This document shows, piece by piece, positions 1-64,000 of a stretch of DNA of 64,000 nt. This DNA is from Pelagihabitans pacificus. Its GTDB lineage: Bacteria > Bacteroidota > Bacteroidia > Flavobacteriales > Flavobacteriaceae. The notes below the pieces were generated by a model. The model saw only the letters and a list, made by a program, of their open reading frames with translations. It ran no database searches and was not told the origin of the DNA. The stretch's first letter is position 1; each line of letters begins with the position of its first letter. A program made the translations under genes and the position numbers. The stretch is taken from assembly GCF_009371985.2 (NCBI RefSeq), contig NZ_VIKU02000001.1:1612001-1676000 (forward strand), given 5' to 3'.

Positions 1-3000
1 ACCGCTGCTCGACTCACTTACAAACGCTACGGTGGGTGCCGCACAATTATCGGCCTCATCCAAGACCACCGAAAGATCTGGTGCCGGAACATCGGAGAGA
101 CACTCAAATGATAGGGGGGCTGGATTGCTCGCCGTTGGGTTTTCATTGTCGATGACCTCGACATCAAAGCTATAAGTACCCACATTTCCGTAAGCATCCA
201 ATACCTCAAAGGTATTTGTTGTAATACCCACAGGGAACGCGGCACCTGATGGCAGCCCTGAAGTTTGCGTAATTACGAAGTCTAGAAGTCCGCATACACC
301 AAAGTTGCTAGGGTTGTTGGTCGTATCCGATAAATCGATTCCAGGGATGAGAAGGTTGTCAAGTCTTGCCCGACGGCCTGAGGTACCTCCCCCATCCGTA
401 TCAAAATCAAAACGCACTCGGTAATTCCCCGTTTGTGTGATATCGATTACTACATTTTGCAAACTGGTATTCACATATACGTAATTATAGATAGGGGTTA
501 TGACGCCACCCTCATCTTCCAGGGATACGGTCAATCGAGTATTGTTCCCAACCCGATTCTCAAGGCGGTGTTCAAAGATAACCTGTCCGGTACCATTGAA
601 ATAGGTTAACGGACTCACCAACGTCCTTGATTCTGCATTGATGATCTCTTGGGTGTGGAAACTATAAATACCCGGTGTAAACGGACTGGCATTTCGAATT
701 ACCGATCCCCAGAATTGCCAGCACTCTGCCCGTAGAAGACCTCTATCTCCCTCTTCAAAATCAGCCATTATTGGATAGGTTCCTGTGCTCATCATACAAT
801 TGTCGGAGGCCGAGAGGGTATAGTTGTAAACCGCTGTACAATTTCCCGGATCGTTGTTCAAGGTCTGATTCCCTGGCCCATTTATTTCCGGGTCTACGGC
901 ATCTACTACGGTAACGTTGAAGCTACAAGTGGCCGTATTGCCATTGGGGTCGGTAGCCGTGTAAATTACCTCAGTAGTTCCAGGAAGAAACTCGTCGCCC
1001 GAATTGTAATTATTGGTAGTCAATGTTGCTATTCCGGAGTTGTCTGTAGCGGTAGGGGGAGTCCAGCTAACCATGGCCCCACAAGTACCGGGATCGGTAT
1101 TTGTAATGGTGATGTCGGAAGGGCAATTGTTGATGACAGGGTCGATTATGTCGTCTACGGTCACTTCAATTGCCAAGACATCACAGTGACAATTGCTGGC
1201 AGAAGGGACCAATTCAACAATAATATTATTATTGGGTCCACAGAAGTTGCTTGCCGTGAACGTTACATTTTCGGTGATTGAACTTCCAGCTACAATGGCT
1301 TGTGCTATGCTACCGGTGTAGATGGAAAGCCCTGCTTTTCCGCCGGCACCGTCCGAACAATACACGTCATAGGTAAACCCTGGAGCCAAATCAACCACCC
1401 CTGTATTTTCTATACCAAATTCAACCGAGTAATCATAGGTGGCATTCCCATAATCATAATCGTATGAGGCCGTTGCTGCTAGGGTTGTTTCGGCAAGTTC
1501 CGGTTTTTGTATGATAACGTCTTCGAAAGTATCACCAGTGGGTATTTCAGAGGTTCCACAAGAAACCCCGAAGCATGACAAAGAGGTAGTAGTCACAAAA
1601 TTCCGTACTTCTATTCGTGCGTTCGGGTTGCATGTGGCCGGCTCATTTTTGGGGGTAATATCGAGGGTATATCCTATGATTTCCCCATTGTTGACACCAC
1701 TCGGCATATTGAGTAAAATTTCTTCATGGCTTCCTACGACCGTAACACTATTGAACGTTGCTACATTGGTAGTCGTTGCGACGAAGGAACCAGGCTCGTA
1801 CTGTAATCCATCAGGCAAAATGATTCGAGCAAAATCCGTATTTCCCGTAGGTCCGCCGACAACAACACTTTCTACAGCAATGGTTTCCGCGTTACACCCA
1901 GAAAATGTATTTCCGTTAGGAACCGAAAGGGTGCTTACTGCATCGTAAAAAGGGATAGCTCCGTTAACAATTATGGGATTGGTCGATAGTCTACTACCAT
2001 CACCGGTTGCAGGGCTGCCACAAGGATTTTCACCATTTGCCGTATAGGTAATCGCCGTATTGGAGGTGAAGTTACATTGGACACTAAGATCCAACTGTAT
2101 GATGGCAATTTGCGAATTGATAGTCGGGGCGTTTATCGATCCCTGTATTCCTGCATTTGCCCCGATGGCCGTATGGTCGGTTAAATTAATCGTAACTGTA
2201 CTGCCTACTAAATTTGAGGAGACCGCCTGGATATCCCCTGAACCTTGGGGATACTCTACGTCGACCTGATTCAAGGAAAGGCTGGTAGCATCTCCTGGAA
2301 TTTCAAAACGCAAAGTGGGATTCGTTAGATTACCGGTGCCTGCATTTCTAATTTCAACAGCGATGTCAAAGTTTGAGCAAACGTCGACGGGTCCACCTGG
2401 TTCGTTTAAGATGGCCATTTGAAGTACTGCCTCCTTCGGCTCCAATCTCAAATTTATTGGGTTGATATAGTTCGCTGTAGAGAAATCCGAGGGGTAGGAC
2501 CCACAATCCCATGCATGCGATACCTCAAAATTGAAGGCGGAACATTGGGTAAAGTCAATCTCAAATTCGACTTTTTTACAAACCCCCGTACCTGCTGTAA
2601 ACTGGCCCATTTCAATCCAAGTGTTGCCCGCACTTTGAGTGACTACTAGACTGTTTCTTGCCGCACCTATCACCTCGTAGGCGTTCAATACCGTAAAATT
2701 TGTTCCATTGGCTACTTGCAACCAGTTGAAATCGATATCGGTGGGGTTGTCCATACATAAATCGACCTCGTAGATTGCTGTCGCCCGGTCACCACTGACA
2801 ATAGGCTGTGGTGAAGAAAGTAAAAATGCCGGCTGCTCAAAGTTAAAAGTATTGGTGCCTGAGTCCACTACAGCATCGGTAGCATCGGCGTACGCATAAT
2901 TCTCATAGTTGTAGACCCAATTGAAATTGCTGGTAGGAGGTGACAAACTCGACCCCCTCATCTGAAGTTGAATTCTTGGATAATCGTCACTTTGCTGGTC

Positions 3001-5862
3001 AAAGTTTCTAAAACTAGGGCCCGGGGCGACTGAAACAGTATTGCCAGCGACCGTTACTATCAAGCCACCGTTCGACGAGCTAGGTGAACCGACAAAATTA
3101 CTGGTGGCTACTCCCAAATATTCGGCTCCGGTGGGAATCTCGACATCCAGCGAGGTAAAAAGTGCCGGAGGCCTATACTCATTTGGAAATTGATCGTCGG
3201 TCACCGTTTGAATCGCCAAATTTACCTGAAGGTCGAATACTTCACAGCCCTGTGACTCCGGATTGTTCGGCACATAGGCATCCAGTCGATTTTTGAAGTA
3301 GAAAGCACGATCTCCTAAAATCGTACATCCCGGAACTTTGGCACCCAAAAGACTATTTGTAAAGAACTCCCCTGAAAAATTGCTTAGTTCATATAAGTTT
3401 CGTTCGGTAAAGTTGTCGTTAAACGCAAAATGAAGTACCAGATCAACGACATCCGGCTCGGGCCCTCCTCCATTGGGTTCTCCGTAAGTATAGGTAGGGC
3501 TGATAATGGTAGCATAGCTCGACAAATCAAACCGGAGTCGATAATTGTTGGGGCTATCGGTAATGATAGTAGGGGTAACCGTTAGCGCGGTACTCTGGGC
3601 TCCTGATGACAAGTCATTAATTGTAATGGCACCGTTTAGGAATTGAATAACGTCAGAACCTCCCGCACTGGCACTTTCGGTGGAATAGGTAAGATCAAAC
3701 CAGAGGTTGTCCGGATTGGTATTGTCCATAACCGCTGAAGTGTTGATGACCATTTCATCACGTGCCATATAGGTTTCCAGGTTATGGCTATTGGAATCCA
3801 AAATGACCTTTGTTGACATGGTGTTGTCGGTCCATCCCGCTGTTTCCCTTTGGGCCTCGAATGAGGTGATAGTCGGACCATCACAGACCACAGGGCATTG
3901 GGATCGGATTCCTTCGATTGTACCACAATGGATATCCTGCACAAAACAGGAGCACTCATAACGGGTTACATATGATATGGGCACTATTTGGGGGCCGGAG
4001 TAGGCAGAACAGTCTATGGTCAGTGGAAACTGAACGTTCATATTAAAGTAGTTGCCCGAATTCAGGTCCGTGGTCGAAAAAACTATAGTATTTGGATCCA
4101 CCTGTGTAAAGCCGACCGGGCTCCCGTCCAATAATATACCATTTGGTACGGTCAAGGTGACGGTCCAACGGGAACTTGGATCGTTTGAAAAGGGTAATTG
4201 CCCATTACATCGAGGGGGGTCAGAACCACCCGCACCCATTCTACCTTGCACACCTACGGTGAAACTTGAGCCGTCAAAGATATCCGTTGGCGAGGAGGTA
4301 TCAACGGGTCTCCTACTAAAATTGGGATTGTTTAAAAAATGCCGGTATGTGTCCGAGCTTACGTCACACTGATTGTTGGCATAAGCGTCAACAAAAACGG
4401 CGAACCCTCGTATGTAGTCTATATTATTGGTGCCGCAGCCTCTGGTCAAATGCTGGTTGCTATAGTCATACGTTAGTTCAGTACTCGCACCCGCGGCAAG
4501 ATCGTCAAAAAACCCATCACCATCCAGGTCCTCAAGCCCTCCGGGGCCATCGGGATCCGAGATGAAGGTAGTTCTCCCAATAAAATAGGAACCGGCTCCA
4601 ACACCCCCAAATTGGGTATTGGGTCTAATATCGGGCGTAAACGGATTGCCCCCAAGGCGCAAATTGGAAATCGATTTGCTGTTATCTGGTCTATCATTTC
4701 CCCAAAGACCATTTTGTGTGGGGGTCGTAAGTGAAGACGATCCAACACCGAACCCGGTGTTGATTTCGACATTGTAAGCTATCGCAGAAGAGGCGTCATT
4801 TGCAATTCTAGCAGTATAGGTGGTGGTGCCGCAGAGCTCGGTATAGCTAGGGTTTAAAACGTTGGTCACATTTATCTGGGGTAGCCCGGTATCCAAAACC
4901 ACGGCAGCGGTCACCGGAGGAAGCTGCTGACAAATTTCGACGGCACTACACCCCCACGTGGGCTGGTGCCCAACAGTGAGGCTTCCGCAGGATAGCACTT
5001 CGAACGATTCCTCGAGGGCGATCGTTTCATTTTCAAAAATACCGTCCCCGTCTCCCACATTGCCTAAAAAAGGAGCCGCAGACAGATCAATGGTATAGGT
5101 ATAAACGTTACCGGCCACCGTAGTTGGGGTCAAGGTAGTACCGTTAAAGGACAGGGTGTAGGAACCAAAATTGTTGTCAACGGTTACGTTGTGCACAAAA
5201 TTGGTTAAAGAGCCATTTCCGGAATTGGTGATGTCCAATGTCCTAGTGACTATGTCGCCGATTTCTGCTGGAATATTGTTGTAGTTAAGAACAGCGAGGT
5301 AGGCCCTTAAAAAGTTGTAAGAGTTAATAGTGGGATCGTTATCGCTGGCGCTTTGTGGACCATTGAGATCGTCATACGTGATGGTATGGGCATCCTTGAA
5401 AAGGCCTCCATTATAGGAATAATTGACGGCATCGCATGAAGCCGTTTTATAGAATCGAAACCTCACTTGATCGGCTACTTCCCAGTTAGCATCTCCTGGT
5501 CGTTCCAATCGAAATACAGGAGCGTTCAGGTTGGATATATCTACTACCGTCAAGGTAAAATCCGATGACCCCTGTTGCAACACTATCTGTTCGCTGCCTG
5601 GTACAAAGTCAACTCCGTCGGGAAGATCGAAGGCGATTTCAAAGTTGTGAACGGTATTGTTTTTTGCAGTAATTGTAGCCCATGTTCTAGCATCATTGGC
5701 TCCACCACAAGGCCCCATATCATGTGAGGTCATGCCTACCCTGAAACGATTGTTATTTATCTGTGCTTCCGCCGTGTTGGTCAGGACAAACAATAGTAAT
5801 GCTCCGATAAGTACTCTTGGAATCGGAATAGTTAGCAAATGTCGAAAGTGTAGGTTGGGCAT
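1..5862 (-). CDS. Giant secreted HYR-repeat/adhesin-like protein, C-terminus beyond window
   Basis: The frame is open for 1954 codons from the ATG at 5862 to the left edge, so the gene is partial at its 3' end. The N-terminus has a signal peptide (hydrophobic stretch about residues 16-30, likely cleavage after A-E-A before Q). The body is Thr/Asn/Gly/Asp-rich beta-sandwich sequence. Its first two thirds resemble DUF11-like 'bacterial conserved repeat' modules. About residues 1570-1655 form a HYR (hyalin repeat) domain with the C-P-S-D-I-T start and T-D-x-S-G core. A second HYR follows, split by an insert at about 295-795. A third related module begins at the window edge. Such proteins in flavobacteria are exported and often end in a type IX secretion or gliding-motility C-terminal domain, which would lie outside the window. 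Cysteine pairs are spread along the chain. A weak AAGGA lies before the ATG. Function is probably adhesion or cell-surface; no enzymatic motif was seen. Confidence 0.85.
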   Translation of the reverse strand, partial: MPNLHFRHLLTIPIPRVLIGALLLFVLTNTAEAQINNNRFRVGMTSHDMGPCGGANDARTWATITAKNNTVHNFEIAFDLPDGVDFVPGSEQIVLQQGSSDFTLTVVDISNLNAPVFRLERPGDANWEVADQVRFRFYKTASCDAVNYSYNGGLFKDAHTITYDDLNGPQSASDNDPTINSYNFLRAYLAVLNYNNIPAEIGDIVTRTLDITNSGNGSLTNFVHNVTVDNNFGSYTLSFNGTTLTPTTVAGNVYTYTIDLSAAPFLGNVGDGDGIFENETIALEESFEVLSCGSLTVGHQPTWGCSAVEICQQLPPVTAAVVLDTGLPQINVTNVLNPSYTELCGTTTYTARIANDASSAIAYNVEINTGFGVGSSSLTTPTQNGLWGNDRPDNSKSISNLRLGGNPFTPDIRPNTQFGGVGAGSYFIGRTTFISDPDGPGGLEDLDGDGFFDDLAAGASTELTYDYSNQHLTRGCGTNNIDYIRGFAVFVDAYANNQCDVSSDTYRHFLNNPNFSRRPVDTSSPTDIFDGSSFTVGVQGRMGAGGSDPPRCNGQLPFSNDPSSRWTVTLTVPNGILLDGSPVGFTQVDPNTIVFSTTDLNSGNYFNMNVQFPLTIDCSAYSGPQIVPISYVTRYECSCFVQDIHCGTIEGIRSQCPVVCDGPTITSFEAQRETAGWTDNTMSTKVILDSNSHNLETYMARDEMVINTSAVMDNTNPDNLWFDLTYSTESASAGGSDVIQFLNGAITINDLSSGAQSTALTVTPTIITDSPNNYRLRFDLSSYATIISPTYTYGEPNGGGPEPDVVDLVLHFAFNDNFTERNLYELSNFSGEFFTNSLLGAKVPGCTILGDRAFYFKNRLDAYVPNNPESQGCEVFDLQVNLAIQTVTDDQFPNEYRPPALFTSLDVEIPTGAEYLGVATSNFVGSPSSSNGGLIVTVAGNTVSVAPGPSFRNFDQQSDDYPRIQLQMRGSSLSPPTSNFNWVYNYENYAYADATDAVVDSGTNTFNFEQPAFLLSSPQPIVSGDRATAIYEVDLCMDNPTDIDFNWLQVANGTNFTVLNAYEVIGAARNSLVVTQSAGNTWIEMGQFTAGTGVCKKVEFEIDFTQCSAFNFEVSHAWDCGSYPSDFSTANYINPINLRLEPKEAVLQMAILNEPGGPVDVCSNFDIAVEIRNAGTGNLTNPTLRFEIPGDATSLSLNQVDVEYPQGSGDIQAVSSNLVGSTVTINLTDHTAIGANAGIQGSINAPTINSQIAIIQLDLSVQCNFTSNTAITYTANGENPCGSPATGDGSRLSTNPIIVNGAIPFYDAVSTLSVPNGNTFSGCNAETIAVESVVVGGPTGNTDFARIILPDGLQYEPGSFVATTTNVATFNSVTVVGSHEEILLNMPSGVNNGEIIGYTLDITPKNEPATCNPNARIEVRNFVTTTSLSCFGVSCGTSEIPTGDTFEDVIIQKPELAETTLAATASYDYDYGNATYDYSVEFGIENTGVVDLAPGFTYDVYCSDGAGGKAGLSIYTGSIAQAIVAGSSITENVTFTASNFCGPNNNIIVELVPSASNCHCDVLAIEVTVDDIIDPVINNCPSDITITNTDPGTCGAMVSWTPPTATDNSGIATLTTNNYNSGDEFLPGTTEVIYTATDPNGNTATCSFNVTVVDAVDPEINGPGNQTLNNDPGNCTAVYNYTLSASDNCMMSTGTYPIMADFEEGDRGLLRAECWQFWGSVIRNASPFTPGIYSFHTQEIINAESRTLVSPLTYFNGTGQVIFEHRLENRVGNNTRLTVSLEDEGGVITPIYNYVYVNTSLQNVVIDITQTGNYRVRFDFDTDGGGTSGRRARLDNLLIPGIDLSDTTNNPSNFGVCGLLDFVITQTSGLPSGAAFPVGITTNTFEVLDAYGNVGTYSFDVEVIDNENPTASNPAPLSFECLSDVPAPDLSVVLDEADNCAAPTVAFVSESSSG
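295..795 (-). other. Jelly-roll-like insert inside the second HYR domain
   Basis: In the giant protein a HYR domain runs up to ...A-S-D-N-C (Cys codon 796-798) and resumes at C-G-L-L-D-F-V-I (Cys codon 292-294). In ordinary HYR domains D-N-C-G-L is continuous. The roughly 167 codons between encode a separate beta-rich stretch with F-E-E-G-D-R-G near its start and R-A-R-L-D-N-L near its end, resembling MAM/CUB/concanavalin-like secreted modules. The frame is kept, so this looks like a nested domain rather than damage. Confidence 0.55.
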
Positions 5863-6195
5863 GATTCCTTTGCAACTTGGGTCTGATTAGACCATCGCTA
5901 TGCTCAGTGGCAAAATGCGCGGTCTTATCTTTATTTACACATCATTAACGGCAATTTTAACATTTGCAATACGTCAAGTACCTTGATTGTTGTAAGGACA
6001 AGGGAAAGCTGTGGTGAGGAAAGGATATAGTTGTGGTGTAAGGAGGATTTCTTTGGGTTTCCAGGAACCACCACTGAGACTCTTGGATGATAAGTAGCTA
6101 TAGCTCAAATAAATGACAATATTATACCGGTCGTTTTTAGAGCGGATGTTAACATGGATACAAAAGTTGGTGTATCGAAAGAAACGAATACCGGA
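5863..6195. other. Intergenic region without a supported gene
   Basis: This stretch separates the giant protein gene from the tatA terminator, and both genes are on the minus strand. It must hold the giant gene's promoter, but no exact TAnnTTTG element was found on the minus strand. An 85-codon minus-strand frame (5974-6231) has no recognisable protein character and overlaps the tatA terminator. Nothing else was seen. Confidence 0.5.
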
Positions 6196-6226
6196 AATAA
6201 AAAAGCCCCTGGAGAAATCCAAGGGC
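6196..6226 (-). terminator. Rho-independent terminator of tatA
   Basis: Read on the minus strand, the hairpin arms GCCC+TGGA / TCCA+GGGC (6205-6226, one internal mismatch, GAAA-type loop) are followed by a T-rich run (6196-6204). It lies 24 bp after the tatA stop codon. Confidence 0.8.
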
Positions 6227-6249
6227 GACAAAGATATAGGATGTTTTTT

Positions 6250-6432
6250 CTATTCTTTCTTTTCCTCTAATTTATCATCCTCTTTCGAGGCATCTTTAAA
6301 TTCCTTGATACCACTTCCAAGGCCTCGCATCAGCTCTGGAATCTTTTTCCCGCCAAAGAGAAGCAGTACGACCACGACGATTAATATGATTTGAGGAGCT
6401 CCAATCGCCAAAAATGTTTGTAACGCTACCAT
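6250..6432 (-). CDS. tatA: Twin-arginine translocase subunit TatA/TatE
   Basis: The 60-residue protein has the full TatA layout: a short N-terminus, one membrane helix (about residues 11-26), the F-G-G-K-K-I-P-E-L hinge, an amphipathic helix ([11 protein letters not shown]) and an acidic/lysine tail. TatA oligomers form the export path for folded proteins with TatC. No tatC is in the window. It is a single-gene unit with its own -7 promoter element upstream and a terminator downstream. Confidence 0.95.
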
Positions 6433-6453
6433 AGTTTATGATTTAATGGATAT

Positions 6454-6461
6454 CAAAGATA
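6454..6461 (-). promoter_or_regulatory. Bacteroidota -7 element for tatA
   Basis: The minus strand reads TATCTTTG, an exact TAnnTTTG, 21 bp upstream of the tatA ATG. No clear -33 TTG was seen at the usual distance. Confidence 0.55.
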
Positions 6462-6617
6462 CTAAAAAAGTCCATAGGATGTTCGTAATACTAACGTAGC
6501 TTTCCATTTTTAATTGCCCAAGCCTTTTAGGCGTTTTTTCCCGTCAACAGAAGGAATGGCTTTTTCGTGGGCAGGCATAAATTTTATTCTCCAGCCGTAA
6601 AAATTCAATACGAAGCG

Positions 6618-6625
6618 TATCTTTG
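6618..6625 (+). promoter_or_regulatory. Bacteroidota -7 element for the M23 peptidase
   Basis: TATCTTTG matches TAnnTTTG exactly and ends 7 bp before the ATG at 6633. The transcript would start almost at that ATG. This argues against the longer reading frame that begins at 6567, which would place the promoter inside the gene. Confidence 0.5.
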
Positions 6626-6632
6626 TGAAGCT

Positions 6633-7502
6633 ATGGCCAAAAAAGTCAGAAAAAGAGGGGAAATTAAAAGAAAGCTGCTGCACAAGTATCGGTTGGTCAT
6701 CCTGAACGAAAGTACCTTTGAGGAGAAGATTTCATTTAAGCTGAGCAGGCTGAACGTGTTTGTTACCGGGTCTCTCTGTATCATTGGTCTTATTGGCCTT
6801 ACTACACTTTTGATTGCCTTTACCCCATTGCGGGAATATATTCCGGGCTATTCTTCGACCAAACTTAAAAAGCAGGCCACTGAACTTACCTACAAAACAG
6901 ATTCCCTTGTACGTACCTTGAATTATACCAATAGGTATTTAGATAATGTTCGTATGGTTCTTAGGGGGGACATTGAAAACAACGAGATTAACCGGGATTC
7001 ACTTTTCGAGCGTTTTAAACTGGATCCGTCAACGGTAGATCTTACCCCGATCAAGGAGGATTCGCTTCTGAGGGCCGAGGTAGCGTTGGAAGATAAATAC
7101 AATTTGTTCGAGCGCAACGTAAACAGCACCATCCTGGTGTTTTTTCCACCTTTAAGTGGAACCATATCACAGGCGTACGATGCCGAGAAAAAGCACTACG
7201 CGGTCGATGTGGTCGCACCAAGGGAAACTCCAATTAAGGCGGTCGCCGATGGGACGGTCATCTTCGCGGAATGGACGGCAGATACCGGACATGTCATTAT
7301 AATCGAGCACAAGGACGGATTGCTGAGTGTCTACAAACACAACGGGTCCTTGAACAAAAGCCAGGGTGATATTGTGACCTCGGGTGAAGTGATCGCCTCC
7401 GTCGGAAACACCGGCGAGCTGACTACGGGTCCACATCTCCACTTTGAACTTTGGAATAATGGCACTCCCGTAAACCCTACGGACTATATCGATTTTAAAT
7501 AG
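6633..7502 (+). CDS. Membrane-anchored M23 family murein endopeptidase
   Basis: This is a 289-residue protein: a basic N-terminus (about residues 1-45), one membrane helix (about 50-70), a helical linker, and a C-terminal LytM/M23 domain. The zinc-site motifs are visible: H-Y-A-V-D (HxxxD), S-V-Y-K-H, and the G-P-H-L-H-F-E-L-W signature near the C-terminus. It should act in the periplasm on peptide cross-links of peptidoglycan. An in-frame ATG at 6567 would add 22 residues without family character; the start at 6633 begins the conserved M-A-K-K-V-R-K-R. The stop lies 5 bp before the GH3 gene, so the two are probably co-transcribed. Confidence 0.9.
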   Translation: MAKKVRKRGEIKRKLLHKYRLVILNESTFEEKISFKLSRLNVFVTGSLCIIGLIGLTTLLIAFTPLREYIPGYSSTKLKKQATELTYKTDSLVRTLNYTNRYLDNVRMVLRGDIENNEINRDSLFERFKLDPSTVDLTPIKEDSLLRAEVALEDKYNLFERNVNSTILVFFPPLSGTISQAYDAEKKHYAVDVVAPRETPIKAVADGTVIFAEWTADTGHVIIIEHKDGLLSVYKHNGSLNKSQGDIVTSGEVIASVGNTGELTTGPHLHFELWNNGTPVNPTDYIDFK

Positions 7503-7507
7503 CGCCA

Positions 7508-9004
7508 ATGTCCTTCAAATCGTTCGCCGCCAAAATATTTGCCAATATTATTGCCAAAAAAACCGCCCAATGGGCGGGTGATCCGCTAGGCACGCAGGAA
7601 CGGGTCTTTAAAAAACTTTTACAAACAGCTAAAACTACTAAATTTGGAAAAGATCATGATTTTGAGGGGATACGTTCACATGCAGATTTTGTCGCAAAGG
7701 TACCCATTCGGGATTATGAGGAACTAAAACCCTATATAGAGCAGGTCGTCGCGGGCAATCGCGATATTTTATGGCCAGGGACACCTATTTATTTTGCAAA
7801 AACTTCTGGTACAACTTCAGGGGCTAAATACATCCCGATCACGAAAACGTCGATCAAACATCAAGTCGACGCCTCACGGAACGCTATCCTGAGTTATATC
7901 CACGAGACTGGAAATGCAAGCTTCGTCGACGGTAAAATGATTTTTTTACAGGGAAGCCCTGAGCTAACGGAGAAGAACGGGATAAAACTGGGAAGGCTTT
8001 CAGGCATTTCGGCCCATTATGTGCCCAACTACCTGCAAAGAAATCGACTGCCCAGTTGGGAAACCAACTGTATCGATGACTGGGAGACCAAGGTCGATGC
8101 CATCGTCGAGGAAACTATCGACCAGGATATGACGGTCATTGCCGGTATTCCTTCTTGGGTACAGATGTATTTTGAGAAGTTAAATACCAGATCGGGGAGG
8201 AAGGTCGGTGAGCTCTTTAAGAATTTTCAGCTATTTATTTATGGAGGCGTCAATTATGAGCCCTATCGAGCCAAGTTCGAGGATTTGATCGGCAGAAAGG
8301 TCGATAGCATCGAATTGTTTCCTGCCAGTGAAGGTTTCTTTGCCTATCAGGATTCTCAAAAAGAGAAAGGGATGCTATTACTTCTCAACTCGGGCATTTT
8401 TTATGAATTTGTCAAGGCCGATGAGTTTTTTGAAGAGAATCCCGTCCGCATTACGTTGAAAGATGTCGAATTGCATGTGAATTATGTGATGATTATTTCT
8501 ACCGATGCAGGTTTGTGGGCGTACAACCTTGGAGATACCGTTCGGTTTATTTCCTTGGAACCATATAAGATCGTTGTTTCCGGTAGGGTCAAACACTTCA
8601 TTTCCGCATTTGGCGAACACGTGATAGCGAAAGAAGTGGAGGAAGCAATGCAACGGGCCATTGCCGAAACCGATGCCCAGGTAAACGAGTTTACCGTAGC
8701 TCCTCAAATAACAACGGAGACAGGGGAGTTGCCCTATCACGAATGGTTGATAGAATTTCAAAAAGAACCCTCCGATATGCCAAGGTTCATCACAATTTTA
8801 GATGCTGCCCTCCAAGAACAGAACAGCTATTACTACGACCTGATTGCCGGTAGTATATTGCAGACATTGAAAATAACCCCCATTAAACAAGGCGGCTTTT
8901 TGGAATACATGAAGTCAATAGGGAAATTGGGCGGCCAGAACAAGGTGCAACGACTTTCCAACGACCGCAAGGTGGCCGATGTATTGGTCGAGTACAAAGC
9001 ATAG
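7508..9004 (+). CDS. GH3 family acyl-adenylate-type protein
   Basis: The 498-residue protein is a full-length member of the GH3 (auxin-responsive promoter) family, which belongs to the acyl-adenylate-forming superfamily. The first ATP motif is K-T-S-G-T-T-S-G-A-K (residues 98-107). Further motifs are Y-G-G-V-N-Y-E-P, E-L-F-P-A-S-E-G-F and Y-N-L-G-D-T-V-R-F. Plant GH3 enzymes join amino acids to jasmonate or auxin. Bacterial members are common in Bacteroidota but their substrates are not known to me, so only ATP-dependent acyl activation is inferred. It follows the M23 peptidase by 5 bp and is convergent with the ILEI-GDPD gene, only 16 bp away. Confidence 0.88.
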   Translation: MSFKSFAAKIFANIIAKKTAQWAGDPLGTQERVFKKLLQTAKTTKFGKDHDFEGIRSHADFVAKVPIRDYEELKPYIEQVVAGNRDILWPGTPIYFAKTSGTTSGAKYIPITKTSIKHQVDASRNAILSYIHETGNASFVDGKMIFLQGSPELTEKNGIKLGRLSGISAHYVPNYLQRNRLPSWETNCIDDWETKVDAIVEETIDQDMTVIAGIPSWVQMYFEKLNTRSGRKVGELFKNFQLFIYGGVNYEPYRAKFEDLIGRKVDSIELFPASEGFFAYQDSQKEKGMLLLLNSGIFYEFVKADEFFEENPVRITLKDVELHVNYVMIISTDAGLWAYNLGDTVRFISLEPYKIVVSGRVKHFISAFGEHVIAKEVEEAMQRAIAETDAQVNEFTVAPQITTETGELPYHEWLIEFQKEPSDMPRFITILDAALQEQNSYYYDLIAGSILQTLKITPIKQGGFLEYMKSIGKLGGQNKVQRLSNDRKVADVLVEYKA

Positions 9005-9020
9005 TCGTGTTTGGGAAACC

Positions 9021-10358
9021 TTATTTGGAATTGCCTTCCGGTGCGGGATCGAAGACCCATTTATCGGCATACATGCCGTAGACTAGACCAATTTCGTTTT
9101 CCTGTACATATTTTTCGTCCTTCCCGGGATCAAAGTTCACGTTGTAGACATACACTTTGATGCCCGCATCCCTTAGTGCTAGGAGTAAATCGATTTCTTT
9201 CTGTATAATTCTTCTGGATAGCGCTACATATTGCACCTTATTGGCTTCCAAATACGTCAACTTATCCCCCTTTATTTTCGCTAAGGGTTCTTGGGAAATC
9301 ATGGGTGATATCCCATTTTTTGAGGCCTCCTCTATAGACATCAGGCTAAAGAGTTCCATGACCAACCTACTTTTATCAACGAACTGTTCGGCAAATTGGA
9401 TAGGGTCGTTCACCTTATCGGTAACCAAAATAGCGTCGGGATGGGCAGCGAACCATCGGTTGATCGCCTCAAAGTCCATCGTGGTGTACTTTCCATAAAT
9501 TTTGTGCTTCTTAAACTCGGCGTGGGTTACCGGCAGTTCCCCCGTGTAATCTGTAAATCGGGCCCACATTTTCCAATCATGCGCCGCCACGAGTTGGCCG
9601 TCCTTGGTTTTAATAATATCCAGCTCAAATAGCCGGAATCCCCTCCTGTAGTTTTGATCGAGGGCTTCGAGGCTATTGGTTGATTTGATACCGTCTACTT
9701 CACCTCCGGCATGGGCGATATAGCGATCGTTGCTCGGTTCGAATTCATACCGGATCCTTGGAAAATACTCATGTTCATGCCGAATATCGTCGGGAATGTC
9801 CAAATTTAGACGAATGGATACATCATCGACTCTTTCCTCAATTTTTCCGTTGAAGTTGTGCATGGCATAGGCTTGCCTATTTTTGAGTCTTCCTAATACC
9901 GTAAATCCAAGTTTTTGAAGTTCTTCGGCGTACTTACTGAGCGCGCCGGCAGCGGAATCGTGCGCCAGAACTGCAAAAACGGCGTTGTTCTCTTGCAATT
10001 TTTTGAGAACGGTCATAAGCTCCTCCGATGCTTTTTCGCTTCCGTAGGTATCGAATGATTTGAATTCGTAATCGGAAGAAGTTTTAAAGTGCACCACTGT
10101 CAATCCCCTTTCAACTCCCTCCTGGACACCACCGATCGAAAAACCACTTTTCTTTTGTGCATGAAAGCCGTGGCTGTTCAATACAATCTGGTCTTCGGAA
10201 AGAATAAATAAGTTGGCAGTTTCCCCTTTTTTAGCGGCTAGAAGATTTATTGGCGAACCCCAAACGAGTACAATAACAAGGGAACAAAACAGTGAAGTAT
10301 TCACTAAACGATTGGTTTTGTCATATAGGAGATCATATATAGTAGTTATGAGGCGCAT
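9021..10358 (-). CDS. Secreted ILEI/FAM3-like domain fused to GDPD-like phosphodiesterase
   Basis: The 445-residue protein begins with an export signal (hydrophobic residues about 20-36, L-A-A near 39-42). Residues about 47-168 form an ILEI/FAM3-type domain: S-G-F-S-I-G-G, R-G-L-T-V-V-H-F, F-D-T-Y-G, L-A-H-D-S-A-A-G-A and R-Q-A-Y-A. Residues about 210-440 form a glycerophosphodiester phosphodiesterase barrel: His216 in I-A-H-A-G-G, Glu245/Asp247 in F-E-L-D, His260 in A-A-H-D-W, Lys315 in V-T-D-K. The usual HRG is HAGG here. It probably acts in the periplasm or on the surface on glycerophosphodiesters. It is closely related to the C-terminal half of the 992-residue protein at 25949-28927, which matches it through both domains to the end (L-V-Y-G-M-Y-A-D). 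It appears monocistronic. Confidence 0.82.
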   Translation of the reverse strand: MRLITTIYDLLYDKTNRLVNTSLFCSLVIVLVWGSPINLLAAKKGETANLFILSEDQIVLNSHGFHAQKKSGFSIGGVQEGVERGLTVVHFKTSSDYEFKSFDTYGSEKASEELMTVLKKLQENNAVFAVLAHDSAAGALSKYAEELQKLGFTVLGRLKNRQAYAMHNFNGKIEERVDDVSIRLNLDIPDDIRHEHEYFPRIRYEFEPSNDRYIAHAGGEVDGIKSTNSLEALDQNYRRGFRLFELDIIKTKDGQLVAAHDWKMWARFTDYTGELPVTHAEFKKHKIYGKYTTMDFEAINRWFAAHPDAILVTDKVNDPIQFAEQFVDKSRLVMELFSLMSIEEASKNGISPMISQEPLAKIKGDKLTYLEANKVQYVALSRRIIQKEIDLLLALRDAGIKVYVYNVNFDPGKDEKYVQENEIGLVYGMYADKWVFDPAPEGNSK

Positions 10359-10566
10359 AACAAAAGAAGATTTGGTTGCTACTTGAACGCAATTGCATCA
10401 ATCTTATTGCAGGTTTCTCACCACGATAGGTACCTTTTTGAATTTTAGGGGCCCATAGTAACATTTGCATTGTTCGTATCTTTCTTTTGGCTCCGTAATT
10501 TGCTTATCTCATCCGTTAGGCTGTAAACAGGACTCAACTCGGTGATCCATCTTAAATATTTAATCG

Positions 10567-10574
10567 TAATTTTG
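10567..10574 (+). promoter_or_regulatory. -7 element upstream of the DUF6909-like gene
   Basis: TAATTTTG matches TAnnTTTG, 14 bp before the ATG at 10589. It probably starts transcription of the polysaccharide locus. No -33 TTG was seen at normal spacing. Confidence 0.45.
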
Positions 10575-10588
10575 CTCGAAATTCTACA

Positions 10589-12274
10589 ATGGGCAAAACA
10601 ACCAACACCACCCGTGCACAGGAATCGACCAACGCTATCGAGCGTTTGTATATTACGATGCGCCACTTGTTCAACCGTGGTTTTTATAAACCTACGGGCG
10701 TTTCCGGCGAGACTCTGAAGAACGCCCTGCTTCAATTACGTCCTGAGATTTATGGAAGCATCGCCGAGGAAAAGGCAGAACTGAACGGATTGATCTATGT
10801 TTTGGAGCGTTTGCCGGAAGGAATCGAGCAATGCCGTTTTATCAATCTTACTTCGGACGAGGGCTACGGGAAATCGCATTTTAAACCGATCATACCGCCC
10901 AAAAGAAGACGTAATTGCTATCGGATCGACAAGGAGCAAATGAATGTTGAGATTACCAGGGGCCGATCGGATATTTACGACATTCTTACCCATTTGACCT
11001 TCCTTTTTATTGAATCACAAAAGATTTGCAAACGGGTATTGATCGAGGATACCGACAAAACCATCCGTGACTGGACAAAGTTGGAGTCTGCGGTTAGAAA
11101 AACAAAATTAACCCAAGCGGAAAAGGAAGTCGCTTTGATCCATACAGCCAATATCCTTGGACGTTCTTTCGAGGAAGTGTTGGAGGTATACTCGAAATTC
11201 GCCACCAAAACGAATCCTGAACGCTTTCTCCACATCGTGTACTGGATGGGAAAATTGGCCATTGAGGAAGAGGTAACGGGAGAGAAGCGGGCCATCACCT
11301 TCAGCACCCTGCTTCGCGAGCGCCTGGGCCATCATATTCACGGGGAACTTTGGGCCGATACCATTAAGGAAACCCTTTCAAAACACGGGTTGCTACAGCG
11401 CCCCATTCATATTATCAGTGCCAATATGCATAGCGTAATGAACTCCCTTTTTGCACGGAATGCATTAAAGAAAGAGTTTCCGAACAACGGCTCCTTGGAA
11501 ATCTATGAGGCGCTGAGCTCTTCCTCGAATACGGCCCTGCGAAAAAAGGTGACCACGATGGCCAAGAACAATGGAATGGTCGAATTGATCGATACGTCAG
11601 GGACCAATATCGATGTGCAGATTTTTGATATGGCCAAGATTGGAAAAGATGCTTGTTGTTATGAACTTGCGGCCGACCTATCGGAAGACCAAAAACCTGT
11701 TATCTTTGTGATGGACTATGCCTTTGGGGAGCAGGCGTATGAAACGGTCGATGAGTTGCTGCGACCGTTCGGAAAAGGCAAGAAGAAAAGGGTCTTTTTG
11801 AACATAGAGTCCATTTCGATTATGGGAAAGGCAGGTATTTTGGAGGGGGGTAAAGGGGATCTGATGATTCCGTCGGCCCATATTTTTGAAGGTACGGCAG
11901 ATAATTATCCCTTTAAGAACGAGTTGTGCGCAGCGGATTTTGAGGGCTATGGCCTAAGGGTTTTTGAGGGTACCATGGTGACGGTTTTGGGAACATCACT
12001 CCAAAACAAGGATATCTTGAAGTTTTTTTATAATAGTACCTGGAACGTTGTCGGACTTGAAATGGAGGGGGTGCACTACCAGAAAGCGATACAGTCGGCC
12101 TCCAAGATACGTAAAAGCATTCGTGAAGATGTAAAGGTTCGATATGCCTACTATGCTTCGGATAATCCGTTGGAGACCGGTAGCACTTTGGCTTCCGGAG
12201 GGTTGGGCACTACCGGCGTAAAACCGACTTACTTGATCACCGATAAGATTCTAAAACAAATTTTCAATTCGTAA
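10589..12274 (+). CDS. DUF6909-like protein with nucleoside-phosphorylase-like C-terminal part
   Basis: This 561-residue soluble protein is one I associate with a conserved flavobacterial family of unknown function (DUF6909, tentative). Residues about 1-280 are helical with no motif I can name. Residues about 365-560 resemble the purine nucleoside phosphorylase/MTAN fold: G-K-A-G-I-L-E-G-G-K-G-D-L-M-I-P (413-428), E-M-E-G (491-494) in the position of the ribose-binding Met-Glu motif, and S-D-N (524-526) where the family has its catalytic Ser-Asp. It has no signal peptide. It lies 3 bp upstream of the Wzz-like gene, so it is probably co-expressed with the polysaccharide genes. Catalytic activity is inference only. 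Confidence 0.7.
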   Translation: MGKTTNTTRAQESTNAIERLYITMRHLFNRGFYKPTGVSGETLKNALLQLRPEIYGSIAEEKAELNGLIYVLERLPEGIEQCRFINLTSDEGYGKSHFKPIIPPKRRRNCYRIDKEQMNVEITRGRSDIYDILTHLTFLFIESQKICKRVLIEDTDKTIRDWTKLESAVRKTKLTQAEKEVALIHTANILGRSFEEVLEVYSKFATKTNPERFLHIVYWMGKLAIEEEVTGEKRAITFSTLLRERLGHHIHGELWADTIKETLSKHGLLQRPIHIISANMHSVMNSLFARNALKKEFPNNGSLEIYEALSSSSNTALRKKVTTMAKNNGMVELIDTSGTNIDVQIFDMAKIGKDACCYELAADLSEDQKPVIFVMDYAFGEQAYETVDELLRPFGKGKKKRVFLNIESISIMGKAGILEGGKGDLMIPSAHIFEGTADNYPFKNELCAADFEGYGLRVFEGTMVTVLGTSLQNKDILKFFYNSTWNVVGLEMEGVHYQKAIQSASKIRKSIREDVKVRYAYYASDNPLETGSTLASGGLGTTGVKPTYLITDKILKQIFNS

Positions 12275-12277
12275 TAT

Positions 12278-13288
12278 ATGGGAAATCAAAGAGAAACTGC
12301 TTCCAATGATTCCGAAGAAATAGAATTGGGCAAGTTACTGCAGTTATTCCGAAAAGGATTCAACCGTATTTTTAGCGGTGTTTTGCGCATCTTCCTTTAC
12401 TTGAAGAAGAATGCCATAAAACTTGGACTTCTTATCATACTGGGAATTGCGGTCGGACTGTTACTGAATACGTTTATAGACAAAAAACTAAAAACGGAAG
12501 TGATAGTGAAGCCCAATTTTCAAAGCAAGGACTACTTGTATGACGTAGTGGATGAAATTCAGGCAAATATCCTTACAAAGGACACTCTTTTTTTTAGCAA
12601 TCTGGGAATTGAAGTAGCTGAAATACGTGGGTTTGAAGTTACAGTGTCACCTATTGAAAACAAAGAACTGGACAAAGAGGATACAAAAGAGCGAAACGAG
12701 TATCTTGATATTTTACAAAATTACAAGGAAAACGATTTTGTTGTTGAAGCTATTAAGTCAGAAATTTTAAAGAATACGGTGCTTACCCATAGAATAACAT
12801 TTTATCATAGAGACAAGGAAAAGGGAGCGGAATATGCATCCAAACTTGTTGGTTACATCAACGACAATCCATACTTTAATGAACTGAAAAAGGTGTCTTC
12901 TGAAAATGCCCTGGAAAGAATTAGCAAGAATACCGAATTAGTTGAACAAATCGACATATTGGTTAACAATTACTCGCAACAATTGTCTTCGGAAAACAAA
13001 GTGGTCGGTCGCGAAGGGATGGTATTATTTGATAAGGAGAAGGAGGTCGATATCACAGCCTTACTGTCCTTAAAGAACAGACTAATTAAAGAAATAGAGG
13101 AAAAACGAATTGAGATATTCGAACAGAACAACGCAATCAAGATTATAAATTTTGGAAAGCCACAAGAGGTAAAAAAACAGTTTTTGAATAAAAGTCTTAC
13201 ATTGATTCCAGCGATTTTTCTGGGAATATTTTTTGTAGTATCCTTGATAACATACCTAAACAAAAGATCCAAAGAACTTATCGAATAG
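12278..13288 (+). CDS. Wzz-like polysaccharide chain-length determinant
   Basis: The 336-residue protein has two membrane helices (about residues 46-66 and 308-328) flanking a periplasmic, mainly helical/coiled-coil part, the layout of Wzz/PCP-1 proteins. No cytoplasmic kinase domain is attached, so it is a PCP-1 type rather than a Wzc type. It should set chain length of the Wzy-made polymer. It follows the DUF6909-like gene by 3 bp and precedes rmlB by 55 bp. Confidence 0.8.
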   Translation: MGNQRETASNDSEEIELGKLLQLFRKGFNRIFSGVLRIFLYLKKNAIKLGLLIILGIAVGLLLNTFIDKKLKTEVIVKPNFQSKDYLYDVVDEIQANILTKDTLFFSNLGIEVAEIRGFEVTVSPIENKELDKEDTKERNEYLDILQNYKENDFVVEAIKSEILKNTVLTHRITFYHRDKEKGAEYASKLVGYINDNPYFNELKKVSSENALERISKNTELVEQIDILVNNYSQQLSSENKVVGREGMVLFDKEKEVDITALLSLKNRLIKEIEEKRIEIFEQNNAIKIINFGKPQEVKKQFLNKSLTLIPAIFLGIFFVVSLITYLNKRSKELIE

Positions 13289-13343
13289 AAGAATTTACAA
13301 AGACTGACAATTTGGTCATTCCTATAACATAAAACATCTTTTT

Positions 13344-14393
13344 ATGAATATTTTAATTACCGGAGGTGCGGGCTTTATTGGTTCCCATGTCGTTCGGAAA
13401 TTCGTGAATACATATCCAAAGTATCATATTTACAATTTGGATGCCCTTACCTATGCAGGCAACTTGGAAAACCTAAAGGACATTGAAGATGCCTCTAACT
13501 ACCATTTTATTAAAGGGGATATTGTAGATGAGCGCTTTGTCAACGACCTTTTCGAAAAGCATCGTTTTGACGGTGTCGTACATTTGGCGGCCGAGTCACA
13601 TGTAGACCGTTCGATAAGCGATCCGTTGGCATTTGTCCGGACCAATATCATTGGTACCGTGAACCTTTTAAATGCTGCTAGAAACCTATGGAACGATGAC
13701 TACGAAGGGAAGCGATTCTATCATATTAGTACCGATGAGGTTTATGGTTCTTTAGGCGCTGAAGGTTTGTTTACTGAAACCACTGCTTACGACCCAAATT
13801 CACCCTACTCGGCATCGAAGGCTGGTTCCGACCACTTTGTTCGTGCCTATGGTGAGACATACGAACTCCCCTATGTTATCACAAATTGCTCCAATAATTA
13901 TGGCCCCAACCATTTTCCTGAAAAACTCATTCCTTTGTTTATCAACAATATCTTAGAAAATAAATCTTTACCGGTTTATGGGGATGGAAAATACACACGT
14001 GACTGGCTGTTCGTTGAAGACCACGCCGCAGCGATTGATTTGGTATTCCACAAAGGTAAGAATCACGAAACCTACAATATCGGAGGCTTTAATGAATGGC
14101 AGAATATCGATTTAGTGAGATTATTGTGCAAACTAATGGACCAAAAATTAGATAGGCCATCAGGAGCATCCGAGAAACTTATAACGTATGTCAAGGATCG
14201 TCCGGGCCATGATCTCAGATATGCAATCGATGCAAGCAAAATAAAAAAGGAATTGGGGTGGGAACCTTCGGTTACCTTTGAGGAAGGTTTGGAACGCACA
14301 ATTGATTGGTATTTATCAAATGAAGACTGGCTTCATCACGTGACTTCTGGGGACTATCAACAATACTATGCAAAAATGTACCAAGAGAACTAA
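13344..14393 (+). CDS. rmlB: dTDP-glucose 4,6-dehydratase
   Basis: The 349-residue extended short-chain dehydrogenase carries the N-terminal NAD motif G-G-A-G-F-I-G-S, S-T-D-E-V-Y-G, the catalytic Y-S-A-S-K and N-N-Y-G-P-N-H-F-P-E-K, all characteristic of RmlB. It makes dTDP-4-keto-6-deoxyglucose, the second step towards dTDP-L-rhamnose. It opens the order rmlB-A-C-D. Confidence 0.97.
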   Translation: MNILITGGAGFIGSHVVRKFVNTYPKYHIYNLDALTYAGNLENLKDIEDASNYHFIKGDIVDERFVNDLFEKHRFDGVVHLAAESHVDRSISDPLAFVRTNIIGTVNLLNAARNLWNDDYEGKRFYHISTDEVYGSLGAEGLFTETTAYDPNSPYSASKAGSDHFVRAYGETYELPYVITNCSNNYGPNHFPEKLIPLFINNILENKSLPVYGDGKYTRDWLFVEDHAAAIDLVFHKGKNHETYNIGGFNEWQNIDLVRLLCKLMDQKLDRPSGASEKLITYVKDRPGHDLRYAIDASKIKKELGWEPSVTFEEGLERTIDWYLSNEDWLHHVTSGDYQQYYAKMYQEN

Positions 14394-14459
14394 TGCAGTA
14401 AGTGGTTAAATGTAGCCATATCCCGATGAGCCGTCGGGAAGGACTTAAAAAAGAAATAA

Positions 14460-15329
14460 ATGAAAGGAATAATACTAGCAGGCGGTTCCGGAACACGTCT
14501 ACATCCTTTAACGTTGTCGGTGAGTAAGCAGTTGATGCCTATTTATGACAAACCCATGATCTATTACCCTTTGAGCACGTTGATGTATTCGGGGATTCGG
14601 GAAATATTGATTATATCTACCCCAAAAGACCTTCCCTTGTTCAAAGAACTGCTTGGTGATGGACAGAAGTACGGATGCTCTTTTTCCTATGCGGTACAGG
14701 AGGCCCCGAACGGGTTGGCCGAAGCATTTATTATTGGTGCTGACTTTATTGGGGACGACAAAGTCGCTTTGATCCTGGGCGATAACATCTTCTATGGGTC
14801 TGGGTTGGCAAAACTACTGCAGTCGAATAATGATCCCGATGGGGGCATTATCTATGCGTACCGGGTACATGATCCCGAGCGTTATGGCGTGGTGGAATTC
14901 GATGAAATGGGTAAGGCCATCAGTATAGAGGAAAAACCGGAGGAACCCAAATCGAACTACGCGGTGCCCGGTATCTACTTCTATGATAACAGCGTCGTGG
15001 AAATCGCGAAAAATATCCCGCCCAGCAAAAGGGGGGAACTCGAGATTACCGATGTTAACAAAGTATACCTTCAAAAGGGAAAGCTGAGTGTCAGTATTTT
15101 GGACCGGGGAACCGCTTGGCTCGATACGGGTACCTTCCAATCCTTGATGCAGGCATCCCAGTTTGTAGAGGTAATCGAGGAACGACAAGGGCTTAAAATC
15201 GGGGCCATTGAAACAGCGGCCTATGAAATGGGCTATATTGACAAAGAGCAATTCAAGCGACTGGCTGAGCCGTTGATGAAAAGTGGGTACGGAAAAAATC
15301 TACTGGGAATCTTAAATAAGCATCAATGA
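14460..15329 (+). CDS. rmlA: Glucose-1-phosphate thymidylyltransferase
   Basis: This 289-residue protein has the nucleotidyltransferase start [13 protein letters not shown], followed by [12 protein letters not shown]. It also has L-G-D-N-I-F-Y-G and the C-terminal regulatory part typical of RmlA. It makes dTDP-glucose, the first step of dTDP-rhamnose synthesis. Its stop overlaps the rmlC start by 4 bp (ATGA), indicating translational coupling. Confidence 0.97.
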
Positions 15330-15871
15330 AGGTGACAGAAACAAGACTAAATGGTTGTTTTATCCTCGAACCTGCCATTTTCAGTGATGAACGGGGCTAT
15401 TTTACCGAATCTTTTAACGCCGCACGCTTTAATAAGGCTGTCGGATCTGAAGTGCATTTCGTACAGGACAATCAATCGTTCTCTACCCAGGGCGTGGTAC
15501 GGGCCCTACATTACCAGCTTGGGGAATATGCCCAGGCAAAGTTGGTAAGGGTGCTTAGTGGTACCGTTCTTGATGTTGCGGTAGATCTTCGTAAAGACTC
15601 TCCCACCTTTGGACAACATGTGGCGGTAGAACTCAGTTATGAAAACAAAAAACAATTATTCATACCTCGAGGTTTTGCCCATGGTTTTGTGGTGTTGACA
15701 GATACTGCTGAGTTTTTCTATAAATGCGATAATTATTACCATAAAGATGCGGAGGGAGGTATTCTGTACAACGACCCTACCCTGAATATCGATTGGAAAT
15801 TACCGTCCGATCAGCTAAAGGTTTCCGAAAAGGACTCGGTATTGCCAACTTTTGACAGTGCGAGGATATGA
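15326..15871 (+). CDS. rmlC: dTDP-4-dehydrorhamnose 3,5-epimerase
   Basis: The 181-residue cupin has the RmlC hallmarks: [26 protein letters not shown] (catalytic His) and [12 protein letters not shown]. It performs the third step of dTDP-L-rhamnose synthesis. It overlaps rmlA and rmlD by 4 bp on each side. Confidence 0.97.
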
Positions 15872-16734
15872 AGCGAGTTCTAGTTACGGGAGGTCAAGGC
15901 CAATTGGCCACTTGCATAAGGGATATCGCGGGAGATTATCCGTACTACGATTTTACCTTTATAGATTTAGACGAACTTGATATAACGGACCAAATGGCCG
16001 TAGAGAACTATTTTGATCAAAACCGTATGTCGGTTTGTGTGAATTGTGCTGCCTACACCGCAGTGGACAAGGCAGAGGTCGAGAATGAGATGACGGAAAA
16101 GGTGAATGTAGACGGCGCGAAACACCTTGCGGAAGCCTGCAAGGCCCAGAATGCGGTATTTATACAGATATCGACGGATTTTGTATTCGACGGCAACAGT
16201 TCTTCACCTTATACCGAAAAAGATAAGACCAACCCTCTAAGTGTCTATGGGTTGACGAAGCTGGCTGGCGAGGTGGCAACAGCAAACGCGCTGGACAATC
16301 ATTATATCCTAAGGACCTCCTGGTTATATTCCGAACATGGGAACAATTTTTTGAAAACCATGCTTAGACTGGGTGCTGAAAGGGAACAGTTGGGTGTGGT
16401 GTTTGATCAGATCGGCACTCCTACCTACGCTGGTGATTTAGCTCAACTGGTCTTGAAAATTATTACGGAAAAAGTCGATGCCTTTGGCACCTATCATTTT
16501 AGTAATGAAGGAGTAGCCAGTTGGTACGATTTTGCAAAGGCTATTTTTGATTTGAGCGGTACGGCGGTAAAACTGTTACCTATAAAAGCGGAGGCATATC
16601 CAACGCCCGCCAGAAGACCGGCTTTTAGCGTACTGGACAAGTCAAAAATCAAAGCGGCACTTAATATAGAAATCCCTTATTGGAGGGATAGTTTGGTCAC
16701 GGCGTTAAAAAAAATAGAAGAGGGAAACCACTAA
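15868..16734 (+). CDS. rmlD: dTDP-4-dehydrorhamnose reductase
   Basis: The 288-residue short-chain dehydrogenase has G-G-Q-G-Q-L-A at the N-terminus, N-C-A-A-Y-T-A-V-D-K-A-E, S-T-D-F-V-F-D-G and Y-G-L-T-K-L-A-G-E (catalytic Tyr/Lys). It completes dTDP-L-rhamnose with NADPH. It overlaps rmlC by 4 bp and is followed at 8 bp by the methyltransferase fusion. Confidence 0.96.
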   Translation: MKRVLVTGGQGQLATCIRDIAGDYPYYDFTFIDLDELDITDQMAVENYFDQNRMSVCVNCAAYTAVDKAEVENEMTEKVNVDGAKHLAEACKAQNAVFIQISTDFVFDGNSSSPYTEKDKTNPLSVYGLTKLAGEVATANALDNHYILRTSWLYSEHGNNFLKTMLRLGAEREQLGVVFDQIGTPTYAGDLAQLVLKIITEKVDAFGTYHFSNEGVASWYDFAKAIFDLSGTAVKLLPIKAEAYPTPARRPAFSVLDKSKIKAALNIEIPYWRDSLVTALKKIEEGNH

Positions 16735-16742
16735 AAGAAAAT

Positions 16743-18434
16743 ATGAAAGTAAAAGAGTTGGCATTTAATGAAGAATATGGGATATACTTGAATCCTGGTA
16801 AAGTCATCGACTATAGTGATGGCGCAAAAAGCGAACAGTATACCTTTGATTCCTTGAAAAATGCAAAAGATACCTCCATTTTCTCAATGGAACTCTTTGA
16901 ACGTATCCGGGATTGGAGCAGCGAGTATCATTTGACCACCTTTAGAGCCAATATTCTACGCCCCTTAAAGATTAAGAAGGAACATAAGGTACTGGAAATC
17001 GGTGCTGGTTGCGGGGCTATAACAAGGTATTTGGGCGAGACCGGAGCGACAATTACTGCGGTCGAGGGAAGCCTGTCGAGAGCAAGGTGTATCGCCGAGC
17101 GCTGTAGAGATCTGGAAAATGTTACTGTGGTGTGCAGTAATGTAGAGGATGTTGAGTTTGAGGAAAAATTCGATATTATCACTTTAATAGGTGTTTTTGA
17201 ATATACTGCCAAGTATTCAAATCGTGACAATCCTTTTTATACAGCCTTGAAAAGTTATGCAAGCCTCTTAAAGCCCGATGGTTCCCTTGTGATTGCCATT
17301 GAGAACAAATTGGGTCTAAAATATTTCTCCGGTTATAATGAAGACCATTTTGCAGAGGCCTACTTTGGTCTTGAAAGTAGGTACGGAGAAAAGGACATCA
17401 CCACTTTTGGCCATGATGAAATCGAGGGGATGTTGAAAAAAAGCGGATTTGAATCCACCGAATTTCTATATCCTTTTCCAGATTATAAACTTCCAAAAGT
17501 GGTGATCACGGATAGCGGTTTGAAAAACGATGACTTCAACGCGGCTGATTTGATTCGTTTTACCAAGGACCGACACTATAATCCCAGGCCCAAAGCAAAT
17601 TTGCTCAATGAATATTTGGTTTGGGACTCCTTGGCTGAAAATGGATTGATAAAGGATCTTTCCAACTCATTTTTAATTGTTGCCTCCAAAAGCACGAACC
17701 AAGAATTGCTAGGTCAATCGCTTTTGGCAGAGTATTATACCTGTAATAGATTTGAGCCCCACAATACCCGTGCTTCCTTCCATATTCTGGGGGAAGATAA
17801 AATTAGGGTTCGGAAAAGCCGACTAGGGAATGAACCTGTAGCTGTGGGTAGCGGCCTGTCGCAGCATATTCAGAACGAATCGGACTATATTATAGGCGCT
17901 AATTTGCACCATATCATTACCGGGGCGTTGTTTAAGAGACGTTTTTCTGAATTTGAGGGATATATGGTGGACTGGGTAAATTATTTGAAGTCGGAGACAT
18001 TGGTTCATGACAGTGGGGCAGCTTCCCTGGTCAGGCCCGAATTTTTCGATGCGCTGCCTTTCAATATCATTGTTGATGAGAATGGCAAGTTTAATCTTTT
18101 TGATCAGGAATGGACGACAGAAGAGCCCTTTGACATCACTTTTTTGGTAGTACGTTACCTTGCCATGCACAAACGGAACAAAGGTCTGTACCGCGGGTAC
18201 TCGAGCTCCTATTCAGGGTTTGTAAATCGGGTACTTTTGAAGTGCGGTCTCCAGGAAATCAGCAAAAGCAAGTTGAAAAAATACGAGGCCCAAGACAAGG
18301 TTATTCGAAATAAGGTAAATAGACCGGGGGGCTTGGCCCCTTTGCAAATAAAAAAGTCGTTGGTTTTTCTGTTATTGCATAAATTAAAGGAAATCAAAAA
18401 GTATCTTTTATACGGGGTCTTTGCGCAAAGATAA
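16743..18434 (+). CDS. SAM-dependent methyltransferase fused to a kinase-like C-terminal domain
   Basis: This is a 563-residue protein. Residues about 65-235 form a class I methyltransferase with motif I V-L-E-I-G-A-G-C-G-A, an acidic V-E-G after it, and the post-motif I-E-N-K-L-G-L-K-Y-F-S-G. The remaining 300 residues are not a methyltransferase. Near 435-458 they contain D-A-L-P-F-N-I-I-V-D and L-F-D-Q-E-W, reminiscent of the P-x-N and D-x-E motifs of aminoglycoside phosphotransferase-like kinases. The protein is cytoplasmic. Its position inside the glycan operon suggests sugar or glycan-end modification (methylation, perhaps with phosphorylation), which would also fit a chain-capping role. 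The kinase-like reading is tentative because the N-lobe is not evident. Confidence 0.75.
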   Translation: MKVKELAFNEEYGIYLNPGKVIDYSDGAKSEQYTFDSLKNAKDTSIFSMELFERIRDWSSEYHLTTFRANILRPLKIKKEHKVLEIGAGCGAITRYLGETGATITAVEGSLSRARCIAERCRDLENVTVVCSNVEDVEFEEKFDIITLIGVFEYTAKYSNRDNPFYTALKSYASLLKPDGSLVIAIENKLGLKYFSGYNEDHFAEAYFGLESRYGEKDITTFGHDEIEGMLKKSGFESTEFLYPFPDYKLPKVVITDSGLKNDDFNAADLIRFTKDRHYNPRPKANLLNEYLVWDSLAENGLIKDLSNSFLIVASKSTNQELLGQSLLAEYYTCNRFEPHNTRASFHILGEDKIRVRKSRLGNEPVAVGSGLSQHIQNESDYIIGANLHHIITGALFKRRFSEFEGYMVDWVNYLKSETLVHDSGAASLVRPEFFDALPFNIIVDENGKFNLFDQEWTTEEPFDITFLVVRYLAMHKRNKGLYRGYSSSYSGFVNRVLLKCGLQEISKSKLKKYEAQDKVIRNKVNRPGGLAPLQIKKSLVFLLLHKLKEIKKYLLYGVFAQR

Positions 18435-18457
18435 ATACGGACTGAAATTATTGGGAA

Positions 18458-19417
18458 ATGAAACGGTTGTTCTCCTTATTGGAAAAGAAAACGCCCGGAA
18501 TTTTTGGTGTGAAATGGCACTGGATTTTCATGATATTTCTTTTTTCCTGTTCCAATTCTGACGACTACACTAGGGAACTGGCCATCCAGTCCTTTCCAGA
18601 CCGTACCGAAGATTTTTCCCTTTGGCAGTTGGAACCCTTTTTTCAGGAGGTACAGATGGGGTATATCATCCGGACCGATGATGGCAAAGTTGTGGTGGTC
18701 GACGGCGGTGGGGCCTTTGCGGCACCCTATCTGGAAAGTTACCTTAAACAACTCGGGGGTACCGTACATACTTGGATCATTACCCATGGCCATACAGACC
18801 ATGTGAATGCGCTTTTGGAAATTCTGGCCGCGAATACCATCCATATTGAACGGTTGCTGCATGCGCCCCCTGATAGCTTTTGGGTTATCGAACACGAACA
18901 GATTGCCGCAAACACCTTTTCGAGATACCTCAACACCGTGCAAACATCGTCAATCCCTCTGCTCGTTCCCCAAAAAGAGGCGGTTTATGAATTGGGAAAG
19001 GGCGTGCAAATCGAAATTATTAGTACAACCATGCCCGATATCACCTGGAACGCCATCAACAATTCTTCCCTGGTCTTTAAAATTTCAAGCAAGTCGAAGT
19101 CTATTTTGTTCCTTGGGGATATGGGACCTCTGGGGGGCAAGAAAATAATGGAGATTACCGCACCGGAAAAGTTAAGGGCCGATTATGTACAGATGGCCCA
19201 TCATGGGCAGGAAGGGGTGGACAAAGAATTCTATCGGCTCGTAGGCGCCAAATATGCCTTGTGGCCTACCCCTGAATGGTTATGGAACAATAGGGCCGAT
19301 CAGAAAGGATATGATACAGGGAACCATAAAACACTCTCAGTGCGTCGCTGGATGGAGGAATTAAGAATCAACAAGAACTACGTCTCTGGCTTGGAAGGCA
19401 CCGTTCAAATCGACTGA
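18458..19417 (+). CDS. MBL-fold metallohydrolase, probable lipoprotein
   Basis: The 319-residue protein has a hydrophobic N-terminal segment (about residues 20-30) ending in F-L-F-S-C, a plausible but non-classical lipobox with Cys31. It then has a metallo-beta-lactamase fold: V-V-V-D-G-G-G and T-H-G-H-T-D-H (His110, His112, Asp114, His115), followed later by L-F-L-G-D-M-G and M-A-H-H-G-Q. This version resembles the ComEC-type MBL domain. The substrate is unknown. It is placed between the methyltransferase and the flippase, so a role in glycan or lipid-linked intermediate turnover in the periplasm is possible. Confidence 0.75.
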   Translation: MKRLFSLLEKKTPGIFGVKWHWIFMIFLFSCSNSDDYTRELAIQSFPDRTEDFSLWQLEPFFQEVQMGYIIRTDDGKVVVVDGGGAFAAPYLESYLKQLGGTVHTWIITHGHTDHVNALLEILAANTIHIERLLHAPPDSFWVIEHEQIAANTFSRYLNTVQTSSIPLLVPQKEAVYELGKGVQIEIISTTMPDITWNAINNSSLVFKISSKSKSILFLGDMGPLGGKKIMEITAPEKLRADYVQMAHHGQEGVDKEFYRLVGAKYALWPTPEWLWNNRADQKGYDTGNHKTLSVRRWMEELRINKNYVSGLEGTVQID

Positions 19418-19426
19418 TCCACAATT

Positions 19427-20839
19427 ATGGCCACCATATCCAAAAATCTTTTTTGGTCCTTAATCACCTCCGTACTACAACTCTATACCGGCAGTATTGT
19501 CTTTATCGCACTTGCTAAGCTGATGGCCGTGGAAGATTTTGGAATACTAAGTTTTGGTTTTTCCCTTTCGGCATTGGCCGTCATTGTGGCGGATTTCGGT
19601 TTTTCCCTAATGGTCATTAAGGACTACCCTAAACAAGGCGATCAAAGTGGCAAGTACCTGGCCAATAGCCTGCTCTCCAAAATGGTCCTGGCGGCGGTAA
19701 GTGGCATTTTTTTCTATATATACCTACTGCTGTTTTATAATGGTCAATGGCTACAAGTGGGTGGCTTGTACCTGGTGTTCGCTGTCGTGGCCTCTTTCAC
19801 CATTTATCTACAATCGCTTTTAAAAGTCCAAAATAGGTTTAACAAGTATACCGAGTCCAATTTGGTCTATGCCTTGGCTGTAACCATTTCCGTAGTGCTG
19901 TACTGGCACTTGAAACTGAGCCTTTTACAATTGGTTTTATGTCTGCTGGCCGCCAAGGCCATGCAGCTGCTTTGGACGACAGTACTGTGTAAATTCGATT
20001 TCATTAAGTTCTCCTATGACGGAAAATTAATGGGCAAACTGCTTAAAAACAGTTGGTCTTTTGGGGTGTTTGGAATTTTGGGCATCTTTTATTTTATGGT
20101 GGATACCCAGATCATTTCGGTTTACCTTGGGGCCAAGGAGGTGGCACTTTATCAAGCTGTTTTTCGGATCATATTGATTTTGATGGTGTTTTCGGATATT
20201 ATGTCGAACGTACTATTGCCCTATCTATCCTTTAAATTTTTTAATAAGGAAAACGTTGGGGAACTTGTATCAAAGCTATTTTTGTACCTATTGATTATTG
20301 GCTGTTCCCTTTTTCTTGCATTCACTTCGTTTAAGACCGAAGTGCTAACACTTCTATACACTCAAGAATACCAAGAGGCCGCTGCTCTGGTGCTGCCGTT
20401 TTCCATTGTTGTGATTCTGCGAACGGTGTCCACCTTATTGGGGAATATCTTGACCATTTCGAACAAACAGGTCTACCGGGTAATCACTGTTAGTGTCTCG
20501 TTGTTTGTGAGCCTGCTTTTAAACCTGATATGTATTCCAAAATATGGTATCCTAGCAGCGGCGTGGATCAGTGTCTTGGTTCATCTGATTCTGTTTGGAA
20601 TGTATTTTGCCTATAGCAGGATAGAAGTACCTTCTATTGAGCTCCATTCCCTATCGAACCTCTTTTTGGTGGCGGTTACCATTATCATCTACGGAATGAT
20701 ACATCATGTGACCAGTGGCGGTCTTTGGATCGTCTTGGGCTGTGCTGCACTCTGGCTATTGACAGTTTTCGGTATAATGAGGCAGGGCAATAACTTGGAT
20801 TTCTTGAAACAGGTCTTGAGAGAAAAAGGGGTAGGGTAA
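19427..20839 (+). CDS. wzx: Wzx-type polysaccharide flippase
   Basis: This 470-residue protein of about 12-14 membrane helices belongs to the MATE/MOP polysaccharide transporter family. It starts with the family's typical M-A-T-I-S-K-N-L-F-W-S and has the early A-K-L-M-A-V-E-D-F-G-I-L-S loop. It should flip undecaprenyl-linked repeat units across the inner membrane. It lies 9 bp after the MBL gene and upstream of two Wzy/ligase-type proteins, giving a Wzx/Wzy-dependent pathway. Confidence 0.9.
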   Translation: MATISKNLFWSLITSVLQLYTGSIVFIALAKLMAVEDFGILSFGFSLSALAVIVADFGFSLMVIKDYPKQGDQSGKYLANSLLSKMVLAAVSGIFFYIYLLLFYNGQWLQVGGLYLVFAVVASFTIYLQSLLKVQNRFNKYTESNLVYALAVTISVVLYWHLKLSLLQLVLCLLAAKAMQLLWTTVLCKFDFIKFSYDGKLMGKLLKNSWSFGVFGILGIFYFMVDTQIISVYLGAKEVALYQAVFRIILILMVFSDIMSNVLLPYLSFKFFNKENVGELVSKLFLYLLIIGCSLFLAFTSFKTEVLTLLYTQEYQEAAALVLPFSIVVILRTVSTLLGNILTISNKQVYRVITVSVSLFVSLLLNLICIPKYGILAAAWISVLVHLILFGMYFAYSRIEVPSIELHSLSNLFLVAVTIIIYGMIHHVTSGGLWIVLGCAALWLLTVFGIMRQGNNLDFLKQVLREKGVG

Positions 20840-20967
20840 TAATATTTAGGATTGTTGATAAAATAATAATCATGATATCTAGGTTTATGAAAATGTGATA
20901 ATGTCATTCCTTCCCTTAAACTTCTTTATAAATCGACATACCATTGTAAGGATTAATATCAAATTCC

Positions 20968-21954
20968 ATGAGATTCAAGTTTATTGTTCTGCTGTTTATC
21001 GGATTTGCTCTTGGCGGTTGCTCCAAGGATGAAAATGCTGTTCAGGCCGAAATAGCAACGCTTCCTATTTCTAATATTGGGTTAAATTTTGCTGCTTCGG
21101 AGGGGTATGTGGCCAATAAAACTCCTTTAACGGAAACAACCAAAAAAGAGCTATGCTGGAGTAAGTCCCAAAACCCGACCATAAATGATTTTAAACAAGC
21201 ATCCAGCAATACCGTATTCGATGGTATTGCAGAATACCAGATTAATATGGTCGATCTAGATAGAAGCACACAATATTATGCACCAGCCTATGCCAAAATT
21301 GGTGAGAGTTAAATTTATGGGGAACAAATCTCATTTAGTACTGCAACTGAATATTTTACCGATAAAGGTTCATTTATTGATGTCCGGGACAATATGGAAT
21401 ACAAGTGGGTTACTATTGATGGTCTGACATGGATGGCAGAAAATCTAAAACACTCGAGGGGACTTGTTTTTGGAGAAAATGAAGCTTAAGTCTACGGATA
21501 TTCTGGGGAGTTGGACGGAGCAGGTTGGCCCATTGATTATGATTACGATTATACAATATCATTGGATAATTATAAAACCTACGGACTTATTTACGGTTCT
21601 GTTTTAGACATTTCCTGTCCACAAGGATGGCATGTCGCTACGGTGGAAGAATGGCTACAGCTAGTCAATTATTCTGGGGGAGTTCAAAATGCTGGAAGGC
21701 TTCTAAAGTCAAAGGGTACTGATTTATGGGCAGCTCCGAATGAGGCTACCAATGAAACAAACTTTTCTGTACTGCCCGAGGGTAATTTGTCGAGGTTTCA
21801 GTTTTACGATTATTCCGGTCTCGGGACGGCTACTTCCTTTTGGGCTGCTTCAACCAATTATAAACCAGTTTCCATACTATCTTTTTGGGATGATGACTTT
21901 GTATCGATTGAAGATGCGCGCTATTTTCAGACGGGGTATTGTAGATGTGTATAA
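20968..21954 (+). pseudogene. FISUMP-domain lipoprotein gene interrupted by two in-frame TAA codons
   Basis: A single frame runs from the ATG at 20968 to the TAA at 21952-21954, but has TAA stops at 21310-21312 and 21487-21489. No frame shift is needed. The N-terminus is a lipoprotein signal (G-F-A-L-G-G-C, Cys17). Residues about 30-125 look like a fibronectin-III-type module. The C-terminal part is a Fibrobacter succinogenes major paralogous (FISUMP) domain with W-M-A-E-N-L, C-P-Q-G-W-H-V-A, E-W-L-Q-L and N-E-T-N-F-S-V-L-P-E-G. Each stop is followed by Ile/Val-Tyr-Gly. The most likely reading is a decaying surface lipoprotein gene; only a 114-residue fragment with the signal would be made from the first start. 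It sits between flippase and polymerase. Confidence 0.8.
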
Positions 21955-22146
21955 GACCTTTAGAACTTCACTTTTTCGTTTTTGAACCCCACAAACTTCC
22001 CTAATTCCTGACCTTTCTGACACTAAGAGGAATAGGCCAAGGCAGATATCTGAAAATTCTAGCCGAATTCTGTACCGGATATCTTATTGTTGTATTTTTA
22101 TCCATATTTAATTACCTGCACAACAAGAAAATAGCTACTGCCAAAC

Positions 22147-23337
22147 ATGCGAAGCCTTCTTAAGCTTATTTTTATAATCACTTTGCTGGAGCTTTTTGTG
22201 GGCGGTGGTGGAAGGGTCTTCGAAATTGGTGGGGCCACCTTGCGCATCCTGCTTTTTTTCCTGAACATCGTGATTGTTTCAGTGCTCTATGTGTATCGAG
22301 CAAAAATTCCAAAATATGTCGTGGTGTTGGTGGCCTCGGTCCTATGCATTTTATTGTTTTATGCCGTTTTGGGATGGTTCAACGGAGCTCCATTTGCACT
22401 GATTGCCGAGGATGTAAAACCCTTGTCCTATTTTTTTAGCATCCTCTTTTTTAGCTATTTTATCGATAGCAAGGAACGGGTACAATTGATTGTTTCACTG
22501 ATCCAGAAGACTAGTCTGTTTATGGCTTTGGCCTATATCGGTATTCAATTGCTTTTTTTTCTGGGGAAAATTAGCTTTTTGCCTTTTTATGAATATGTAA
22601 ATACGAAGGTGTCCTCTTCAGATTTTATCTTCAGGGGAACGCAGGGGCTTTTCTTTTATAAGGGGTTTTTGTACATGGTGGTGGGACTCATTTTTTGGAT
22701 TCACAGTAAGAACTCGCAATATAAAGGGATATCGATCCTCATATTGATGACCGCCATGATTCTTACGGGAACCAGGGGCTTCATACTTATGTTCGGCTTG
22801 TTATATGCTTTGTTTTACGGAATCCCCTTGTTGTTGAAACTGAATATCAAGGTGCTCATTTTGGTAGCGGTGCTGGTCTTGGGCAGTGTCTATTTCTTTG
22901 GAAATTTTGAACTTGGCGATAAAGACCTCAGCGATTCTATTAGAATACAGCAGCTGATACAGGTGACGGAACGAATAAATCCTATTAGTTTTTTTATTGG
23001 CCACGGATTTGGTATCGGTGTGCCTGTTCGGGAAGTACATATGGAAATAGGGTATTTGGAAGTGTTTCATAAACAGGGTGTTCTTGGTCTATCTCTCTGG
23101 GGACTCCTTTTTATAATCCTGTACAACACCTATATTAGGGAGAAAAATTTTCTCGAAATCCGAAAACCCTTTTTCTTGGCTGTCCTGTTTGTTATTTTGT
23201 TGTCTTTGACCAATCCATTCTTTAATAATCCCATTGGAATATCACTATTCATGATTGCGCTATCCGCCTTCACCGCGCTCAATAAGACCGCGAAAAGAGA
23301 TGATTCAAAAATGGCTGTAAATGTGTCTGGCTCATGA
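22147..23337 (+). CDS. Wzy-like O-antigen/capsule polymerase
   Basis: The 396-residue protein has about ten membrane helices with a large central loop and the polymerase-family pattern I-G-H-G-F-G-I-G-V-P followed by E-V-F-H-K-Q-G-V-L-G. That is the Wzy_C-like signature in low-similarity form. It probably polymerises repeat units in the periplasm. Its stop overlaps the start of the next membrane protein by 4 bp (ATGA). Confidence 0.75.
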   Translation: MRSLLKLIFIITLLELFVGGGGRVFEIGGATLRILLFFLNIVIVSVLYVYRAKIPKYVVVLVASVLCILLFYAVLGWFNGAPFALIAEDVKPLSYFFSILFFSYFIDSKERVQLIVSLIQKTSLFMALAYIGIQLLFFLGKISFLPFYEYVNTKVSSSDFIFRGTQGLFFYKGFLYMVVGLIFWIHSKNSQYKGISILILMTAMILTGTRGFILMFGLLYALFYGIPLLLKLNIKVLILVAVLVLGSVYFFGNFELGDKDLSDSIRIQQLIQVTERINPISFFIGHGFGIGVPVREVHMEIGYLEVFHKQGVLGLSLWGLLFIILYNTYIREKNFLEIRKPFFLAVLFVILLSLTNPFFNNPIGISLFMIALSAFTALNKTAKRDDSKMAVNVSGS

Positions 23338-25076
23338 AGTTTCCGGGTTCAATTGCTATGGTTCCCAGAATAGTGTTATGTATGGCCCTCTCCTTGATTG
23401 TGAACATACTGATAGGCTATCACCTCCAATCCTTGCTTTCGGAAGGGCGTTTTTCTGTTTTGGTGGATGCCGAATACCCAAAGAATGGCAGCATGCAGCT
23501 ATTGTACGATACAGGAAAAAACTTCAATAATACCCAACAGGTTACCGCGATCGTAGGTAAAGGAAGGCAACAACTGCGATTTCCTTTTCAGATGCGAAAA
23601 GGGGGACAGCTTAGACACTTTCGCTTAGACTTTGGTTCGGACATCGGTATAAATAAGGTTGAAATTAATTCTGTCGCTTTTTACAATGATAAAAGCCGCC
23701 TTTTTCTTCTGGAAAAGTCGACTATAGCGAAGCGCTTGGGTTTTATGGCAGGTATTTCCGATGTGCAAGAGAACGCCGCGGTTTTTACCCTGAATGTCGA
23801 CACGACCCCTTTTGACCCTTATATTGTCTTTGACCCGGTAAACGAGTTGATCTATCCCAAATGGCAACGAACGCTGCTGTTGGTGCTCCCTTGGTTGGTT
23901 TTGTTAGTATTGCCGTTACTGCGCTGGTTGGGTGAATTAAAGGAACAAGGACACTATAGCTTACTATTTATTGGCTTGTTTATTGGCGCAATTCCCTTAA
24001 AAATCGCCTGGGTCACCTTTGCTAGCTTGTTGTTACTGGCTCACGCCATGTTGAATGGTTACCGGAAAAGACGATTCCAGTTTGGTCCAAGTCAAATCGC
24101 CCTACTAGTATTTTTTTTGGTTCCATTATTGTTTTTGGGGCAGGGTGAAGCCTCCAAACTGGCCATTCCCCTGGGTTTTGTATTATTTTCCCTGATTGGG
24201 GTGCTGGTTGATTTTTCAGCCCATGGTGTAGCCATCAAAAAAACATACATAACGGTATTTTTTGTGCTGATGTCCATCATTTGTGTGAGTTGGCTGTTGT
24301 TGATGCTCTATAGTGGGTATTATTACAATATTAATTGGTTCAACTATTTTACCAATATAAAATCGAACGCACATGCTACCTTGTATTGGTTATACTATCC
24401 GCATACCACCTTTCTATCATTTTTTATCGTGATTGGCGGCCTATTTTGTTTGGATCTCTATAGAAAAGGAGGGATATCCAGGGTCTATGGCTTAATGTAC
24501 GCCTTGTTCGCCCTATGTACTTTAATCCTTCTAGGGTCCCGCTTTGCCCTGCTCATGGGCCTAGCCCTGCCTTTTTTGTATCGCCTACCTGTCAGGCACC
24601 TATCCCGATGGGTGGTACCCATTTGGATGGCGATTTTTGCCGGAATCGTATATTTTATTGGCGTTTTGGACGTTCAACGGGAGCAGCTATGGAACGTTAC
24701 CTGGACTGCATTCAAGGATAAGATTTGGCTGGGCCATGGCACAGGAACATCCGATGCCGTTCTGCCGGACCATCTGCTTATCGATAAGGGCGGGGTAGAT
24801 ATTCTCATGGAAGTCAACCACTCCCACAATCAGTTCCTGACTTATCTTCTGGAAAATGGTTTGTTGGGCACCTTGCTTTTTCTTGCGGCCTTTTTATGGC
24901 TATTCTATCAATTTGTAAAACAGGGAAACAAAACCATGGTACTGGTGAGTTTCATGGTGTTGATGTTGATGGTAGTGGAATCACCATTTCGAACTACGAC
25001 TTCGCTTTACACAATTGCCTTCTTATTTACGGTGTTCTACCGTCCGGAAAAAACTATTAAGGCCGCGGGCAAATAA
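23334..25076 (+). CDS. O-antigen ligase/polymerase family protein with N-terminal beta-rich domain
   Basis: This is a 580-residue protein. An N-terminal membrane helix (about 11-31) is followed by an extracytoplasmic beta-rich domain (about 38-170, ending F-D-P-Y-I-V-F-D). About ten further membrane helices follow, with the Wzy_C/WaaL signature G-H-G-T-G-T-S and N-H-S-H-N-Q-F-L-T-Y-L-L-E-N-G-L-L-G. The N-terminal domain resembles the one in the AlgX-like protein at 34001. It may ligate polymer to a carrier or be a second polymerase. It is coupled to the preceding Wzy-like gene by a 4-bp overlap, and its 3' end overlaps the convergent lipid kinase gene by 20 bp. Confidence 0.8.
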   Translation: MKFPGSIAMVPRIVLCMALSLIVNILIGYHLQSLLSEGRFSVLVDAEYPKNGSMQLLYDTGKNFNNTQQVTAIVGKGRQQLRFPFQMRKGGQLRHFRLDFGSDIGINKVEINSVAFYNDKSRLFLLEKSTIAKRLGFMAGISDVQENAAVFTLNVDTTPFDPYIVFDPVNELIYPKWQRTLLLVLPWLVLLVLPLLRWLGELKEQGHYSLLFIGLFIGAIPLKIAWVTFASLLLLAHAMLNGYRKRRFQFGPSQIALLVFFLVPLLFLGQGEASKLAIPLGFVLFSLIGVLVDFSAHGVAIKKTYITVFFVLMSIICVSWLLLMLYSGYYYNINWFNYFTNIKSNAHATLYWLYYPHTTFLSFFIVIGGLFCLDLYRKGGISRVYGLMYALFALCTLILLGSRFALLMGLALPFLYRLPVRHLSRWVVPIWMAIFAGIVYFIGVLDVQREQLWNVTWTAFKDKIWLGHGTGTSDAVLPDHLLIDKGGVDILMEVNHSHNQFLTYLLENGLLGTLLFLAAFLWLFYQFVKQGNKTMVLVSFMVLMLMVVESPFRTTTSLYTIAFLFTVFYRPEKTIKAAGK

Positions 25077-25935
25077 TTTCCAAAGACTTAGGCAAGACCT
25101 TAACATTTAATGAAGGTACGTTCCACTCCAAACTCTCACCGTCAATCTGGATTTTAAGTGGCTGATCAGGGCCTAAAAGAGTAATGGCCTCTAATTGTTT
25201 CCGATGTATTCTTGTAAAGGATGGAAACTTACGAAAAAAGGCAAAAACCATGAATAAGGATAGTAAAAAGAGGTTCGATCGTTCTACCCGAATCATATCC
25301 AATTTTCCGTCGAATAGGCTTGCATCCGGCGTTAAGGTTCTATTGTAGCCTAATTGATCGGTATTCGAGAGTAACAGTAGGAAGGGGGTCGACTTTAAGC
25401 TTTCATCGTTTTCCAAAAGCTCAAAAGAGGAATATTTAAAAGATGAAACTGCCTTGAGAAATGCCCTGAAATAGGCTTTCATACCCCGTTGCGGCACTTG
25501 GTCGTAGCAGTGGATGACCTGGGCCGAAAAGGCAACACTGAAATTGCAAAAAAAATAACGGTCATTTATCCTTCCAACGTCCATTTTCCTGCTGTCGGAC
25601 TGTTTTAGTATTCTAAGAGCGGAGGAAAGCCTGGTCGGAATACCCAAGTGTCTGGCCAACCCGTTTCCAGAGCCAATGGGGAGTATGCCCATTGACACAG
25701 GCTTATTCACCAAACATTGAGCCACTTCGTTGACCGTTCCATCGCCCCCGCAGGCTACAATGGTTTGGGCTCCTTCTGAAATGGATGCCATGGTTAGTTC
25801 TATGGTGTGTCCTTTGTATTTCGATAATTTAATGGTCAGCAGATATTCATGCATGTTAAAATACCGCTGTACCTCGGATTTCACTCGCGCGGCATTGGGG
25901 GAAAGTTGGTTGACGATGAAATGGAGATTTCTCAA
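25057..25935 (-). CDS. Diacylglycerol kinase family lipid kinase (DgkB/YegS type)
   Basis: The 292-residue protein has the DAGK catalytic domain with G-G-D-G-T-V-N-E (63-70) and the glycine-rich P-I-G-S-G-N-G-L-A-R-H-L-G-I-P (86-100). A C-terminal beta-sandwich follows with the D-G-K-L-D-M-I metal-site region. It is a soluble, membrane-associated enzyme phosphorylating diacylglycerol or a related lipid. Its start lies 13 bp downstream of the 992-residue phosphoglycerol-transferase-like gene on the same strand, so the two form one unit. In E. coli the transferase MdoB/OpgB releases diacylglycerol that DgkA recycles; the arrangement here suggests the same division of labour (inference). Confidence 0.88.
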   Translation of the reverse strand: MRNLHFIVNQLSPNAARVKSEVQRYFNMHEYLLTIKLSKYKGHTIELTMASISEGAQTIVACGGDGTVNEVAQCLVNKPVSMGILPIGSGNGLARHLGIPTRLSSALRILKQSDSRKMDVGRINDRYFFCNFSVAFSAQVIHCYDQVPQRGMKAYFRAFLKAVSSFKYSSFELLENDESLKSTPFLLLLSNTDQLGYNRTLTPDASLFDGKLDMIRVERSNLFLLSLFMVFAFFRKFPSFTRIHRKQLEAITLLGPDQPLKIQIDGESLEWNVPSLNVKVLPKSLEIICPRP

Positions 25936-25948
25936 CGATATTATCTTG

Positions 25949-28927
25949 TCATTTACTATGGGTTTCTGCAGTGGTCATAAACGAAGGAATCCACTGATCG
26001 GCATACATACCATATACCAATCCTATTTCGTTATCAAAGACATGTTGTTCATCCTTTCCGGCATCAAAATTCACGTGATAAACATATACTTTGATTTGAT
26101 TTTCCCTAAATGCCGAGAGTAATTGCTTTTTGTTGGCGATATTTCTACGCGACATGGCAATGTGGTTGACATTGTTTGCCTTCAAGTAGGACATAATATC
26201 CCCTTCAATCTTGCCCAAAAGACTTTCTGAAAGCAAGGGGACTACTCCGACCGTGACCGCCTCTTTAACCGCAGAAAGACTAAACAGTTCCATCATGAGA
26301 CGATTTTTATCTACAAATTGTGAGGCAAAATTTTCCGGGTTATTGACCTTGTCGGTTATCAGTATCGCATCGGAATGCTTCCCAAACCACTCGTTGATCG
26401 TGCGCATATCCAAGGGGGTGTACTTATCGCGTATTTTATACTGTTTGAATTCTGAAAGGGAGACAGGGGTATTCCCCAGGTATTTGGTTTCTTTGGCCCA
26501 ATGACCCCAATCATGCGCGGCGACATACTCCCCGTCGGAAGTTTCGAGTATGTCAAGTTCGAAAAGACGAAATCCTTCCGCGTAATTATAATCGAGTGCC
26601 TCCCTGGTATTTGTATACTTAATGCCATTTATCATTCCACCAGCATGGGCAATATAACGATCTGTCCTGGGAACAAATTCCAATTTGGATGGAGCAAAAT
26701 AGCTGTTATTATTCTTGATATCTTTAGGGTAGGGAACGTCCGTTTTTAAGGTCGTACCATCTACGAGCTCAATTTGTTTTCCCTCAAGGCTATAGCCTAA
26801 ATAGGCTTGTCTGTCCAATAGTCCACTTAGTTTTTCTAACCCTAATGCCTTGAGTTCATTTGAAAAATGATGTAGACTTTTGGCGGCCGAGTCATGGGCA
26901 AGAATGATGTACTGTGCATTGTCTTTCGTCAAGCTTTCCAATATGCCGATAAATGCTTTCGTATCCTCCCGACTACCGTAAGTATCAAAAGTTCTGTGTT
27001 CGTACCCCATTTTCGTGGTATTGAAGTAAAGGAGGGTCAGGCCTCTAGATACCTGTTCTTTCTTACCCCTTATTGAGAAACTACTGGGCTTTTTGGCGTT
27101 CCAGCTATTGCTCTCAAGGATGATGTATTCCTGTTTATCCTCCACAAGGGCAATACTGCCCAAGAGTGCTAAATCATCCTTGTCAAAAACTAGTTCGTCC
27201 GTACCTTTTTTTGTGATTCCAAAGTGATGTTCACCCTTAAGAGACCCATGAAGATTCCCATTCGTCACAAAAATATCCAAATAGGCAAATGACTTGGGAT
27301 CATTGAGCAATCGGTTTATCTCTATTTGATAGTCATTAAAAGGTCTTAGATTTTTATCAAATAAAACACGTTGGCACGATCCCCTATCCGGTAACTTGTT
27401 CGACAGCACCATAAGGTCTTCGCTGTTCCTGATTTCAAATTCCGCCTTTTCTTTGTTTATCGTAACGTAAATTCCATCTTCGCAGTCCAGTGTTTTAAGC
27501 GCTGCATCATTCAGCCTTAACAGATTTTTATCGTTCTGGCGCAAAAATGCGTTTTTATCCGGCTCGATTATAAAATCGGTCAGGAACTTTGCATTATGTT
27601 TGACCCCCGCCCCATCCAAGATAAGTTTAGGAAGGTCAATTTGGTAAATGTCTTGGTTCAGCCGATATGTTGATCGTACAGCTTCTGAGTTCGTGATAAC
27701 ATATAGGGACCGTTCCTCAAAATCTTCCAAAACCCTTGATTTGTTTCCCATTAAGAGATGATCGGGATATATATAAAAGACTGTATTCGAAAGCATCCCT
27801 TCCTTGTCCATGAAATCTATCAAGTCTCCCACAAAATAATCTGTTGCCGAGACCATTAATTCCAACCTGCTCTTTTGAGAGGGTAATAGACTGTCAACCC
27901 TTCTATCTGGAACTCCATTGGGAAAATGTGTTGAAATTGAGGAGAGGAACAAGGCAAAGGGTTCTGTGGATTCTTTTTTTAAAAGAAGCTCCTTCTTAAA
28001 TTCGGCAAACAGGTCCATATCCTGAATACCCCAATCCACTACGTCATATTTGGTGTCAAAGTCTTTTTCCGATTTGACTGTAAAGCCGAGGGTTTTTAGC
28101 ATATCATCAATTCCGGAATACTCTTTTTTTCCAATAAAATATTGGAGATCATAACCTGCACTTTTTAGTACATCCGCTAGGGACGTGAGTTTATTTTCAT
28201 AACTATTCTGAAAAACACTGTTGCCATGGGTCCCGAAAAAAGCAGGTACCCCGGTCACCATGGTATACATAGATGCTGAGGTCCATCCTCCAGCCGGGGA
28301 TTGCTTCATATTGTAAAAGGAATGGCGCTTCGCTAGGTCGGATAGGTTTGGGGTAAGGTGCTTTAATTTTGCTCCCAAATATCCCTTTTCCATGGATTCC
28401 AAGGATAGAACAATGATATTCTTTCCCTTGGAGGCCTTTATTTTTTCCTTTCCAACGTACTGGTTTTCATCAATGTTAAGGGAAGAAAGTGCCTCATTGA
28501 AGGAAGCGTTCCCAGCAAATTTTAGCAGTATTGTTGAATAGGCGTTATTGAGAATACCGCCAGATAAACTCAACACAATGACACCTACAACCAGTCCTAC
28601 GACCAAAGGAAGCCGATTATGAAAATTGGACCTAATAAACCTAGCGAGGTAGTGGATGAGCACTATACTTCCAAATAGGGCCAAGACTACTAAGACCCCT
28701 TCTTTTCCAAAAAATCCGGCAACAGAGAGCACGTCTCCTAGATTAAAATTCTCATAAAACCTATAATCGGCAATTTCTCCGGTTACAATGACCGAACTGA
28801 GTTGGACGACATATATAAGGGCTAAAAAAAAAGATAGGAATACTGAAAAAACCTTGTTTCCTAATGGAATAAAAGACCTGATAATTGACAGAATCAGTAA
28901 TAGTATAATCAGTTGAATTGCCAACAT
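25949..28927 (-). CDS. Membrane phosphoglycerol transferase-like / ILEI / GDPD three-domain fusion
   Basis: A 992-residue protein. Four membrane helices occupy about residues 3-22, 27-49, 74-94 and 106-126. Residues 168-445 form a sulfatase/alkaline-phosphatase-fold domain of the OpgB/LtaS kind: Glu178 in L-S-L-E-S, Thr216 in G-G-W-T-S-A-S in the nucleophile position, His334 in S-T-H-F, Asp389-His390 in Y-P-D-H. The M-x-T-M-V-T-G-V-P-A-F-F stretch recalls the OpgB active-site region. Residues 601-712 are an ILEI/FAM3-like domain (R-G-L-T-L-L-Y-F, F-D-T-Y-G, L-A-H-D-S-A-A, R-Q-A-Y). Residues 755-985 are a GDPD-like barrel (His761, Glu790, Asp792, His805, Lys860). Domains 2 and 3 resemble the 445-residue protein at 9021-10358 throughout. 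The catalytic parts should face the periplasm. Probable role: transfer of phosphoglycerol from phosphatidylglycerol to a surface glycan, plus its removal. Confidence 0.85.
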   Translation of the reverse strand: MLAIQLIILLLILSIIRSFIPLGNKVFSVFLSFFLALIYVVQLSSVIVTGEIADYRFYENFNLGDVLSVAGFFGKEGVLVVLALFGSIVLIHYLARFIRSNFHNRLPLVVGLVVGVIVLSLSGGILNNAYSTILLKFAGNASFNEALSSLNIDENQYVGKEKIKASKGKNIIVLSLESMEKGYLGAKLKHLTPNLSDLAKRHSFYNMKQSPAGGWTSASMYTMVTGVPAFFGTHGNSVFQNSYENKLTSLADVLKSAGYDLQYFIGKKEYSGIDDMLKTLGFTVKSEKDFDTKYDVVDWGIQDMDLFAEFKKELLLKKESTEPFALFLSSISTHFPNGVPDRRVDSLLPSQKSRLELMVSATDYFVGDLIDFMDKEGMLSNTVFYIYPDHLLMGNKSRVLEDFEERSLYVITNSEAVRSTYRLNQDIYQIDLPKLILDGAGVKHNAKFLTDFIIEPDKNAFLRQNDKNLLRLNDAALKTLDCEDGIYVTINKEKAEFEIRNSEDLMVLSNKLPDRGSCQRVLFDKNLRPFNDYQIEINRLLNDPKSFAYLDIFVTNGNLHGSLKGEHHFGITKKGTDELVFDKDDLALLGSIALVEDKQEYIILESNSWNAKKPSSFSIRGKKEQVSRGLTLLYFNTTKMGYEHRTFDTYGSREDTKAFIGILESLTKDNAQYIILAHDSAAKSLHHFSNELKALGLEKLSGLLDRQAYLGYSLEGKQIELVDGTTLKTDVPYPKDIKNNNSYFAPSKLEFVPRTDRYIAHAGGMINGIKYTNTREALDYNYAEGFRLFELDILETSDGEYVAAHDWGHWAKETKYLGNTPVSLSEFKQYKIRDKYTPLDMRTINEWFGKHSDAILITDKVNNPENFASQFVDKNRLMMELFSLSAVKEAVTVGVVPLLSESLLGKIEGDIMSYLKANNVNHIAMSRRNIANKKQLLSAFRENQIKVYVYHVNFDAGKDEQHVFDNEIGLVYGMYADQWIPSFMTTAETHSK

Positions 28928-28952
28928 TCCATGTCATTTGGATAATTGTCTG

Positions 28953-28960
28953 CAAATATA
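28953..28960 (-). promoter_or_regulatory. -7 element for the phosphoglycerol fusion-lipid kinase unit
   Basis: The minus strand reads TATATTTG, an exact TAnnTTTG, 25 bp upstream of the ATG at 28927. It sits in a 163-bp divergent region shared with the epimerase gene. Confidence 0.5.
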
Positions 28961-29044
28961 GCGGACTACCACTTAAAACGCTAATCGCAGTTATGAACGA
29001 AAAGAATCGCAACTTACCAGAGACGGATAAAGACTCAAATTTCC

Positions 29045-29052
29045 TACTTTTG
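29045..29052 (+). promoter_or_regulatory. -7 element for the epimerase-led operon
   Basis: TACTTTTG matches TAnnTTTG, 38 bp before the ATG at 29091. It is divergent from the element at 28953. No -33 TTG was seen. Confidence 0.45.
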
Positions 29053-29090
29053 AAACTTAGATTCATCACGGAACAAAAACCAATCATTGC

Positions 29091-30224
29091 ATGAAACATA
29101 TTTTGATTACCGGTGGGGCAGGATTTATTGGTTCCAATCTCGCACTAAAACTGATTTCCAAGGGCTATGAAATTACTGTTTTGGACAGTCTTTCAGAGCA
29201 AATCCATGGAAAAGACCCCGAGGAATCCTCACCCTTGTACAATTCCATAAAAGATAAGGTCAAATTGATCAAAGGGGATGTTACCAATATTGGGGATTGG
29301 AAAAAAGCCATAGCAGGGCAGGATGCTATAGTCCACTTTGCGGCAGAGACAGGAACGGGTCAGTCTATGTACGAAGTGAATAAATATGTATCTGTCAACA
29401 TACAGGGAACTGCACTCATGTTAGACCTTTTGGTCAATATGTCCAACGGTGTAAAAAAAGTGATTATCGCCTCGTCTAGATCAATTTATGGAGAGGGAAA
29501 GTACTTTAGCAAAGAATTGGGGCATGTATATCCGGAGCACAGGGACGGGGCCGATATGGACCAAAAGGACTTTGAGGTGAAGTACCCTGACAGTTCGCCC
29601 TTGGAATTGGTAGCGACTGATGAAGAATCAAAAATACATCCATCATCGGTTTACGGAATAACCAAGCAGAATCAGGAGCAGATGGTGATGACCGTATGCC
29701 CTACCGTTGGAATCTCGCCCGTGGCCTTCCGTTACCAAAACGTGTATGGCCCTGGGCAATCCTTGTCCAATCCATATACCGGAATTCTATCCATTTTTTC
29801 CACCCAGATCAAGAATGGCAACGGCATCAACATTTTTGAGGACGGCAAAGAAAGCCGTGATTTTGTCTATATAGACGATGTGGTCGATGCGACTATTCTT
29901 GGACTGGAAAAGGAGGAGGCCAATGGGGAAGTTTTTAATGTAGGAACGGGAGTGGCAACGGATGTGGTTACCGTTGCCAATACCCTAATTCAAAACTATG
30001 GGATCGAAACCCCATTGACCATTACTGGGAATTACAGGCTTGGGGATATACGACATAATTATGCAGACCTTAGTAAGATAAGGGCCAAACTGGGTTTTGA
30101 ACCGAAGGTCGATTTCAAAGAGGGCATTCGCTGTTTCACGGAATGGGTGAACACCCAAGAAATCAAGGAAGACCATTATGAAAAGTCCATCGCTGAAATG
30201 AAGAAGAAGGGCATGTACAGGTAA
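29091..30224 (+). CDS. NAD-dependent nucleotide-sugar epimerase, possibly dTDP-L-rhamnose 4-epimerase
   Basis: The 377-residue extended SDR has G-G-A-G-F-I-G-S at residues 8-15, I-I-A-S-S-R-S-I-Y-G, catalytic S-S-V-Y-G-I-T-K and the C-terminal R-L-G-D-I-R-H-N-Y-A-D. An insertion after the active-site Ser strand (about residues 140-180) ending in P-L-E-L-V-A-T-D-E is like that of WbiB/Tll-type dTDP-L-rhamnose 4-epimerases. With rmlBACD nearby this would give dTDP-6-deoxy-L-talose. The alternative is a UDP-glucose 4-epimerase relative; SDR substrate assignment from motifs alone is unsure. It leads a second glycan operon. Confidence 0.75.
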   Translation: MKHILITGGAGFIGSNLALKLISKGYEITVLDSLSEQIHGKDPEESSPLYNSIKDKVKLIKGDVTNIGDWKKAIAGQDAIVHFAAETGTGQSMYEVNKYVSVNIQGTALMLDLLVNMSNGVKKVIIASSRSIYGEGKYFSKELGHVYPEHRDGADMDQKDFEVKYPDSSPLELVATDEESKIHPSSVYGITKQNQEQMVMTVCPTVGISPVAFRYQNVYGPGQSLSNPYTGILSIFSTQIKNGNGINIFEDGKESRDFVYIDDVVDATILGLEKEEANGEVFNVGTGVATDVVTVANTLIQNYGIETPLTITGNYRLGDIRHNYADLSKIRAKLGFEPKVDFKEGIRCFTEWVNTQEIKEDHYEKSIAEMKKKGMYR

Positions 30225-30227
30225 GCT

Positions 30228-30899
30228 ATGAGAAAAATCCTTTCCTTATTCCTACTACTAATTTCAATCGCTTCCTATGGACAGGACTTTGGGATAAGTG
30301 CTGGAATAAACAGTTTCAACCTAAGGGAGCATTTTATTCCTACCCCTAGAAGTTGTTGCAAGACCAGCACGTCGGATTTTTTAAATTATCAAAACGTATT
30401 TGGTGTCAACTTTGGCGGATTTGCGAATTTTAGACTCAACGACCTGTTGTCAATCTTGGGAGAGCTGCAATATAGTCAAAAAGGATTTCAGGCAGATGGC
30501 GTCAAAAACCCTTTTCTGGAATTTCAAACCGAATATTATGCCCGAAAACTCACACTTAATTATTTGGAGCTCCCCATAATGCTAAAAGCAACCATCGGGA
30601 AACAAAAAAAATGGTCTCCATATGCATTGGGAGGAATCTATTTTTCATATTTGCTAAGTGGTAGGCACCAGCTATACGATGCTCCACCAAATGTTCGTGT
30701 CAATTCGGTAGATGAGCTTATGGACAATTTTGATTGGGGCATTCGAGCGGGTTTGGGGGTTACCTATCTAAGGTTTTCTATGGATGTAAATTTTGTGGCA
30801 GGGATATATAATGCTACTGGCCCCTTTCCTTTTGGTGCCAGAAAAAAGAACGTGGGATGGAACGCTACATTGAGGTACTGGATAAATGTACGAAAATAG
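30228..30899 (+). CDS. Outer-membrane beta-barrel protein (porin family)
   Basis: The 223-residue protein has a clear signal peptide (M-R-K-I-L-S-L-F-L-L-L-I, cleavage after S-Y-G before Q). It then alternates in the manner of an OmpA/OmpW-like eight-stranded barrel (PF13568-like), ending in aromatic-rich R-Y-W-I-N-V. It begins 3 bp after the epimerase stop, an unusual place for a barrel, inside a glycosylation operon. No catalytic motif was seen; its role is unknown, perhaps envelope structure. Confidence 0.8.
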   Translation: MRKILSLFLLLISIASYGQDFGISAGINSFNLREHFIPTPRSCCKTSTSDFLNYQNVFGVNFGGFANFRLNDLLSILGELQYSQKGFQADGVKNPFLEFQTEYYARKLTLNYLELPIMLKATIGKQKKWSPYALGGIYFSYLLSGRHQLYDAPPNVRVNSVDELMDNFDWGIRAGLGVTYLRFSMDVNFVAGIYNATGPFPFGARKKNVGWNATLRYWINVRK

Positions 30900-30937
30900 A
30901 TTTTGCAAAATTTCACCATAGGCGTAATCAGACTTAT

Positions 30938-31792
30938 ATGAATGATTTCATAAACTCCCTCTCGATTATTATCGTGGTATACAACACCGCCCTGGATGAT
31001 TCCGAGTCGTTCCAATCGGTGGTGGCAATGGTAGGGAACGGAACCCCGCTAGATATCTTCGTTTATGACAACTCCCCCAACCCACAGCGCATTGGAGAGT
31101 ATCCCGGATTGCGGATTACTTATTTTCATGACCCAAAAAACTCCGGGGTGAGTAAAGCATACAATACCGGGGCCGCCCATGCCCGGCAGCACCAAAATAA
31201 ATGGGTCTTACTTCTCGATCAAGACACTGTTTTGCCCTATACCATCCTGGCCGACTATGAAAAAGCAGTGGCCCAAAACCCGGAAATTGATCTGTTTGTT
31301 CCCATACTACGTTTGGCCAACGGCAAAATATTCTCTCCTTGTACCTTTAAATTTAAAAGGGGGTTTTATCCCGATGATCTGAAATTGGGTGTAAACCCAC
31401 TAGACCGATTATCCCCGGTGAACAGTGGAATGCTGGTGAGCGTTGAAGCTTTTTTTAGTGTTGAAGGATATAATGAGCAGGTAAAACTGGATTTTGCCGA
31501 CTTTCAGTTTATTGAGCGTTTTCGAAAGCGATATCCCGATTTTTATGTGATGGATGTGGAATGCCAACAGGATTTCTCGGATGACGAAGTTTCTTATTCC
31601 AGTCAGGCAAACCGGTTTAAGTATTATTGCGAAGGGGCGCGAAATATCGAAAAAAGAGGGGTTTGGGATTGGCTTCAGTATAATGGAGTCGTTTTTCTTA
31701 GGGCCTTGAGACTAACGGGGCGGTACAGGGAATGGCAGTTTTTAAAGACCTATTTCAACAATTTTTTGTTTCCTAACCATTCAAAGCCATAG
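30938..31792 (+). CDS. Family 2 glycosyltransferase (rhamnosyltransferase-like)
   Basis: From the ATG at 30938 the protein has 284 residues and begins M-N-D-F-I-N-S-L-S-I-I-I-V-V-Y-N-T, as GT2 enzymes do. Further motifs are K-N-S-G-V-S-K-A-Y-N-T-G and the D-x-D-type L-L-D-Q-D-T. The frame is open further upstream to 30857, but that start lies inside the barrel gene and adds 27 residues without family character. It resembles rhamnosyltransferases with L-D-Q-D, consistent with the dTDP-rhamnose genes in the locus, but the donor is not proven. Confidence 0.85.
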   Translation: MNDFINSLSIIIVVYNTALDDSESFQSVVAMVGNGTPLDIFVYDNSPNPQRIGEYPGLRITYFHDPKNSGVSKAYNTGAAHARQHQNKWVLLLDQDTVLPYTILADYEKAVAQNPEIDLFVPILRLANGKIFSPCTFKFKRGFYPDDLKLGVNPLDRLSPVNSGMLVSVEAFFSVEGYNEQVKLDFADFQFIERFRKRYPDFYVMDVECQQDFSDDEVSYSSQANRFKYYCEGARNIEKRGVWDWLQYNGVVFLRALRLTGRYREWQFLKTYFNNFLFPNHSKP

Positions 31793-31843
31793 CAAACACC
31801 TGGATTTGTCTTAAGTTTGCACCCAGATACCATCCCTGACCGC

Positions 31844-32563
31844 ATGAAGATTTCAGTTTGCATGGCCACCTACAATGGAGCGCAATTTTTACGGGAGCAA
31901 CTGGACTCTGTATTGAAGCAATTATCCGCCAATGACGAATTGATTATTTCGGACGATGGTTCCACAGATCGAACGGTCGATATCATTGAGTCTTACGCTG
32001 ACGAGCGAATACAACTATTTCACTCAACCCATCAAAATCTGATCTTCAATTTCGAAAATGCCTTGAAAAGGGCAAGCGGGGACCTTATTTTCCTATGCGA
32101 CCAAGATGACATCTGGTTCGATAATAAGGTAGAGAAATGTGTTCACTATCTAAAAAAATACGCATTGGTATTTTCAAATGCGGCCATGTTTCAAGGAGAA
32201 AAAATAGAGGAAAACGAGCTTTTCTTTAAAGATTCCAGAAAGAAGACCGGCACACTGTCCAATTTGATTAAAGTTAAGTTTTTGGGGGCCACGATGGCCT
32301 TTAGAAGAGCTATTTTGGAAAGGGCCCTTCCCTTTCCGCGAAATTTGGCGATGCATGATATCTGGCTGGGAATGATTGCCGAAACAACGGCCTCTACCTT
32401 TTATATCGATGAACCTCTTATTTATTATCGAAGGCACCAAAATACCGCCTCCACCGCAGGTAATAAAAGTAAAAATTCCCTTTACACTAAAATAAAGATC
32501 AGATATGACCTTGTAATCAACCTATGCAAGCGCGTTTGGTTTAAGAAACCAGAAAACAACTAA
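31844..32563 (+). CDS. Family 2 glycosyltransferase
   Basis: The 239-residue enzyme starts M-K-I-S-V-C-M-A-T-Y-N-G-A-Q-F-L, with S-D-D-G-S-T-D and the metal motif L-C-D-Q-D-D. It is of the short GT2 type common for rhamnosyl transfer. An upstream in-frame TTG at 31817 is possible, but a TAAGTTTG element (31812-31819) overlaps it, so the ATG at 31844 is preferred. It is followed at 14 bp by the MBOAT gene. Confidence 0.87.
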   Translation: MKISVCMATYNGAQFLREQLDSVLKQLSANDELIISDDGSTDRTVDIIESYADERIQLFHSTHQNLIFNFENALKRASGDLIFLCDQDDIWFDNKVEKCVHYLKKYALVFSNAAMFQGEKIEENELFFKDSRKKTGTLSNLIKVKFLGATMAFRRAILERALPFPRNLAMHDIWLGMIAETTASTFYIDEPLIYYRRHQNTASTAGNKSKNSLYTKIKIRYDLVINLCKRVWFKKPENN

Positions 32564-32577
32564 GTTTTACTTCCAAT

Positions 32578-33996
32578 ATGGTATTTAGCTCTACGGTTTT
32601 TCTTTTTATTTTCTTGCCGCTGGTTTTGACTATCAATTTTTTATTGAAACAGGAGTATCGAAATTTTTTCCTCCTTCTTGCCAGTTTGGTGTTTTATGCA
32701 TGGGGTGAGGGCATCCTAGTTTTACTTATGCTTTCTTCTATAAGTGTCAATTACATTTCAGGAATTGGTATCTCGTATTTTCTCGAACGCAAGCACAGCT
32801 ATTCTAAAATAATTTTGGCCTTGGCGGTGACCGTCAATCTTAGCCTTTTGTTTTATTACAAGTATGCCAATTTCATTGTAGCGACCCTCAAGGAAATGGG
32901 GTTTTACCTGGAATACGACCATAAAAATATTCTCTTGCCAATTGGGATCTCATTCTTTACCTTCCAAGGCATTTCTTATTTGGTGGACGTGCACCGAAAA
33001 GAAACTCCAGTGCAACATAACCTCTTTCATTTGGGGTTATATATCTCGTTTTTTCCACAGTTGATTGCAGGCCCCATTGTGCGGTACCATGATATTGCCC
33101 AAGAGATAAAGGAGCGTTCTATCGATGTGTCTTTGTTCACCGCGGGAGTAATTAGGTTTATCCGTGGCCTTGCCAAAAAAGTAATTATTGCAAACAGTGC
33201 CGCCCTAATTGCCGACCAGGTATTTTCTGTTACAGTTACTGAAATATCTACCCTTACCGCTTGGATGGGCATTATATGCTATACCATTCAAATATATTTT
33301 GATTTTTCCGGCTATTCGGATATGGCCATAGGATTGGGAAAAATGTTGGGGTTCAATTTTAAGGAGAATTTTAACTATCCCTACATTTCTAAGTCTATCC
33401 AGGATTTTTGGAGAAGATGGCATATTTCACTTTCAACCTGGTTCAGGGACTATTTATACATTCCTTTGGGGGGCAACAGAAAAGGCCTAGGGAGAACCTA
33501 TGCCAATTTGATCATTGTTTTTTTTGTTACCGGGCTGTGGCATGGGGCTAGTTGGAACTTTGTCTTTTGGGGCCTTTTCCATGGTGCCTTTCTTATATTG
33601 GAGCGAAGCGGGATTTTAGATACTAAAAAATGGCCTATAATGTTTCAGCATATTTATGTCTTGGGAACTGTTGTCGTGGGATGGGTATTTTTCAGGGCAG
33701 AAACGATGACCGATGCATTCGCTTATTTAAACAATATGATCGGACGGTCTGGAGGGGACGATACTACTGCTCTAATCTATGTAAACCCTTATGTGCTGTT
33801 TATAATGCTATTAGCAATTATTTTTTCCATGCCGGTACGTCAAAGAATGAATGAAGCCATTTTGAAGGTTAAGTCGACTTGGGTACGGACAGGGTTTAGA
33901 ACTGGGATTTATTTTTTTTATATCGCCTTGTTGGTATTGTCCATTATAGAATTGGCACAATCCAGTTATAACCCTTTTATTTATTATAGATTTTGA
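32578..33996 (+). CDS. MBOAT family O-acyltransferase (AlgI-like)
   Basis: This is a 472-residue polytopic protein of the AlgI/DltB class. It has the R-R-W-H-I-S-L-S-T-W-F-R-D-Y-L-Y-I-P-L-G-G-N block and the presumed catalytic His322 in G-L-W-H-G-A-S-W-N-F. It should pass acyl (usually acetyl) groups through the inner membrane. The AlgX-like gene begins 4 bp after its stop, giving the usual two-part glycan O-acetylation system. Confidence 0.93.
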   Translation: MVFSSTVFLFIFLPLVLTINFLLKQEYRNFFLLLASLVFYAWGEGILVLLMLSSISVNYISGIGISYFLERKHSYSKIILALAVTVNLSLLFYYKYANFIVATLKEMGFYLEYDHKNILLPIGISFFTFQGISYLVDVHRKETPVQHNLFHLGLYISFFPQLIAGPIVRYHDIAQEIKERSIDVSLFTAGVIRFIRGLAKKVIIANSAALIADQVFSVTVTEISTLTAWMGIICYTIQIYFDFSGYSDMAIGLGKMLGFNFKENFNYPYISKSIQDFWRRWHISLSTWFRDYLYIPLGGNRKGLGRTYANLIIVFFVTGLWHGASWNFVFWGLFHGAFLILERSGILDTKKWPIMFQHIYVLGTVVVGWVFFRAETMTDAFAYLNNMIGRSGGDDTTALIYVNPYVLFIMLLAIIFSMPVRQRMNEAILKVKSTWVRTGFRTGIYFFYIALLVLSIIELAQSSYNPFIYYRF

Positions 33997-34000
33997 GATA

Positions 34001-35725
34001 ATGATATTGAATAACATCGGAAAGAGGTATCTCGTAGCCCTGCTAGGGATGGCAACGTTTTTGTTCTTGGCCAATTATTTGAAAAAATCCGAGAGCAAAG
34101 AATTGGAGCAAATGGTGGTGGTACTGAATGCAAAAGTCCCACAGGATGACGTTTTCCAACTGTTCTATTGGGAAAGGGGCGAATCGAAGTTTCAGATTGC
34201 CAATTCAGTTCGGACGAAAGTTACCGGATCTCAACAATTTCAGAATATCACCTTTGAACTCCCCAACATCTACGATCTTTTTCGTTTGCGGTTGGATATC
34301 GGAGAAAATTTGAACCAAGGGACTGTCAATATTAAACAAATCAGGTTTATCAAAAAGGGGGGAGCACTGGTATATGGAATTGAGGAATTTAAGAGGTTGT
34401 TTGCGCCAAACAAGTATGTTGCTCAATCCAAAAACGGGAGCTTTGAGGGAAAACGAGATACCATTAACATGAAACCCGTTTATGACCCCTATTTTATTTC
34501 GGTGGACAGCTCCACGGAAATGGAGTCGATCAGCGAGAACAAGCTTACCCAATATCCATACCTGATTTCAGCTTTTATCTGCTTGGCCATTTTTTTATTT
34601 GTGGGATATAACGTAAATCGAATTTCCGTTTCACCAGAAGCCCTCTTTGTAGGAGCCTTCGTTCTTATTCTCATACTGCCTACGCTGCAGAACCAACTAC
34701 AGCTTACTGAACCCTTGGAGAACCTTGAGAAAAGGGAACTTGCCGAAATGCCGGAGTATTCATGGAGTAAATCATTTACCAGGGAATTTGAAACCTATTA
34801 CAATGATAATTTTGGCCTCCGAAATAATCTCGTCAACTGGGGAGGCACCTACAGAACGAAGCTTTTTCGATCCTCGATACATCCCGAACTTGTGAAATTT
34901 GGGAAGAAAAAATGGCTTTTTTACAACAAGATGGAAGGAAGTAGAATGTTTAAAAGTTATGCTAGGACCAACTTACTTCCTCAAGATACCCTGCGTATGG
35001 TCATAAACAAGTGGGAGGACAAAAAAAAGCGGTTCGATGCAGAGGGGCGAAAGTACTTTTTGTCCTTTTGGCCTAATAAGCACAGTATTTACCCCGAGTA
35101 TCTCCCGATTACAATGAAAGTGCAGATAAAGGATACCCTCTCTAGGGTAGACCAAATCCTTCAGCAACTTGCAAAGGATAACTCCCCTATTAAGTTACAC
35201 GATGTTAGACCAGAGTTATTGCAATCAAAGGGAGAAAAAGTGTTGTATCATAAGTTCGATTCCCATTGGAACGATTATGGAGCTTTCTTGGCATACCGTT
35301 CTTTTTTTAACGCAAATAAGGAGGCACTTGGAATGTTACCAAAGTCTGAGGAAGACTTTGAAATCCGATGGGAGGATTATTCCGGCGGGGAGTTTATACA
35401 AATGCTCGGCGTTAGGAACAAAGGGTTTTTTAAGGAAAAAAACCCAAAATTTACTATTAAGGAAAACAAAGACCAAATAGAATATTTACCAATAGATGGG
35501 TTTCCAAGATTAACCGTTCGAACAAGAAACGAACATTGCGGTAACAAAATAAAAGCTCTAATTTTTAGGGATTCATTCTCGAATAGTTTAATCCAGTTCT
35601 TCTCATTGCATTTTTACGAAGTAACCTATATATGGGGATATAAGGAATATTATGTTGGCAAAGTACAGCCGGATATTATCATAGAGGGTTTTGTGGAAAG
35701 GGAAATAGGAGAGAAAATTAAGTAA
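34001..35725 (+). CDS. AlgX/AlgJ-like SGNH O-acetyltransferase with extra N-terminal domain
   Basis: The 574-residue protein has a membrane helix (about 9-26), an extracytoplasmic beta-rich domain (about 36-170), and a second pair of helices (about 185-231). The SGNH/DHHW domain follows (about 240-574), with the entry motif E-N-L-E-K-R-E-L-A-E-M-P, Y-Y-N-D-N-F-G-L-R and G-K-K-K-W-L-F-Y. Its catalytic residues are Asp420-Ser-His422-Trp and Ser525 in F-R-D-S-F-S. It probably transfers acetyl from the MBOAT partner to the glycan in the periplasm. Its N-terminal domain resembles that of the ligase-like protein at 23334, including the closing Y-D-P-Y-F motif. Confidence 0.85.
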   Translation: MILNNIGKRYLVALLGMATFLFLANYLKKSESKELEQMVVVLNAKVPQDDVFQLFYWERGESKFQIANSVRTKVTGSQQFQNITFELPNIYDLFRLRLDIGENLNQGTVNIKQIRFIKKGGALVYGIEEFKRLFAPNKYVAQSKNGSFEGKRDTINMKPVYDPYFISVDSSTEMESISENKLTQYPYLISAFICLAIFLFVGYNVNRISVSPEALFVGAFVLILILPTLQNQLQLTEPLENLEKRELAEMPEYSWSKSFTREFETYYNDNFGLRNNLVNWGGTYRTKLFRSSIHPELVKFGKKKWLFYNKMEGSRMFKSYARTNLLPQDTLRMVINKWEDKKKRFDAEGRKYFLSFWPNKHSIYPEYLPITMKVQIKDTLSRVDQILQQLAKDNSPIKLHDVRPELLQSKGEKVLYHKFDSHWNDYGAFLAYRSFFNANKEALGMLPKSEEDFEIRWEDYSGGEFIQMLGVRNKGFFKEKNPKFTIKENKDQIEYLPIDGFPRLTVRTRNEHCGNKIKALIFRDSFSNSLIQFFSLHFYEVTYIWGYKEYYVGKVQPDIIIEGFVEREIGEKIK

Positions 35726-35733
35726 GAAGTAGC

Positions 35734-36756
35734 ATGAAAACGACGAAAGCCTTCATTAGTAAAAGAATCCTACTTTTTTCACCCCAATTTTTTGGTTACG
35801 GTCAAGAAATTGCAAATAAATTGGAATCTTTTGGGGCTGAAGTAGATTATTTTGATGAGCGTCCGGGAAATGATTTCGTTACCAAGGCTATTATTCGTCT
35901 TAACAAATCCCTACTATCAAAAAAAATAGATAGGTATTACCAAAGGATTATTTCACAATTAAAAAAGGATACCTATCATTTTGTAGTGTTTCTTAATGCA
36001 GAGGCGATATCCCCCCAAAACCTTCGGCTATTGCGAGAAAATCAGCGGGCGGCAACCTTTGTTCTTTATATGTGGGATTCCCTGAAAAACAAGAAATACA
36101 CTTTGGACCTGTTACCACATTTTGATCGAAAACTTACATTTGATAAGGAAGATAGCCTTGTTCCTCAATATGGATTTCATTTTAGACCCTTGTTTTTTCT
36201 TGACATGTTCAGAGATATTAATGGCTGCGACGAACAGACCGTTACAGACCTTTTGTTCGTAGGCACTGTACATAGTGATCGTTATCAACTGTTGATGGAT
36301 GTAAAAAAAGAATGCGGGAAATTAGGCAAGAACGTTGATTTCTTTATGTTCTTTCCAAGCAAGAAGCTGTTTTACGCCCAAAAAGCCGCTAACAAGTCAT
36401 TCAAGACCGCCAAAATATCAGATTTTGAGTTCAACTCCTTAGGCAAACAAGCTTTGATTCAAAAGATATCAAAGAGCAGGGTGGTCCTGGACATCCAACA
36501 TCCTAGTCAAAAAGGGCTCACCATGCGCACTATTGAAATGATAGGGGCCAAAAAGAAGATAATAACGACCAACAAGGAAATTTTAGACTATGATTTTTAT
36601 AACCCCAACAATATCTACTATATGAATAGGAAAAACATGGTCTTGGAAAGCAGTTTTTTTGAGACACCCTACCAAGACTTAGATAATGATATTTATTATA
36701 AATATTCTATCGAAGGGTGGTTAGAGGAGGTGTTTTGGACGCCCATTGCAAAATAA
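35734..36756 (+). CDS. Probable glycosyltransferase (CgeB/GT-B-like)
   Basis: The 340-residue cytoplasmic protein resembles CgeB-type GT-B glycosyltransferases. An N-terminal R-I-L-L-F-S-P-Q-F-F-G-Y-G is followed later by L-L-F-V-G-T-V-H-S-D-R and, in the donor half, D-I-Q-H-P-S-Q-K-G-L-T-M-R-T-I-E-M-I-G-A-K-K-K-I-type sequence. The donor is not deducible. It is 8 bp after the AlgX-like gene. Confidence 0.7.
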   Translation: MKTTKAFISKRILLFSPQFFGYGQEIANKLESFGAEVDYFDERPGNDFVTKAIIRLNKSLLSKKIDRYYQRIISQLKKDTYHFVVFLNAEAISPQNLRLLRENQRAATFVLYMWDSLKNKKYTLDLLPHFDRKLTFDKEDSLVPQYGFHFRPLFFLDMFRDINGCDEQTVTDLLFVGTVHSDRYQLLMDVKKECGKLGKNVDFFMFFPSKKLFYAQKAANKSFKTAKISDFEFNSLGKQALIQKISKSRVVLDIQHPSQKGLTMRTIEMIGAKKKIITTNKEILDYDFYNPNNIYYMNRKNMVLESSFFETPYQDLDNDIYYKYSIEGWLEEVFWTPIAK

Positions 36757-36773
36757 ACTTCGCCCAGTTTTAG

Positions 36774-36781
36774 TAACTTTG
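36774..36781 (+). promoter_or_regulatory. -7 element between the GT and WecA-like genes
   Basis: TAACTTTG matches TAnnTTTG. A TTG at 36746-36748 is upstream but at a 25-bp spacer, longer than usual. It could give separate expression of the WecA-like gene. Confidence 0.4.
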
Positions 36782-36863
36782 CGGGCAACGCTTAAAAATT
36801 ATGCTATGAAAACCGTCTTTTGAACAATAAACCATACCTTCCAATAATCTTTAAACCTAGCAG

Positions 36864-38054
36864 TTGTTTTTTCTAGAAACGGCAATATTGATATTTATAG
36901 GAGCATTCCTACTCACCTATCTCACCATCCCAAAAATCATTAAAGTGGTCGAGCATAAACGTTTGATGGATGACCCTAATCAGCGTAGTTCGCACTCATT
37001 AAGAACTCCCACTTTGGGAGGTGTGGCTTTCTTTTACACGCTGGTTTTTGCTTTATTTTTCATCAGGGGCCGTGATGCGTTCGATGAGGCGATGTACATT
37101 ATTCCTGGTCTTACGATATTATTCATTGTGGGATTAAAAGATGATTTGGTGGTCATCTCGCCGGGGGCCAAGCTCATTGCACAAGTATTGGCAATCGCTT
37201 TTATTTTGGCGAACCCAAGCTTTACCATTTTCTCGCTGAACGGTTTTCTGAACATTAATGAAATACCCTTTTATCTTTATTTGATCATTGGGGGATTCAT
37301 GATGCTCACGATCATCAATTCGTACAATTTGATCGATGGGATTGATGGTTTGGCCTCTGTAGTGGGTATCGTGATCATGGTCATCTATACAACCATCTTT
37401 TACCTGACCGAGGAATATTTTTTTGCATTATTGAGCATTACGGTGAATGCCAGTTTAATGGCTTTTCTCGGTTTTAATCTTTCTTCCGACAAAAAGATAT
37501 TTATGGGCGACACGGGTTCCCTTATTGTCGGTTTTGTAATCAGTATTTTAACCTTGAAGTTTTTGGCCCTTCGGCCCCATGCCTATACAGAACTGCCTTT
37601 TCTTCTTGAAAATGCCCCTTTGATAGCGATTAGTATTCTAATCGTTCCATTATTCGACACAGCAAGGGTATTTGCCATACGGATTGCCAATAAAAAAGCA
37701 CCTTTTTCGCCGGATCGAAACCATACCCACCATGTACTAATCGATTATTGGGGGCTTACCCATAAACAGGCCAGTTTTATTATCGGTTGTTTCAATTTGC
37801 TGTTTGTAATGTTGTTTATTGTTTTAGGCAGTACCGCTAAAAATTTAGGAATGGTGATTATGCTTGTTTCGGTCGTTATCATCTTAGGCTATATTTTCTT
37901 TAAGTACAACTACAGCTTTTCCACCTTGAAACAGAAAATTTTGTTGAGAAGAAAGGTAAATCGGATTAAGGGAAAGGTGGAGGAGACAAACTTTAAAAGA
38001 AAAAAGACGAAAAAGGAAAGGAAAAATTTAAAGGAAGAGCAACAGGAAAATTAG
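36864..38054 (+). CDS. WecA/MraY-type undecaprenyl-phosphate sugar-1-phosphate transferase
   Basis: The 396-residue polytopic protein has L-M-D-D-P-N-Q-R-S-S-H, P-T-L-G-G-V-A-F-F, L-K-D-D, N-L-I-D-G-I-D-G-L-A, F-M-G-D-T-G-S-L and D-R-N-H-T-H-H. These are the family's Mg2+/substrate motifs. It should start the repeat unit by placing HexNAc-1-phosphate on undecaprenyl phosphate. A TAG codon immediately precedes the region in frame, so the start is TTG at 36864 or a second TTG a few codons on; the first ATG would remove the first membrane helix. The C-terminal tail is very basic and charged (K/E-rich). Confidence 0.9.
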   Translation: MFFLETAILIFIGAFLLTYLTIPKIIKVVEHKRLMDDPNQRSSHSLRTPTLGGVAFFYTLVFALFFIRGRDAFDEAMYIIPGLTILFIVGLKDDLVVISPGAKLIAQVLAIAFILANPSFTIFSLNGFLNINEIPFYLYLIIGGFMMLTIINSYNLIDGIDGLASVVGIVIMVIYTTIFYLTEEYFFALLSITVNASLMAFLGFNLSSDKKIFMGDTGSLIVGFVISILTLKFLALRPHAYTELPFLLENAPLIAISILIVPLFDTARVFAIRIANKKAPFSPDRNHTHHVLIDYWGLTHKQASFIIGCFNLLFVMLFIVLGSTAKNLGMVIMLVSVVIILGYIFFKYNYSFSTLKQKILLRRKVNRIKGKVEETNFKRKKTKKERKNLKEEQQEN

Positions 38055-38111
38055 TTTGTTTATTATTTGAAAGTGTTTCCCAATGTTCGGTTAAAGACTA
38101 AAAAGTAGAAG

Positions 38112-39083
38112 TTGAAAAAAGTATTGATTACCGGAGCTGCCGGTTTCCTAGGATCGCATTTGTGCGACCGTTTCATAAAGGAAGGGTTTCATGTGATTGC
38201 GATGGACAATCTGATTACGGGCGACCTTAAGAACATTGAACACCTCTTTCCCCTGGAGCAGTTCGAGTTTTATCACCACGATGTGACCAAGTTTGTACAT
38301 GTTCCTGGGAAGTTGGATTATATTCTTCACTTTGCTTCGCCCGCAAGCCCCATCGATTATCTAAAAATTCCCATTGAGACCTTGAAGGTAGGCTCGCTGG
38401 GAACTTTAAATCTATTGGGACTGGCCAAGGAAAAGAAAGCGACGATTTTGGTGGCCTCTACCTCGGAGGTGTATGGCGATCCGTTAGTGCACCCCCAAAA
38501 CGAGGAGTATTACGGGAATGTAAGCCCCATCGGCCCTAGGGGAGTCTATGACGAGGCCAAACGCTTTATGGAGTCGATTACGATGGCCTACCATCGTTTT
38601 CATGGGGTCGATACACGAATTGTGCGAATATTTAATACCTATGGCTCACGGATGCGCTTAAACGACGGGCGGGTGGTGCCCGCTTTCATGGGTCAGGCAC
38701 TTCGAGGGGAAGATTTGACGGTGTTCGGTGATGGCAGCCAGACCCGATCTTTCTGTTATATAGACGATCAGGTAGAGGGCATATACCGATTGTTATTTAG
38801 TGAATACACCGACCCTATCAATATTGGTAATCCCCATGAAACGACCATAAAGGAGTTTGCGGAAGAGATCATAAAGTTAACGGGCACCCACCAAAAGATA
38901 GTCTACAAACCTTTGCCGCAGGACGACCCAATGCAACGGCAACCAGATATATCCAGGGCGAAGGAAATTTTGGATTGGGAACCTAAAGTAGCCCGTTCAC
39001 AAGGATTAAAAATCGTATACGATTATTTCAAATCGCTGCCAACAGCAGTATTACAGCGAAAAGCGCATAGGGAATTCAAATAG
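38112..39083 (+). CDS. UDP-glucuronate decarboxylase (UDP-xylose synthase type)
   Basis: The 323-residue extended SDR starts at TTG 38112 (reads [16 protein letters not shown]). It has the UXS signature blocks: [28 protein letters not shown] (catalytic Tyr/Lys), [10 protein letters not shown] and [10 protein letters not shown]. It makes UDP-xylose, or the 4-keto intermediate, from UDP-glucuronate for the glycan. No closer ATG exists without losing the NAD motif. Confidence 0.9.
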
Positions 39084-39123
39084 GGTAGGGTGAATAACAG
39101 TAGCGCATTATTGGTATAAACTA

Positions 39124-40404
39124 GTGAAAAAAATGAACATATTAATTCTTGGTTCCGGAGGTCGGGAACATACCTTGGCATGGAAACTTAGTCAGAGCCC
39201 CAAGCTTGGAAAGTTGTTTGTGGCTCCAGGCAATGCCGGTACCGCAACAATCGCAAATAATATACTGATTGGTGTAAATGAATTCGAAAAGATTAAGGAA
39301 ACCGTACTCCAAGAAGACATCGGCATGGTGGTGGTCGGTCCTGAAGATCCCTTGGTCAACGGGGTGCACGATTTCTTTTTGACCGATTCGGCATTGGGCC
39401 ATATTGCGGTAATCGGTCCGCAGAAGGCAGCGGCCCGGCTCGAAGGGAGCAAGGAGTTTGCCAAGGAGTTCATGAAGCGGCACAACATACCTACCGCGGC
39501 CTATAAGAGCTTCACGTCGGATACGTTAGAGGAAGGATATGCCTTTTTGGAAGGGTTACACCCCCCCTTCGTTTTGAAAGCCGATGGTTTGGCGGCAGGC
39601 AAAGGTGTATTGATTTTGGACGATTTGGAAGAAGCGAAGACGGAACTCAGGACCATGCTAGTCGATGCCAAATTCGGAAACGCTAGCGCAACCGTCGTGA
39701 TAGAAGAGTTTTTAGCAGGTATCGAACTCAGTGTTTTTGTGCTTACCGATGGCGAAGGATATAAAGTACTCCCAACGGCGAAAGACTATAAACGCATTGG
39801 AGAGGGCGACACCGGACTCAATACAGGCGGTATGGGGGCCATATCACCCGTTCCTTTCGCCGATACCGTTTTTATGGATAAAGTACACGAGCGAATAGTG
39901 AAACCGACCGTAGAAGGGCTTAAAATCGATAATCTGCCTTATAAGGGTTTTATTTTCATCGGTCTGATAAAAGTAGATGATGATCCTTTTGTGATCGAGT
40001 ACAACGTACGAATGGGAGACCCCGAGACCGAGGTGGTGGTCCCCCGGATAAAAAATGACTTGGTCGAACTCTTTGAGGCCGTGGCCCAGGGTACCTTGGA
40101 GGATATTGACCTAGAGATTGAGCGGGCAGCAGCCACTACTGTGATGCTCGTCTCGGGAGGTTATCCCGAAGCCTATGAAAAGGGAAAGCATATTACAGGG
40201 TACGAACATATCAAAGACTCCTTGGTTTTCCATGCCGGTACTCAAAATAAAGGGGGACACGTCGTGACCAGTGGCGGCAGGGTCATGGCAATTACCTCTT
40301 TTGGGATTGATTTTAAGGAAGCGCTCAAAAAATCGTACGGAAATGTGAAGAAGGTCCATTTCGATAACATGAACTACAGAAAGGATATAGGATTCGACCT
40401 ATGA
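39124..40404 (+). CDS. purD: Phosphoribosylamine-glycine ligase
   Basis: The 426-residue ATP-grasp enzyme has N-I-L-I-L-G-S-G-G-R-E-H-T-L-A-W-K-L at the start, V-G-P-E-D-P-L-V, L-K-A-D-G-L-A-A-G-K-G-V, and G-M-G-A-I-S-P-V-P. It is the second step of purine synthesis (GAR synthetase). The start is GTG at 39124 or the ATG three codons later at 39133; the spacing gives no clear choice. It is housekeeping and unrelated to the glycan genes before it. Confidence 0.97.
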   Translation: MKKMNILILGSGGREHTLAWKLSQSPKLGKLFVAPGNAGTATIANNILIGVNEFEKIKETVLQEDIGMVVVGPEDPLVNGVHDFFLTDSALGHIAVIGPQKAAARLEGSKEFAKEFMKRHNIPTAAYKSFTSDTLEEGYAFLEGLHPPFVLKADGLAAGKGVLILDDLEEAKTELRTMLVDAKFGNASATVVIEEFLAGIELSVFVLTDGEGYKVLPTAKDYKRIGEGDTGLNTGGMGAISPVPFADTVFMDKVHERIVKPTVEGLKIDNLPYKGFIFIGLIKVDDDPFVIEYNVRMGDPETEVVVPRIKNDLVELFEAVAQGTLEDIDLEIERAAATTVMLVSGGYPEAYEKGKHITGYEHIKDSLVFHAGTQNKGGHVVTSGGRVMAITSFGIDFKEALKKSYGNVKKVHFDNMNYRKDIGFDL

Positions 40405-40499
40405 CAAACCTTCTATGAACCAGGAATCCAAACACGAATGGCCGTTACTGGTATCCCACGAACCAGCTACTTCGGGCAGGCTAGCTTAGTAAATGCCAC

Positions 40500-40721
40500 C
40501 TATAGATACGAATGAGAGGTGATGCTCTTATCCTCCTCGCCCCGGTCGTTGTACTTCTTCAATTCAAGCATCCAATATACGAAGGCAACCATACCGATAA
40601 TGAAAAACAGCCAATTTACGACATTGGAGGTCCACCAGTTTTCCATAAAACGAAAGAAATCATAGGGAGAAAAAAGATAATTAACGAACAAATCCTCGAT
40701 ACCTTCAAAAAATGCTTTCAT
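40500..40721 (-). CDS. Small membrane protein, DUF6341-like
   Basis: The 73-residue protein begins M-K-A-F-F-E-G-I-E-D-L-F-V-N-Y-L-F-S-P-Y-D and has one membrane helix (N-V-V-N-W-L-F-F-I-I-G-M-V-A-F-V-Y-W) and a charged tail. I recognise it as a conserved flavobacterial family of unknown function (DUF6341, from memory), usually near purD and the DUF6427-like gene, as here. It is convergent with purD and divergent from the next gene. Confidence 0.75.
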   Translation of the reverse strand: MKAFFEGIEDLFVNYLFSPYDFFRFMENWWTSNVVNWLFFIIGMVAFVYWMLELKKYNDRGEEDKSITSHSYL

Positions 40722-40832
40722 GTGCTTGTATTAGTGCTTATTCAACGCGAACTGATGGCCACTGATTGTTTAAAACGGTTTGTTTTGCATGACCTGCCCT
40801 CAGTTTTGATTCCCCAAGGCCGATGTTATCAG

Positions 40833-40840
40833 TATATTTG
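40833..40840 (+). promoter_or_regulatory. -7 element for the DUF6427-like gene
   Basis: TATATTTG matches TAnnTTTG, 25 bp before the ATG at 40866. A TTTTG at 40804-40808 could be the -33 box, with a 24-bp spacer, slightly long. Confidence 0.5.
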
Positions 40841-40865
40841 CTTTGCAAAAATATAAAAACACGAG

Positions 40866-41804
40866 ATGATTTCAAGCTTTTTTAGCAAAACAAAGCCAAT
40901 AAACTATATTGTTATCCTCGCTTTCGTTTTTATTTTCTACTGGTTCACCCTTTTTTTTGTTTTTGATAGTTCTTTTGGCCCGGAACAATTGCTATTACAC
41001 CTGGTGGTTTTAGGGATACTATCTTTCGGGTTTTTCGTGATCAACTTCATATTGAAACGCAATAAGGTAACGGCACCAAATTCTTATAGTCTGTTATTTT
41101 TTGCCCTTTTAATGGTTGTTTTTCCGGAGACTTTGGTAGATAACAATGCAATTTGCTGCAGCTTTTTTCTTCTTTTATCGATGAGAAGATTAATTAGCTT
41201 ACGTTCGTTAAAGAACATAAGGGTCAAGATTTTTGATGCCACGATTTGGATCATGGTGGCCAGTTTGTTTTATGATTGGGCCGTGCTCTACCTGATTTTG
41301 GTGTTTATGGCCATTTATATCTACGAACCGAAAAACTTTCGAAATTGGTTGGTTCCATTCGCTGGCATCTTCACGGTTTTAATGATTTCTTACTGCGTAC
41401 TGGTCCTCGCCGGAAGAACCGATTTCATGTGGGAACATTACGGTTTTGACTATGTTTTCAACCAAACTTATTTTCTGAATTGGGGCAACAGTACCAAGCT
41501 AGTGCTCTATGTCATAGGCATTTCGACGGTCGGCCTGTTTTCTTTCATACGATTGGGAAAGGCCGGTATGGGGAAAGTAGCCACCATGAGGCTTATTGCA
41601 ATGCTTTTTTTTCTAGGAATCGTCCTAAAGATATTAACTACCTCCGAGGGTGTATACCCTATTATGGTAACCTTTTTTCCAGCCTCGGTTTTTTTGACGA
41701 AATACATCGAGTCCATTAGAAGACCAAATATCAAGGAGATTGCGTTGATGCTTTCTATTTTCGTGCCGTTCATGATATTTTTTGTAGGCTTGACCGTAAA
41801 ATAA
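40866..41804 (+). CDS. Polytopic membrane protein, DUF6427-like
   Basis: The 312-residue protein has eight or nine membrane helices and starts M-I-S-S-F-F-S-K-T-K-P-I-N-Y-I-V. It appears to be the flavobacterial DUF6427 family of unknown function (from memory). It has no catalytic motif I can name. It lies upstream of DUF4254 and a GT9 glycosyltransferase, so a link to envelope glycan assembly is possible. Confidence 0.7.
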   Translation: MISSFFSKTKPINYIVILAFVFIFYWFTLFFVFDSSFGPEQLLLHLVVLGILSFGFFVINFILKRNKVTAPNSYSLLFFALLMVVFPETLVDNNAICCSFFLLLSMRRLISLRSLKNIRVKIFDATIWIMVASLFYDWAVLYLILVFMAIYIYEPKNFRNWLVPFAGIFTVLMISYCVLVLAGRTDFMWEHYGFDYVFNQTYFLNWGNSTKLVLYVIGISTVGLFSFIRLGKAGMGKVATMRLIAMLFFLGIVLKILTTSEGVYPIMVTFFPASVFLTKYIESIRRPNIKEIALMLSIFVPFMIFFVGLTVK

Positions 41805-41818
41805 TATGGGTATCTTTG
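41790..41818 (+). promoter_or_regulatory. Full -33/-7 promoter for the DUF4254 gene
   Basis: A TTG (41790-41792), an 18-bp spacer and TATCTTTG (41811-41818) match the Bacteroidota promoter. It lies across the end of the preceding gene and 17 bp before the ATG at 41836. It therefore decides the start codon of the DUF4254 gene. Confidence 0.65.
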
Positions 41819-41835
41819 CCCCTAAATCGTATCCT

Positions 41836-42438
41836 ATGTTCAGTGATTTTGCCTTTCGCATTTTTGAAGAGAGTATTAACAACTACCACATCAAGGACAA
41901 AGTGGATCAGCCTTTTGAAAATCCTTACCCAAAGGATGATGTCGCCCATTTGTTATACCGTAAAAATTGGATCGATACGGTGCAATGGCACTATGAAGAT
42001 CTCATTAGGGATCCGGGAATCGATCCCGCCGATGCCTTGGTACTTAAACGCAAAATTGATGCGAGCAATCAAGATCGTACCGATTTGGTCGAGTACATAG
42101 ACGGTTATTTTTTAAAAAAATACCAATCGGTAGAAGTGCTTGAAAACGCCACGATCAATACTGAAAGTCCTGCTTGGGCTATCGACCGTTTGTCTATTTT
42201 GGCACTAAAGATTTACCACATGCAGGAGGAAGCGAACCGAACCGATGCCACTTCGGAACATGTTAAAAAGTGTCAAGGGAAACTTGCAGTCTTGTTAGAG
42301 CAAAGAAAAGACCTTTCTACGGCTATTGACCAGTTGTTGGCAGATATCGAAACAGGCAGAAAGTACATGAAAGTGTACCGGCAGATGAAGATGTACAACG
42401 ACGACGAACTGAATCCTGTACTTCGGCGACAAAAATGA
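41836..42438 (+). CDS. DUF4254 family protein
   Basis: The 200-residue all-helical soluble protein starts M-F-S-D-F-A-F-R-I-F-E-E-S and contains H-L-L-Y-R-K-N-W-I-D-T-V-Q-W-H-Y-E-D-L, typical of DUF4254. An in-frame ATG at 41806 overlaps the promoter and adds 10 residues without family character. Its function is unknown. The following GT9 gene starts 4 bp before its stop, suggesting a joint role. Confidence 0.82.
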   Translation: MFSDFAFRIFEESINNYHIKDKVDQPFENPYPKDDVAHLLYRKNWIDTVQWHYEDLIRDPGIDPADALVLKRKIDASNQDRTDLVEYIDGYFLKKYQSVEVLENATINTESPAWAIDRLSILALKIYHMQEEANRTDATSEHVKKCQGKLAVLLEQRKDLSTAIDQLLADIETGRKYMKVYRQMKMYNDDELNPVLRRQK

Positions 42439-43496
42439 AGCCTTCCCCGGCGGTCATGGATAAAAAAGAACATATTTTGGTCATGCGCCTGTCCGCGATG
42501 GGCGATGTGGCAATGACTGTGCCGCTGCTTGTGGCCCTCCAACGGCAATATCCTACCGTGAAGATTACCGTTTTGACAAGAGGTTTTTTTTCACCCATGT
42601 TTTCCCAGCTTTCAAATACCCATGTTTTCCCAGCCGATCTAAAGGGAAGGCATAAAGGGGTTTTTGGGTTGTTTAGGCTGTACAAAGAGCTAAAAGCCTT
42701 AGGTATAGAGCGTGTGGCCGATTTGCACAATGTGTTGCGTAGCAATGTGCTAAAACGATATTTCTTGTGGGGCGGATTCCCTTTTTTTCAGATTGATAAA
42801 GGACGGGCAGGCAAAAAGACGCTGACGGCTGCACGAAATAAGGTATTCGAACCTTTGAAAACCACACATCAACGCTATGCGGATGTTTTCGTCCAAATGG
42901 GATATCCTTTAAACCTTTCCGTCCCATCCTTTTTATCCAAGGAAACATTGTCCAATACAGCGCACGCCTTGGTAGGAAGGAATACCCAAAAATGGCTGGG
43001 TATCGCCCCTTTTGCCGCTTATAAGGGCAAGCAATATCCGATCGAGCTTATGCAACAGGTCATTACATCCCTTCAAAAAACGAAGAAGTACAAAGTTTTG
43101 CTGTTTGGCGGTGGAAAGGAAGAGCAGCTACAGTTGGAAAAAATGGCAGCCGATAATGACTGCACTTCTGTCGCAGGGCAGTTATCTTTTGCAGAGGAAC
43201 TGGCCTTAATTTCCAATTTGGACCTAATGGTCGCAATGGATAGTGGAAACGCCCATTTGGCAGCTATGTACGGGATTCCTGTAATTACCTTATGGGGCAT
43301 AACGCATCCCTTTGCGGGGTTTTATCCTTTTGGACAGGAAGAGGGCCTGGCATTATTGGCCGATAGGGAACGGTTTCCGCTCATTCCCACATCCGTCTAC
43401 GGGAACAAAGCTCCCAAAGGCTATGAAAAGGCAATCGCGAGTATTCCGCCCGAAAAGGTTGTAGAAAAGATACAAGAAGTACTTACGGTCACTTGA
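42435..43496 (+). CDS. Family 9 glycosyltransferase (heptosyltransferase-like)
   Basis: The 353-residue GT-B enzyme has I-L-V-M-R-L-S-A-M-G-D-V-A-M-T-V-P at its start. Its donor-half motifs are L-L-F-G-G-G-K-E-E, V-A-G-Q-L-S-F-A-E-E-L-A-L-I and M-A-M-D-S-G-N-A-H-L-A-A-M-Y-G-I-P. It is like ADP-heptose:LPS transferases and should act in LPS core or related surface glycan synthesis at the inner membrane. The start may be the ATG seven codons later (M-D-K-K-E-H). It is translationally coupled to the DUF4254 gene and converges on the TetR gene 9 bp away. Confidence 0.92.
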   Translation: MKPSPAVMDKKEHILVMRLSAMGDVAMTVPLLVALQRQYPTVKITVLTRGFFSPMFSQLSNTHVFPADLKGRHKGVFGLFRLYKELKALGIERVADLHNVLRSNVLKRYFLWGGFPFFQIDKGRAGKKTLTAARNKVFEPLKTTHQRYADVFVQMGYPLNLSVPSFLSKETLSNTAHALVGRNTQKWLGIAPFAAYKGKQYPIELMQQVITSLQKTKKYKVLLFGGGKEEQLQLEKMAADNDCTSVAGQLSFAEELALISNLDLMVAMDSGNAHLAAMYGIPVITLWGITHPFAGFYPFGQEEGLALLADRERFPLIPTSVYGNKAPKGYEKAIASIPPEKVVEKIQEVLTVT

Positions 43497-43505
43497 GCAA
43501 CGTTC

Positions 43506-44123
43506 CTAGACGGGAGTCGTTCTTGCCTCCAACGATTTGAAGTAATGTCGAAGCTGCGACATAAACCGATACTTTCGGGCCGAGGGGGCATTTTCGACCA
43601 TCAAGGTACGAACACCCATATAGGCGCTCATCAAAAAAACAGCCACGCCTTCGGCATCGACGTGTCGATCAATATGGCCATTGAACTTTCCACGTTGTAT
43701 GGCAGACACCAGATTTACCTCCCATACCCTCAGGATATCGTTCAAGTGTTTCATGATTTTTTGGTTTCTGCCGTTGAACTCATTGATGAAGTTGTTCAGT
43801 ACAAAGCCATAATCAAGATCGTTATGTACGGCGGTTTCAAGTGCATCTTCAAAGCAATTTGAAATCAGGTCCAAGGTATGTTCATGCCCTTCTATTGGCT
43901 CGATAAGCATGCTGTATACTTTGCGTACCAACAGATTTTCGATAATCTGGATAAAAAAATCCTCTTTCGATTCGAAATGGTAATAGAAAGCACCTTTTGA
44001 AAGGGACAATTCTTTGAGGATGTCGTCAATACTGGTATTGTAATAACCGTTGGTGTAGAAAAGGCGCAGACCGGTAACTTGCATCCGTTGCATAGTTGCC
44101 ATACGTTTTAGGTTCTTATCCAT
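43506..44123 (-). CDS. TetR/AcrR family transcriptional regulator
   Basis: The 205-residue protein has the N-terminal TetR helix-turn-helix: G-L-R-L-F-Y-T-N-G-Y-Y-N-T-S-I-D-D-I-L-K-E-L, then S-K-G-A-F-Y-Y-H-F-E-S-K-E-D-F-F. A ligand-binding helical domain follows, as in AcrR-type regulators. An operator-like motif lies 21-36 bp upstream of its start, and two further copies lie at 54573 and 54700. The ligand is unknown. Confidence 0.9.
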   Translation of the reverse strand: MDKNLKRMATMQRMQVTGLRLFYTNGYYNTSIDDILKELSLSKGAFYYHFESKEDFFIQIIENLLVRKVYSMLIEPIEGHEHTLDLISNCFEDALETAVHNDLDYGFVLNNFINEFNGRNQKIMKHLNDILRVWEVNLVSAIQRGKFNGHIDRHVDAEGVAVFLMSAYMGVRTLMVENAPSARKYRFMSQLRHYFKSLEARTTPV

Positions 44124-44143
44124 AAGATTTGGGTTTTATGTTA

Positions 44144-44159
44144 AACCGACCGCTAAGTC
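44144..44159 (-). promoter_or_regulatory. Candidate operator of the TetR regulator
   Basis: The minus strand reads GACTTAGCGGTCGGTT, sharing GAC-N5-GGTCGGTT with the two sites at 54573-54588 and 54700-54715. Its place just before the regulator's ATG fits autoregulation. Confidence 0.4.
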
Positions 44160-44163
44160 TTTT

Positions 44164-44195
44164 ATGAATAACAAGGAAAGCGCTAGGTTATTCAT
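44164..44195. repeat. Inverted repeat between the TetR and arsS genes
   Basis: ATGAATAAC (44164-44172) and GTTATTCAT (44187-44195) are perfect 9-bp arms with a 14-bp loop. No T-run follows on the minus strand, so it is not a convincing arsS terminator. It may be an mRNA-end hairpin or a binding site. Confidence 0.4.
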
Positions 44196-44316
44196 TAATA
44201 GGGGTCAAAGGGTAATTAAAATCGACAAAGTGCAAAAAATACTAGCGATCGGCCCCCTATTCCTAAGAGTGACCAACCTTTTGGTCGGTAAGTACATCAC
44301 CAAAAGCACCGCTTTT

Positions 44317-45372
44317 TCAAACGACAGAACCTTGGCAACTGCTCCCCGCCCCGGCGGTACATCCGTAGCAATGCTGGGAGATGATGATATTTCGGTCGTT
44401 GAGGACGGTCTCGTTGTAGTCCCTTATGTGTTGAATCTTGCTAGCCACCTTCAAGCCCAACATTTGGTTGAAATCGCAATCGTAGATCCACCCGTCCCAA
44501 CCAATTGATAAGGTGTTGGTACACATTACGTTTTCGACCGCGGCGGGATTATAGGCTTCCACTAAGGCATACATATAATCCTCATAGTTACCGGAGGCGA
44601 TGAGATAGTCCAAGAATCGGGAAATCGGCAGGTTGGTAATGGCAAAGAGGTTGTGGAAATCAATTTTAAAATCTTCTTTCAACGCCTTTTTAAAATCCCT
44701 TTCCATTGCGGCCTGGTCCCCCGGTAAAAAAGCTCCGGAGGGGTTATAGACTAAATCCAAGCGGAGCGGGCTATTGGGGATCCCATACCCTATGGCGTTC
44801 AGTTCTTGTAAGGCTTTTATCGATTTATCGAAAACACCATCCCCACGTTGCTTATCGGTCTTGCCCCGGGTATAATGGGGCATCGAAGAGATAACGTGCA
44901 CATTGTGTTTTTTGAAGAATTCGGGCAAATCGTGGTATTTCTTATTGGCTCTGATGATGGTCAAATTAGACCGCACGATAAAGTCTTTGATACCCGCCTT
45001 GGCCGCTTCCTCGACGAACCATCGAAAATCAGGGTTCATTTCGGGGGCTCCGCCCGTAAGGTCCAGTGTATGCGCACCGGTAGTGCGAACGATGTCCAAG
45101 CACAGGGACATCGTCTCACGAGTCATAATTTCCTTTCGATCGGGGCCGGCATCGACATGGCAATGCTCACAAACCTGGTTGCACATATACCCCACATTGA
45201 TTTGAAGAATTTCGAGCTTTCTAGGGCGCAAGGGAAAATGCCCCGTTTTGGCAATTTTGTCCTTAAAATAGGGGAGTTCCCCATTGGCAAAGACACCACC
45301 GTTGAGAACTTCCAATTGTTTGTTGCTTTCGGCAAGCATGTTTTCTCTTGCCCTTAACGATTTTGTAGCCAT
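44317..45372 (-). CDS. arsS: Arsenosugar biosynthesis radical SAM protein
   Basis: The 351-residue protein has the radical SAM cluster motif C-N-Q-V-C-E-H-C-H-V-D-A-G-P (Cys64, Cys68, Cys71) and D-L-T-G-G-A-P-E-M-N-P. Its C-terminal cysteine cluster (H-C-Y-G-C-T-A-G-A-G-S-S-C-Q-G) is typical of ArsS. ArsS is linked to conversion of dimethylated arsenic and SAM to an arsenosugar precursor. Two expected partners lie next to it on the same strand: an AhpD-like protein and a GT-A-like glycosyltransferase. No arsM methyltransferase is in the window. Confidence 0.93.
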   Translation of the reverse strand: MATKSLRARENMLAESNKQLEVLNGGVFANGELPYFKDKIAKTGHFPLRPRKLEILQINVGYMCNQVCEHCHVDAGPDRKEIMTRETMSLCLDIVRTTGAHTLDLTGGAPEMNPDFRWFVEEAAKAGIKDFIVRSNLTIIRANKKYHDLPEFFKKHNVHVISSMPHYTRGKTDKQRGDGVFDKSIKALQELNAIGYGIPNSPLRLDLVYNPSGAFLPGDQAAMERDFKKALKEDFKIDFHNLFAITNLPISRFLDYLIASGNYEDYMYALVEAYNPAAVENVMCTNTLSIGWDGWIYDCDFNQMLGLKVASKIQHIRDYNETVLNDRNIIISQHCYGCTAGAGSSCQGSVV

Positions 45373-45430
45373 TTTTAAATATTCGGTAACTTAGTGTTCA
45401 TTAGTGTCGCATCTTGCAACCGCCCAGCAC

Positions 45431-45766
45431 TTACATGCTTAATTTATTGTACTTATTCATCATCTGTACGCCATGTACCAAAGTGGCTCCGCTTTCAATG
45501 GCGGCACCGGCATGCACCGCTTCCATCATTTCCTCCTTGGTGATGCCTCTTTGCAGGCCATCTTTTGTATAGGCGTCGATACAGTAAGGGCATTTGACCA
45601 CATGGGCCACTGCCAATGCAATGAGGGATTTTTCCCGAGCGCTCAAGGCCCCTTCCTCGAAAACCTTTCCGTAATACTCAAAAAACCTGTTACCAAGTTC
45701 TTCGCTCCATTCCGTGATGTTTCCAAATTTTCTAAGGTCTGCCGGATCGTAATATGAATTTGCCAT
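45431..45766 (-). CDS. Arsenosugar biosynthesis-associated AhpD-like protein
   Basis: The 111-residue carboxymuconolactone decarboxylase-type protein has the thiol motif V-K-C-P-Y-C-I-D-A-Y (Cys59, Cys62) and a His two turns before it. This small AhpD-like form is regularly found next to arsS. It may act as a thiol peroxidase or reductase in the pathway. It is 58 bp upstream of arsS on the same strand. Confidence 0.9.
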   Translation of the reverse strand: MANSYYDPADLRKFGNITEWSEELGNRFFEYYGKVFEEGALSAREKSLIALAVAHVVKCPYCIDAYTKDGLQRGITKEEMMEAVHAGAAIESGATLVHGVQMMNKYNKLSM

Positions 45767-45872
45767 GTGAATTTGTTTTAATAGAATAGTGTGGTCTCTT
45801 TAGACTATGTACGATGGCCTAGGAGACGCTGTTACGTTTTAAGAAGGGCTTGAGCCCTAAAAAATAAGGAGA

Positions 45873-46562
45873 TTAGCAGGAAAAAGGAGAACCTTTGTTA
45901 TAGGCCACCGAGGAATTGAATAGAAGAGCGCCAGGGAACTGATAATGGTACCCGTGCTCGCCAATACCTAGGATGAATACGACGATTCCCAGAACGGTCG
46001 TCGAAACGCCTTTGACAAGCCGGAAACATTGGGGCAAGTCTGCGGCAGTATCAATGTCGAATAAGGTCGGAAGCTTGAAAACCTTGACTTTGTCCTTTAA
46101 AACCAACTTAAGAAGTGCCTTCGTAACACTGGAAGTTTGCCAGGGGAGCTCCCTAAAAGTAGATGCGTTGAATTGGGACCGATGGACTCCCATCAAATAA
46201 AAACCGCCGTCGGTTGCAGGTCCTAAAACGAATTTATTTTCCTGTAACTGCTTTTTAGCCTGTAAAATGTGGGAAACCCGAAGCTGAGGGGTATCGCCTC
46301 CCAAGGTAATTATTTGCTCATATCCTTGCTCAAAAACCGTTTTAATGGCATTGGTAAACCTATCCCCAAAAGTTTCACCTTTTTGAGAGCTTTCATCCAT
46401 ATGAAGATAAGAAAGCCCTGTTTTGCGAATTGTTTTGAGGGTCTGTTGCGTGAGTGCATCGAAGAGCAGATTACCTTGGTCAATAGCCTTATGCCTCATT
46501 TCCTCTTCCGGGGAACGGGCAAATACGAGAACGAGGGTGTTATCTTTTATGGGGCGACCCAT
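45873..46562 (-). CDS. Arsenosugar-type glycosyltransferase (TIGR04282/DUF2064)
   Basis: The 229-residue protein has L-V-L-V-F-A-R-S-P, Q-K-G-E-T-F-G-D-R-F, T-L-G-G-D-T-P-Q-L and P-A-T-D-G-G-F-Y-L-M-G, the landmarks of the DUF2064 nucleotide-diphospho-sugar transferase family. The last 40 residues include a hydrophobic stretch (V-L-G-I-V-V-F-I-L-G-I-G) that is unusual for the family. The gene leads the arsenosugar trio and is transcribed in the same direction as the other two. Confidence 0.85.
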   Translation of the reverse strand: MGRPIKDNTLVLVFARSPEEEMRHKAIDQGNLLFDALTQQTLKTIRKTGLSYLHMDESSQKGETFGDRFTNAIKTVFEQGYEQIITLGGDTPQLRVSHILQAKKQLQENKFVLGPATDGGFYLMGVHRSQFNASTFRELPWQTSSVTKALLKLVLKDKVKVFKLPTLFDIDTAADLPQCFRLVKGVSTTVLGIVVFILGIGEHGYHYQFPGALLFNSSVAYNKGSPFSC

Positions 46563-46678
46563 TGCGATCCTTTAGTCAATAAAATTACAAAGAAATAATT
46601 AGTGCCTAGGTCGTGAACTTTGTGGATTCTCTACGTTGGAAAAAATTAAAAAATTTTTAGCAATACCAAGAATTTGGG

Positions 46679-46693
46679 TGGCACGGAATTTGT
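46679..46693 (+). promoter_or_regulatory. Sigma-54-like -24/-12 promoter
   Basis: TGGCACG, four bases, then TTGT matches the sigma-54 consensus TGGCACG-N4-TTGC except for the last base of the -12 element. The GG-to-G(C/T) spacing of 10 is correct. It lies 33 bp before the ATG of the small membrane protein gene. Confidence 0.4.
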
Positions 46694-46726
46694 CCTGTTG
46701 AATCACGGTTATTAAAACATCTATTT

Positions 46727-46888
46727 ATGGAAAAGTTGGCATACGGTCTATCGATTCTGACGGTTCTCTACTTGGTGTTTTTATACTTCACCGCCAAGCT
46801 GTTTTTTGAGGACTTTAGGATAATTCCGCGTCGGGAAAAGTCGAACGGCGCCGATGGGAAACATCCCAAGCGGCACTTGAAAAAATGA
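46727..46888 (+). CDS. Small single-helix membrane protein, 53 residues
   Basis: This short frame begins M-E-K-L-A-Y-G-L-S and has one membrane helix (about residues 7-25) and a strongly basic C-terminal tail. I do not recognise a family. Support comes from the protein-like layout, a sigma-54-like promoter upstream, and its place 105 bp before the hsp20 gene on the same strand. Confidence 0.5.
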   Translation: MEKLAYGLSILTVLYLVFLYFTAKLFFEDFRIIPRREKSNGADGKHPKRHLKK

Positions 46889-46993
46889 CAGTTTTCTATG
46901 CGATAGCTGTCAATTTTTCAGTTCTTTTGACCATTTTCCGGCATTACGGATAGCACTTTGTTTAATTGATTGTTTAACCTAAATTTTTAAGTT

Positions 46994-47449
46994 ATGAGTA
47001 CAGAAGTAACCGTACCTAACAACGGTAATGTAGTCAGGCCAAGTTTAAATTCATGGATAAGCGATTGGTTTGGCGACGATCTAAGTAGTATGTTTAACGG
47101 CAACTTCAACAGAGGTATCACACTCCCAGCCGTTAATATAAGGGAAACAGGCGACGCTTATTTCGTCGAGATGGCGGTTCCAGGAATGAAAAAGTCCGAT
47201 TTTGAAATTGCCTTGGAAAATAACGTTTTGCTCATCTCGACAGGACGGGAACATCAGGAAGAATCGGAAGAGGGTACCTATACCCGTCGCGAGTTCGGCT
47301 ACTCAGCCTTTCGCCGAAGCTTCACCTTACCTGAAACGGTGGATGAACAAAAAATTATGGCCACCTATCAAGATGGCTTATTGTCAGTGCATCTACCCAA
47401 AAAGGAGGAGGCGAAAAAGAAACCGGCTAGGACCATTACAATTTCCTAA
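46994..47449 (+). CDS. Hsp20/alpha-crystallin family small heat-shock protein
   Basis: The 151-residue protein has an alpha-crystallin domain (about residues 45-140): Y-F-V-E-M-A-V-P-G-M-K-K-S-D-F-E-I, F-R-R-S-F-T-L-P-E-T-V-D and G-L-L-S-V-H-L-P-K. A basic tail ends I-T-I-S. It is an ATP-independent chaperone in the cytoplasm. A strong terminator closes the unit 12 bp after the stop codon. Confidence 0.95.
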   Translation: MSTEVTVPNNGNVVRPSLNSWISDWFGDDLSSMFNGNFNRGITLPAVNIRETGDAYFVEMAVPGMKKSDFEIALENNVLLISTGREHQEESEEGTYTRREFGYSAFRRSFTLPETVDEQKIMATYQDGLLSVHLPKKEEAKKKPARTITIS

Positions 47450-47460
47450 ATCGTTTTTAT

Positions 47461-47489
47461 GGAGCGGCCGAACGCCGCTCCTCATTTTT
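47461..47489 (+). terminator. Rho-independent terminator after hsp20
   Basis: GGAGCGGC and GCCGCTCC form a perfect 8-bp stem with a 5-base loop (47461-47481), followed by a T5 run. Confidence 0.92.
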
Positions 47490-47648
47490 GTCCAGTACGC
47501 GCTTAACAGCACGGTCAAACTTCCGCAATAGGAATAACCTGTTTTTAACTATTTATTATCATATTTTGTCAAAACACTAACATTTGATGGCATAAGATTT
47601 GCTCATTGGAACCCGCAAAAAATTAGAAAACCTATAAATCAAATTTCT

Positions 47649-49172
47649 ATGATGACACATTTGAAAAAGAACAGATCCAAGTTAACAGTTTACTTCTTTT
47701 CGGCCTTGATAGCCCTCATTGTAAGCCTTGCGGCAATGAGTTTGAACAAGAACGAAGAATCAAAAAATACCGCAGCGGTACAGGTAGTCGATGTGCCTAG
47801 CAAGAAGGTACTCTACACGGCCGATAATGAAGGCAATATCAAACCCCTTGATTTTACCGAAACGACCGACAAGGTGCTGGACGCCGTGGTGCATATTAAA
47901 TCTACAAAAACAGCTTCTTCCGGAATGGCAGAGGCACGCCAATTGCCAGATCCCTTTAGGGAATTCTTTGGGGATAGGTTTAAAGGCCAATCACCGGAAG
48001 GACTACAACCCATGCCTATGGTGGGCACAGGTTCTGGTGTAATTATTAACGAAAAAGGGTACATCGTGACCAATAATCACGTTATTGAGAATGCCGATGA
48101 GGTCGAGGTAACCCTATACAATAATGAATCCTACAAGGCAACGGTGATCGGAACCGATCCCTCGACCGATTTGGCATTGCTTCAAATAAAGGCTGACAAT
48201 CTAAAAACGATGGCGCTGATCAACTCCGACGATGTTGAGGTCGGGGAGTGGGTGTTGGCCGTTGGAAACCCCTTGGGATTGAACTCTACGGTAACCGCCG
48301 GTATCGTTAGTGCCAAAGCCAGGAATATCAATATCAACAAAGATAAGTTTGCTGTGGAGAGCTTCATCCAGACCGACGCGGCAATCAATCCTGGAAACAG
48401 CGGGGGCGCCTTGGTGAACCTAGACGGAAATCTCATTGGAATCAATACGGCCATCGCCAGTAGAACAGGCACCTATAATGGTTATGGTTTTGCCGTACCG
48501 AGTAACATTGTGACCAAAGTTGTCGAGGACCTCTTAAAGTATGGGACCGTGCAACGGGGCATGTTGGGTGTAACCATTCGTACAATGGATAGTGGTTTAG
48601 CCAAAGAGAAAAGGGTCGATTTTGTCAAAGGAGTCTGGGTAGAGAACGTCGGGGAAGGCAGCGCCGCTCAAAAGGCAGGAATCGAACCCGGGGATATTAT
48701 TTTGGAGGCCAACGGAAAACAGACCCTTACCTCACCGAGATTACAGGAGATCATTGCAAGCAAAAGACCCGGCGATAAGGTCGATATTTCCATTAATCGT
48801 GAAGGTAAAATAAAGGAGTTTGAAGTAGTACTTCAAAATACCCAGGGCACCACAGACATCAACAAAAAAGAGAAGAAGGAAGTACTTAACCTCTTAGGGG
48901 CAGATTTTGAGACCATTGACAAAGAGATGGCAAAAAAGCTGAATATCGACGGAGGTGTACAAGTAGTACGCCTGTATCCTGGACAAATCAGAAAGCAAAC
49001 CCAAATGCGGGAAGGTTTTGTCATCACCCACATCGATGGTAAAAAAGTGGAAACGGTTGCCGAAGTGGCCGAAATTTTGGAAGGCAAGCAGGGAGGCGTT
49101 ATGTTAGAGGGAGTCTACGACGGTCAACCGGGCAAATACTATTATGCCTTTGGTCTCGACAATTCTTTCTAA
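47649..49172 (+). CDS. HtrA/DegP-family periplasmic serine protease
   Basis: The 507-residue protein has an N-terminal signal/anchor (about residues 12-30), a trypsin-like S1C domain with His144 (T-N-N-H-V-I), Asp174 (S-T-D-L-A-L) and Ser251 (G-N-S-G-G-A-L), and two PDZ-type domains (about 300-395 and 410-505). It degrades or refolds damaged envelope proteins. It is preceded by hsp20 and its terminator, so it is probably expressed separately. A strong terminator follows. Confidence 0.95.
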   Translation: MMTHLKKNRSKLTVYFFSALIALIVSLAAMSLNKNEESKNTAAVQVVDVPSKKVLYTADNEGNIKPLDFTETTDKVLDAVVHIKSTKTASSGMAEARQLPDPFREFFGDRFKGQSPEGLQPMPMVGTGSGVIINEKGYIVTNNHVIENADEVEVTLYNNESYKATVIGTDPSTDLALLQIKADNLKTMALINSDDVEVGEWVLAVGNPLGLNSTVTAGIVSAKARNININKDKFAVESFIQTDAAINPGNSGGALVNLDGNLIGINTAIASRTGTYNGYGFAVPSNIVTKVVEDLLKYGTVQRGMLGVTIRTMDSGLAKEKRVDFVKGVWVENVGEGSAAQKAGIEPGDIILEANGKQTLTSPRLQEIIASKRPGDKVDISINREGKIKEFEVVLQNTQGTTDINKKEKKEVLNLLGADFETIDKEMAKKLNIDGGVQVVRLYPGQIRKQTQMREGFVITHIDGKKVETVAEVAEILEGKQGGVMLEGVYDGQPGKYYYAFGLDNSF

Positions 49173-49196
49173 GTCGATATTTTGAGTAGTTTTGAT

Positions 49197-49228
49197 GCCG
49201 TATGGAATCTATCCATACGGCATTTTTT
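49197..49228 (+). terminator. Rho-independent terminator after the HtrA gene
   Basis: GCCGTATGG and CCATACGGC form a perfect 9-bp stem with a 7-base loop, followed by ATTTTTTG. Confidence 0.92.
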
Positions 49229-49241
49229 GTAATCGAATAAG

Positions 49242-50021
49242 ATGAAGGCATTGCAATCAGAATCCGTAGGCCTTGTGCTCTCGGGGGGAGGTGTACGGGG
49301 GATGGCGCATATTGGAGTGTTGAGAGCTTTGGAACAGCATGGTATTTCGGCACAAATAGTTTCGGGGAGTAGTGTCGGTGCCTTGGTAGCGGCCTTGTAC
49401 GCAAACGGAAACCCGGTGCAGGATATGCTAAAATTCTTTAAGGAGACGCCGCTGTTCAAATACAACTTCATCACCATCTTGAAGCCGGGGCTTGTTGATA
49501 CTGAACGTTATTTCGATATTTTCAAGGGCTATTTCCCCGAAAACAGTTTCGAAGCCCTCGAACGGCAGCTACATGTGGTTGCTACGAACTTACAGAAAGG
49601 GGAGGAGGAGTTTTTCTCCCAAGGGGAGTTAATACATCCACTTTTGGCCTCGGCCGCCTTACCACCGGTGTTCGGACCGGTAGAAATCAACAACTGTTTA
49701 TATGCCGATGGGGGTATCATGAACAATTTTCCCCTAGAGCCTATTAAAGATAAGGCCGACTTTATGATTGGAAGTAACGTTTCGGTCATTAAGCAGGTCG
49801 AAAAAAAGAATATCAGTTCTTCGTTACAGCTGGCCAACCGAACCACGGCGCTAATGATCTACGCGATCAATCGGCAAAAAATACACCAATGTGACCTTAT
49901 TTTCGAAGCGATGGAATTGGAAAAAATCGGGGTATTGGATAAGAAGGGTATCGAAAAAGCCTATGTCATTGGCTACGACCATGCGGCTAGGAAATTGGAA
50001 AAATATCTTTCCAAGGAATAA
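49242..50021 (+). CDS. Patatin-like phospholipase
   Basis: The 259-residue protein has the oxyanion loop G-G-G-V-R-G (15-20), nucleophile elbow G-S-S-V-G (Ser44) and catalytic Asp156 in A-D-G-G-I-M-N-N. It has no signal peptide, so it is probably cytoplasmic or membrane-associated, with lipid acyl hydrolase activity. Its last 35 bp overlap the convergent small membrane protein gene. Confidence 0.93.
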   Translation: MKALQSESVGLVLSGGGVRGMAHIGVLRALEQHGISAQIVSGSSVGALVAALYANGNPVQDMLKFFKETPLFKYNFITILKPGLVDTERYFDIFKGYFPENSFEALERQLHVVATNLQKGEEEFFSQGELIHPLLASAALPPVFGPVEINNCLYADGGIMNNFPLEPIKDKADFMIGSNVSVIKQVEKKNISSSLQLANRTTALMIYAINRQKIHQCDLIFEAMELEKIGVLDKKGIEKAYVIGYDHAARKLEKYLSKE

Positions 50022-50373
50022 CAAACGGCAGCACCGCGCACCAGACAATAAAAAAGGTGCCCATACCAGTAGGATAGGGCTGTTTATGCCATAACGCGGG
50101 AAGCAGTACGAAAAGTACCCAGGAGCCTTTATATATCAACTGAAAAAGGAGAACCAACGCCATTTTCCTGGGATAAAAAAGACCGACGACGGAGAGTAGG
50201 AAGATAGCCCACCAAAAACTGCCGACCAATCGGATGACCTCCGAATAGGGATAAGCATTTTGGAATACCGTAGCGCCTGCTTTTTTGGGGTCGAACAAGG
50301 AGGTTATACCAATCCAACCAGCCACCACGATATTGGCGATATAAACAATTTTTAAGGCAATCATTTTCAGCAA
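49987..50373 (-). CDS. Small four-helix membrane protein, family unknown
   Basis: This 128-residue protein has four membrane helices (about 5-25, 45-66, 70-90, 105-122) with W-W and P-rich loops, roughly DoxX-like in layout. I do not recognise its family. It is preceded by a TAGATTTG -7 element and an inverted repeat, and lies downstream of a Crp-like regulator gene on the same strand. Confidence 0.7.
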   Translation of the reverse strand: MLKMIALKIVYIANIVVAGWIGITSLFDPKKAGATVFQNAYPYSEVIRLVGSFWWAIFLLSVVGLFYPRKMALVLLFQLIYKGSWVLFVLLPALWHKQPYPTGMGTFFIVWCAVLPFVIPWKDIFPIS

Positions 50374-50383
50374 ATATGTGAAG

Positions 50384-50391
50384 CAAATCTA
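50384..50391 (-). promoter_or_regulatory. -7 element for the small membrane protein
   Basis: The minus strand reads TAGATTTG, an exact TAnnTTTG, 10 bp upstream of the ATG at 50373. Confidence 0.45.
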
Positions 50392-50413
50392 AGTGAGACA
50401 AAGCACAAATTAG

Positions 50414-50427
50414 TTACCGTATGGTAA
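50414..50427 (-). promoter_or_regulatory. Candidate operator TTACC-N4-GGTAA
   Basis: A perfect 5-bp inverted repeat with a 4-bp spacer lies 22 bp upstream of the -7 element at 50384, over the -33 region. It is 14 bp after the Crp-like regulator gene, so it may bind that dimeric regulator. Confidence 0.4.
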
Positions 50428-50441
50428 ATTTTGTTTCTTCA

Positions 50442-51002
50442 TCAAATATTTCTACGGATGCGGCTCAATGATTGTTGGGTGATTCCCAGATAGGACGCCA
50501 AATGTTTCAAGGGTACCCGCCGTACTAATTCTGGCCTGTTTTCCAATAGCAACCGATAACGATGTTCCGCGGTTTCGTTTTGTAGCTCTTCCAGAATGTT
50601 TTCGGTAAAGAACTGTACCTCTTGGGTAATCTTATCGGCGAATCGTTTCCATACCGTCATTTGAAGCAATTCCTGGTGTTGCTCGTAACTTATTTGCCAA
50701 ATGATGCTATCCTCCAACGCTTCTATGCTTTCCCTGGCTGGCTGTCGTTGGTTGAAACTACGCTGGGAGGTGAACATATAAGGAGCCTCTGTGAAAAACT
50801 TGGTAACAGACTCCCCATCTTTCCAAAGATAGAACCGCAAAAGACCGTCTTCCAAAAAGCAAAGGTGGTTGCTGATGTCGCCTTCCTTCAATAGTAACTG
50901 CCCTTTCCCGACAACAATTTTCTGAAACGTGGGCGCTATCGTATTCCAATCCTCAGGGGTGAAGTCGACATACCGGGAAAAAAAAGTTCTAAAAGCTTCC
51001 AA
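50442..51002 (-). CDS. Crp/Fnr family transcriptional regulator
   Basis: The 186-residue protein has a cyclic-nucleotide-binding-like N-terminal barrel (G-Q-L-L-L-K-E-G-D-I, then L-E-D-G-L-L-R-F-Y) without clear cAMP-contacting Arg/Ser residues. It ends with a C-terminal helix-turn-helix (H-L-A-S-Y-L-G-I-T-Q-Q-S-L-S-R-I-R). It is the short Bacteroidota form. The ligand is unknown. It may control the small membrane protein gene just downstream. Confidence 0.9.
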   Translation of the reverse strand: MEAFRTFFSRYVDFTPEDWNTIAPTFQKIVVGKGQLLLKEGDISNHLCFLEDGLLRFYLWKDGESVTKFFTEAPYMFTSQRSFNQRQPARESIEALEDSIIWQISYEQHQELLQMTVWKRFADKITQEVQFFTENILEELQNETAEHRYRLLLENRPELVRRVPLKHLASYLGITQQSLSRIRRNI

Positions 51003-51066
51003 CCATTTGTAATTAAAACCAAAAGCATCTTGCTATTGGCGCGAAGGATCCAGGCCCCATCTTTGG

Positions 51067-52116
51067 CTAAACATCGTCATAATCGACCTTCAAGGTAGGT
51101 GTCAGCGGATGTGCCTGGCAGGTAAGGATAAATCCGTCGGCAATTTCCCCATCGGTCAAGATCTGGTTTTTGACCATGTCGGCCTTCCCTTCCTTTATCC
51201 GGGCAATACAGCTACTGCACACCCCGCCCTGACAGGAGTAGGGAGCATCGATATTCTCCTTTAAGACTGCATCGAGCACCAACATTTTACGGTCCATGCT
51301 AAACGAAAAGGTTTCGTCGTCTACCGTCACTTCAACTTGGGTCTGTCCATCTTCGGCTACGGGAAACTCTTCCAGTATTTCGTCGGTCGTAAACAACTCA
51401 AAATGAATGTTTTCCTCTACCACCCCGTTTTCCTTAAGGGTATCCTCGACCAAACGGATCATAGGTTCCGGTCCACAGATATAGTAGGCATCAAATTGTA
51501 GGTCTTTGTGCTTGTTTTTGAGCGCGTAGTTCACCGTAGAAACATCGATACGACCGAACAACGCATCTGTCTCCCTGGCCTGGCTATTAATGAAATAAAC
51601 AAAAAACCGATTGGTATAGTCTAATTGTAATTTGGTCAAATCGGTATAGAACATGGTCTCCTCGTTCGATTTGTTCCCGTAGACCAAAACAAATTTATTG
51701 TCCGGGTGGCTGTCCAGCACTGTTCGGGCGATGCTCATAATCGGGGTAATACCACTACCAGCTGCAAAAGCTGCAATATTCTTCGCTTGATCCGATGCCT
51801 TGAAAACGAACCTTCCTTCTGGAGGCATAACCTCTAGTATATCGCCCGCCTTTAATCGGGAATTGGCATAATCCGAGAATCCACCACGATCTACTTTCTT
51901 GACCCCAATGGTAATACCGGCACTTTTTGGGGATGAGCTTATCGAATAGGCCCTGCGAAGTTCTTCGCCCTTTATTTCCTTCTTGATGGTAATATATTGC
52001 CCCGCCGTAAAAGCAAAGGTCTGAAGAAGGTCTTTGGGAACATCAAAGGTGATGGCGACCGAATTGGGGGTCAATTTTTTGACTTTTGATACGGTTAGTG
52101 GGTGAAAAAGGCTCAT
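51067..52116 (-). CDS. PaaE-like ferredoxin reductase with 2Fe-2S domain
   Basis: The 349-residue flavoprotein has an FAD domain with R-R-A-Y-S-I-S-S-S, an NAD(P) domain with A-G-S-G-I-T-P-I-M-S and Y-Y-I-C-G-P-E-P-M-I, and a C-terminal plant-type ferredoxin domain (Y-S-C-Q-G-G-V-C-S-S-C ... T-C-Q). This is the layout of PaaE and related oxygenase reductases. No oxygenase or paa gene is near, so it probably supplies electrons to another system. Confidence 0.93.
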   Translation of the reverse strand: MSLFHPLTVSKVKKLTPNSVAITFDVPKDLLQTFAFTAGQYITIKKEIKGEELRRAYSISSSPKSAGITIGVKKVDRGGFSDYANSRLKAGDILEVMPPEGRFVFKASDQAKNIAAFAAGSGITPIMSIARTVLDSHPDNKFVLVYGNKSNEETMFYTDLTKLQLDYTNRFFVYFINSQARETDALFGRIDVSTVNYALKNKHKDLQFDAYYICGPEPMIRLVEDTLKENGVVEENIHFELFTTDEILEEFPVAEDGQTQVEVTVDDETFSFSMDRKMLVLDAVLKENIDAPYSCQGGVCSSCIARIKEGKADMVKNQILTDGEIADGFILTCQAHPLTPTLKVDYDDV

Positions 52117-52132
52117 GCAGACAATTTTGGTG

Positions 52133-52140
52133 CAAAACTA
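52133..52140 (-). promoter_or_regulatory. -7 element for the PaaE-like reductase
   Basis: The minus strand reads TAGTTTTG, an exact TAnnTTTG, 16 bp upstream of the ATG at 52116. Confidence 0.5.
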
Positions 52141-52247
52141 AGCATTGAAGCGACCATTTGAAACTGGAAGGTCTAAAAAATACAAGGGTTTTGTAACAAT
52201 AGCTTATTTTTAAACACAAACGAATAGCACCAAATTGCAGGTCAAAC

Positions 52248-53717
52248 ATGTTCAAGCATTTTACGACCCTTCAATGGAAATCTTTTTTTAGATCCGCTTC
52301 CCTAGGGAAAAGTTTGGCTATCAAGATTTTGATGGGCTTTTTTGCGCTCTATATGTTGAGTACGATGCTTATGGCCGGTATCGGACTTTTTTTTGGACTG
52401 CAAAAGGCCTTTCCAGGAACAGACCCATTGACAATGGTGAGTAATTACCTCATCTATTGGGTCTTGGCGGAACTGTTCTTTCGTTATTTTATGCAGAAAC
52501 TTCCAGTGATGGACATCAAACCATTACTTACCATTCCAATAAAGAAAAGAGCAATCACCCATTATGTTCTTGGGCGTTCGGGGGTGTCGATTTACAATCT
52601 TTTCGATTTAGTATTCTTCACGCCTTTCACCGTTGTTTTGCTTTTTCAGGGATATCCGGTCCTACATGTTATTGGTTGGTTCGTGGCGATGATAGCAGTG
52701 GTGCTAAGTATCAACTATATCAATTTTCTGATCAATAAAAGCAATACGGCCCTTTTAGCGTTGCTGATACTTTTGGGAGGGTCGTATGGCCTCGATTATT
52801 TTGATATCTATCCGGTTCATGAGCTGGCCGGCAGGCTTTTTTATACGCTGTACCAACAACCTGTATTCGCTATAATTCCTATTCTGTTGACCATAGCGCT
52901 CTATTCGATCAATTATCGCTTTTTGAGAAATAGGATTTTTTTAGATGCTTCCTTAAGGCAAAAAACGAAAGAGGCGGTGACTTCGGATTTGTCATGGACC
53001 CGAAAATTTGGTGATATTGCCCCTTTTTTACAGCTAGACTTAAAATTGATATGGCGTAACAAGCGTACCAAAGTACAGGTATTCGTATCGCTGGCGATGA
53101 TTTTTTATGGACTCATTTTCTATTCGATAGAAGATTTTGGTCTTAACTCCGTGATTATGGTGGTCGTCGGTATATTGATGACCGGTATTTTTTTAATGAA
53201 TTTCGGGCAGTTTATTCCGGCTTGGGATAGCGCCTACTTCAGCATGATCATGTCCCAGAACATTCCGTTGAGAAAGTATCTCGAGGCCAAAGCCGGATTG
53301 ATTGCCCTGAGTGTCGTCGTCATGTTCTTACTGTCGATTCCCTATGTATATTTTGGATGGCAGGCACTGGCCATCAACTTTAGTACGGCCTTGTACAATT
53401 TGGGAATCAATATTCCAGTCATTCTTTTTTTTGGGTCTATGAACAAAAAACGAATTGATCTCACAAAAAGCCCTGTAGGCAATATACAGGGCACCGGAGC
53501 GGCCCAGTTTTTGGTCGGGATACCTCTTTTTGGAGCCCCTATGCTCATTTATGGTATTTTGACCCTATTGTTTTCTTTTGAAGTGGCGATAGCAAGTCTG
53601 GCCATCTTAGGTATTGTAGGTTTTGCGTATCGAAAACCTATTCTTGACACCATAACTCTCAGTTATCGCAAGAAAAAATACGGTATGATCGCTGGTTTTC
53701 AAGAAAAGAACGGATAG
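52248..53717 (+). CDS. ABC transporter permease-like membrane protein (DUF5687 type)
   Basis: The 489-residue protein has about 11-12 membrane helices and begins M-F-K-H-F-T-T-L-Q-W-K-S-F-F-R-S-A-S. It appears to be the Bacteroidota DUF5687 permease family (from memory). The ABC ATPase gene follows at 91 bp. The substrate is unknown. Confidence 0.8.
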   Translation: MFKHFTTLQWKSFFRSASLGKSLAIKILMGFFALYMLSTMLMAGIGLFFGLQKAFPGTDPLTMVSNYLIYWVLAELFFRYFMQKLPVMDIKPLLTIPIKKRAITHYVLGRSGVSIYNLFDLVFFTPFTVVLLFQGYPVLHVIGWFVAMIAVVLSINYINFLINKSNTALLALLILLGGSYGLDYFDIYPVHELAGRLFYTLYQQPVFAIIPILLTIALYSINYRFLRNRIFLDASLRQKTKEAVTSDLSWTRKFGDIAPFLQLDLKLIWRNKRTKVQVFVSLAMIFYGLIFYSIEDFGLNSVIMVVVGILMTGIFLMNFGQFIPAWDSAYFSMIMSQNIPLRKYLEAKAGLIALSVVVMFLLSIPYVYFGWQALAINFSTALYNLGINIPVILFFGSMNKKRIDLTKSPVGNIQGTGAAQFLVGIPLFGAPMLIYGILTLLFSFEVAIASLAILGIVGFAYRKPILDTITLSYRKKKYGMIAGFQEKNG

Positions 53718-53808
53718 TTAATAACGGAATAGTATGTTTGAGGGGGACCTGAAAATTGAACCGTAACAACCTCATAAACGCCTTTGGCTAGAAATTGAAG
53801 ATTGTATT

Positions 53809-54537
53809 ATGATAACAGCACAGCACCTTACCAAAAAATATGGAAATCAGATAGTGCTCAACATAGAAAGTCTGGAGATTCCCAAAGGCCAAAGTTTCGG
53901 CTTGGTCGGCAATAACGGGGCGGGAAAGACTACCTTCTTTAGTTTGTTGCTAGATTTGATTCAGCCTACCACGGGTCACATCATGAACAATGGCATGCAA
54001 GTAAATACCAGTGAAGCTTGGAAACCTTTCACCTCGGCATTTATAGACGAATCGTTTTTGATCGGGTATCTCACGCCCGAAGAGTATTTCTATTTTATAG
54101 GGGAGCTGCGCGGACAGAACAAGGCCGACGTGAATGCGTTGCTGGCAAATTTTGAGGACTTTTTTCACGGTGAGATTCTAGGTCAGAAAAAATACCTTCG
54201 AGACCTTTCCAAAGGAAACCAAAAGAAATCTGGTATTGTCGCCTCCTTTATCGGTAACCCGGAGGTGGTTGTTTTAGACGAGCCCTTTGCCAATTTGGAT
54301 CCTACTACGCAGATTCGGTTAAAAGGTGTTTTGAAAGATTTGGCGGCCCAGCAAAGAGTAACCGTGTTAGTGTCGAGCCACGATTTAATGCATGTAACCG
54401 AGGTCTGTGAGCGCATCGTGGTGTTGAATAAGGGAGAGGTAGTGAAAGATATTCAAACCTCCGAAAAGACGCTCGAAGAATTGGAATTGTTTTTTGGAAA
54501 AAAGTCCGATTCATCAAAAACGGCCTCAGGAACCTAG
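53809..54537 (+). CDS. ABC transporter ATP-binding protein
   Basis: The 242-residue ATPase has Walker A G-N-N-G-A-G-K-T-T, signature L-S-K-G-N-Q-K-K, Walker B V-V-V-L-D-E-P-F-A-N-L-D-P and the switch His (S-S-H-D-L). It pairs with the preceding DUF5687-like permease as an exporter-type system. Confidence 0.93.
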   Translation: MITAQHLTKKYGNQIVLNIESLEIPKGQSFGLVGNNGAGKTTFFSLLLDLIQPTTGHIMNNGMQVNTSEAWKPFTSAFIDESFLIGYLTPEEYFYFIGELRGQNKADVNALLANFEDFFHGEILGQKKYLRDLSKGNQKKSGIVASFIGNPEVVVLDEPFANLDPTTQIRLKGVLKDLAAQQRVTVLVSSHDLMHVTEVCERIVVLNKGEVVKDIQTSEKTLEELELFFGKKSDSSKTASGT

Positions 54538-54572
54538 ATTTGCTTGGTTTTCACCGGCATCATCCCGCAACA

Positions 54573-54588
54573 GACCGCTTGGTCGGTT
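54573..54588 (+). promoter_or_regulatory. Operator-like site A (GAC-N5-GGTCGGTT)
   Basis: Reads GACCGCTTGGTCGGTT and contains the inverted core GACC-N4-GGTC. Site B at 54700 and the site before the TetR gene share the same spacing. Confidence 0.4.
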
Positions 54589-54699
54589 AGTAAGATCGGT
54601 TTTGGGAGGGTATCATTCCAATGCTTCGACGACAAGATGGCTTACGTCGGTGAAGCGCATAAATTGCGGTGTACAACGCATGTAGTACAAAAGGCACAG

Positions 54700-54715
54700 A
54701 CCGTTTGGTCGGTTG
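54700..54715 (+). promoter_or_regulatory. Operator-like site B (GAC-N5-GGTCGGTT)
   Basis: Reads GACCGTTTGGTCGGTT. It differs from site A at one base and lies 127 bp downstream of it. Confidence 0.4.
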
Positions 54716-54849
54716 CAAAATACCTTTTAAAACACATATTTGAATAGCCTTGTATGGGGCATCCTCCCGGTTTTATTATTTTTATCGATGAACTACATAA
54801 TAATACGGTTGTTTTTCAGTTAAGGTTATACGTACGCATACACACAATT

Positions 54850-57396
54850 TTGAAGCTTCAATACAAACTTATTTTAGGCGCCGTTTTAGGTGGGTTGGCC
54901 TTGACCGCCTGCTCCACAAAAAAGGACGCTTTCCTGAACCGCAATTTCCATGCGCTGAACACCAAGTACAATGTTTTGTATAATGGGAATAATGCCTTCG
55001 AGGAAGGTCGTGAGGAATTGAATGCAAGCTATCAGGATGATTACTGGGAAACGCTACCCATAGAACGTCTTCAGGTAACCGATGAAATCAAACTCGACTC
55101 GGAGGACAACAATCCGAAATTCATTATTGCCGAGGAAAAGGCGACCAAAGCCATACAAAAGCACAGTATGGATATCAAGGATGAGGAGCGCAATCCGCAG
55201 ACCGATGAAGCATTTTTACTGTTGGGCAAGGCACGGTATTTCGACCAGCGCTATATTCCAGCATTGGAAGCCTTCAACTACATCATCAAAAAATACACCT
55301 ACAGCGACAAGCTGAACGAGGCACATATTTGGCGCGAAAAGGTAAACATCCGTCTTGAGAATGAAGAGCTCGCCATCAAGAACCTAAAGCGGTTGATGAA
55401 GTATGAGAAGCTGAAAGACCAGGAATATGCCGATGCAAGGGCGATGATGGCACAGGCCTACATTAACTTGAAAGTTATCGACACTGCGGTACAGCAGTTA
55501 AAAATTGCTTCCTTCTACACGAAAAAGAACCCTGAAAAGGGACGCTTCTATTATATCATCGGGCAACTGTATAACGAATTGGGCCATAAAGATAGTGCGA
55601 ACTATGCGTTCGATAAGGTCGTCGAACTGAATAGAAAGTCGCCCAGGGTCTATATGATCAATGCCGAGATACAGAAAATCAGGAATACGGAGGTTACCAG
55701 TGAAAATCAGGAGGAGGTTTTGGAGCACTTGACCGACTTGGAAGAAAATCGTGAAAACCGTCCGTTTCTAGATAAAATATATCGCCAGATAGCCGAGTAC
55801 CATCTAGAACAAGAGTCCGATAGTCTTGCCCTATTGTATTTCAATAAGTCGCTGCGGGCCACTCAGAACGAACCCAAGCTCAATGCCCTGAACTATGAAA
55901 ATTTAGCCGAGTATAATTTTGATGAAAACGAGTATAAGACTGCGGGAGCTTATTATGACAGCGTTTTGACCAACCTTCCCGAGAACACCAAGAAGTATAG
56001 GGCCACTAAAAAGAAGCTTGATAATTTGGAAGATGTTATCGCTTTTGAGGATGTGGTTCAGTATACCGATAGCGTAATAGCGCTTTATAAGATGTCGCCA
56101 GAGGAAAGGGAAGCTTATTTTGGAGCGCATATCGCTGAACTAAAAAGAGCGGCCGAGGAGGCAGCCAAGAAAGAGGAGGAGATGCGGGATGCCGGTTTTG
56201 CGGCCTTTGGGGAAACCAAGGGGGGCAAGGAAAACAAAGGCAAGTTCTATTTTTATAATATTACCAGTTTGGGCTACGGACAAACCGAATTTAGACAACG
56301 ATGGGGCAACCGTGAGCTGGAAGATGACTGGCGATGGAGCAATAAGGCCATATCACTGCCTTCCGAAGCTGCGGGAGACGCAGTTGCAGTAAATGATACA
56401 CTAAGCTCGGAACCTTCCGAGGACCAACGGTATTCGGTGGCTTTTTATACCGACCGTATTCCTACCGATCCTGCCGTCATTGATAGCCTGAACACGGAAC
56501 GTAACTTTGCCAACTACCAATTGGGACTCATTTACAAAGAAAAATTCAAGGAGAATCTGTTAGCCGCCGGTAAGTTGGAAGATGTGCTCAAGAACAATCC
56601 CGAGGAGCGATTAATTCTACCCTCCAAATACAACCTCTACAAAATCTATGAGGAAGAGGGAAGCCCTTTGATGGCCTCAATGAAAGAAAATATCCTACAA
56701 AACCATGGCGATTCGCGCTATGCGGAAATCATTTTAAATCCCAGGGCAGTACTCACGGATGGTGAGGATAGTCCGGATGCCCGCTATGCTGCCTTGTACG
56801 AGCTTTATGGGCAACAGGAGTTCTTGAAGACCATTACCGGTGCCGAAGAGAATATCAATCAGTTCACGGGGGATCCCATAGTGCCCAAATTCGAGATGTT
56901 GAAGGCCAATGCGATTGGAAGGCTGCAGGGCTTCGAACCCTTCAAGGAACAGCTAAACTACGTGGCGCTCACCTATCCCAACAATCCGGAAGGGAAAAAG
57001 GCCGAACAGATCATTGCGGAACAATTGCCCAAGCTTGCGATAAAGGAGTTTTCTTCGGAGACCGAATCCGGCAACTGGAAGGTGGTCTTTCCTTTTAAAA
57101 GGAGTAACGACGACGAGGCCCAAAAACTAAAAAGACTGCTCGAGAAATCGATCACCGATCTGAGGTATAAGAATATTGTTTCCAAGGACATTTACAACTT
57201 GGAAGACCAATTCGTGGTAGTTCACGGCTTCAAATCGAAAAATTATGCGGAGGGCTATGTGGAATTGCTAAAAATTAACAAGGATTACAAGGTTGATAAT
57301 GAGAATTTTGTAATTTTATCCTCCAACTATAAAATCATCCAAGTACATAAAAACTTACAAGACTATAGAAGTCAAATTTTAACCCCAAAACCATAA
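54850..57396 (+). CDS. sprE: SprE/PorW-type gliding/type IX secretion lipoprotein
   Basis: With a TTG start at 54850 the 848-residue protein has a lipoprotein signal ending G-L-A-L-T-A-C (Cys21), then F-L-N-R-N-F-H-A-L-N-T-K-Y-N-V-L-Y-N-G-N-N-A-F, as in SprE/PorW. Tetratricopeptide-like repeats follow (about 110-420), then a charged coiled-coil (about 430-470), then further repeats. In Flavobacterium SprE is needed for gliding and type IX secretion. The ATG at 54754 would add 32 residues before the lipoprotein signal and is less likely. It is followed at 4 bp by a bactofilin gene. Confidence 0.87.
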   Translation: MKLQYKLILGAVLGGLALTACSTKKDAFLNRNFHALNTKYNVLYNGNNAFEEGREELNASYQDDYWETLPIERLQVTDEIKLDSEDNNPKFIIAEEKATKAIQKHSMDIKDEERNPQTDEAFLLLGKARYFDQRYIPALEAFNYIIKKYTYSDKLNEAHIWREKVNIRLENEELAIKNLKRLMKYEKLKDQEYADARAMMAQAYINLKVIDTAVQQLKIASFYTKKNPEKGRFYYIIGQLYNELGHKDSANYAFDKVVELNRKSPRVYMINAEIQKIRNTEVTSENQEEVLEHLTDLEENRENRPFLDKIYRQIAEYHLEQESDSLALLYFNKSLRATQNEPKLNALNYENLAEYNFDENEYKTAGAYYDSVLTNLPENTKKYRATKKKLDNLEDVIAFEDVVQYTDSVIALYKMSPEEREAYFGAHIAELKRAAEEAAKKEEEMRDAGFAAFGETKGGKENKGKFYFYNITSLGYGQTEFRQRWGNRELEDDWRWSNKAISLPSEAAGDAVAVNDTLSSEPSEDQRYSVAFYTDRIPTDPAVIDSLNTERNFANYQLGLIYKEKFKENLLAAGKLEDVLKNNPEERLILPSKYNLYKIYEEEGSPLMASMKENILQNHGDSRYAEIILNPRAVLTDGEDSPDARYAALYELYGQQEFLKTITGAEENINQFTGDPIVPKFEMLKANAIGRLQGFEPFKEQLNYVALTYPNNPEGKKAEQIIAEQLPKLAIKEFSSETESGNWKVVFPFKRSNDDEAQKLKRLLEKSITDLRYKNIVSKDIYNLEDQFVVVHGFKSKNYAEGYVELLKINKDYKVDNENFVILSSNYKIIQVHKNLQDYRSQILTPKP

Positions 57397-57400
57397 ATCC

Positions 57401-57871
57401 ATGTTTTCAGACAACAAAAGACCTATGCATGAAATAGGCGGACAGCCAAACAGAATAGAAAAGAACACCAAAATCAAAGGTGACATTGTATCGGAAGCCG
57501 ATTTTCGTATTGACGGAAAATTGGATGGCAACGTCAAAACTTCCGGAAAAGTAGTTATCGGCAAGGACGGTTACATCCATGGAAAGGTAGAATGTGTAAA
57601 TGCCGATATCGAAGGTAGCTTTAACGGCGAACTTCTGGTTTCGGACCTACTCTCCCTGAAATCCTCCGCGGTGATAGAAGGTACGGTCTCCGTGAATAAA
57701 TTGGCTGTAGAGCCAGGAGCAACCTTCAACGCCTCTTGTACCATGAAGGGCAAAGGAGGATCGTTAAGCAGCGGTGGTTCTAAAAGTAGCACCCCAAGCT
57801 CTTCCTCGGGAAGTAGCTTTAAATCCTCGATTGGCAGTACCAATGTAAATGGACCAGCAAAAGCCTCGTAA
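57401..57871 (+). CDS. Bactofilin family cytoskeletal protein
   Basis: The 156-residue protein has the bactofilin right-handed beta-helix core (about residues 17-115): G-D-I-V-S-E-A-D-F-R-I-D-G, then G-K-V-V-I-G-K-D-G-Y-I-H-G-K-V and V-I-E-G-T-V-S-V. A Ser/Gly-rich disordered tail follows. Bactofilins polymerise without nucleotides and organise envelope processes. It is 4 bp after sprE, and its last 23 bp overlap the atpZ-like gene. Confidence 0.95.
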   Translation: MFSDNKRPMHEIGGQPNRIEKNTKIKGDIVSEADFRIDGKLDGNVKTSGKVVIGKDGYIHGKVECVNADIEGSFNGELLVSDLLSLKSSAVIEGTVSVNKLAVEPGATFNASCTMKGKGGSLSSGGSKSSTPSSSSGSSFKSSIGSTNVNGPAKAS

Positions 57872-58076
57872 GAAGAACAATCTTAAGAATTTTGCGGTAC
57901 TTTCGGGCATCGCTTTTGAAATGGGCGCCATTATATTTTTGGCGGCCAAGGGCGGTAGTTGGTTGGATGAACATTACCAAACGGAAAAAAGAATTTATAC
58001 GGCAATTGCCACACTTTTGGGTGTGGCAATTGCAATTTGGGTAGTTTTGCGCCAGTTGAAACGAATTCAATATTGA
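57849..58076 (+). CDS. AtpZ/AtpI family protein
   Basis: The 75-residue protein has two membrane helices and the pattern L-S-G-I-A-F-E-M-G-A-I-I-F-L-A-A-K-G-G-S-W-L-D of AtpZ/AtpI, helpers of ATP synthase c-ring assembly or Mg2+ supply. It overlaps the bactofilin gene by 23 bp. Its TGA overlaps the next ATG by one base (TGATG). Confidence 0.88.
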   Translation: MDQQKPRKKNNLKNFAVLSGIAFEMGAIIFLAAKGGSWLDEHYQTEKRIYTAIATLLGVAIAIWVVLRQLKRIQY

Positions 58077-58468
58077 TGGCCAAACTGCATCCTGTTGTTC
58101 AGTTCCTAGTGCTTATGCTCATTACATTGGCACTTGCTTTTTTTATCCATATTAATATACTTGCCCGTAACGGACTTCCCCAGTACGCAGACCGGATTAT
58201 ATTGTGCTACGTTGTTAATGCCATTTTAGCGGCTGCTATTTACGGTTCCCTGTTTTATTTCAGGCAGCGACTCAAAAACCATATTGGTTTTCTCTTCATG
58301 GGGGGTAGTTTTTTAAAGTTTATCTTCTTTTTTATACTGTTCTATCCTGCTTACAAGGCAGATGGAGAAATGAGCCGTTTAGAGTTTGCGGCCTTCTTTG
58401 TACCCTATGCAATTTGTCTCGTTATAGAGACCGTTTTTATAGCCAAAATGCTTAAAAAACTGTATTAA
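58076..58468 (+). CDS. Four-helix membrane protein of the atp cluster (DUF6168-like)
   Basis: The 130-residue protein starts M-A-K-L-H-P-V-V-Q-F at the TGATG junction and has four membrane helices. It is the kind of small conserved protein found between atpZ and atpB in flavobacteria (DUF6168, from memory). An earlier in-frame start at 58037 lies inside atpZ and is not needed. Its role is unknown, perhaps like AtpI. Confidence 0.75.
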   Translation: MAKLHPVVQFLVLMLITLALAFFIHINILARNGLPQYADRIILCYVVNAILAAAIYGSLFYFRQRLKNHIGFLFMGGSFLKFIFFFILFYPAYKADGEMSRLEFAAFFVPYAICLVIETVFIAKMLKKLY

Positions 58469-58533
58469 AAATCAATGCTCGAATCCCTTTAAAATAAACA
58501 CTAAAATGCTTTTTTCTTTTTGCAGGAATAGTG

Positions 58534-58541
58534 TACATTTG
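58534..58541 (+). promoter_or_regulatory. -7 element for atpB
   Basis: TACATTTG matches TAnnTTTG, 46 bp before the atpB ATG. It suggests atpB-G can be transcribed separately from the sprE-bactofilin unit. Confidence 0.5.
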
Positions 58542-58587
58542 CACCGATTTTTAGAGAACCTTTTTAGGACCGATATTTTTAAGCTAT

Positions 58588-59727
58588 ATGCGCATAACTT
58601 ACTTTACCAAGTTTCTTTTTGTTGCAATACTTTTTATGGGTGGAGCCGTTTTCGCGAAAGAGGGTGAACGTTCATCCGAAGAACCTCAAAAAGATCTGAA
58701 AACCGAAATCAAGGAATACATCGCCCATCACTTGCAGGATTCACATGATTTTTCGCTGTATTCCTATACCAATGATGCAGGGGAGCACAAGTATGTTGGG
58801 GCGCCATTGCCCGTAATCTTATGGGACAATGGTCTAAAAGTATTTTCCTCCTCCAAATTCCATCATGGCGAGACTTTGGCTGAAGTAGATGGCAACTACT
58901 ATGCCCTACATCACGGTAAAATATATAGAACCGATGCGGAGGGAACCATTAATTACGATGAAGACCACCACCCGACCAATGTCAAACCCCTGGATTTTTC
59001 CATTACCAAAAGCGTGGTCATGATATTCATTACAGGTCTATTAATGTTTTGGCTGTTCTCCAGCCTGGCTAAATCCTATGCCAAAAATGGGGGTGTCCCA
59101 AAGGGGGCAGGACGGTTTTTTGAGCCCATTGTTTTGTATATAAGGGATGACATCGCCAGGCCGAATATTGGGGAAAAGAAATACAGAAAGTATATGCCGT
59201 ATTTGTTGACGATTTTCTTCTTTATATGGTTCCTGAATATATTCGGACTGACACCCTTGGGGGTCAACGTTACCGGTAATATTGCAGTTACCGTAGCCCT
59301 AGCACTTTTGACCTTTCTTTTAACCAATTTTACAGGCACAAAAGATTATTGGAGACACTTGTTCGATCCATTGGGTGATACCATGCCTTGGTTTGCTAAA
59401 ATACCTTTGTACATTATATTGGTCCCCATAGAATTATTAGGTCTTATTATCAAGCCTTTTTCACTGTTGATACGTTTGTATGCGAACATGCAGGCCGGGC
59501 ACATTGTATTGATGAGCTTAATCGGGCTTATGTTCATTTTTAAAAGTTGGTTGGGCAGTCCCCTGTCATTCGGACTCGCTTTTGCCATTTCGTTGATAGA
59601 GATTTTAGTGGCCCTTTTGCAGGCCTATATATTTACAATGCTATCGGCTCTCTACTTCGGATTTGCCTCTGAGGAACACGACCATGAACACGGTCATGAG
59701 GAAGAGCCAGAGTTGGCGCATTTGTAA
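58588..59727 (+). CDS. atpB: ATP synthase F0 subunit a
   Basis: The 379-residue protein has a signal peptide and a roughly 140-residue N-terminal extracytoplasmic extension, normal for Bacteroidota. Six or so membrane helices follow, with the essential Arg296 in L-I-R-L-Y-A-N-M-Q-A-G-H. A His/Glu-rich C-terminus (H-D-H-E-H-G-H-E-E-E) ends the protein. It forms the proton path against the c-ring. Confidence 0.96.
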   Translation: MRITYFTKFLFVAILFMGGAVFAKEGERSSEEPQKDLKTEIKEYIAHHLQDSHDFSLYSYTNDAGEHKYVGAPLPVILWDNGLKVFSSSKFHHGETLAEVDGNYYALHHGKIYRTDAEGTINYDEDHHPTNVKPLDFSITKSVVMIFITGLLMFWLFSSLAKSYAKNGGVPKGAGRFFEPIVLYIRDDIARPNIGEKKYRKYMPYLLTIFFFIWFLNIFGLTPLGVNVTGNIAVTVALALLTFLLTNFTGTKDYWRHLFDPLGDTMPWFAKIPLYIILVPIELLGLIIKPFSLLIRLYANMQAGHIVLMSLIGLMFIFKSWLGSPLSFGLAFAISLIEILVALLQAYIFTMLSALYFGFASEEHDHEHGHEEEPELAHL

Positions 59728-59828
59728 AAGTTGGCATGCTAGAGCGGATAGCCTATGAGGCCGGACGAATGGAAGTGAGAGGCATACAATTGTTAGATTG
59801 AATTTTTAATTTTTAAACTAGATAGATT

Positions 59829-60020
59829 ATGGAAATTCCAGTAATGGTAGGTGCAGGTTTGGTTGTGATCGGTGTCGGAATCGGTATCGGTAGAATCGGT
59901 GGTTCAGCAATGGACGCCATCGCCCGTCAGCCTGAAGCTTACGGAAAGATTCAGACAGCGATGTTGATTGCAGCGGCGCTAATTGAAGGGATTGGATTTG
60001 CAGCTTTGTTTGCGGTCTAA
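59829..60020 (+). CDS. atpE: ATP synthase F0 subunit c
   Basis: The 63-residue hairpin protein has G-I-G-I-G-R-I-G-G-S-A in helix 1, the R-Q-P-E loop (33-36) and the ion-binding Glu53 in A-L-I-E-G-I-G-F. Gly, not Ser/Thr, follows the Glu, which favours protons over sodium. A strong hairpin follows the gene. Confidence 0.97.
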   Translation: MEIPVMVGAGLVVIGVGIGIGRIGGSAMDAIARQPEAYGKIQTAMLIAAALIEGIGFAALFAV

Positions 60021-60029
60021 GTCAATTTA

Positions 60030-60066
60030 AAACAATAACCGTAACGGTTGGTTGCGGTTATTGTTT
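60030..60066 (+). terminator. Hairpin between atpE and atpF (attenuator or RNA stabiliser)
   Basis: AAACAATAACCG (60030-60041) and CGGTTATTGTTT (60055-60066) form a perfect 12-bp stem with a 13-base loop, only 9 bp after the atpE stop. The right arm ends in T-rich sequence. It may end some transcripts or protect atpE mRNA. Confidence 0.7.
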
Positions 60067-60099
60067 ATTTAAAAATTAAGAATTTTCAAAGTTTGGATT

Positions 60100-60600
60100 A
60101 TGGAAAAGTTGTTAAATGAGTTCTCAGTAGGATTGTTTTTTTGGCAGACCCTGTTGTTTATCCTTTTATTGTTATTGCTTCGCAAATTTGCATGGAAGCC
60201 AATACTGAACGCTGTAAACGAAAGGGAAGACGGCATTAAAAGTGCACTGGCCGCCGCTGAGGATGCAAAGAAAGAAATGCAAAACGTTACGGCAGACAGT
60301 GAAAAACTATTGAAGGAGGCCCGCGCCGAACGTGAGGCCATGTTGAAAGAGGCCAGGGAAATCAGGGAAAAAATGATTGCCGACTCAAAGGAACAGGCCA
60401 AAATAGAGGGCGATAAAATGTTAAAGCAAGCCCAGGCCGCTATCGAAAGTGAGAAGAAAGCGGCAGTAGCCGATATCAAAACCCAAGTAGCGACACTCTC
60501 TGTAGACATTGCGGAGAAAGTGATCAAGGAACAACTATCCAACAAAGACAAGCAGTTAGAGTTGGTAGAGGATATGTTGGGAGACATAAAACTAAGCTAG
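60100..60600 (+). CDS. atpF: ATP synthase F0 subunit b
   Basis: The 166-residue protein has an N-terminal membrane helix (about 10-30), F-A-W-K-P-I-L-N-A-V-N-E-R-E, and a long Ala/Glu/Lys-rich coiled coil, the peripheral stalk layout. It is followed at 4 bp by atpH. Confidence 0.96.
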   Translation: MEKLLNEFSVGLFFWQTLLFILLLLLLRKFAWKPILNAVNEREDGIKSALAAAEDAKKEMQNVTADSEKLLKEARAEREAMLKEAREIREKMIADSKEQAKIEGDKMLKQAQAAIESEKKAAVADIKTQVATLSVDIAEKVIKEQLSNKDKQLELVEDMLGDIKLS

Positions 60601-60604
60601 GAAC

Positions 60605-61144
60605 ATGAGCGATTCAAGAGCGGCTGTACGGTATGCAAAGGCGACCCTAGACCTAGCGGTAGACAACAAAGCTACCGATGCGGTCGAAAAGGATATGCGT
60701 GCCATCGTAGTGACCATTGGCGAAAGCCGTGAACTTAAAAGTATGTTGACAAGCCCAATCGTCAAATCGGGCGTAAAAAAAAGTGCCTTACAAAATATTT
60801 TTAAGGGAAGTCATGGCATCACCGAAGGATTGATAGGCATTCTGGTTGAGAACAAACGTATCGGCCTATTGAAAGAGGTTGCCGAGAAGTATATCATTTT
60901 AAATGAAGACCTCAAAGGGAAAGGGGTTGCTTTCGTAACCACCGCCGTTCCTTTGACCGAACAGTTGGAGCAAAAAATACTGAAACAGGTGAACGCACTG
61001 ACCGGTAATAAAGTCGTTATCAAAAATAAAATCGATGAGAGTATCATCGGCGGGTTTGTTCTGAGAGTAGGCGATTTTCAATACGATGCCAGTATTGCCA
61101 ACAAACTGAACAATTTAAAAAGGGAATTTACAAGTAGTTTATAA
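60605..61144 (+). CDS. atpH: ATP synthase F1 subunit delta
   Basis: The 179-residue protein has A-V-R-Y-A-K-A-T-L-D-L-A at the start and the C-terminal G-G-F-V-L-R-V-G-D-F-Q-Y-D-A-S-I-A-N-K-L, both diagnostic. It links F1 to subunit b. Confidence 0.96.
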   Translation: MSDSRAAVRYAKATLDLAVDNKATDAVEKDMRAIVVTIGESRELKSMLTSPIVKSGVKKSALQNIFKGSHGITEGLIGILVENKRIGLLKEVAEKYIILNEDLKGKGVAFVTTAVPLTEQLEQKILKQVNALTGNKVVIKNKIDESIIGGFVLRVGDFQYDASIANKLNNLKREFTSSL

Positions 61145-61205
61145 ATAACAAATCAAGACAAAGAGATATTAATTGTCTCACGTCTAACTTCTTATATCTA
61201 TAAAA

Positions 61206-62786
61206 ATGGCAGGAGTAAAAGCCGCTGAGGTATCAGCAATTTTAAAGCAGCAATTATCGGGATTTGAAGCCACCGCCACCTTGGACGAAGTGGGAACCGT
61301 ATTACAGGTAGGTGATGGCATCGCCCGTGTATACGGACTTTCAAACGCACAATACGGTGAATTGGTAGAGTTTGAAGGCGGACTCGAAGGTATCGTCCTG
61401 AACCTCGAAGAAGATAATGTCGGGGTGGTATTGTTGGGTCATTCCAAAGAAATTGGTGAAGGAGCTACCGTAAAACGAACCCAGCGAATCGCTTCTATCA
61501 AAGTGGGCGAAGGCATTGTGGGTCGTGTGGTAGATACTTTGGGAACTCCCATCGACGGAAAGGGACCCATTGCCGGTGAGACCTTTGAGATGCCATTGGA
61601 ACGTAAAGCACCAGGGGTCATCTTCCGTGAACCGGTAACCGAGCCTTTGCAGTCCGGAATCAAGGCAATCGATGCCATGATTCCAGTAGGTAGGGGACAA
61701 CGTGAATTGGTCATCGGTGACCGTCAGACGGGAAAGACCACGGTTTGTATCGATACTATCCTAAACCAAAAAGAGTTTTACGATGCAGGGGAACCTGTGT
61801 ATTGTATTTATGTTGCTATCGGACAAAAAGCCTCGACAGTGGCCGCCATTGCCCAGACCTTGGAAGACAGAGGGGCCCTGGCCTATACTACGATAGTTGC
61901 TGCGAATGCGTCAGATCCCGCACCAATGCAGGTGTACGCACCAATGGCCGGTGCCTCCATCGGGGAATATTTCAGGGACACGGGTCGCCCCGCTTTGATT
62001 ATATACGATGACCTATCAAAGCAAGCGGTGGCCTACCGAGAAGTATCCCTCTTGTTGAGAAGGCCCCCAGGCCGTGAAGCCTATCCAGGGGACGTTTTTT
62101 ACCTTCACTCTCGTTTGTTGGAACGCGCCGCGAAAATCATCAACGATGACGCCATTGCGAAAAATATGAACGATTTACCCGAGGTCTTGAAACCGATGGT
62201 GAAAGGGGGTGGTTCGCTGACTGCACTTCCGATCATCGAGACGCAGGCAGGTGACGTTTCCGCCTATATTCCGACCAACGTAATTTCGATTACCGATGGG
62301 CAAATATTCTTGGAGCAAGATTTATTCAACCAAGGGGTACGTCCCGCAATCAACGTGGGTATTTCGGTATCTAGGGTGGGAGGTAATGCCCAGATCAAGT
62401 CGATGAAGAAAGTAGCCGGTACCTTGAAACTGGACCAGGCCCAATTCCGTGAATTGGAAGCCTTTGCGAAGTTCGGTTCCGATTTGGATGCGGCCACCTT
62501 GAATGTTATTGAAAAGGGACGTCGAAATGTGGAAATCCTGAAGCAGGCACAAAATGATCCGTTCACCGTCGAAAATCAAATAGCGATCATCTATGCAGGC
62601 TCCAAGAACTTGTTGCGCGATGTACCCGTTGAAAAAGTCAAGGAGTTCGAACGTGATTATATCGAGTTTTTAAATGCCAAGCACAAAGATGTATTGGATA
62701 CTTTGAAGGCAGGAAAGTTGACCGATGAAGTTACCGATACCCTGACTGCCGTGGCGAAGGATTTGTCGGGAAAGTATAGAAGTTAG
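61206..62786 (+). CDS. atpA: ATP synthase F1 subunit alpha
   Basis: The 526-residue protein has Walker A G-D-R-Q-T-G-K-T (171-178), the [17 protein letters not shown] block and the [14 protein letters not shown] motif. It is the non-catalytic nucleotide-binding subunit. The length is normal. Confidence 0.98.
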
Positions 62787-62820
62787 TATCAAGTAGCCAG
62801 TATCATACATACTAAGAAAA

Positions 62821-63681
62821 ATGGGCAACCTAAAGGAAATACGGAATAGAATAGCATCGGTATCCTCGACCATGCAGATAACGAGTGCCATGAAAATGGT
62901 ATCCGCTGCCAAGTTGAAAAAGGCCCAAGACGCGATTACCGCTATGCGGCCCTATGCCGATAAGTTGACGGAGTTGTTACAACACCTAAGCGCTAGTCTT
63001 GATGCCGACTCGGGGAGTAAGTTTGCCGATGACCGGGAAGTCAATAAAGTGTTGGTGGTCGCGATTACATCCAACAGGGGGCTGTGCGGGGCTTTTAATA
63101 GCAACATCATCAAACAATGTCTGCTACTGGCCGACGAAACCTATTCGGATAAGCAGGTGGATTTCATGGCAATTGGGAAAAAGGCCAACGATATCCTCGG
63201 AAAGAAGCATACGGTTATTGCCAATCATAGCGGTATTTTTGATGAACTGACTTTCGAGAATGCAGCCGCCATTGCCGAGGATTTAATGGAGCGATTTACC
63301 ACTGGGGAATACGACAAAATTGAACTGGTATACAATAAGTTTAAAAATGCGGCCACACAGATTATAATGACCGAGCAGTTTTTACCGATCGTTCCCGTTG
63401 AAGGTGCGGAAACTGTTAGTGGGGATTATATTTTTGAGCCGTCAAAGGAGGAAATTGTTCAGCAGTTGATACCAAAGTCGTTGAAAACACAATTGTTCAA
63501 GGGTATTCGCGATTCCTTTGCCAGCGAACATGGCGCTCGTATGACGGCGATGCATAAAGCGACCGATAATGCTACCGAGTTGCGCGACCAGTTGAAACTT
63601 ACGTACAACAAGGCAAGACAAGCGGCCATTACCAATGAGATTCTGGAAATCGTTGGTGGTGCGGAAGCGTTGAATAACTAA
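62821..63681 (+). CDS. atpG: ATP synthase F1 subunit gamma
   Basis: The 286-residue protein has I-R-N-R-I-A-S-V-S-S-T-M-Q-I-T-S-A-M-K-M-V-S-A at the N-terminus, S-N-R-G-L-C-G-A-F-N and the C-terminal helix R-Q-A-A-I-T-N-E-I-L-E-I-V-G-G. It is the rotor shaft. No atpD or atpC follows; an MFS gene comes next. Confidence 0.97.
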   Translation: MGNLKEIRNRIASVSSTMQITSAMKMVSAAKLKKAQDAITAMRPYADKLTELLQHLSASLDADSGSKFADDREVNKVLVVAITSNRGLCGAFNSNIIKQCLLLADETYSDKQVDFMAIGKKANDILGKKHTVIANHSGIFDELTFENAAAIAEDLMERFTTGEYDKIELVYNKFKNAATQIIMTEQFLPIVPVEGAETVSGDYIFEPSKEEIVQQLIPKSLKTQLFKGIRDSFASEHGARMTAMHKATDNATELRDQLKLTYNKARQAAITNEILEIVGGAEALNN

Positions 63682-63692
63682 AATAACCGACA

Positions 63693-63722
63693 CCCGGCCA
63701 GTATTGAAAGGCTGTCGCCGGG
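63693..63722 (+). other. Hairpin after atpG
   Basis: CCCGGC (63693-63698) and GCCGGG (63717-63722) pair, with an internal CAG/CTG pairing. It lies 11 bp after the atpG stop and before a typical terminator. Confidence 0.45.
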
Positions 63723-63742
63723 AATCAGTTCAAGAAATAGCG

Positions 63743-63773
63743 AACCTCGCAGCAACGCGGGGTTTTGTTTTTT
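63743..63773 (+). terminator. Rho-independent terminator of the atp operon
   Basis: AACCTCGC and GCGGGGTT form an 8-bp stem (one G-T pair) with a 6-base loop, followed by a T-rich run. Confidence 0.82.
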
Positions 63774-63852
63774 ATCTCATCAGTAGACAGATTTACCCGC
63801 ATAGGAATTTTAAGTTTGTTATTCCGTTTTTTAGTCGATTTTTGTTCAGCAT

Positions 63853-64000
63853 ATGACTTCCAAAAAATCCGCCTTACTTTTCATTTTCATTACTATTTTG
63901 GTCGACGTCATCGGTATTGGTATTATTCTACCCATTATCCCGGACCTCATCATGCAACTTACAGGGGAAGGTAATCACATGGCCGTCATTTATGGTATGT
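63853..64000 (+). CDS. MFS transporter, N-terminus only (TCR/Tet type)
   Basis: The frame is open from the ATG at 63853 to the window end (49 codons). It reads M-T-S-K-K-S-A-L-L-F-I-F-I-T-I-L-V-D-V-I-G-I-G-I-I-L-P-I, the first helix of TetA-like drug:H+ antiporters (D-x-x-G-x-G-I-I-x-P). The rest lies outside. Confidence 0.8.
   Translation, partial: MTSKKSALLFIFITILVDVIGIGIILPIIPDLIMQLTGEGNHMAVIYGM

Follow-up and report, generated by a model that had tools for sequence, protein, structure and literature searches.

A conserved bacterial membrane protein that joins an OpgB/LtaS-type domain, an ILEI domain, and a GDPD barrel

Why would a bacterium carry an OpgB/LtaS-type domain and a GDPD barrel in the same polypeptide? 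The question is raised by a gene of Pelagihabitans pacificus, which we analyzed within a 64,000-nucleotide stretch of contig NZ_VIKU02000001.1 (positions 1,612,001 to 1,676,000; the window). To our knowledge, the addition and removal of phosphate groups on surface sugars are tasks of separate enzymes in known systems.

Domain architecture and conservation

The original prediction described three domains joined in one membrane protein. This was borne out by an exact ORF, by Pfam and NCBIfam matches, by AlphaFold models, and by family evidence, and we conclude that the three-domain fusion is real. Its parts, and a free-standing paralogue encoded in the window, are as follows.

25949..28927, (-) strand: fusion protein gene (ORF with ATG start, 992 aa; Pfam/NCBIfam, AlphaFold models)
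28505..28927, (-) strand: membrane anchor, residues 1-141 (hydropathy, model helices, OpgB profile PRK12363)
27491..28450, (-) strand: OpgB/LtaS-type alkaline-phosphatase-superfamily domain, residues ~160-479 (Pfam Sulfatase, Foldseek, invariant residues)
27152..27487, (-) strand: beta-rich spacer domain, residues ~481-592 (model strands 485-582)
26723..27130, (-) strand: ILEI (FAM3/POMGnT1-stem-like) domain, residues ~600-735 (profile matches, alignments, conservation)
25952..26665, (-) strand: GDPD barrel, residues ~755-992 (Pfam, conservation, AlphaFold model, Foldseek)
9021..10358, (-) strand: free-standing paralogue, 445 aa, with a hydrophobic N-terminus, ILEI, and GDPD (52% identical to fusion residues 599-980)

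The anchor shows hydrophobic stretches at residues 1-53, 66-99, and 101-130 by hydropathy and helices at residues 2-18, 25-49, 74-101, 106-120, and 125-136 in the AlphaFold model. A survey for the same fusion returned relatives at 50-66% identity in other Bacteroidota and at 34-40% in two gammaproteobacterial MAGs, so the fusion is no chance event. Among 13 full fusions, the mean pairwise identity was 52% for both the OpgB/LtaS-type domain and the GDPD barrel, and 34%, 32%, and 23% for the anchor, the ILEI domain, and the spacer, the last being the lowest of the five parts. No description of an OpgB/LtaS-ILEI-GDPD or OpgB-GDPD fusion was found among the titles and abstract openings listed from a largely open-access literature.

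The catalytic domains and the ILEI domain

The first domain passed the Pfam Sulfatase cut-off at residues 169-394 (E 3.2e-19; 69.8 bits versus 25), and Glu177, Thr216, His334, Asp389, and His390 were invariant in all 21 fused proteins aligned (13 full and 8 without ILEI). Glu178, originally named as the glutamate, was wrong, because position 178 is a serine; the positions given for Thr216, His334, and Asp389-His390, and for His761 and His805 of the barrel, were correct. HMMER aligns Thr216 with a Listeria LtaS threonine, which we take to be the catalytic one, and the catalytic roles given to these residues and to those of the GDPD barrel are presumed from work on LtaS and GDPDs. In common with OpgB (MdoB, phosphoglycerol transferase I) and LtaS/LtaP, the fusion places behind its membrane anchor an alkaline-phosphatase-superfamily domain that carries the same Thr plus Glu/Asp/His set, and these proteins gave the best profile and fold matches. 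The OpgB profile PRK12363 was the best family match (E 1e-23), aligning from residue 1 with the anchor included, and scored higher in the two gammaproteobacterial relatives (E 6.4e-37 and 8.8e-33). Foldseek matched the first domain to structures 3lxq, 4uoo, 4uor, and 2w8d, and the full-length AlphaFold model gave target TM-scores of 0.53-0.57 against Vibrio 3lxq and the LtaS/LtaP structures. Unlike OpgB and LtaS, the fusion adds the ILEI and GDPD domains, and it falls far under the NCBIfam OpgB equivalog cut-off (83.9 versus 572 bits). From its sequence, the first domain is predicted to decorate surface sugars with phosphate-linked groups.

The identity of those groups depends on the lipid donor. 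No protein in the genome passed the PgsA profile cut-off (best 39 bits versus 109), which leaves phosphatidylglycerol as a candidate donor, in a test that is weak because only 6 of 14 control genomes passed and 8 failed. It is conceivable, if fairly unlikely, that phosphatidylethanolamine or some other lipid serves the first domain as donor, with phosphoethanolamine in place of phosphoglycerol as the mark that is written and edited. The missed PgsA and OpgB cut-offs agree with such a donor, as does the finding that one of the three CDP-alcohol transferase matches in the genome is PssA-like (89.5 bits versus a cut-off of 107), and the lipid kinase next to the fusion gene fits either donor. However, the best matches are OpgB and LtaS-type structures, with the gammaproteobacterial relatives closer to OpgB; no phosphoethanolamine-transferase model was among the Pfam/NCBIfam matches listed for the fusion, although MCR-1 ranked 16th among the Foldseek matches listed for the full-length model; and the 39-bit protein (L100) could be a divergent PgsA. 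As to the acceptor, OpgG is part of the E. coli OpgB acceptor pathway. The genome had no OpgG match (PF04349, E ≤ 0.01), where E. coli alone of the 14 control genomes matched, and osmoregulated periplasmic glucans were rejected as the acceptor because no OpgG was found in the genome.

ILEI-type domains are best known from animals. Residues 600-712 had been proposed to form such a domain, and sequence comparison upheld this, whereas fold support was only partial because the Foldseek matches listed are filled by sulfatases and GDPDs. Three ILEI-annotated viral proteins (two phage, one giant-virus; E 2.5e-5, 0.27, and 0.60) were among the matches listed, and for this region the AlphaFold model offers secondary structure only as fold support. 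The fusion matched PF15711 at residues 628-709 below the cut-off (E 4.1e-4; 21.2 bits versus 27; isolated domain, 24.9 bits), but 31 of the 34 family ILEI segments matched it at E ≤ 0.01 (best 3.4e-9) and the paralogue passed (38 bits versus 27). Against the PDB, a family ILEI profile found FAM3B (E 6.9e-5), FAM3A (2.4e-4), cell-surface hyaluronidase (0.0026), and FAM3C (0.0041), with a weak match to POMGnT1 (0.22). An Arg/Asp/Arg sugar-contact triad has been reported for POMGnT1 and FAM3. Its counterparts in the POMGnT1 stem correspond to Arg628, Asp679, and Arg706 of the fusion, which also align to FAM3 residues, with spacings of 51 and 27 compared with 50 and 28 in POMGnT1 (from residue numbers). 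All three residues were present in 31 of 34 ILEI domains (from 13 full and 21 free-standing proteins) and the triad was lost in that of L062. The RGL, FDT, D, and R motifs are common to the fusion and to FAM3, the POMGnT1 stem, and cell-surface hyaluronidase; unlike the animal proteins, the fusion has a bacterial ILEI domain, a putative sugar binder sitting between two enzyme domains. The conserved triad makes sugar binding the likely role of this domain.

The GDPD barrel also scored below its Pfam cut-off (PF03009, residues 773-812; E 1.6e-4; 22.3 bits versus 23.6; C-terminal half alone, 26.4), and when the whole genome was searched with PF03009 (E ≤ 0.001), the fusion was missed whereas the paralogue (27.2 bits) was found, along with a canonical GDPD. 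The latter is encoded elsewhere in the genome, and the fusion's GDPD belongs to a subfamily that differs from it. The ILEI and GDPD assignments hold despite these single-protein scores on the basis of the family evidence. With the AlphaFold model (pLDDT 85.0, pTM 0.64), most of the 50 Foldseek matches listed were solved GDPDs, at target TM-scores mostly of 0.55-0.74 and lower for E. coli GlpQ 1t8q and protein D (0.45-0.48). Phage GDPD-fold proteins (phi812 spike 9eul and the C-terminal domain of phage K gp155, 9f5m) have the same fold and were among the best structural matches, but are phage parts, with possible action on wall polymers.

The fusion shares the TIM-barrel fold and the His/ExD/His set with the GDPD family (GlpQ, UgpQ, and lysophosphatidylglycerol phospholipase D 8ghh). 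We aligned 42 GDPDs: 13 from full fusions (target included), 8 from fusions without ILEI, and 21 from free-standing ILEI-GDPD proteins. The predicted His/Glu/Asp/His/Lys positions stood as His761, Glu790, Asp792, His805, and Lys860, the first four being invariant (42/42), whereas the arginine of the HRG motif, present in all seven canonical GDPDs aligned, was replaced by alanine (HAG) in 41 members and glycine in one. The usual E/D-x-K reads Thr858-Asp859-Lys860, also invariant (42/42) in an alignment of uncertain register; D-x-K is retained in two distant relatives, and Asp859 may therefore still serve as the third acidic ligand. Because of these two departures, ordinary hydrolysis is not assured. 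The barrel further differs from other GDPDs in being fused to, or paired with, a transferase.

These changes bear on a two-step relay, an explanation we hold to be unlikely. A carrier or sugar would first receive a headgroup phosphate from the OpgB/LtaS-type domain, and the GDPD-like domain, as a transferase and not a hydrolase, would then move the diester to another hydroxyl of the ILEI-held glycan. GDPD-derived synthetases do exist: AvrBs2, which lies near agrocinopine synthase in a tree, makes a sugar phosphodiester (PMC12807533), and its activity on glycerophosphocholine was not detected (PMC3228805). The retained His/Glu/Asp/His with the lost arginine, and the separate canonical GDPD, are compatible with the relay, but one lost arginine is no proof of changed chemistry, particularly with D-x-K kept in the distant relatives. 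Kinship to AvrBs2 was rejected. Although 11 of 12 members touched its profile (E ≤ 1, best 6e-4), the canonical GDPD of the same genome scored equally (3.4e-4), so the match is no evidence of kinship; scores fell short of the NCBIfam cut-off (1000 bits), and the target aligned over one short stretch. AvrBs2 and agrocinopine synthase also tie a GDPD-type site to sugar phosphodiesters (PMC12807533), but the fusion resembles them weakly and unspecifically by profile and is envelope-located, and AvrBs2 remains a mechanistic analogy only.

Relatives and gene neighborhood

Both active sites are conserved within the aligned family, and their retention in the close relatives examined makes the domain pairing look deliberate. 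All 16 close copies of the OpgB/LtaS-type domain (E < 1e-70) in 397 family genomes lay in GDPD fusions, nine with ILEI and seven without. It is very improbable that the fusion arose by evolutionary accident and has no coupled function, or that one half is inactive. The lack of ILEI in 8 of the 21 fused proteins aligned and the lost triad of L062 would fit an accident, but not the invariant active sites or the absence of any unfused copy among the 16.

Free-standing ILEI-GDPD proteins were found in 25 of the 397 genomes, all of which also carry an LtaS-like gene at least 66% identical to the query, located 1.3-1.7 kb away in 19. An LtaS-like gene at E ≤ 1e-30 is common (93/397 genomes, most of which lack ILEI-GDPD); ILEI-GDPD is tracked by the close version alone, a co-occurrence that shared ancestry and linkage confound. 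One Clostridia relative encodes a secreted GDPD 89 bp before an LtaS-like gene, and a Prevotella relative adjoins LicD and flippase genes. An apparent natural gene split in Maribacter halichondriae (L011) was rejected and left out of the split-version count, because the ORFs lie in different frames and the C-terminal end of the second is unrelated, which looks like frameshifts or sequencing error. The ILEI-GDPD half had no match in 50,697 phage records (E ≤ 0.1), and the full-length fusion had none among 72,556 plasmid records (E ≤ 1e-20). The GDPD part alone matched two plasmid-filed records, from Acetoanaerobium and Prevotella (2.6 and 1.8 Mb), and a Fusobacterium record found with the Acetoanaerobium GDPD has an HRG GDPD and no relevant neighbor. 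In the GDPD tree the free-standing form required one change in 200/200 bootstrap trees, with branch support of 32/99, whereas three were required for the full form; with very long branches leading to both outgroups (8.7 and 10), this tree does not fix the direction in which the fusion arose.

The following genes surround the fusion gene.

25057..25935, (-) strand: diacylglycerol kinase-type lipid kinase, 13 bp downstream of the fusion on the same strand (Pfam DAGK_cat, E 2e-26)
19427-20839, (+) strand: Wzx-type flippase (Pfam Polysacc_synt)
22147-23337, (+) strand: polymerase/ligase-like membrane protein (judged from sequence only)
23334-25076, (+) strand: polymerase/ligase-like membrane protein (Pfam Wzy_C)
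29091-30224, (+) strand: NAD-dependent sugar epimerase (Pfam)
30857-31792 and 31817-32563, (+) strand: glycosyltransferase-like genes (sequence and conserved neighborhood clusters)
32578-33996, (+) strand: MBOAT-like gene (sequence and conserved neighborhood clusters)

Neither the kinase nor the free-standing paralogue was in the original prediction, and the ILEI-less versions and the LtaS-GDPD pairing in other genomes lay outside its view. Polysaccharide genes, judged partly by eye, flank 8 of the 13 full fusions, and the remaining 5 sit among genes resembling housekeeping genes. The kinase passes TIGR00147 (YegS/DAGK lipid kinases; 119.1 bits versus 118.65), and a kinase neighbor occurs in 4 of the 13 full loci, 5-14 bp downstream in three (target, L004, and L009) and broken in L003, with the L008 and L058 loci ending within 0.7 kb downstream of the fusion. 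E. coli OpgB draws on phosphatidylglycerol, and diacylglycerol accumulates without Dgk (PMC3818809). The lipid kinase could recycle diacylglycerol left by the transferase.

A kinase next door would also suit periplasmic scavenging, which we consider rather improbable: the GDPD would act on lipids or glycerophosphodiesters, tethered only for location, with no glycan common to both steps. Ordinary GDPDs do cleave phospholipid-derived glycerophosphodiesters, as PMC7086022 describes for GlpQ. Against scavenging, what the free-standing form keeps is ILEI, a likely sugar binder, and not a lipid-binding part; LtaS-like genes are repeatedly found as partners, LicD is a neighbor in one relative, and the subfamily is distinct from the canonical GDPD.

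A possible role in glycan phosphodiester editing

The best reading couples a glycan phosphodiester writer with an enzyme that acts on diesters of this kind, and we give a little under an even chance that the fusion is a membrane-anchored, periplasm-facing glycan phosphodiester editor. As the OpgB/LtaS-type domain suggests, Thr216 would take up a polar headgroup phosphate, of which sn-glycerol-1-phosphate from phosphatidylglycerol is the likeliest, and pass it to a surface glycan, and the adjoining kinase would rephosphorylate the leftover diacylglycerol. The ILEI domain, with its kept triad, may grip that glycan while the GDPD-like domain acts on the new phosphodiester, most likely removing or trimming it, and a single chain would thereby set the amount of phosphate on the glycan. 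B. subtilis GlpQ cuts Gro3P polymers and not intact Gro1P polymers (PMC7086022), whereas a phosphatidylglycerol-derived product would be Gro1P.

We counted for the editor the invariant catalytic residues of both enzyme domains and their equal conservation while the anchor, spacer, and ILEI drift; the confinement of close first-domain copies to GDPD fusions and the widely kept ILEI triad; the constant company of free-standing ILEI-GDPD and a close LtaS-like gene, with the Clostridia and Prevotella neighbors; the downstream kinase in three loci with the OpgB/Dgk precedent (PMC3818809); and the polysaccharide genes around most full fusions. Counted against it were HAG and T-D-K in the GDPD, the lack of a PgsA over cut-off and of OpgG in the genome, the kinase in few loci, the housekeeping-like settings, and the commonness of LtaS-like genes. 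More doubtfully, self-contained glycan-phosphate editors may form a new class that spans at least two phyla. In it a lipid-headgroup transferase would be coupled in cis or trans to a divergent GDPD that either removes the phosphodiester made by its partner or moves it elsewhere, often with ILEI as a shared sugar grip; this GDPD could be specific for Gro1P or act as a sugar-phosphodiester synthetase.

With both sites in one conserved chain, the way in which a bacterium sets the charge of its surface sugars would become directly accessible. With a GDPD fold beside a predicted transferase, the fusion would offer a test of cutting versus transfer, and the ILEI domain gains a bacterial setting in which its sugar-binding job can be tested.

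Domain composition and predicted structure

Searching the organism's own genome gave two ILEI matches at E ≤ 0.01, both inside the window:

25949-28927, minus strand, fusion open reading frame, 992 amino acids
9021-10358, minus strand, free-standing paralogue (ILEI-GDPD) sharing 52% identity with the fusion's C-terminal half

The three-domain composition of the original prediction was recovered by Pfam, with a Sulfatase match at E 3.2e-19 and GDPD and ILEI matches that fell under the cut-offs in the whole protein (E 1.6e-4 and 4.1e-4, respectively). In NCBIfam, residues 1-397 gave the top match, to phosphoglycerol transferase I (1e-23; 83.9 bits against a cut-off of 572 bits). The residues named in that prediction are correctly placed except for Glu178, which is Glu177. 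PF15711 was matched by 31 of the 34 ILEI domains, and the family profile aligned with FAM3A, FAM3B, FAM3C, and the cell-surface hyaluronidase. The fusion's own ILEI segment had no match in a single-sequence search of the PDB; the matches from a Foldseek search of a viral library included three ILEI-annotated proteins, one from Fadolivirus (2.5e-5) and two from phages (0.27 and 0.60).

An AlphaFold model of the whole protein, built from a 12-row alignment (mean pLDDT 77.7, pTM 0.49), predicts anchor helices, an alkaline-phosphatase-type domain, a beta-rich spacer (residues 485-582), and the C-terminal region, where confidence is low at the start of the GDPD. Its top Foldseek ranks were Vibrio 3lxq and LtaS/LtaP (target TM 0.53-0.57). 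When the ILEI and GDPD half was modeled separately with AlphaFold (pLDDT 85.0, pTM 0.64), the first Foldseek match was the phage phi812 spike 9eul (0.47), and the matches listed were mostly solved GDPDs, with target TM-scores mostly 0.55-0.74. Because no FAM3 structure was among the best 50 matches listed for either model, assignment of the ILEI fold rests on the profiles.

Active sites and the putative sugar-binding triad

Active-site residues were compared in 42 proteins (13 full fusions, including that of Pelagihabitans, 8 without ILEI, and 21 free-standing ILEI-GDPD proteins), with duplicates and the broken L011 fusion omitted. On alignment, E177, T216, H334, D389, and H390 of the first domain were unchanged in 21 of 21 proteins, and H761, E790, D792, H805, T858, D859, and K860 of the GDPD in all 42. 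Compared pair by pair, the 13 full fusions shared on average 52% identity in each enzyme domain, 34% in the anchor, 23% in the spacer, and 32% in the ILEI domain. The GDPD nevertheless departs from the canonical form: the arginine of the HRG motif, kept in all seven canonical GDPDs aligned with the family, is alanine in 41 members and glycine in one, and the usual E/D-x-K is T-D-K. Distant relatives from Acetoanaerobium and Prevotella also lack the HRG arginine, and since both retain D-x-K, the sequences point tentatively to D859 as the third acidic ligand.

Outside the Flavobacteriaceae, the gene neighborhoods of these two relatives were examined as individual cases. At the Acetoanaerobium noterae locus (L097, 7536-10639), a GDPD that looks secreted (27.7% identity over 93%, E 3e-12) lies directly 5' of an LtaS-like gene, with 89 bp between the two. 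The Prevotella GDPD (27.2% over 44%, E 4e-7), in which DxD replaces ExD, is near flippase, LicD, and glycosyltransferase-looking genes, and at this locus (L098, Prevotella oral taxon 299, 2403-7212) it sits between the last two.

For the POMGnT1 stem, a paper on FAM3C (PMC9802357) describes direct binding of GlcNAc by Arg129, Asp179, and Arg207, residues conserved in FAM3 proteins, and equivalents of Arg129/Asp179 are reported for a phage carbohydrate-binding module (PMC9437275). Profile alignments place an Arg, Asp, and Arg of the family on the FAM3 residues (R628, D679, and R706 in the fusion). This triad is complete in 31 of the 34 ILEI domains; R706 is replaced in L007 and L008, and all three residues differ in L062. 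On the basis of spacing and the FAM3 statement in PMC9802357, the triad would correspond to the POMGnT1 residues.

Distribution and the free-standing form

The ILEI-GDPD profile (E ≤ 0.001) matched 45 of the 397 Flavobacteriaceae genomes, 38 strongly (E < 1e-90) and 7 weakly. Judged by the length of the frame and the range of the match, these 38 comprised 9 with the full fusion, 7 without ILEI, 25 with the free-standing form, and 1 unclassified (G033); full and free-standing forms occurred together in four. Among 395 genomes sampled across the phylum, strong matches were confined to the two proteins of the window, and 11 other genomes matched weakly. ILEI-like matches were also seen in two other phylum genomes, within open frames 1,786 and 1,768 amino acids long (L047 in G470 and L052 in G415). 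A search of genome contigs with the fusion protein gave 10 loci. Two of these were in gammaproteobacterial MAGs, where one protein has all three domains and the other lacks ILEI; 185 sampled genomes from the class of one of these MAGs gave no match beyond that genome itself. With the first 474 residues as query, 78 of the 397 genomes matched at E ≤ 1e-10 and 16 below 1e-70; all 16 of the latter were fused frames, and the best match outside them was at 9.5e-21 with 30% identity. In the complete genome of Maribacter halichondriae (L011, 6001-8957) the fusion occupies two frames with an altered C-terminus, by mutation or sequencing error. We conclude that the OpgB/LtaS-ILEI-GDPD fusion is real, conserved, and uncommon. 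Its parts are of known kinds and their arrangement is new to us; no description of such a fusion was found in the literature searched.

The free-standing protein of the window has a hydrophobic N-terminus, as, by eye, do others. In 19 of the 25 genomes, the free-standing gene and an LtaS-like gene with TPR repeats are 1.3-1.7 kb apart, and in all 15 of these loci that were examined GT2 synthase-like and YaiO barrel genes accompany the LtaS-like gene. At L010 (7235-12340, minus strand), this conserved set resembles machinery for synthase-dependent polysaccharide export that includes a phospho-decorating enzyme. In the remaining six genomes (Pelagihabitans included) the free-standing gene has GH3 and dTDP-sugar genes as neighbors, with the LtaS-like gene located elsewhere. 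In six genomes, Pelagihabitans among them, a GH3-family gene and a DUF6909 gene (7508-9004 and 10589-12274 in the window) are retained next to the free-standing ILEI-GDPD gene and the dTDP-sugar genes. The LtaS-like gene, at ≥66% identity, was present in all 25 genomes with the free-standing form and, of the other 372, in G001 and G289 only. More distant homologues occur widely (at E ≤ 1e-30, in 93 of 397 genomes), so the pairing is with the close version. The association is confounded by kinship and linkage. Four genomes (G396, G032, G176, and G307) have neither gene, though a congener has both, and G001 has the LtaS-like gene without an ILEI-GDPD partner, two congeners having both.

Genomic context and proposed mechanism

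A lipid kinase gene follows the fusion within 13 bp in the window, 5 bp in L004, and 14 bp in L009. It neighbors 4 of the 13 full fusions, counting the MAG locus L003, where it is broken into several frames (8968-9856); two further loci end within 0.7 kb. Polysaccharide genes adjoin 8 of the 13, L008 by one glycosyltransferase-like neighbor (by eye), and the other five (L058-L062) are surrounded by genes that look by eye like housekeeping genes. Two adjacent open reading frames of the window (20968-21954; 114 and 147 amino acids), with a flippase gene on one side and polymerase genes on the other, resemble pieces of one lipoprotein gene. No OpgG was found in the genome, nor any PgsA over the cut-off, a weak test in that only 6 of 14 control genomes passed it. 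In Escherichia coli, phosphatidylglycerol is the phosphoglycerol source of OpgB, and diacylglycerol accumulates on loss of Dgk (PMC3818809).

We propose that the first domain would write a glycan phosphodiester, the ILEI domain would serve as the grip, and the GDPD would erase or move the same phosphodiester, its sequence fitting either cutting or transfer. An enzyme derived from a GDPD, AvrBs2, is able to make sugar phosphodiesters (PMC12807533). With phosphatidylglycerol as donor, a Gro1P product would be expected. Since intact Gro1P polymers are not substrates of Bacillus subtilis GlpQ (PMC7086022), the divergent GDPD of this family could be the enzyme that matches such a product.
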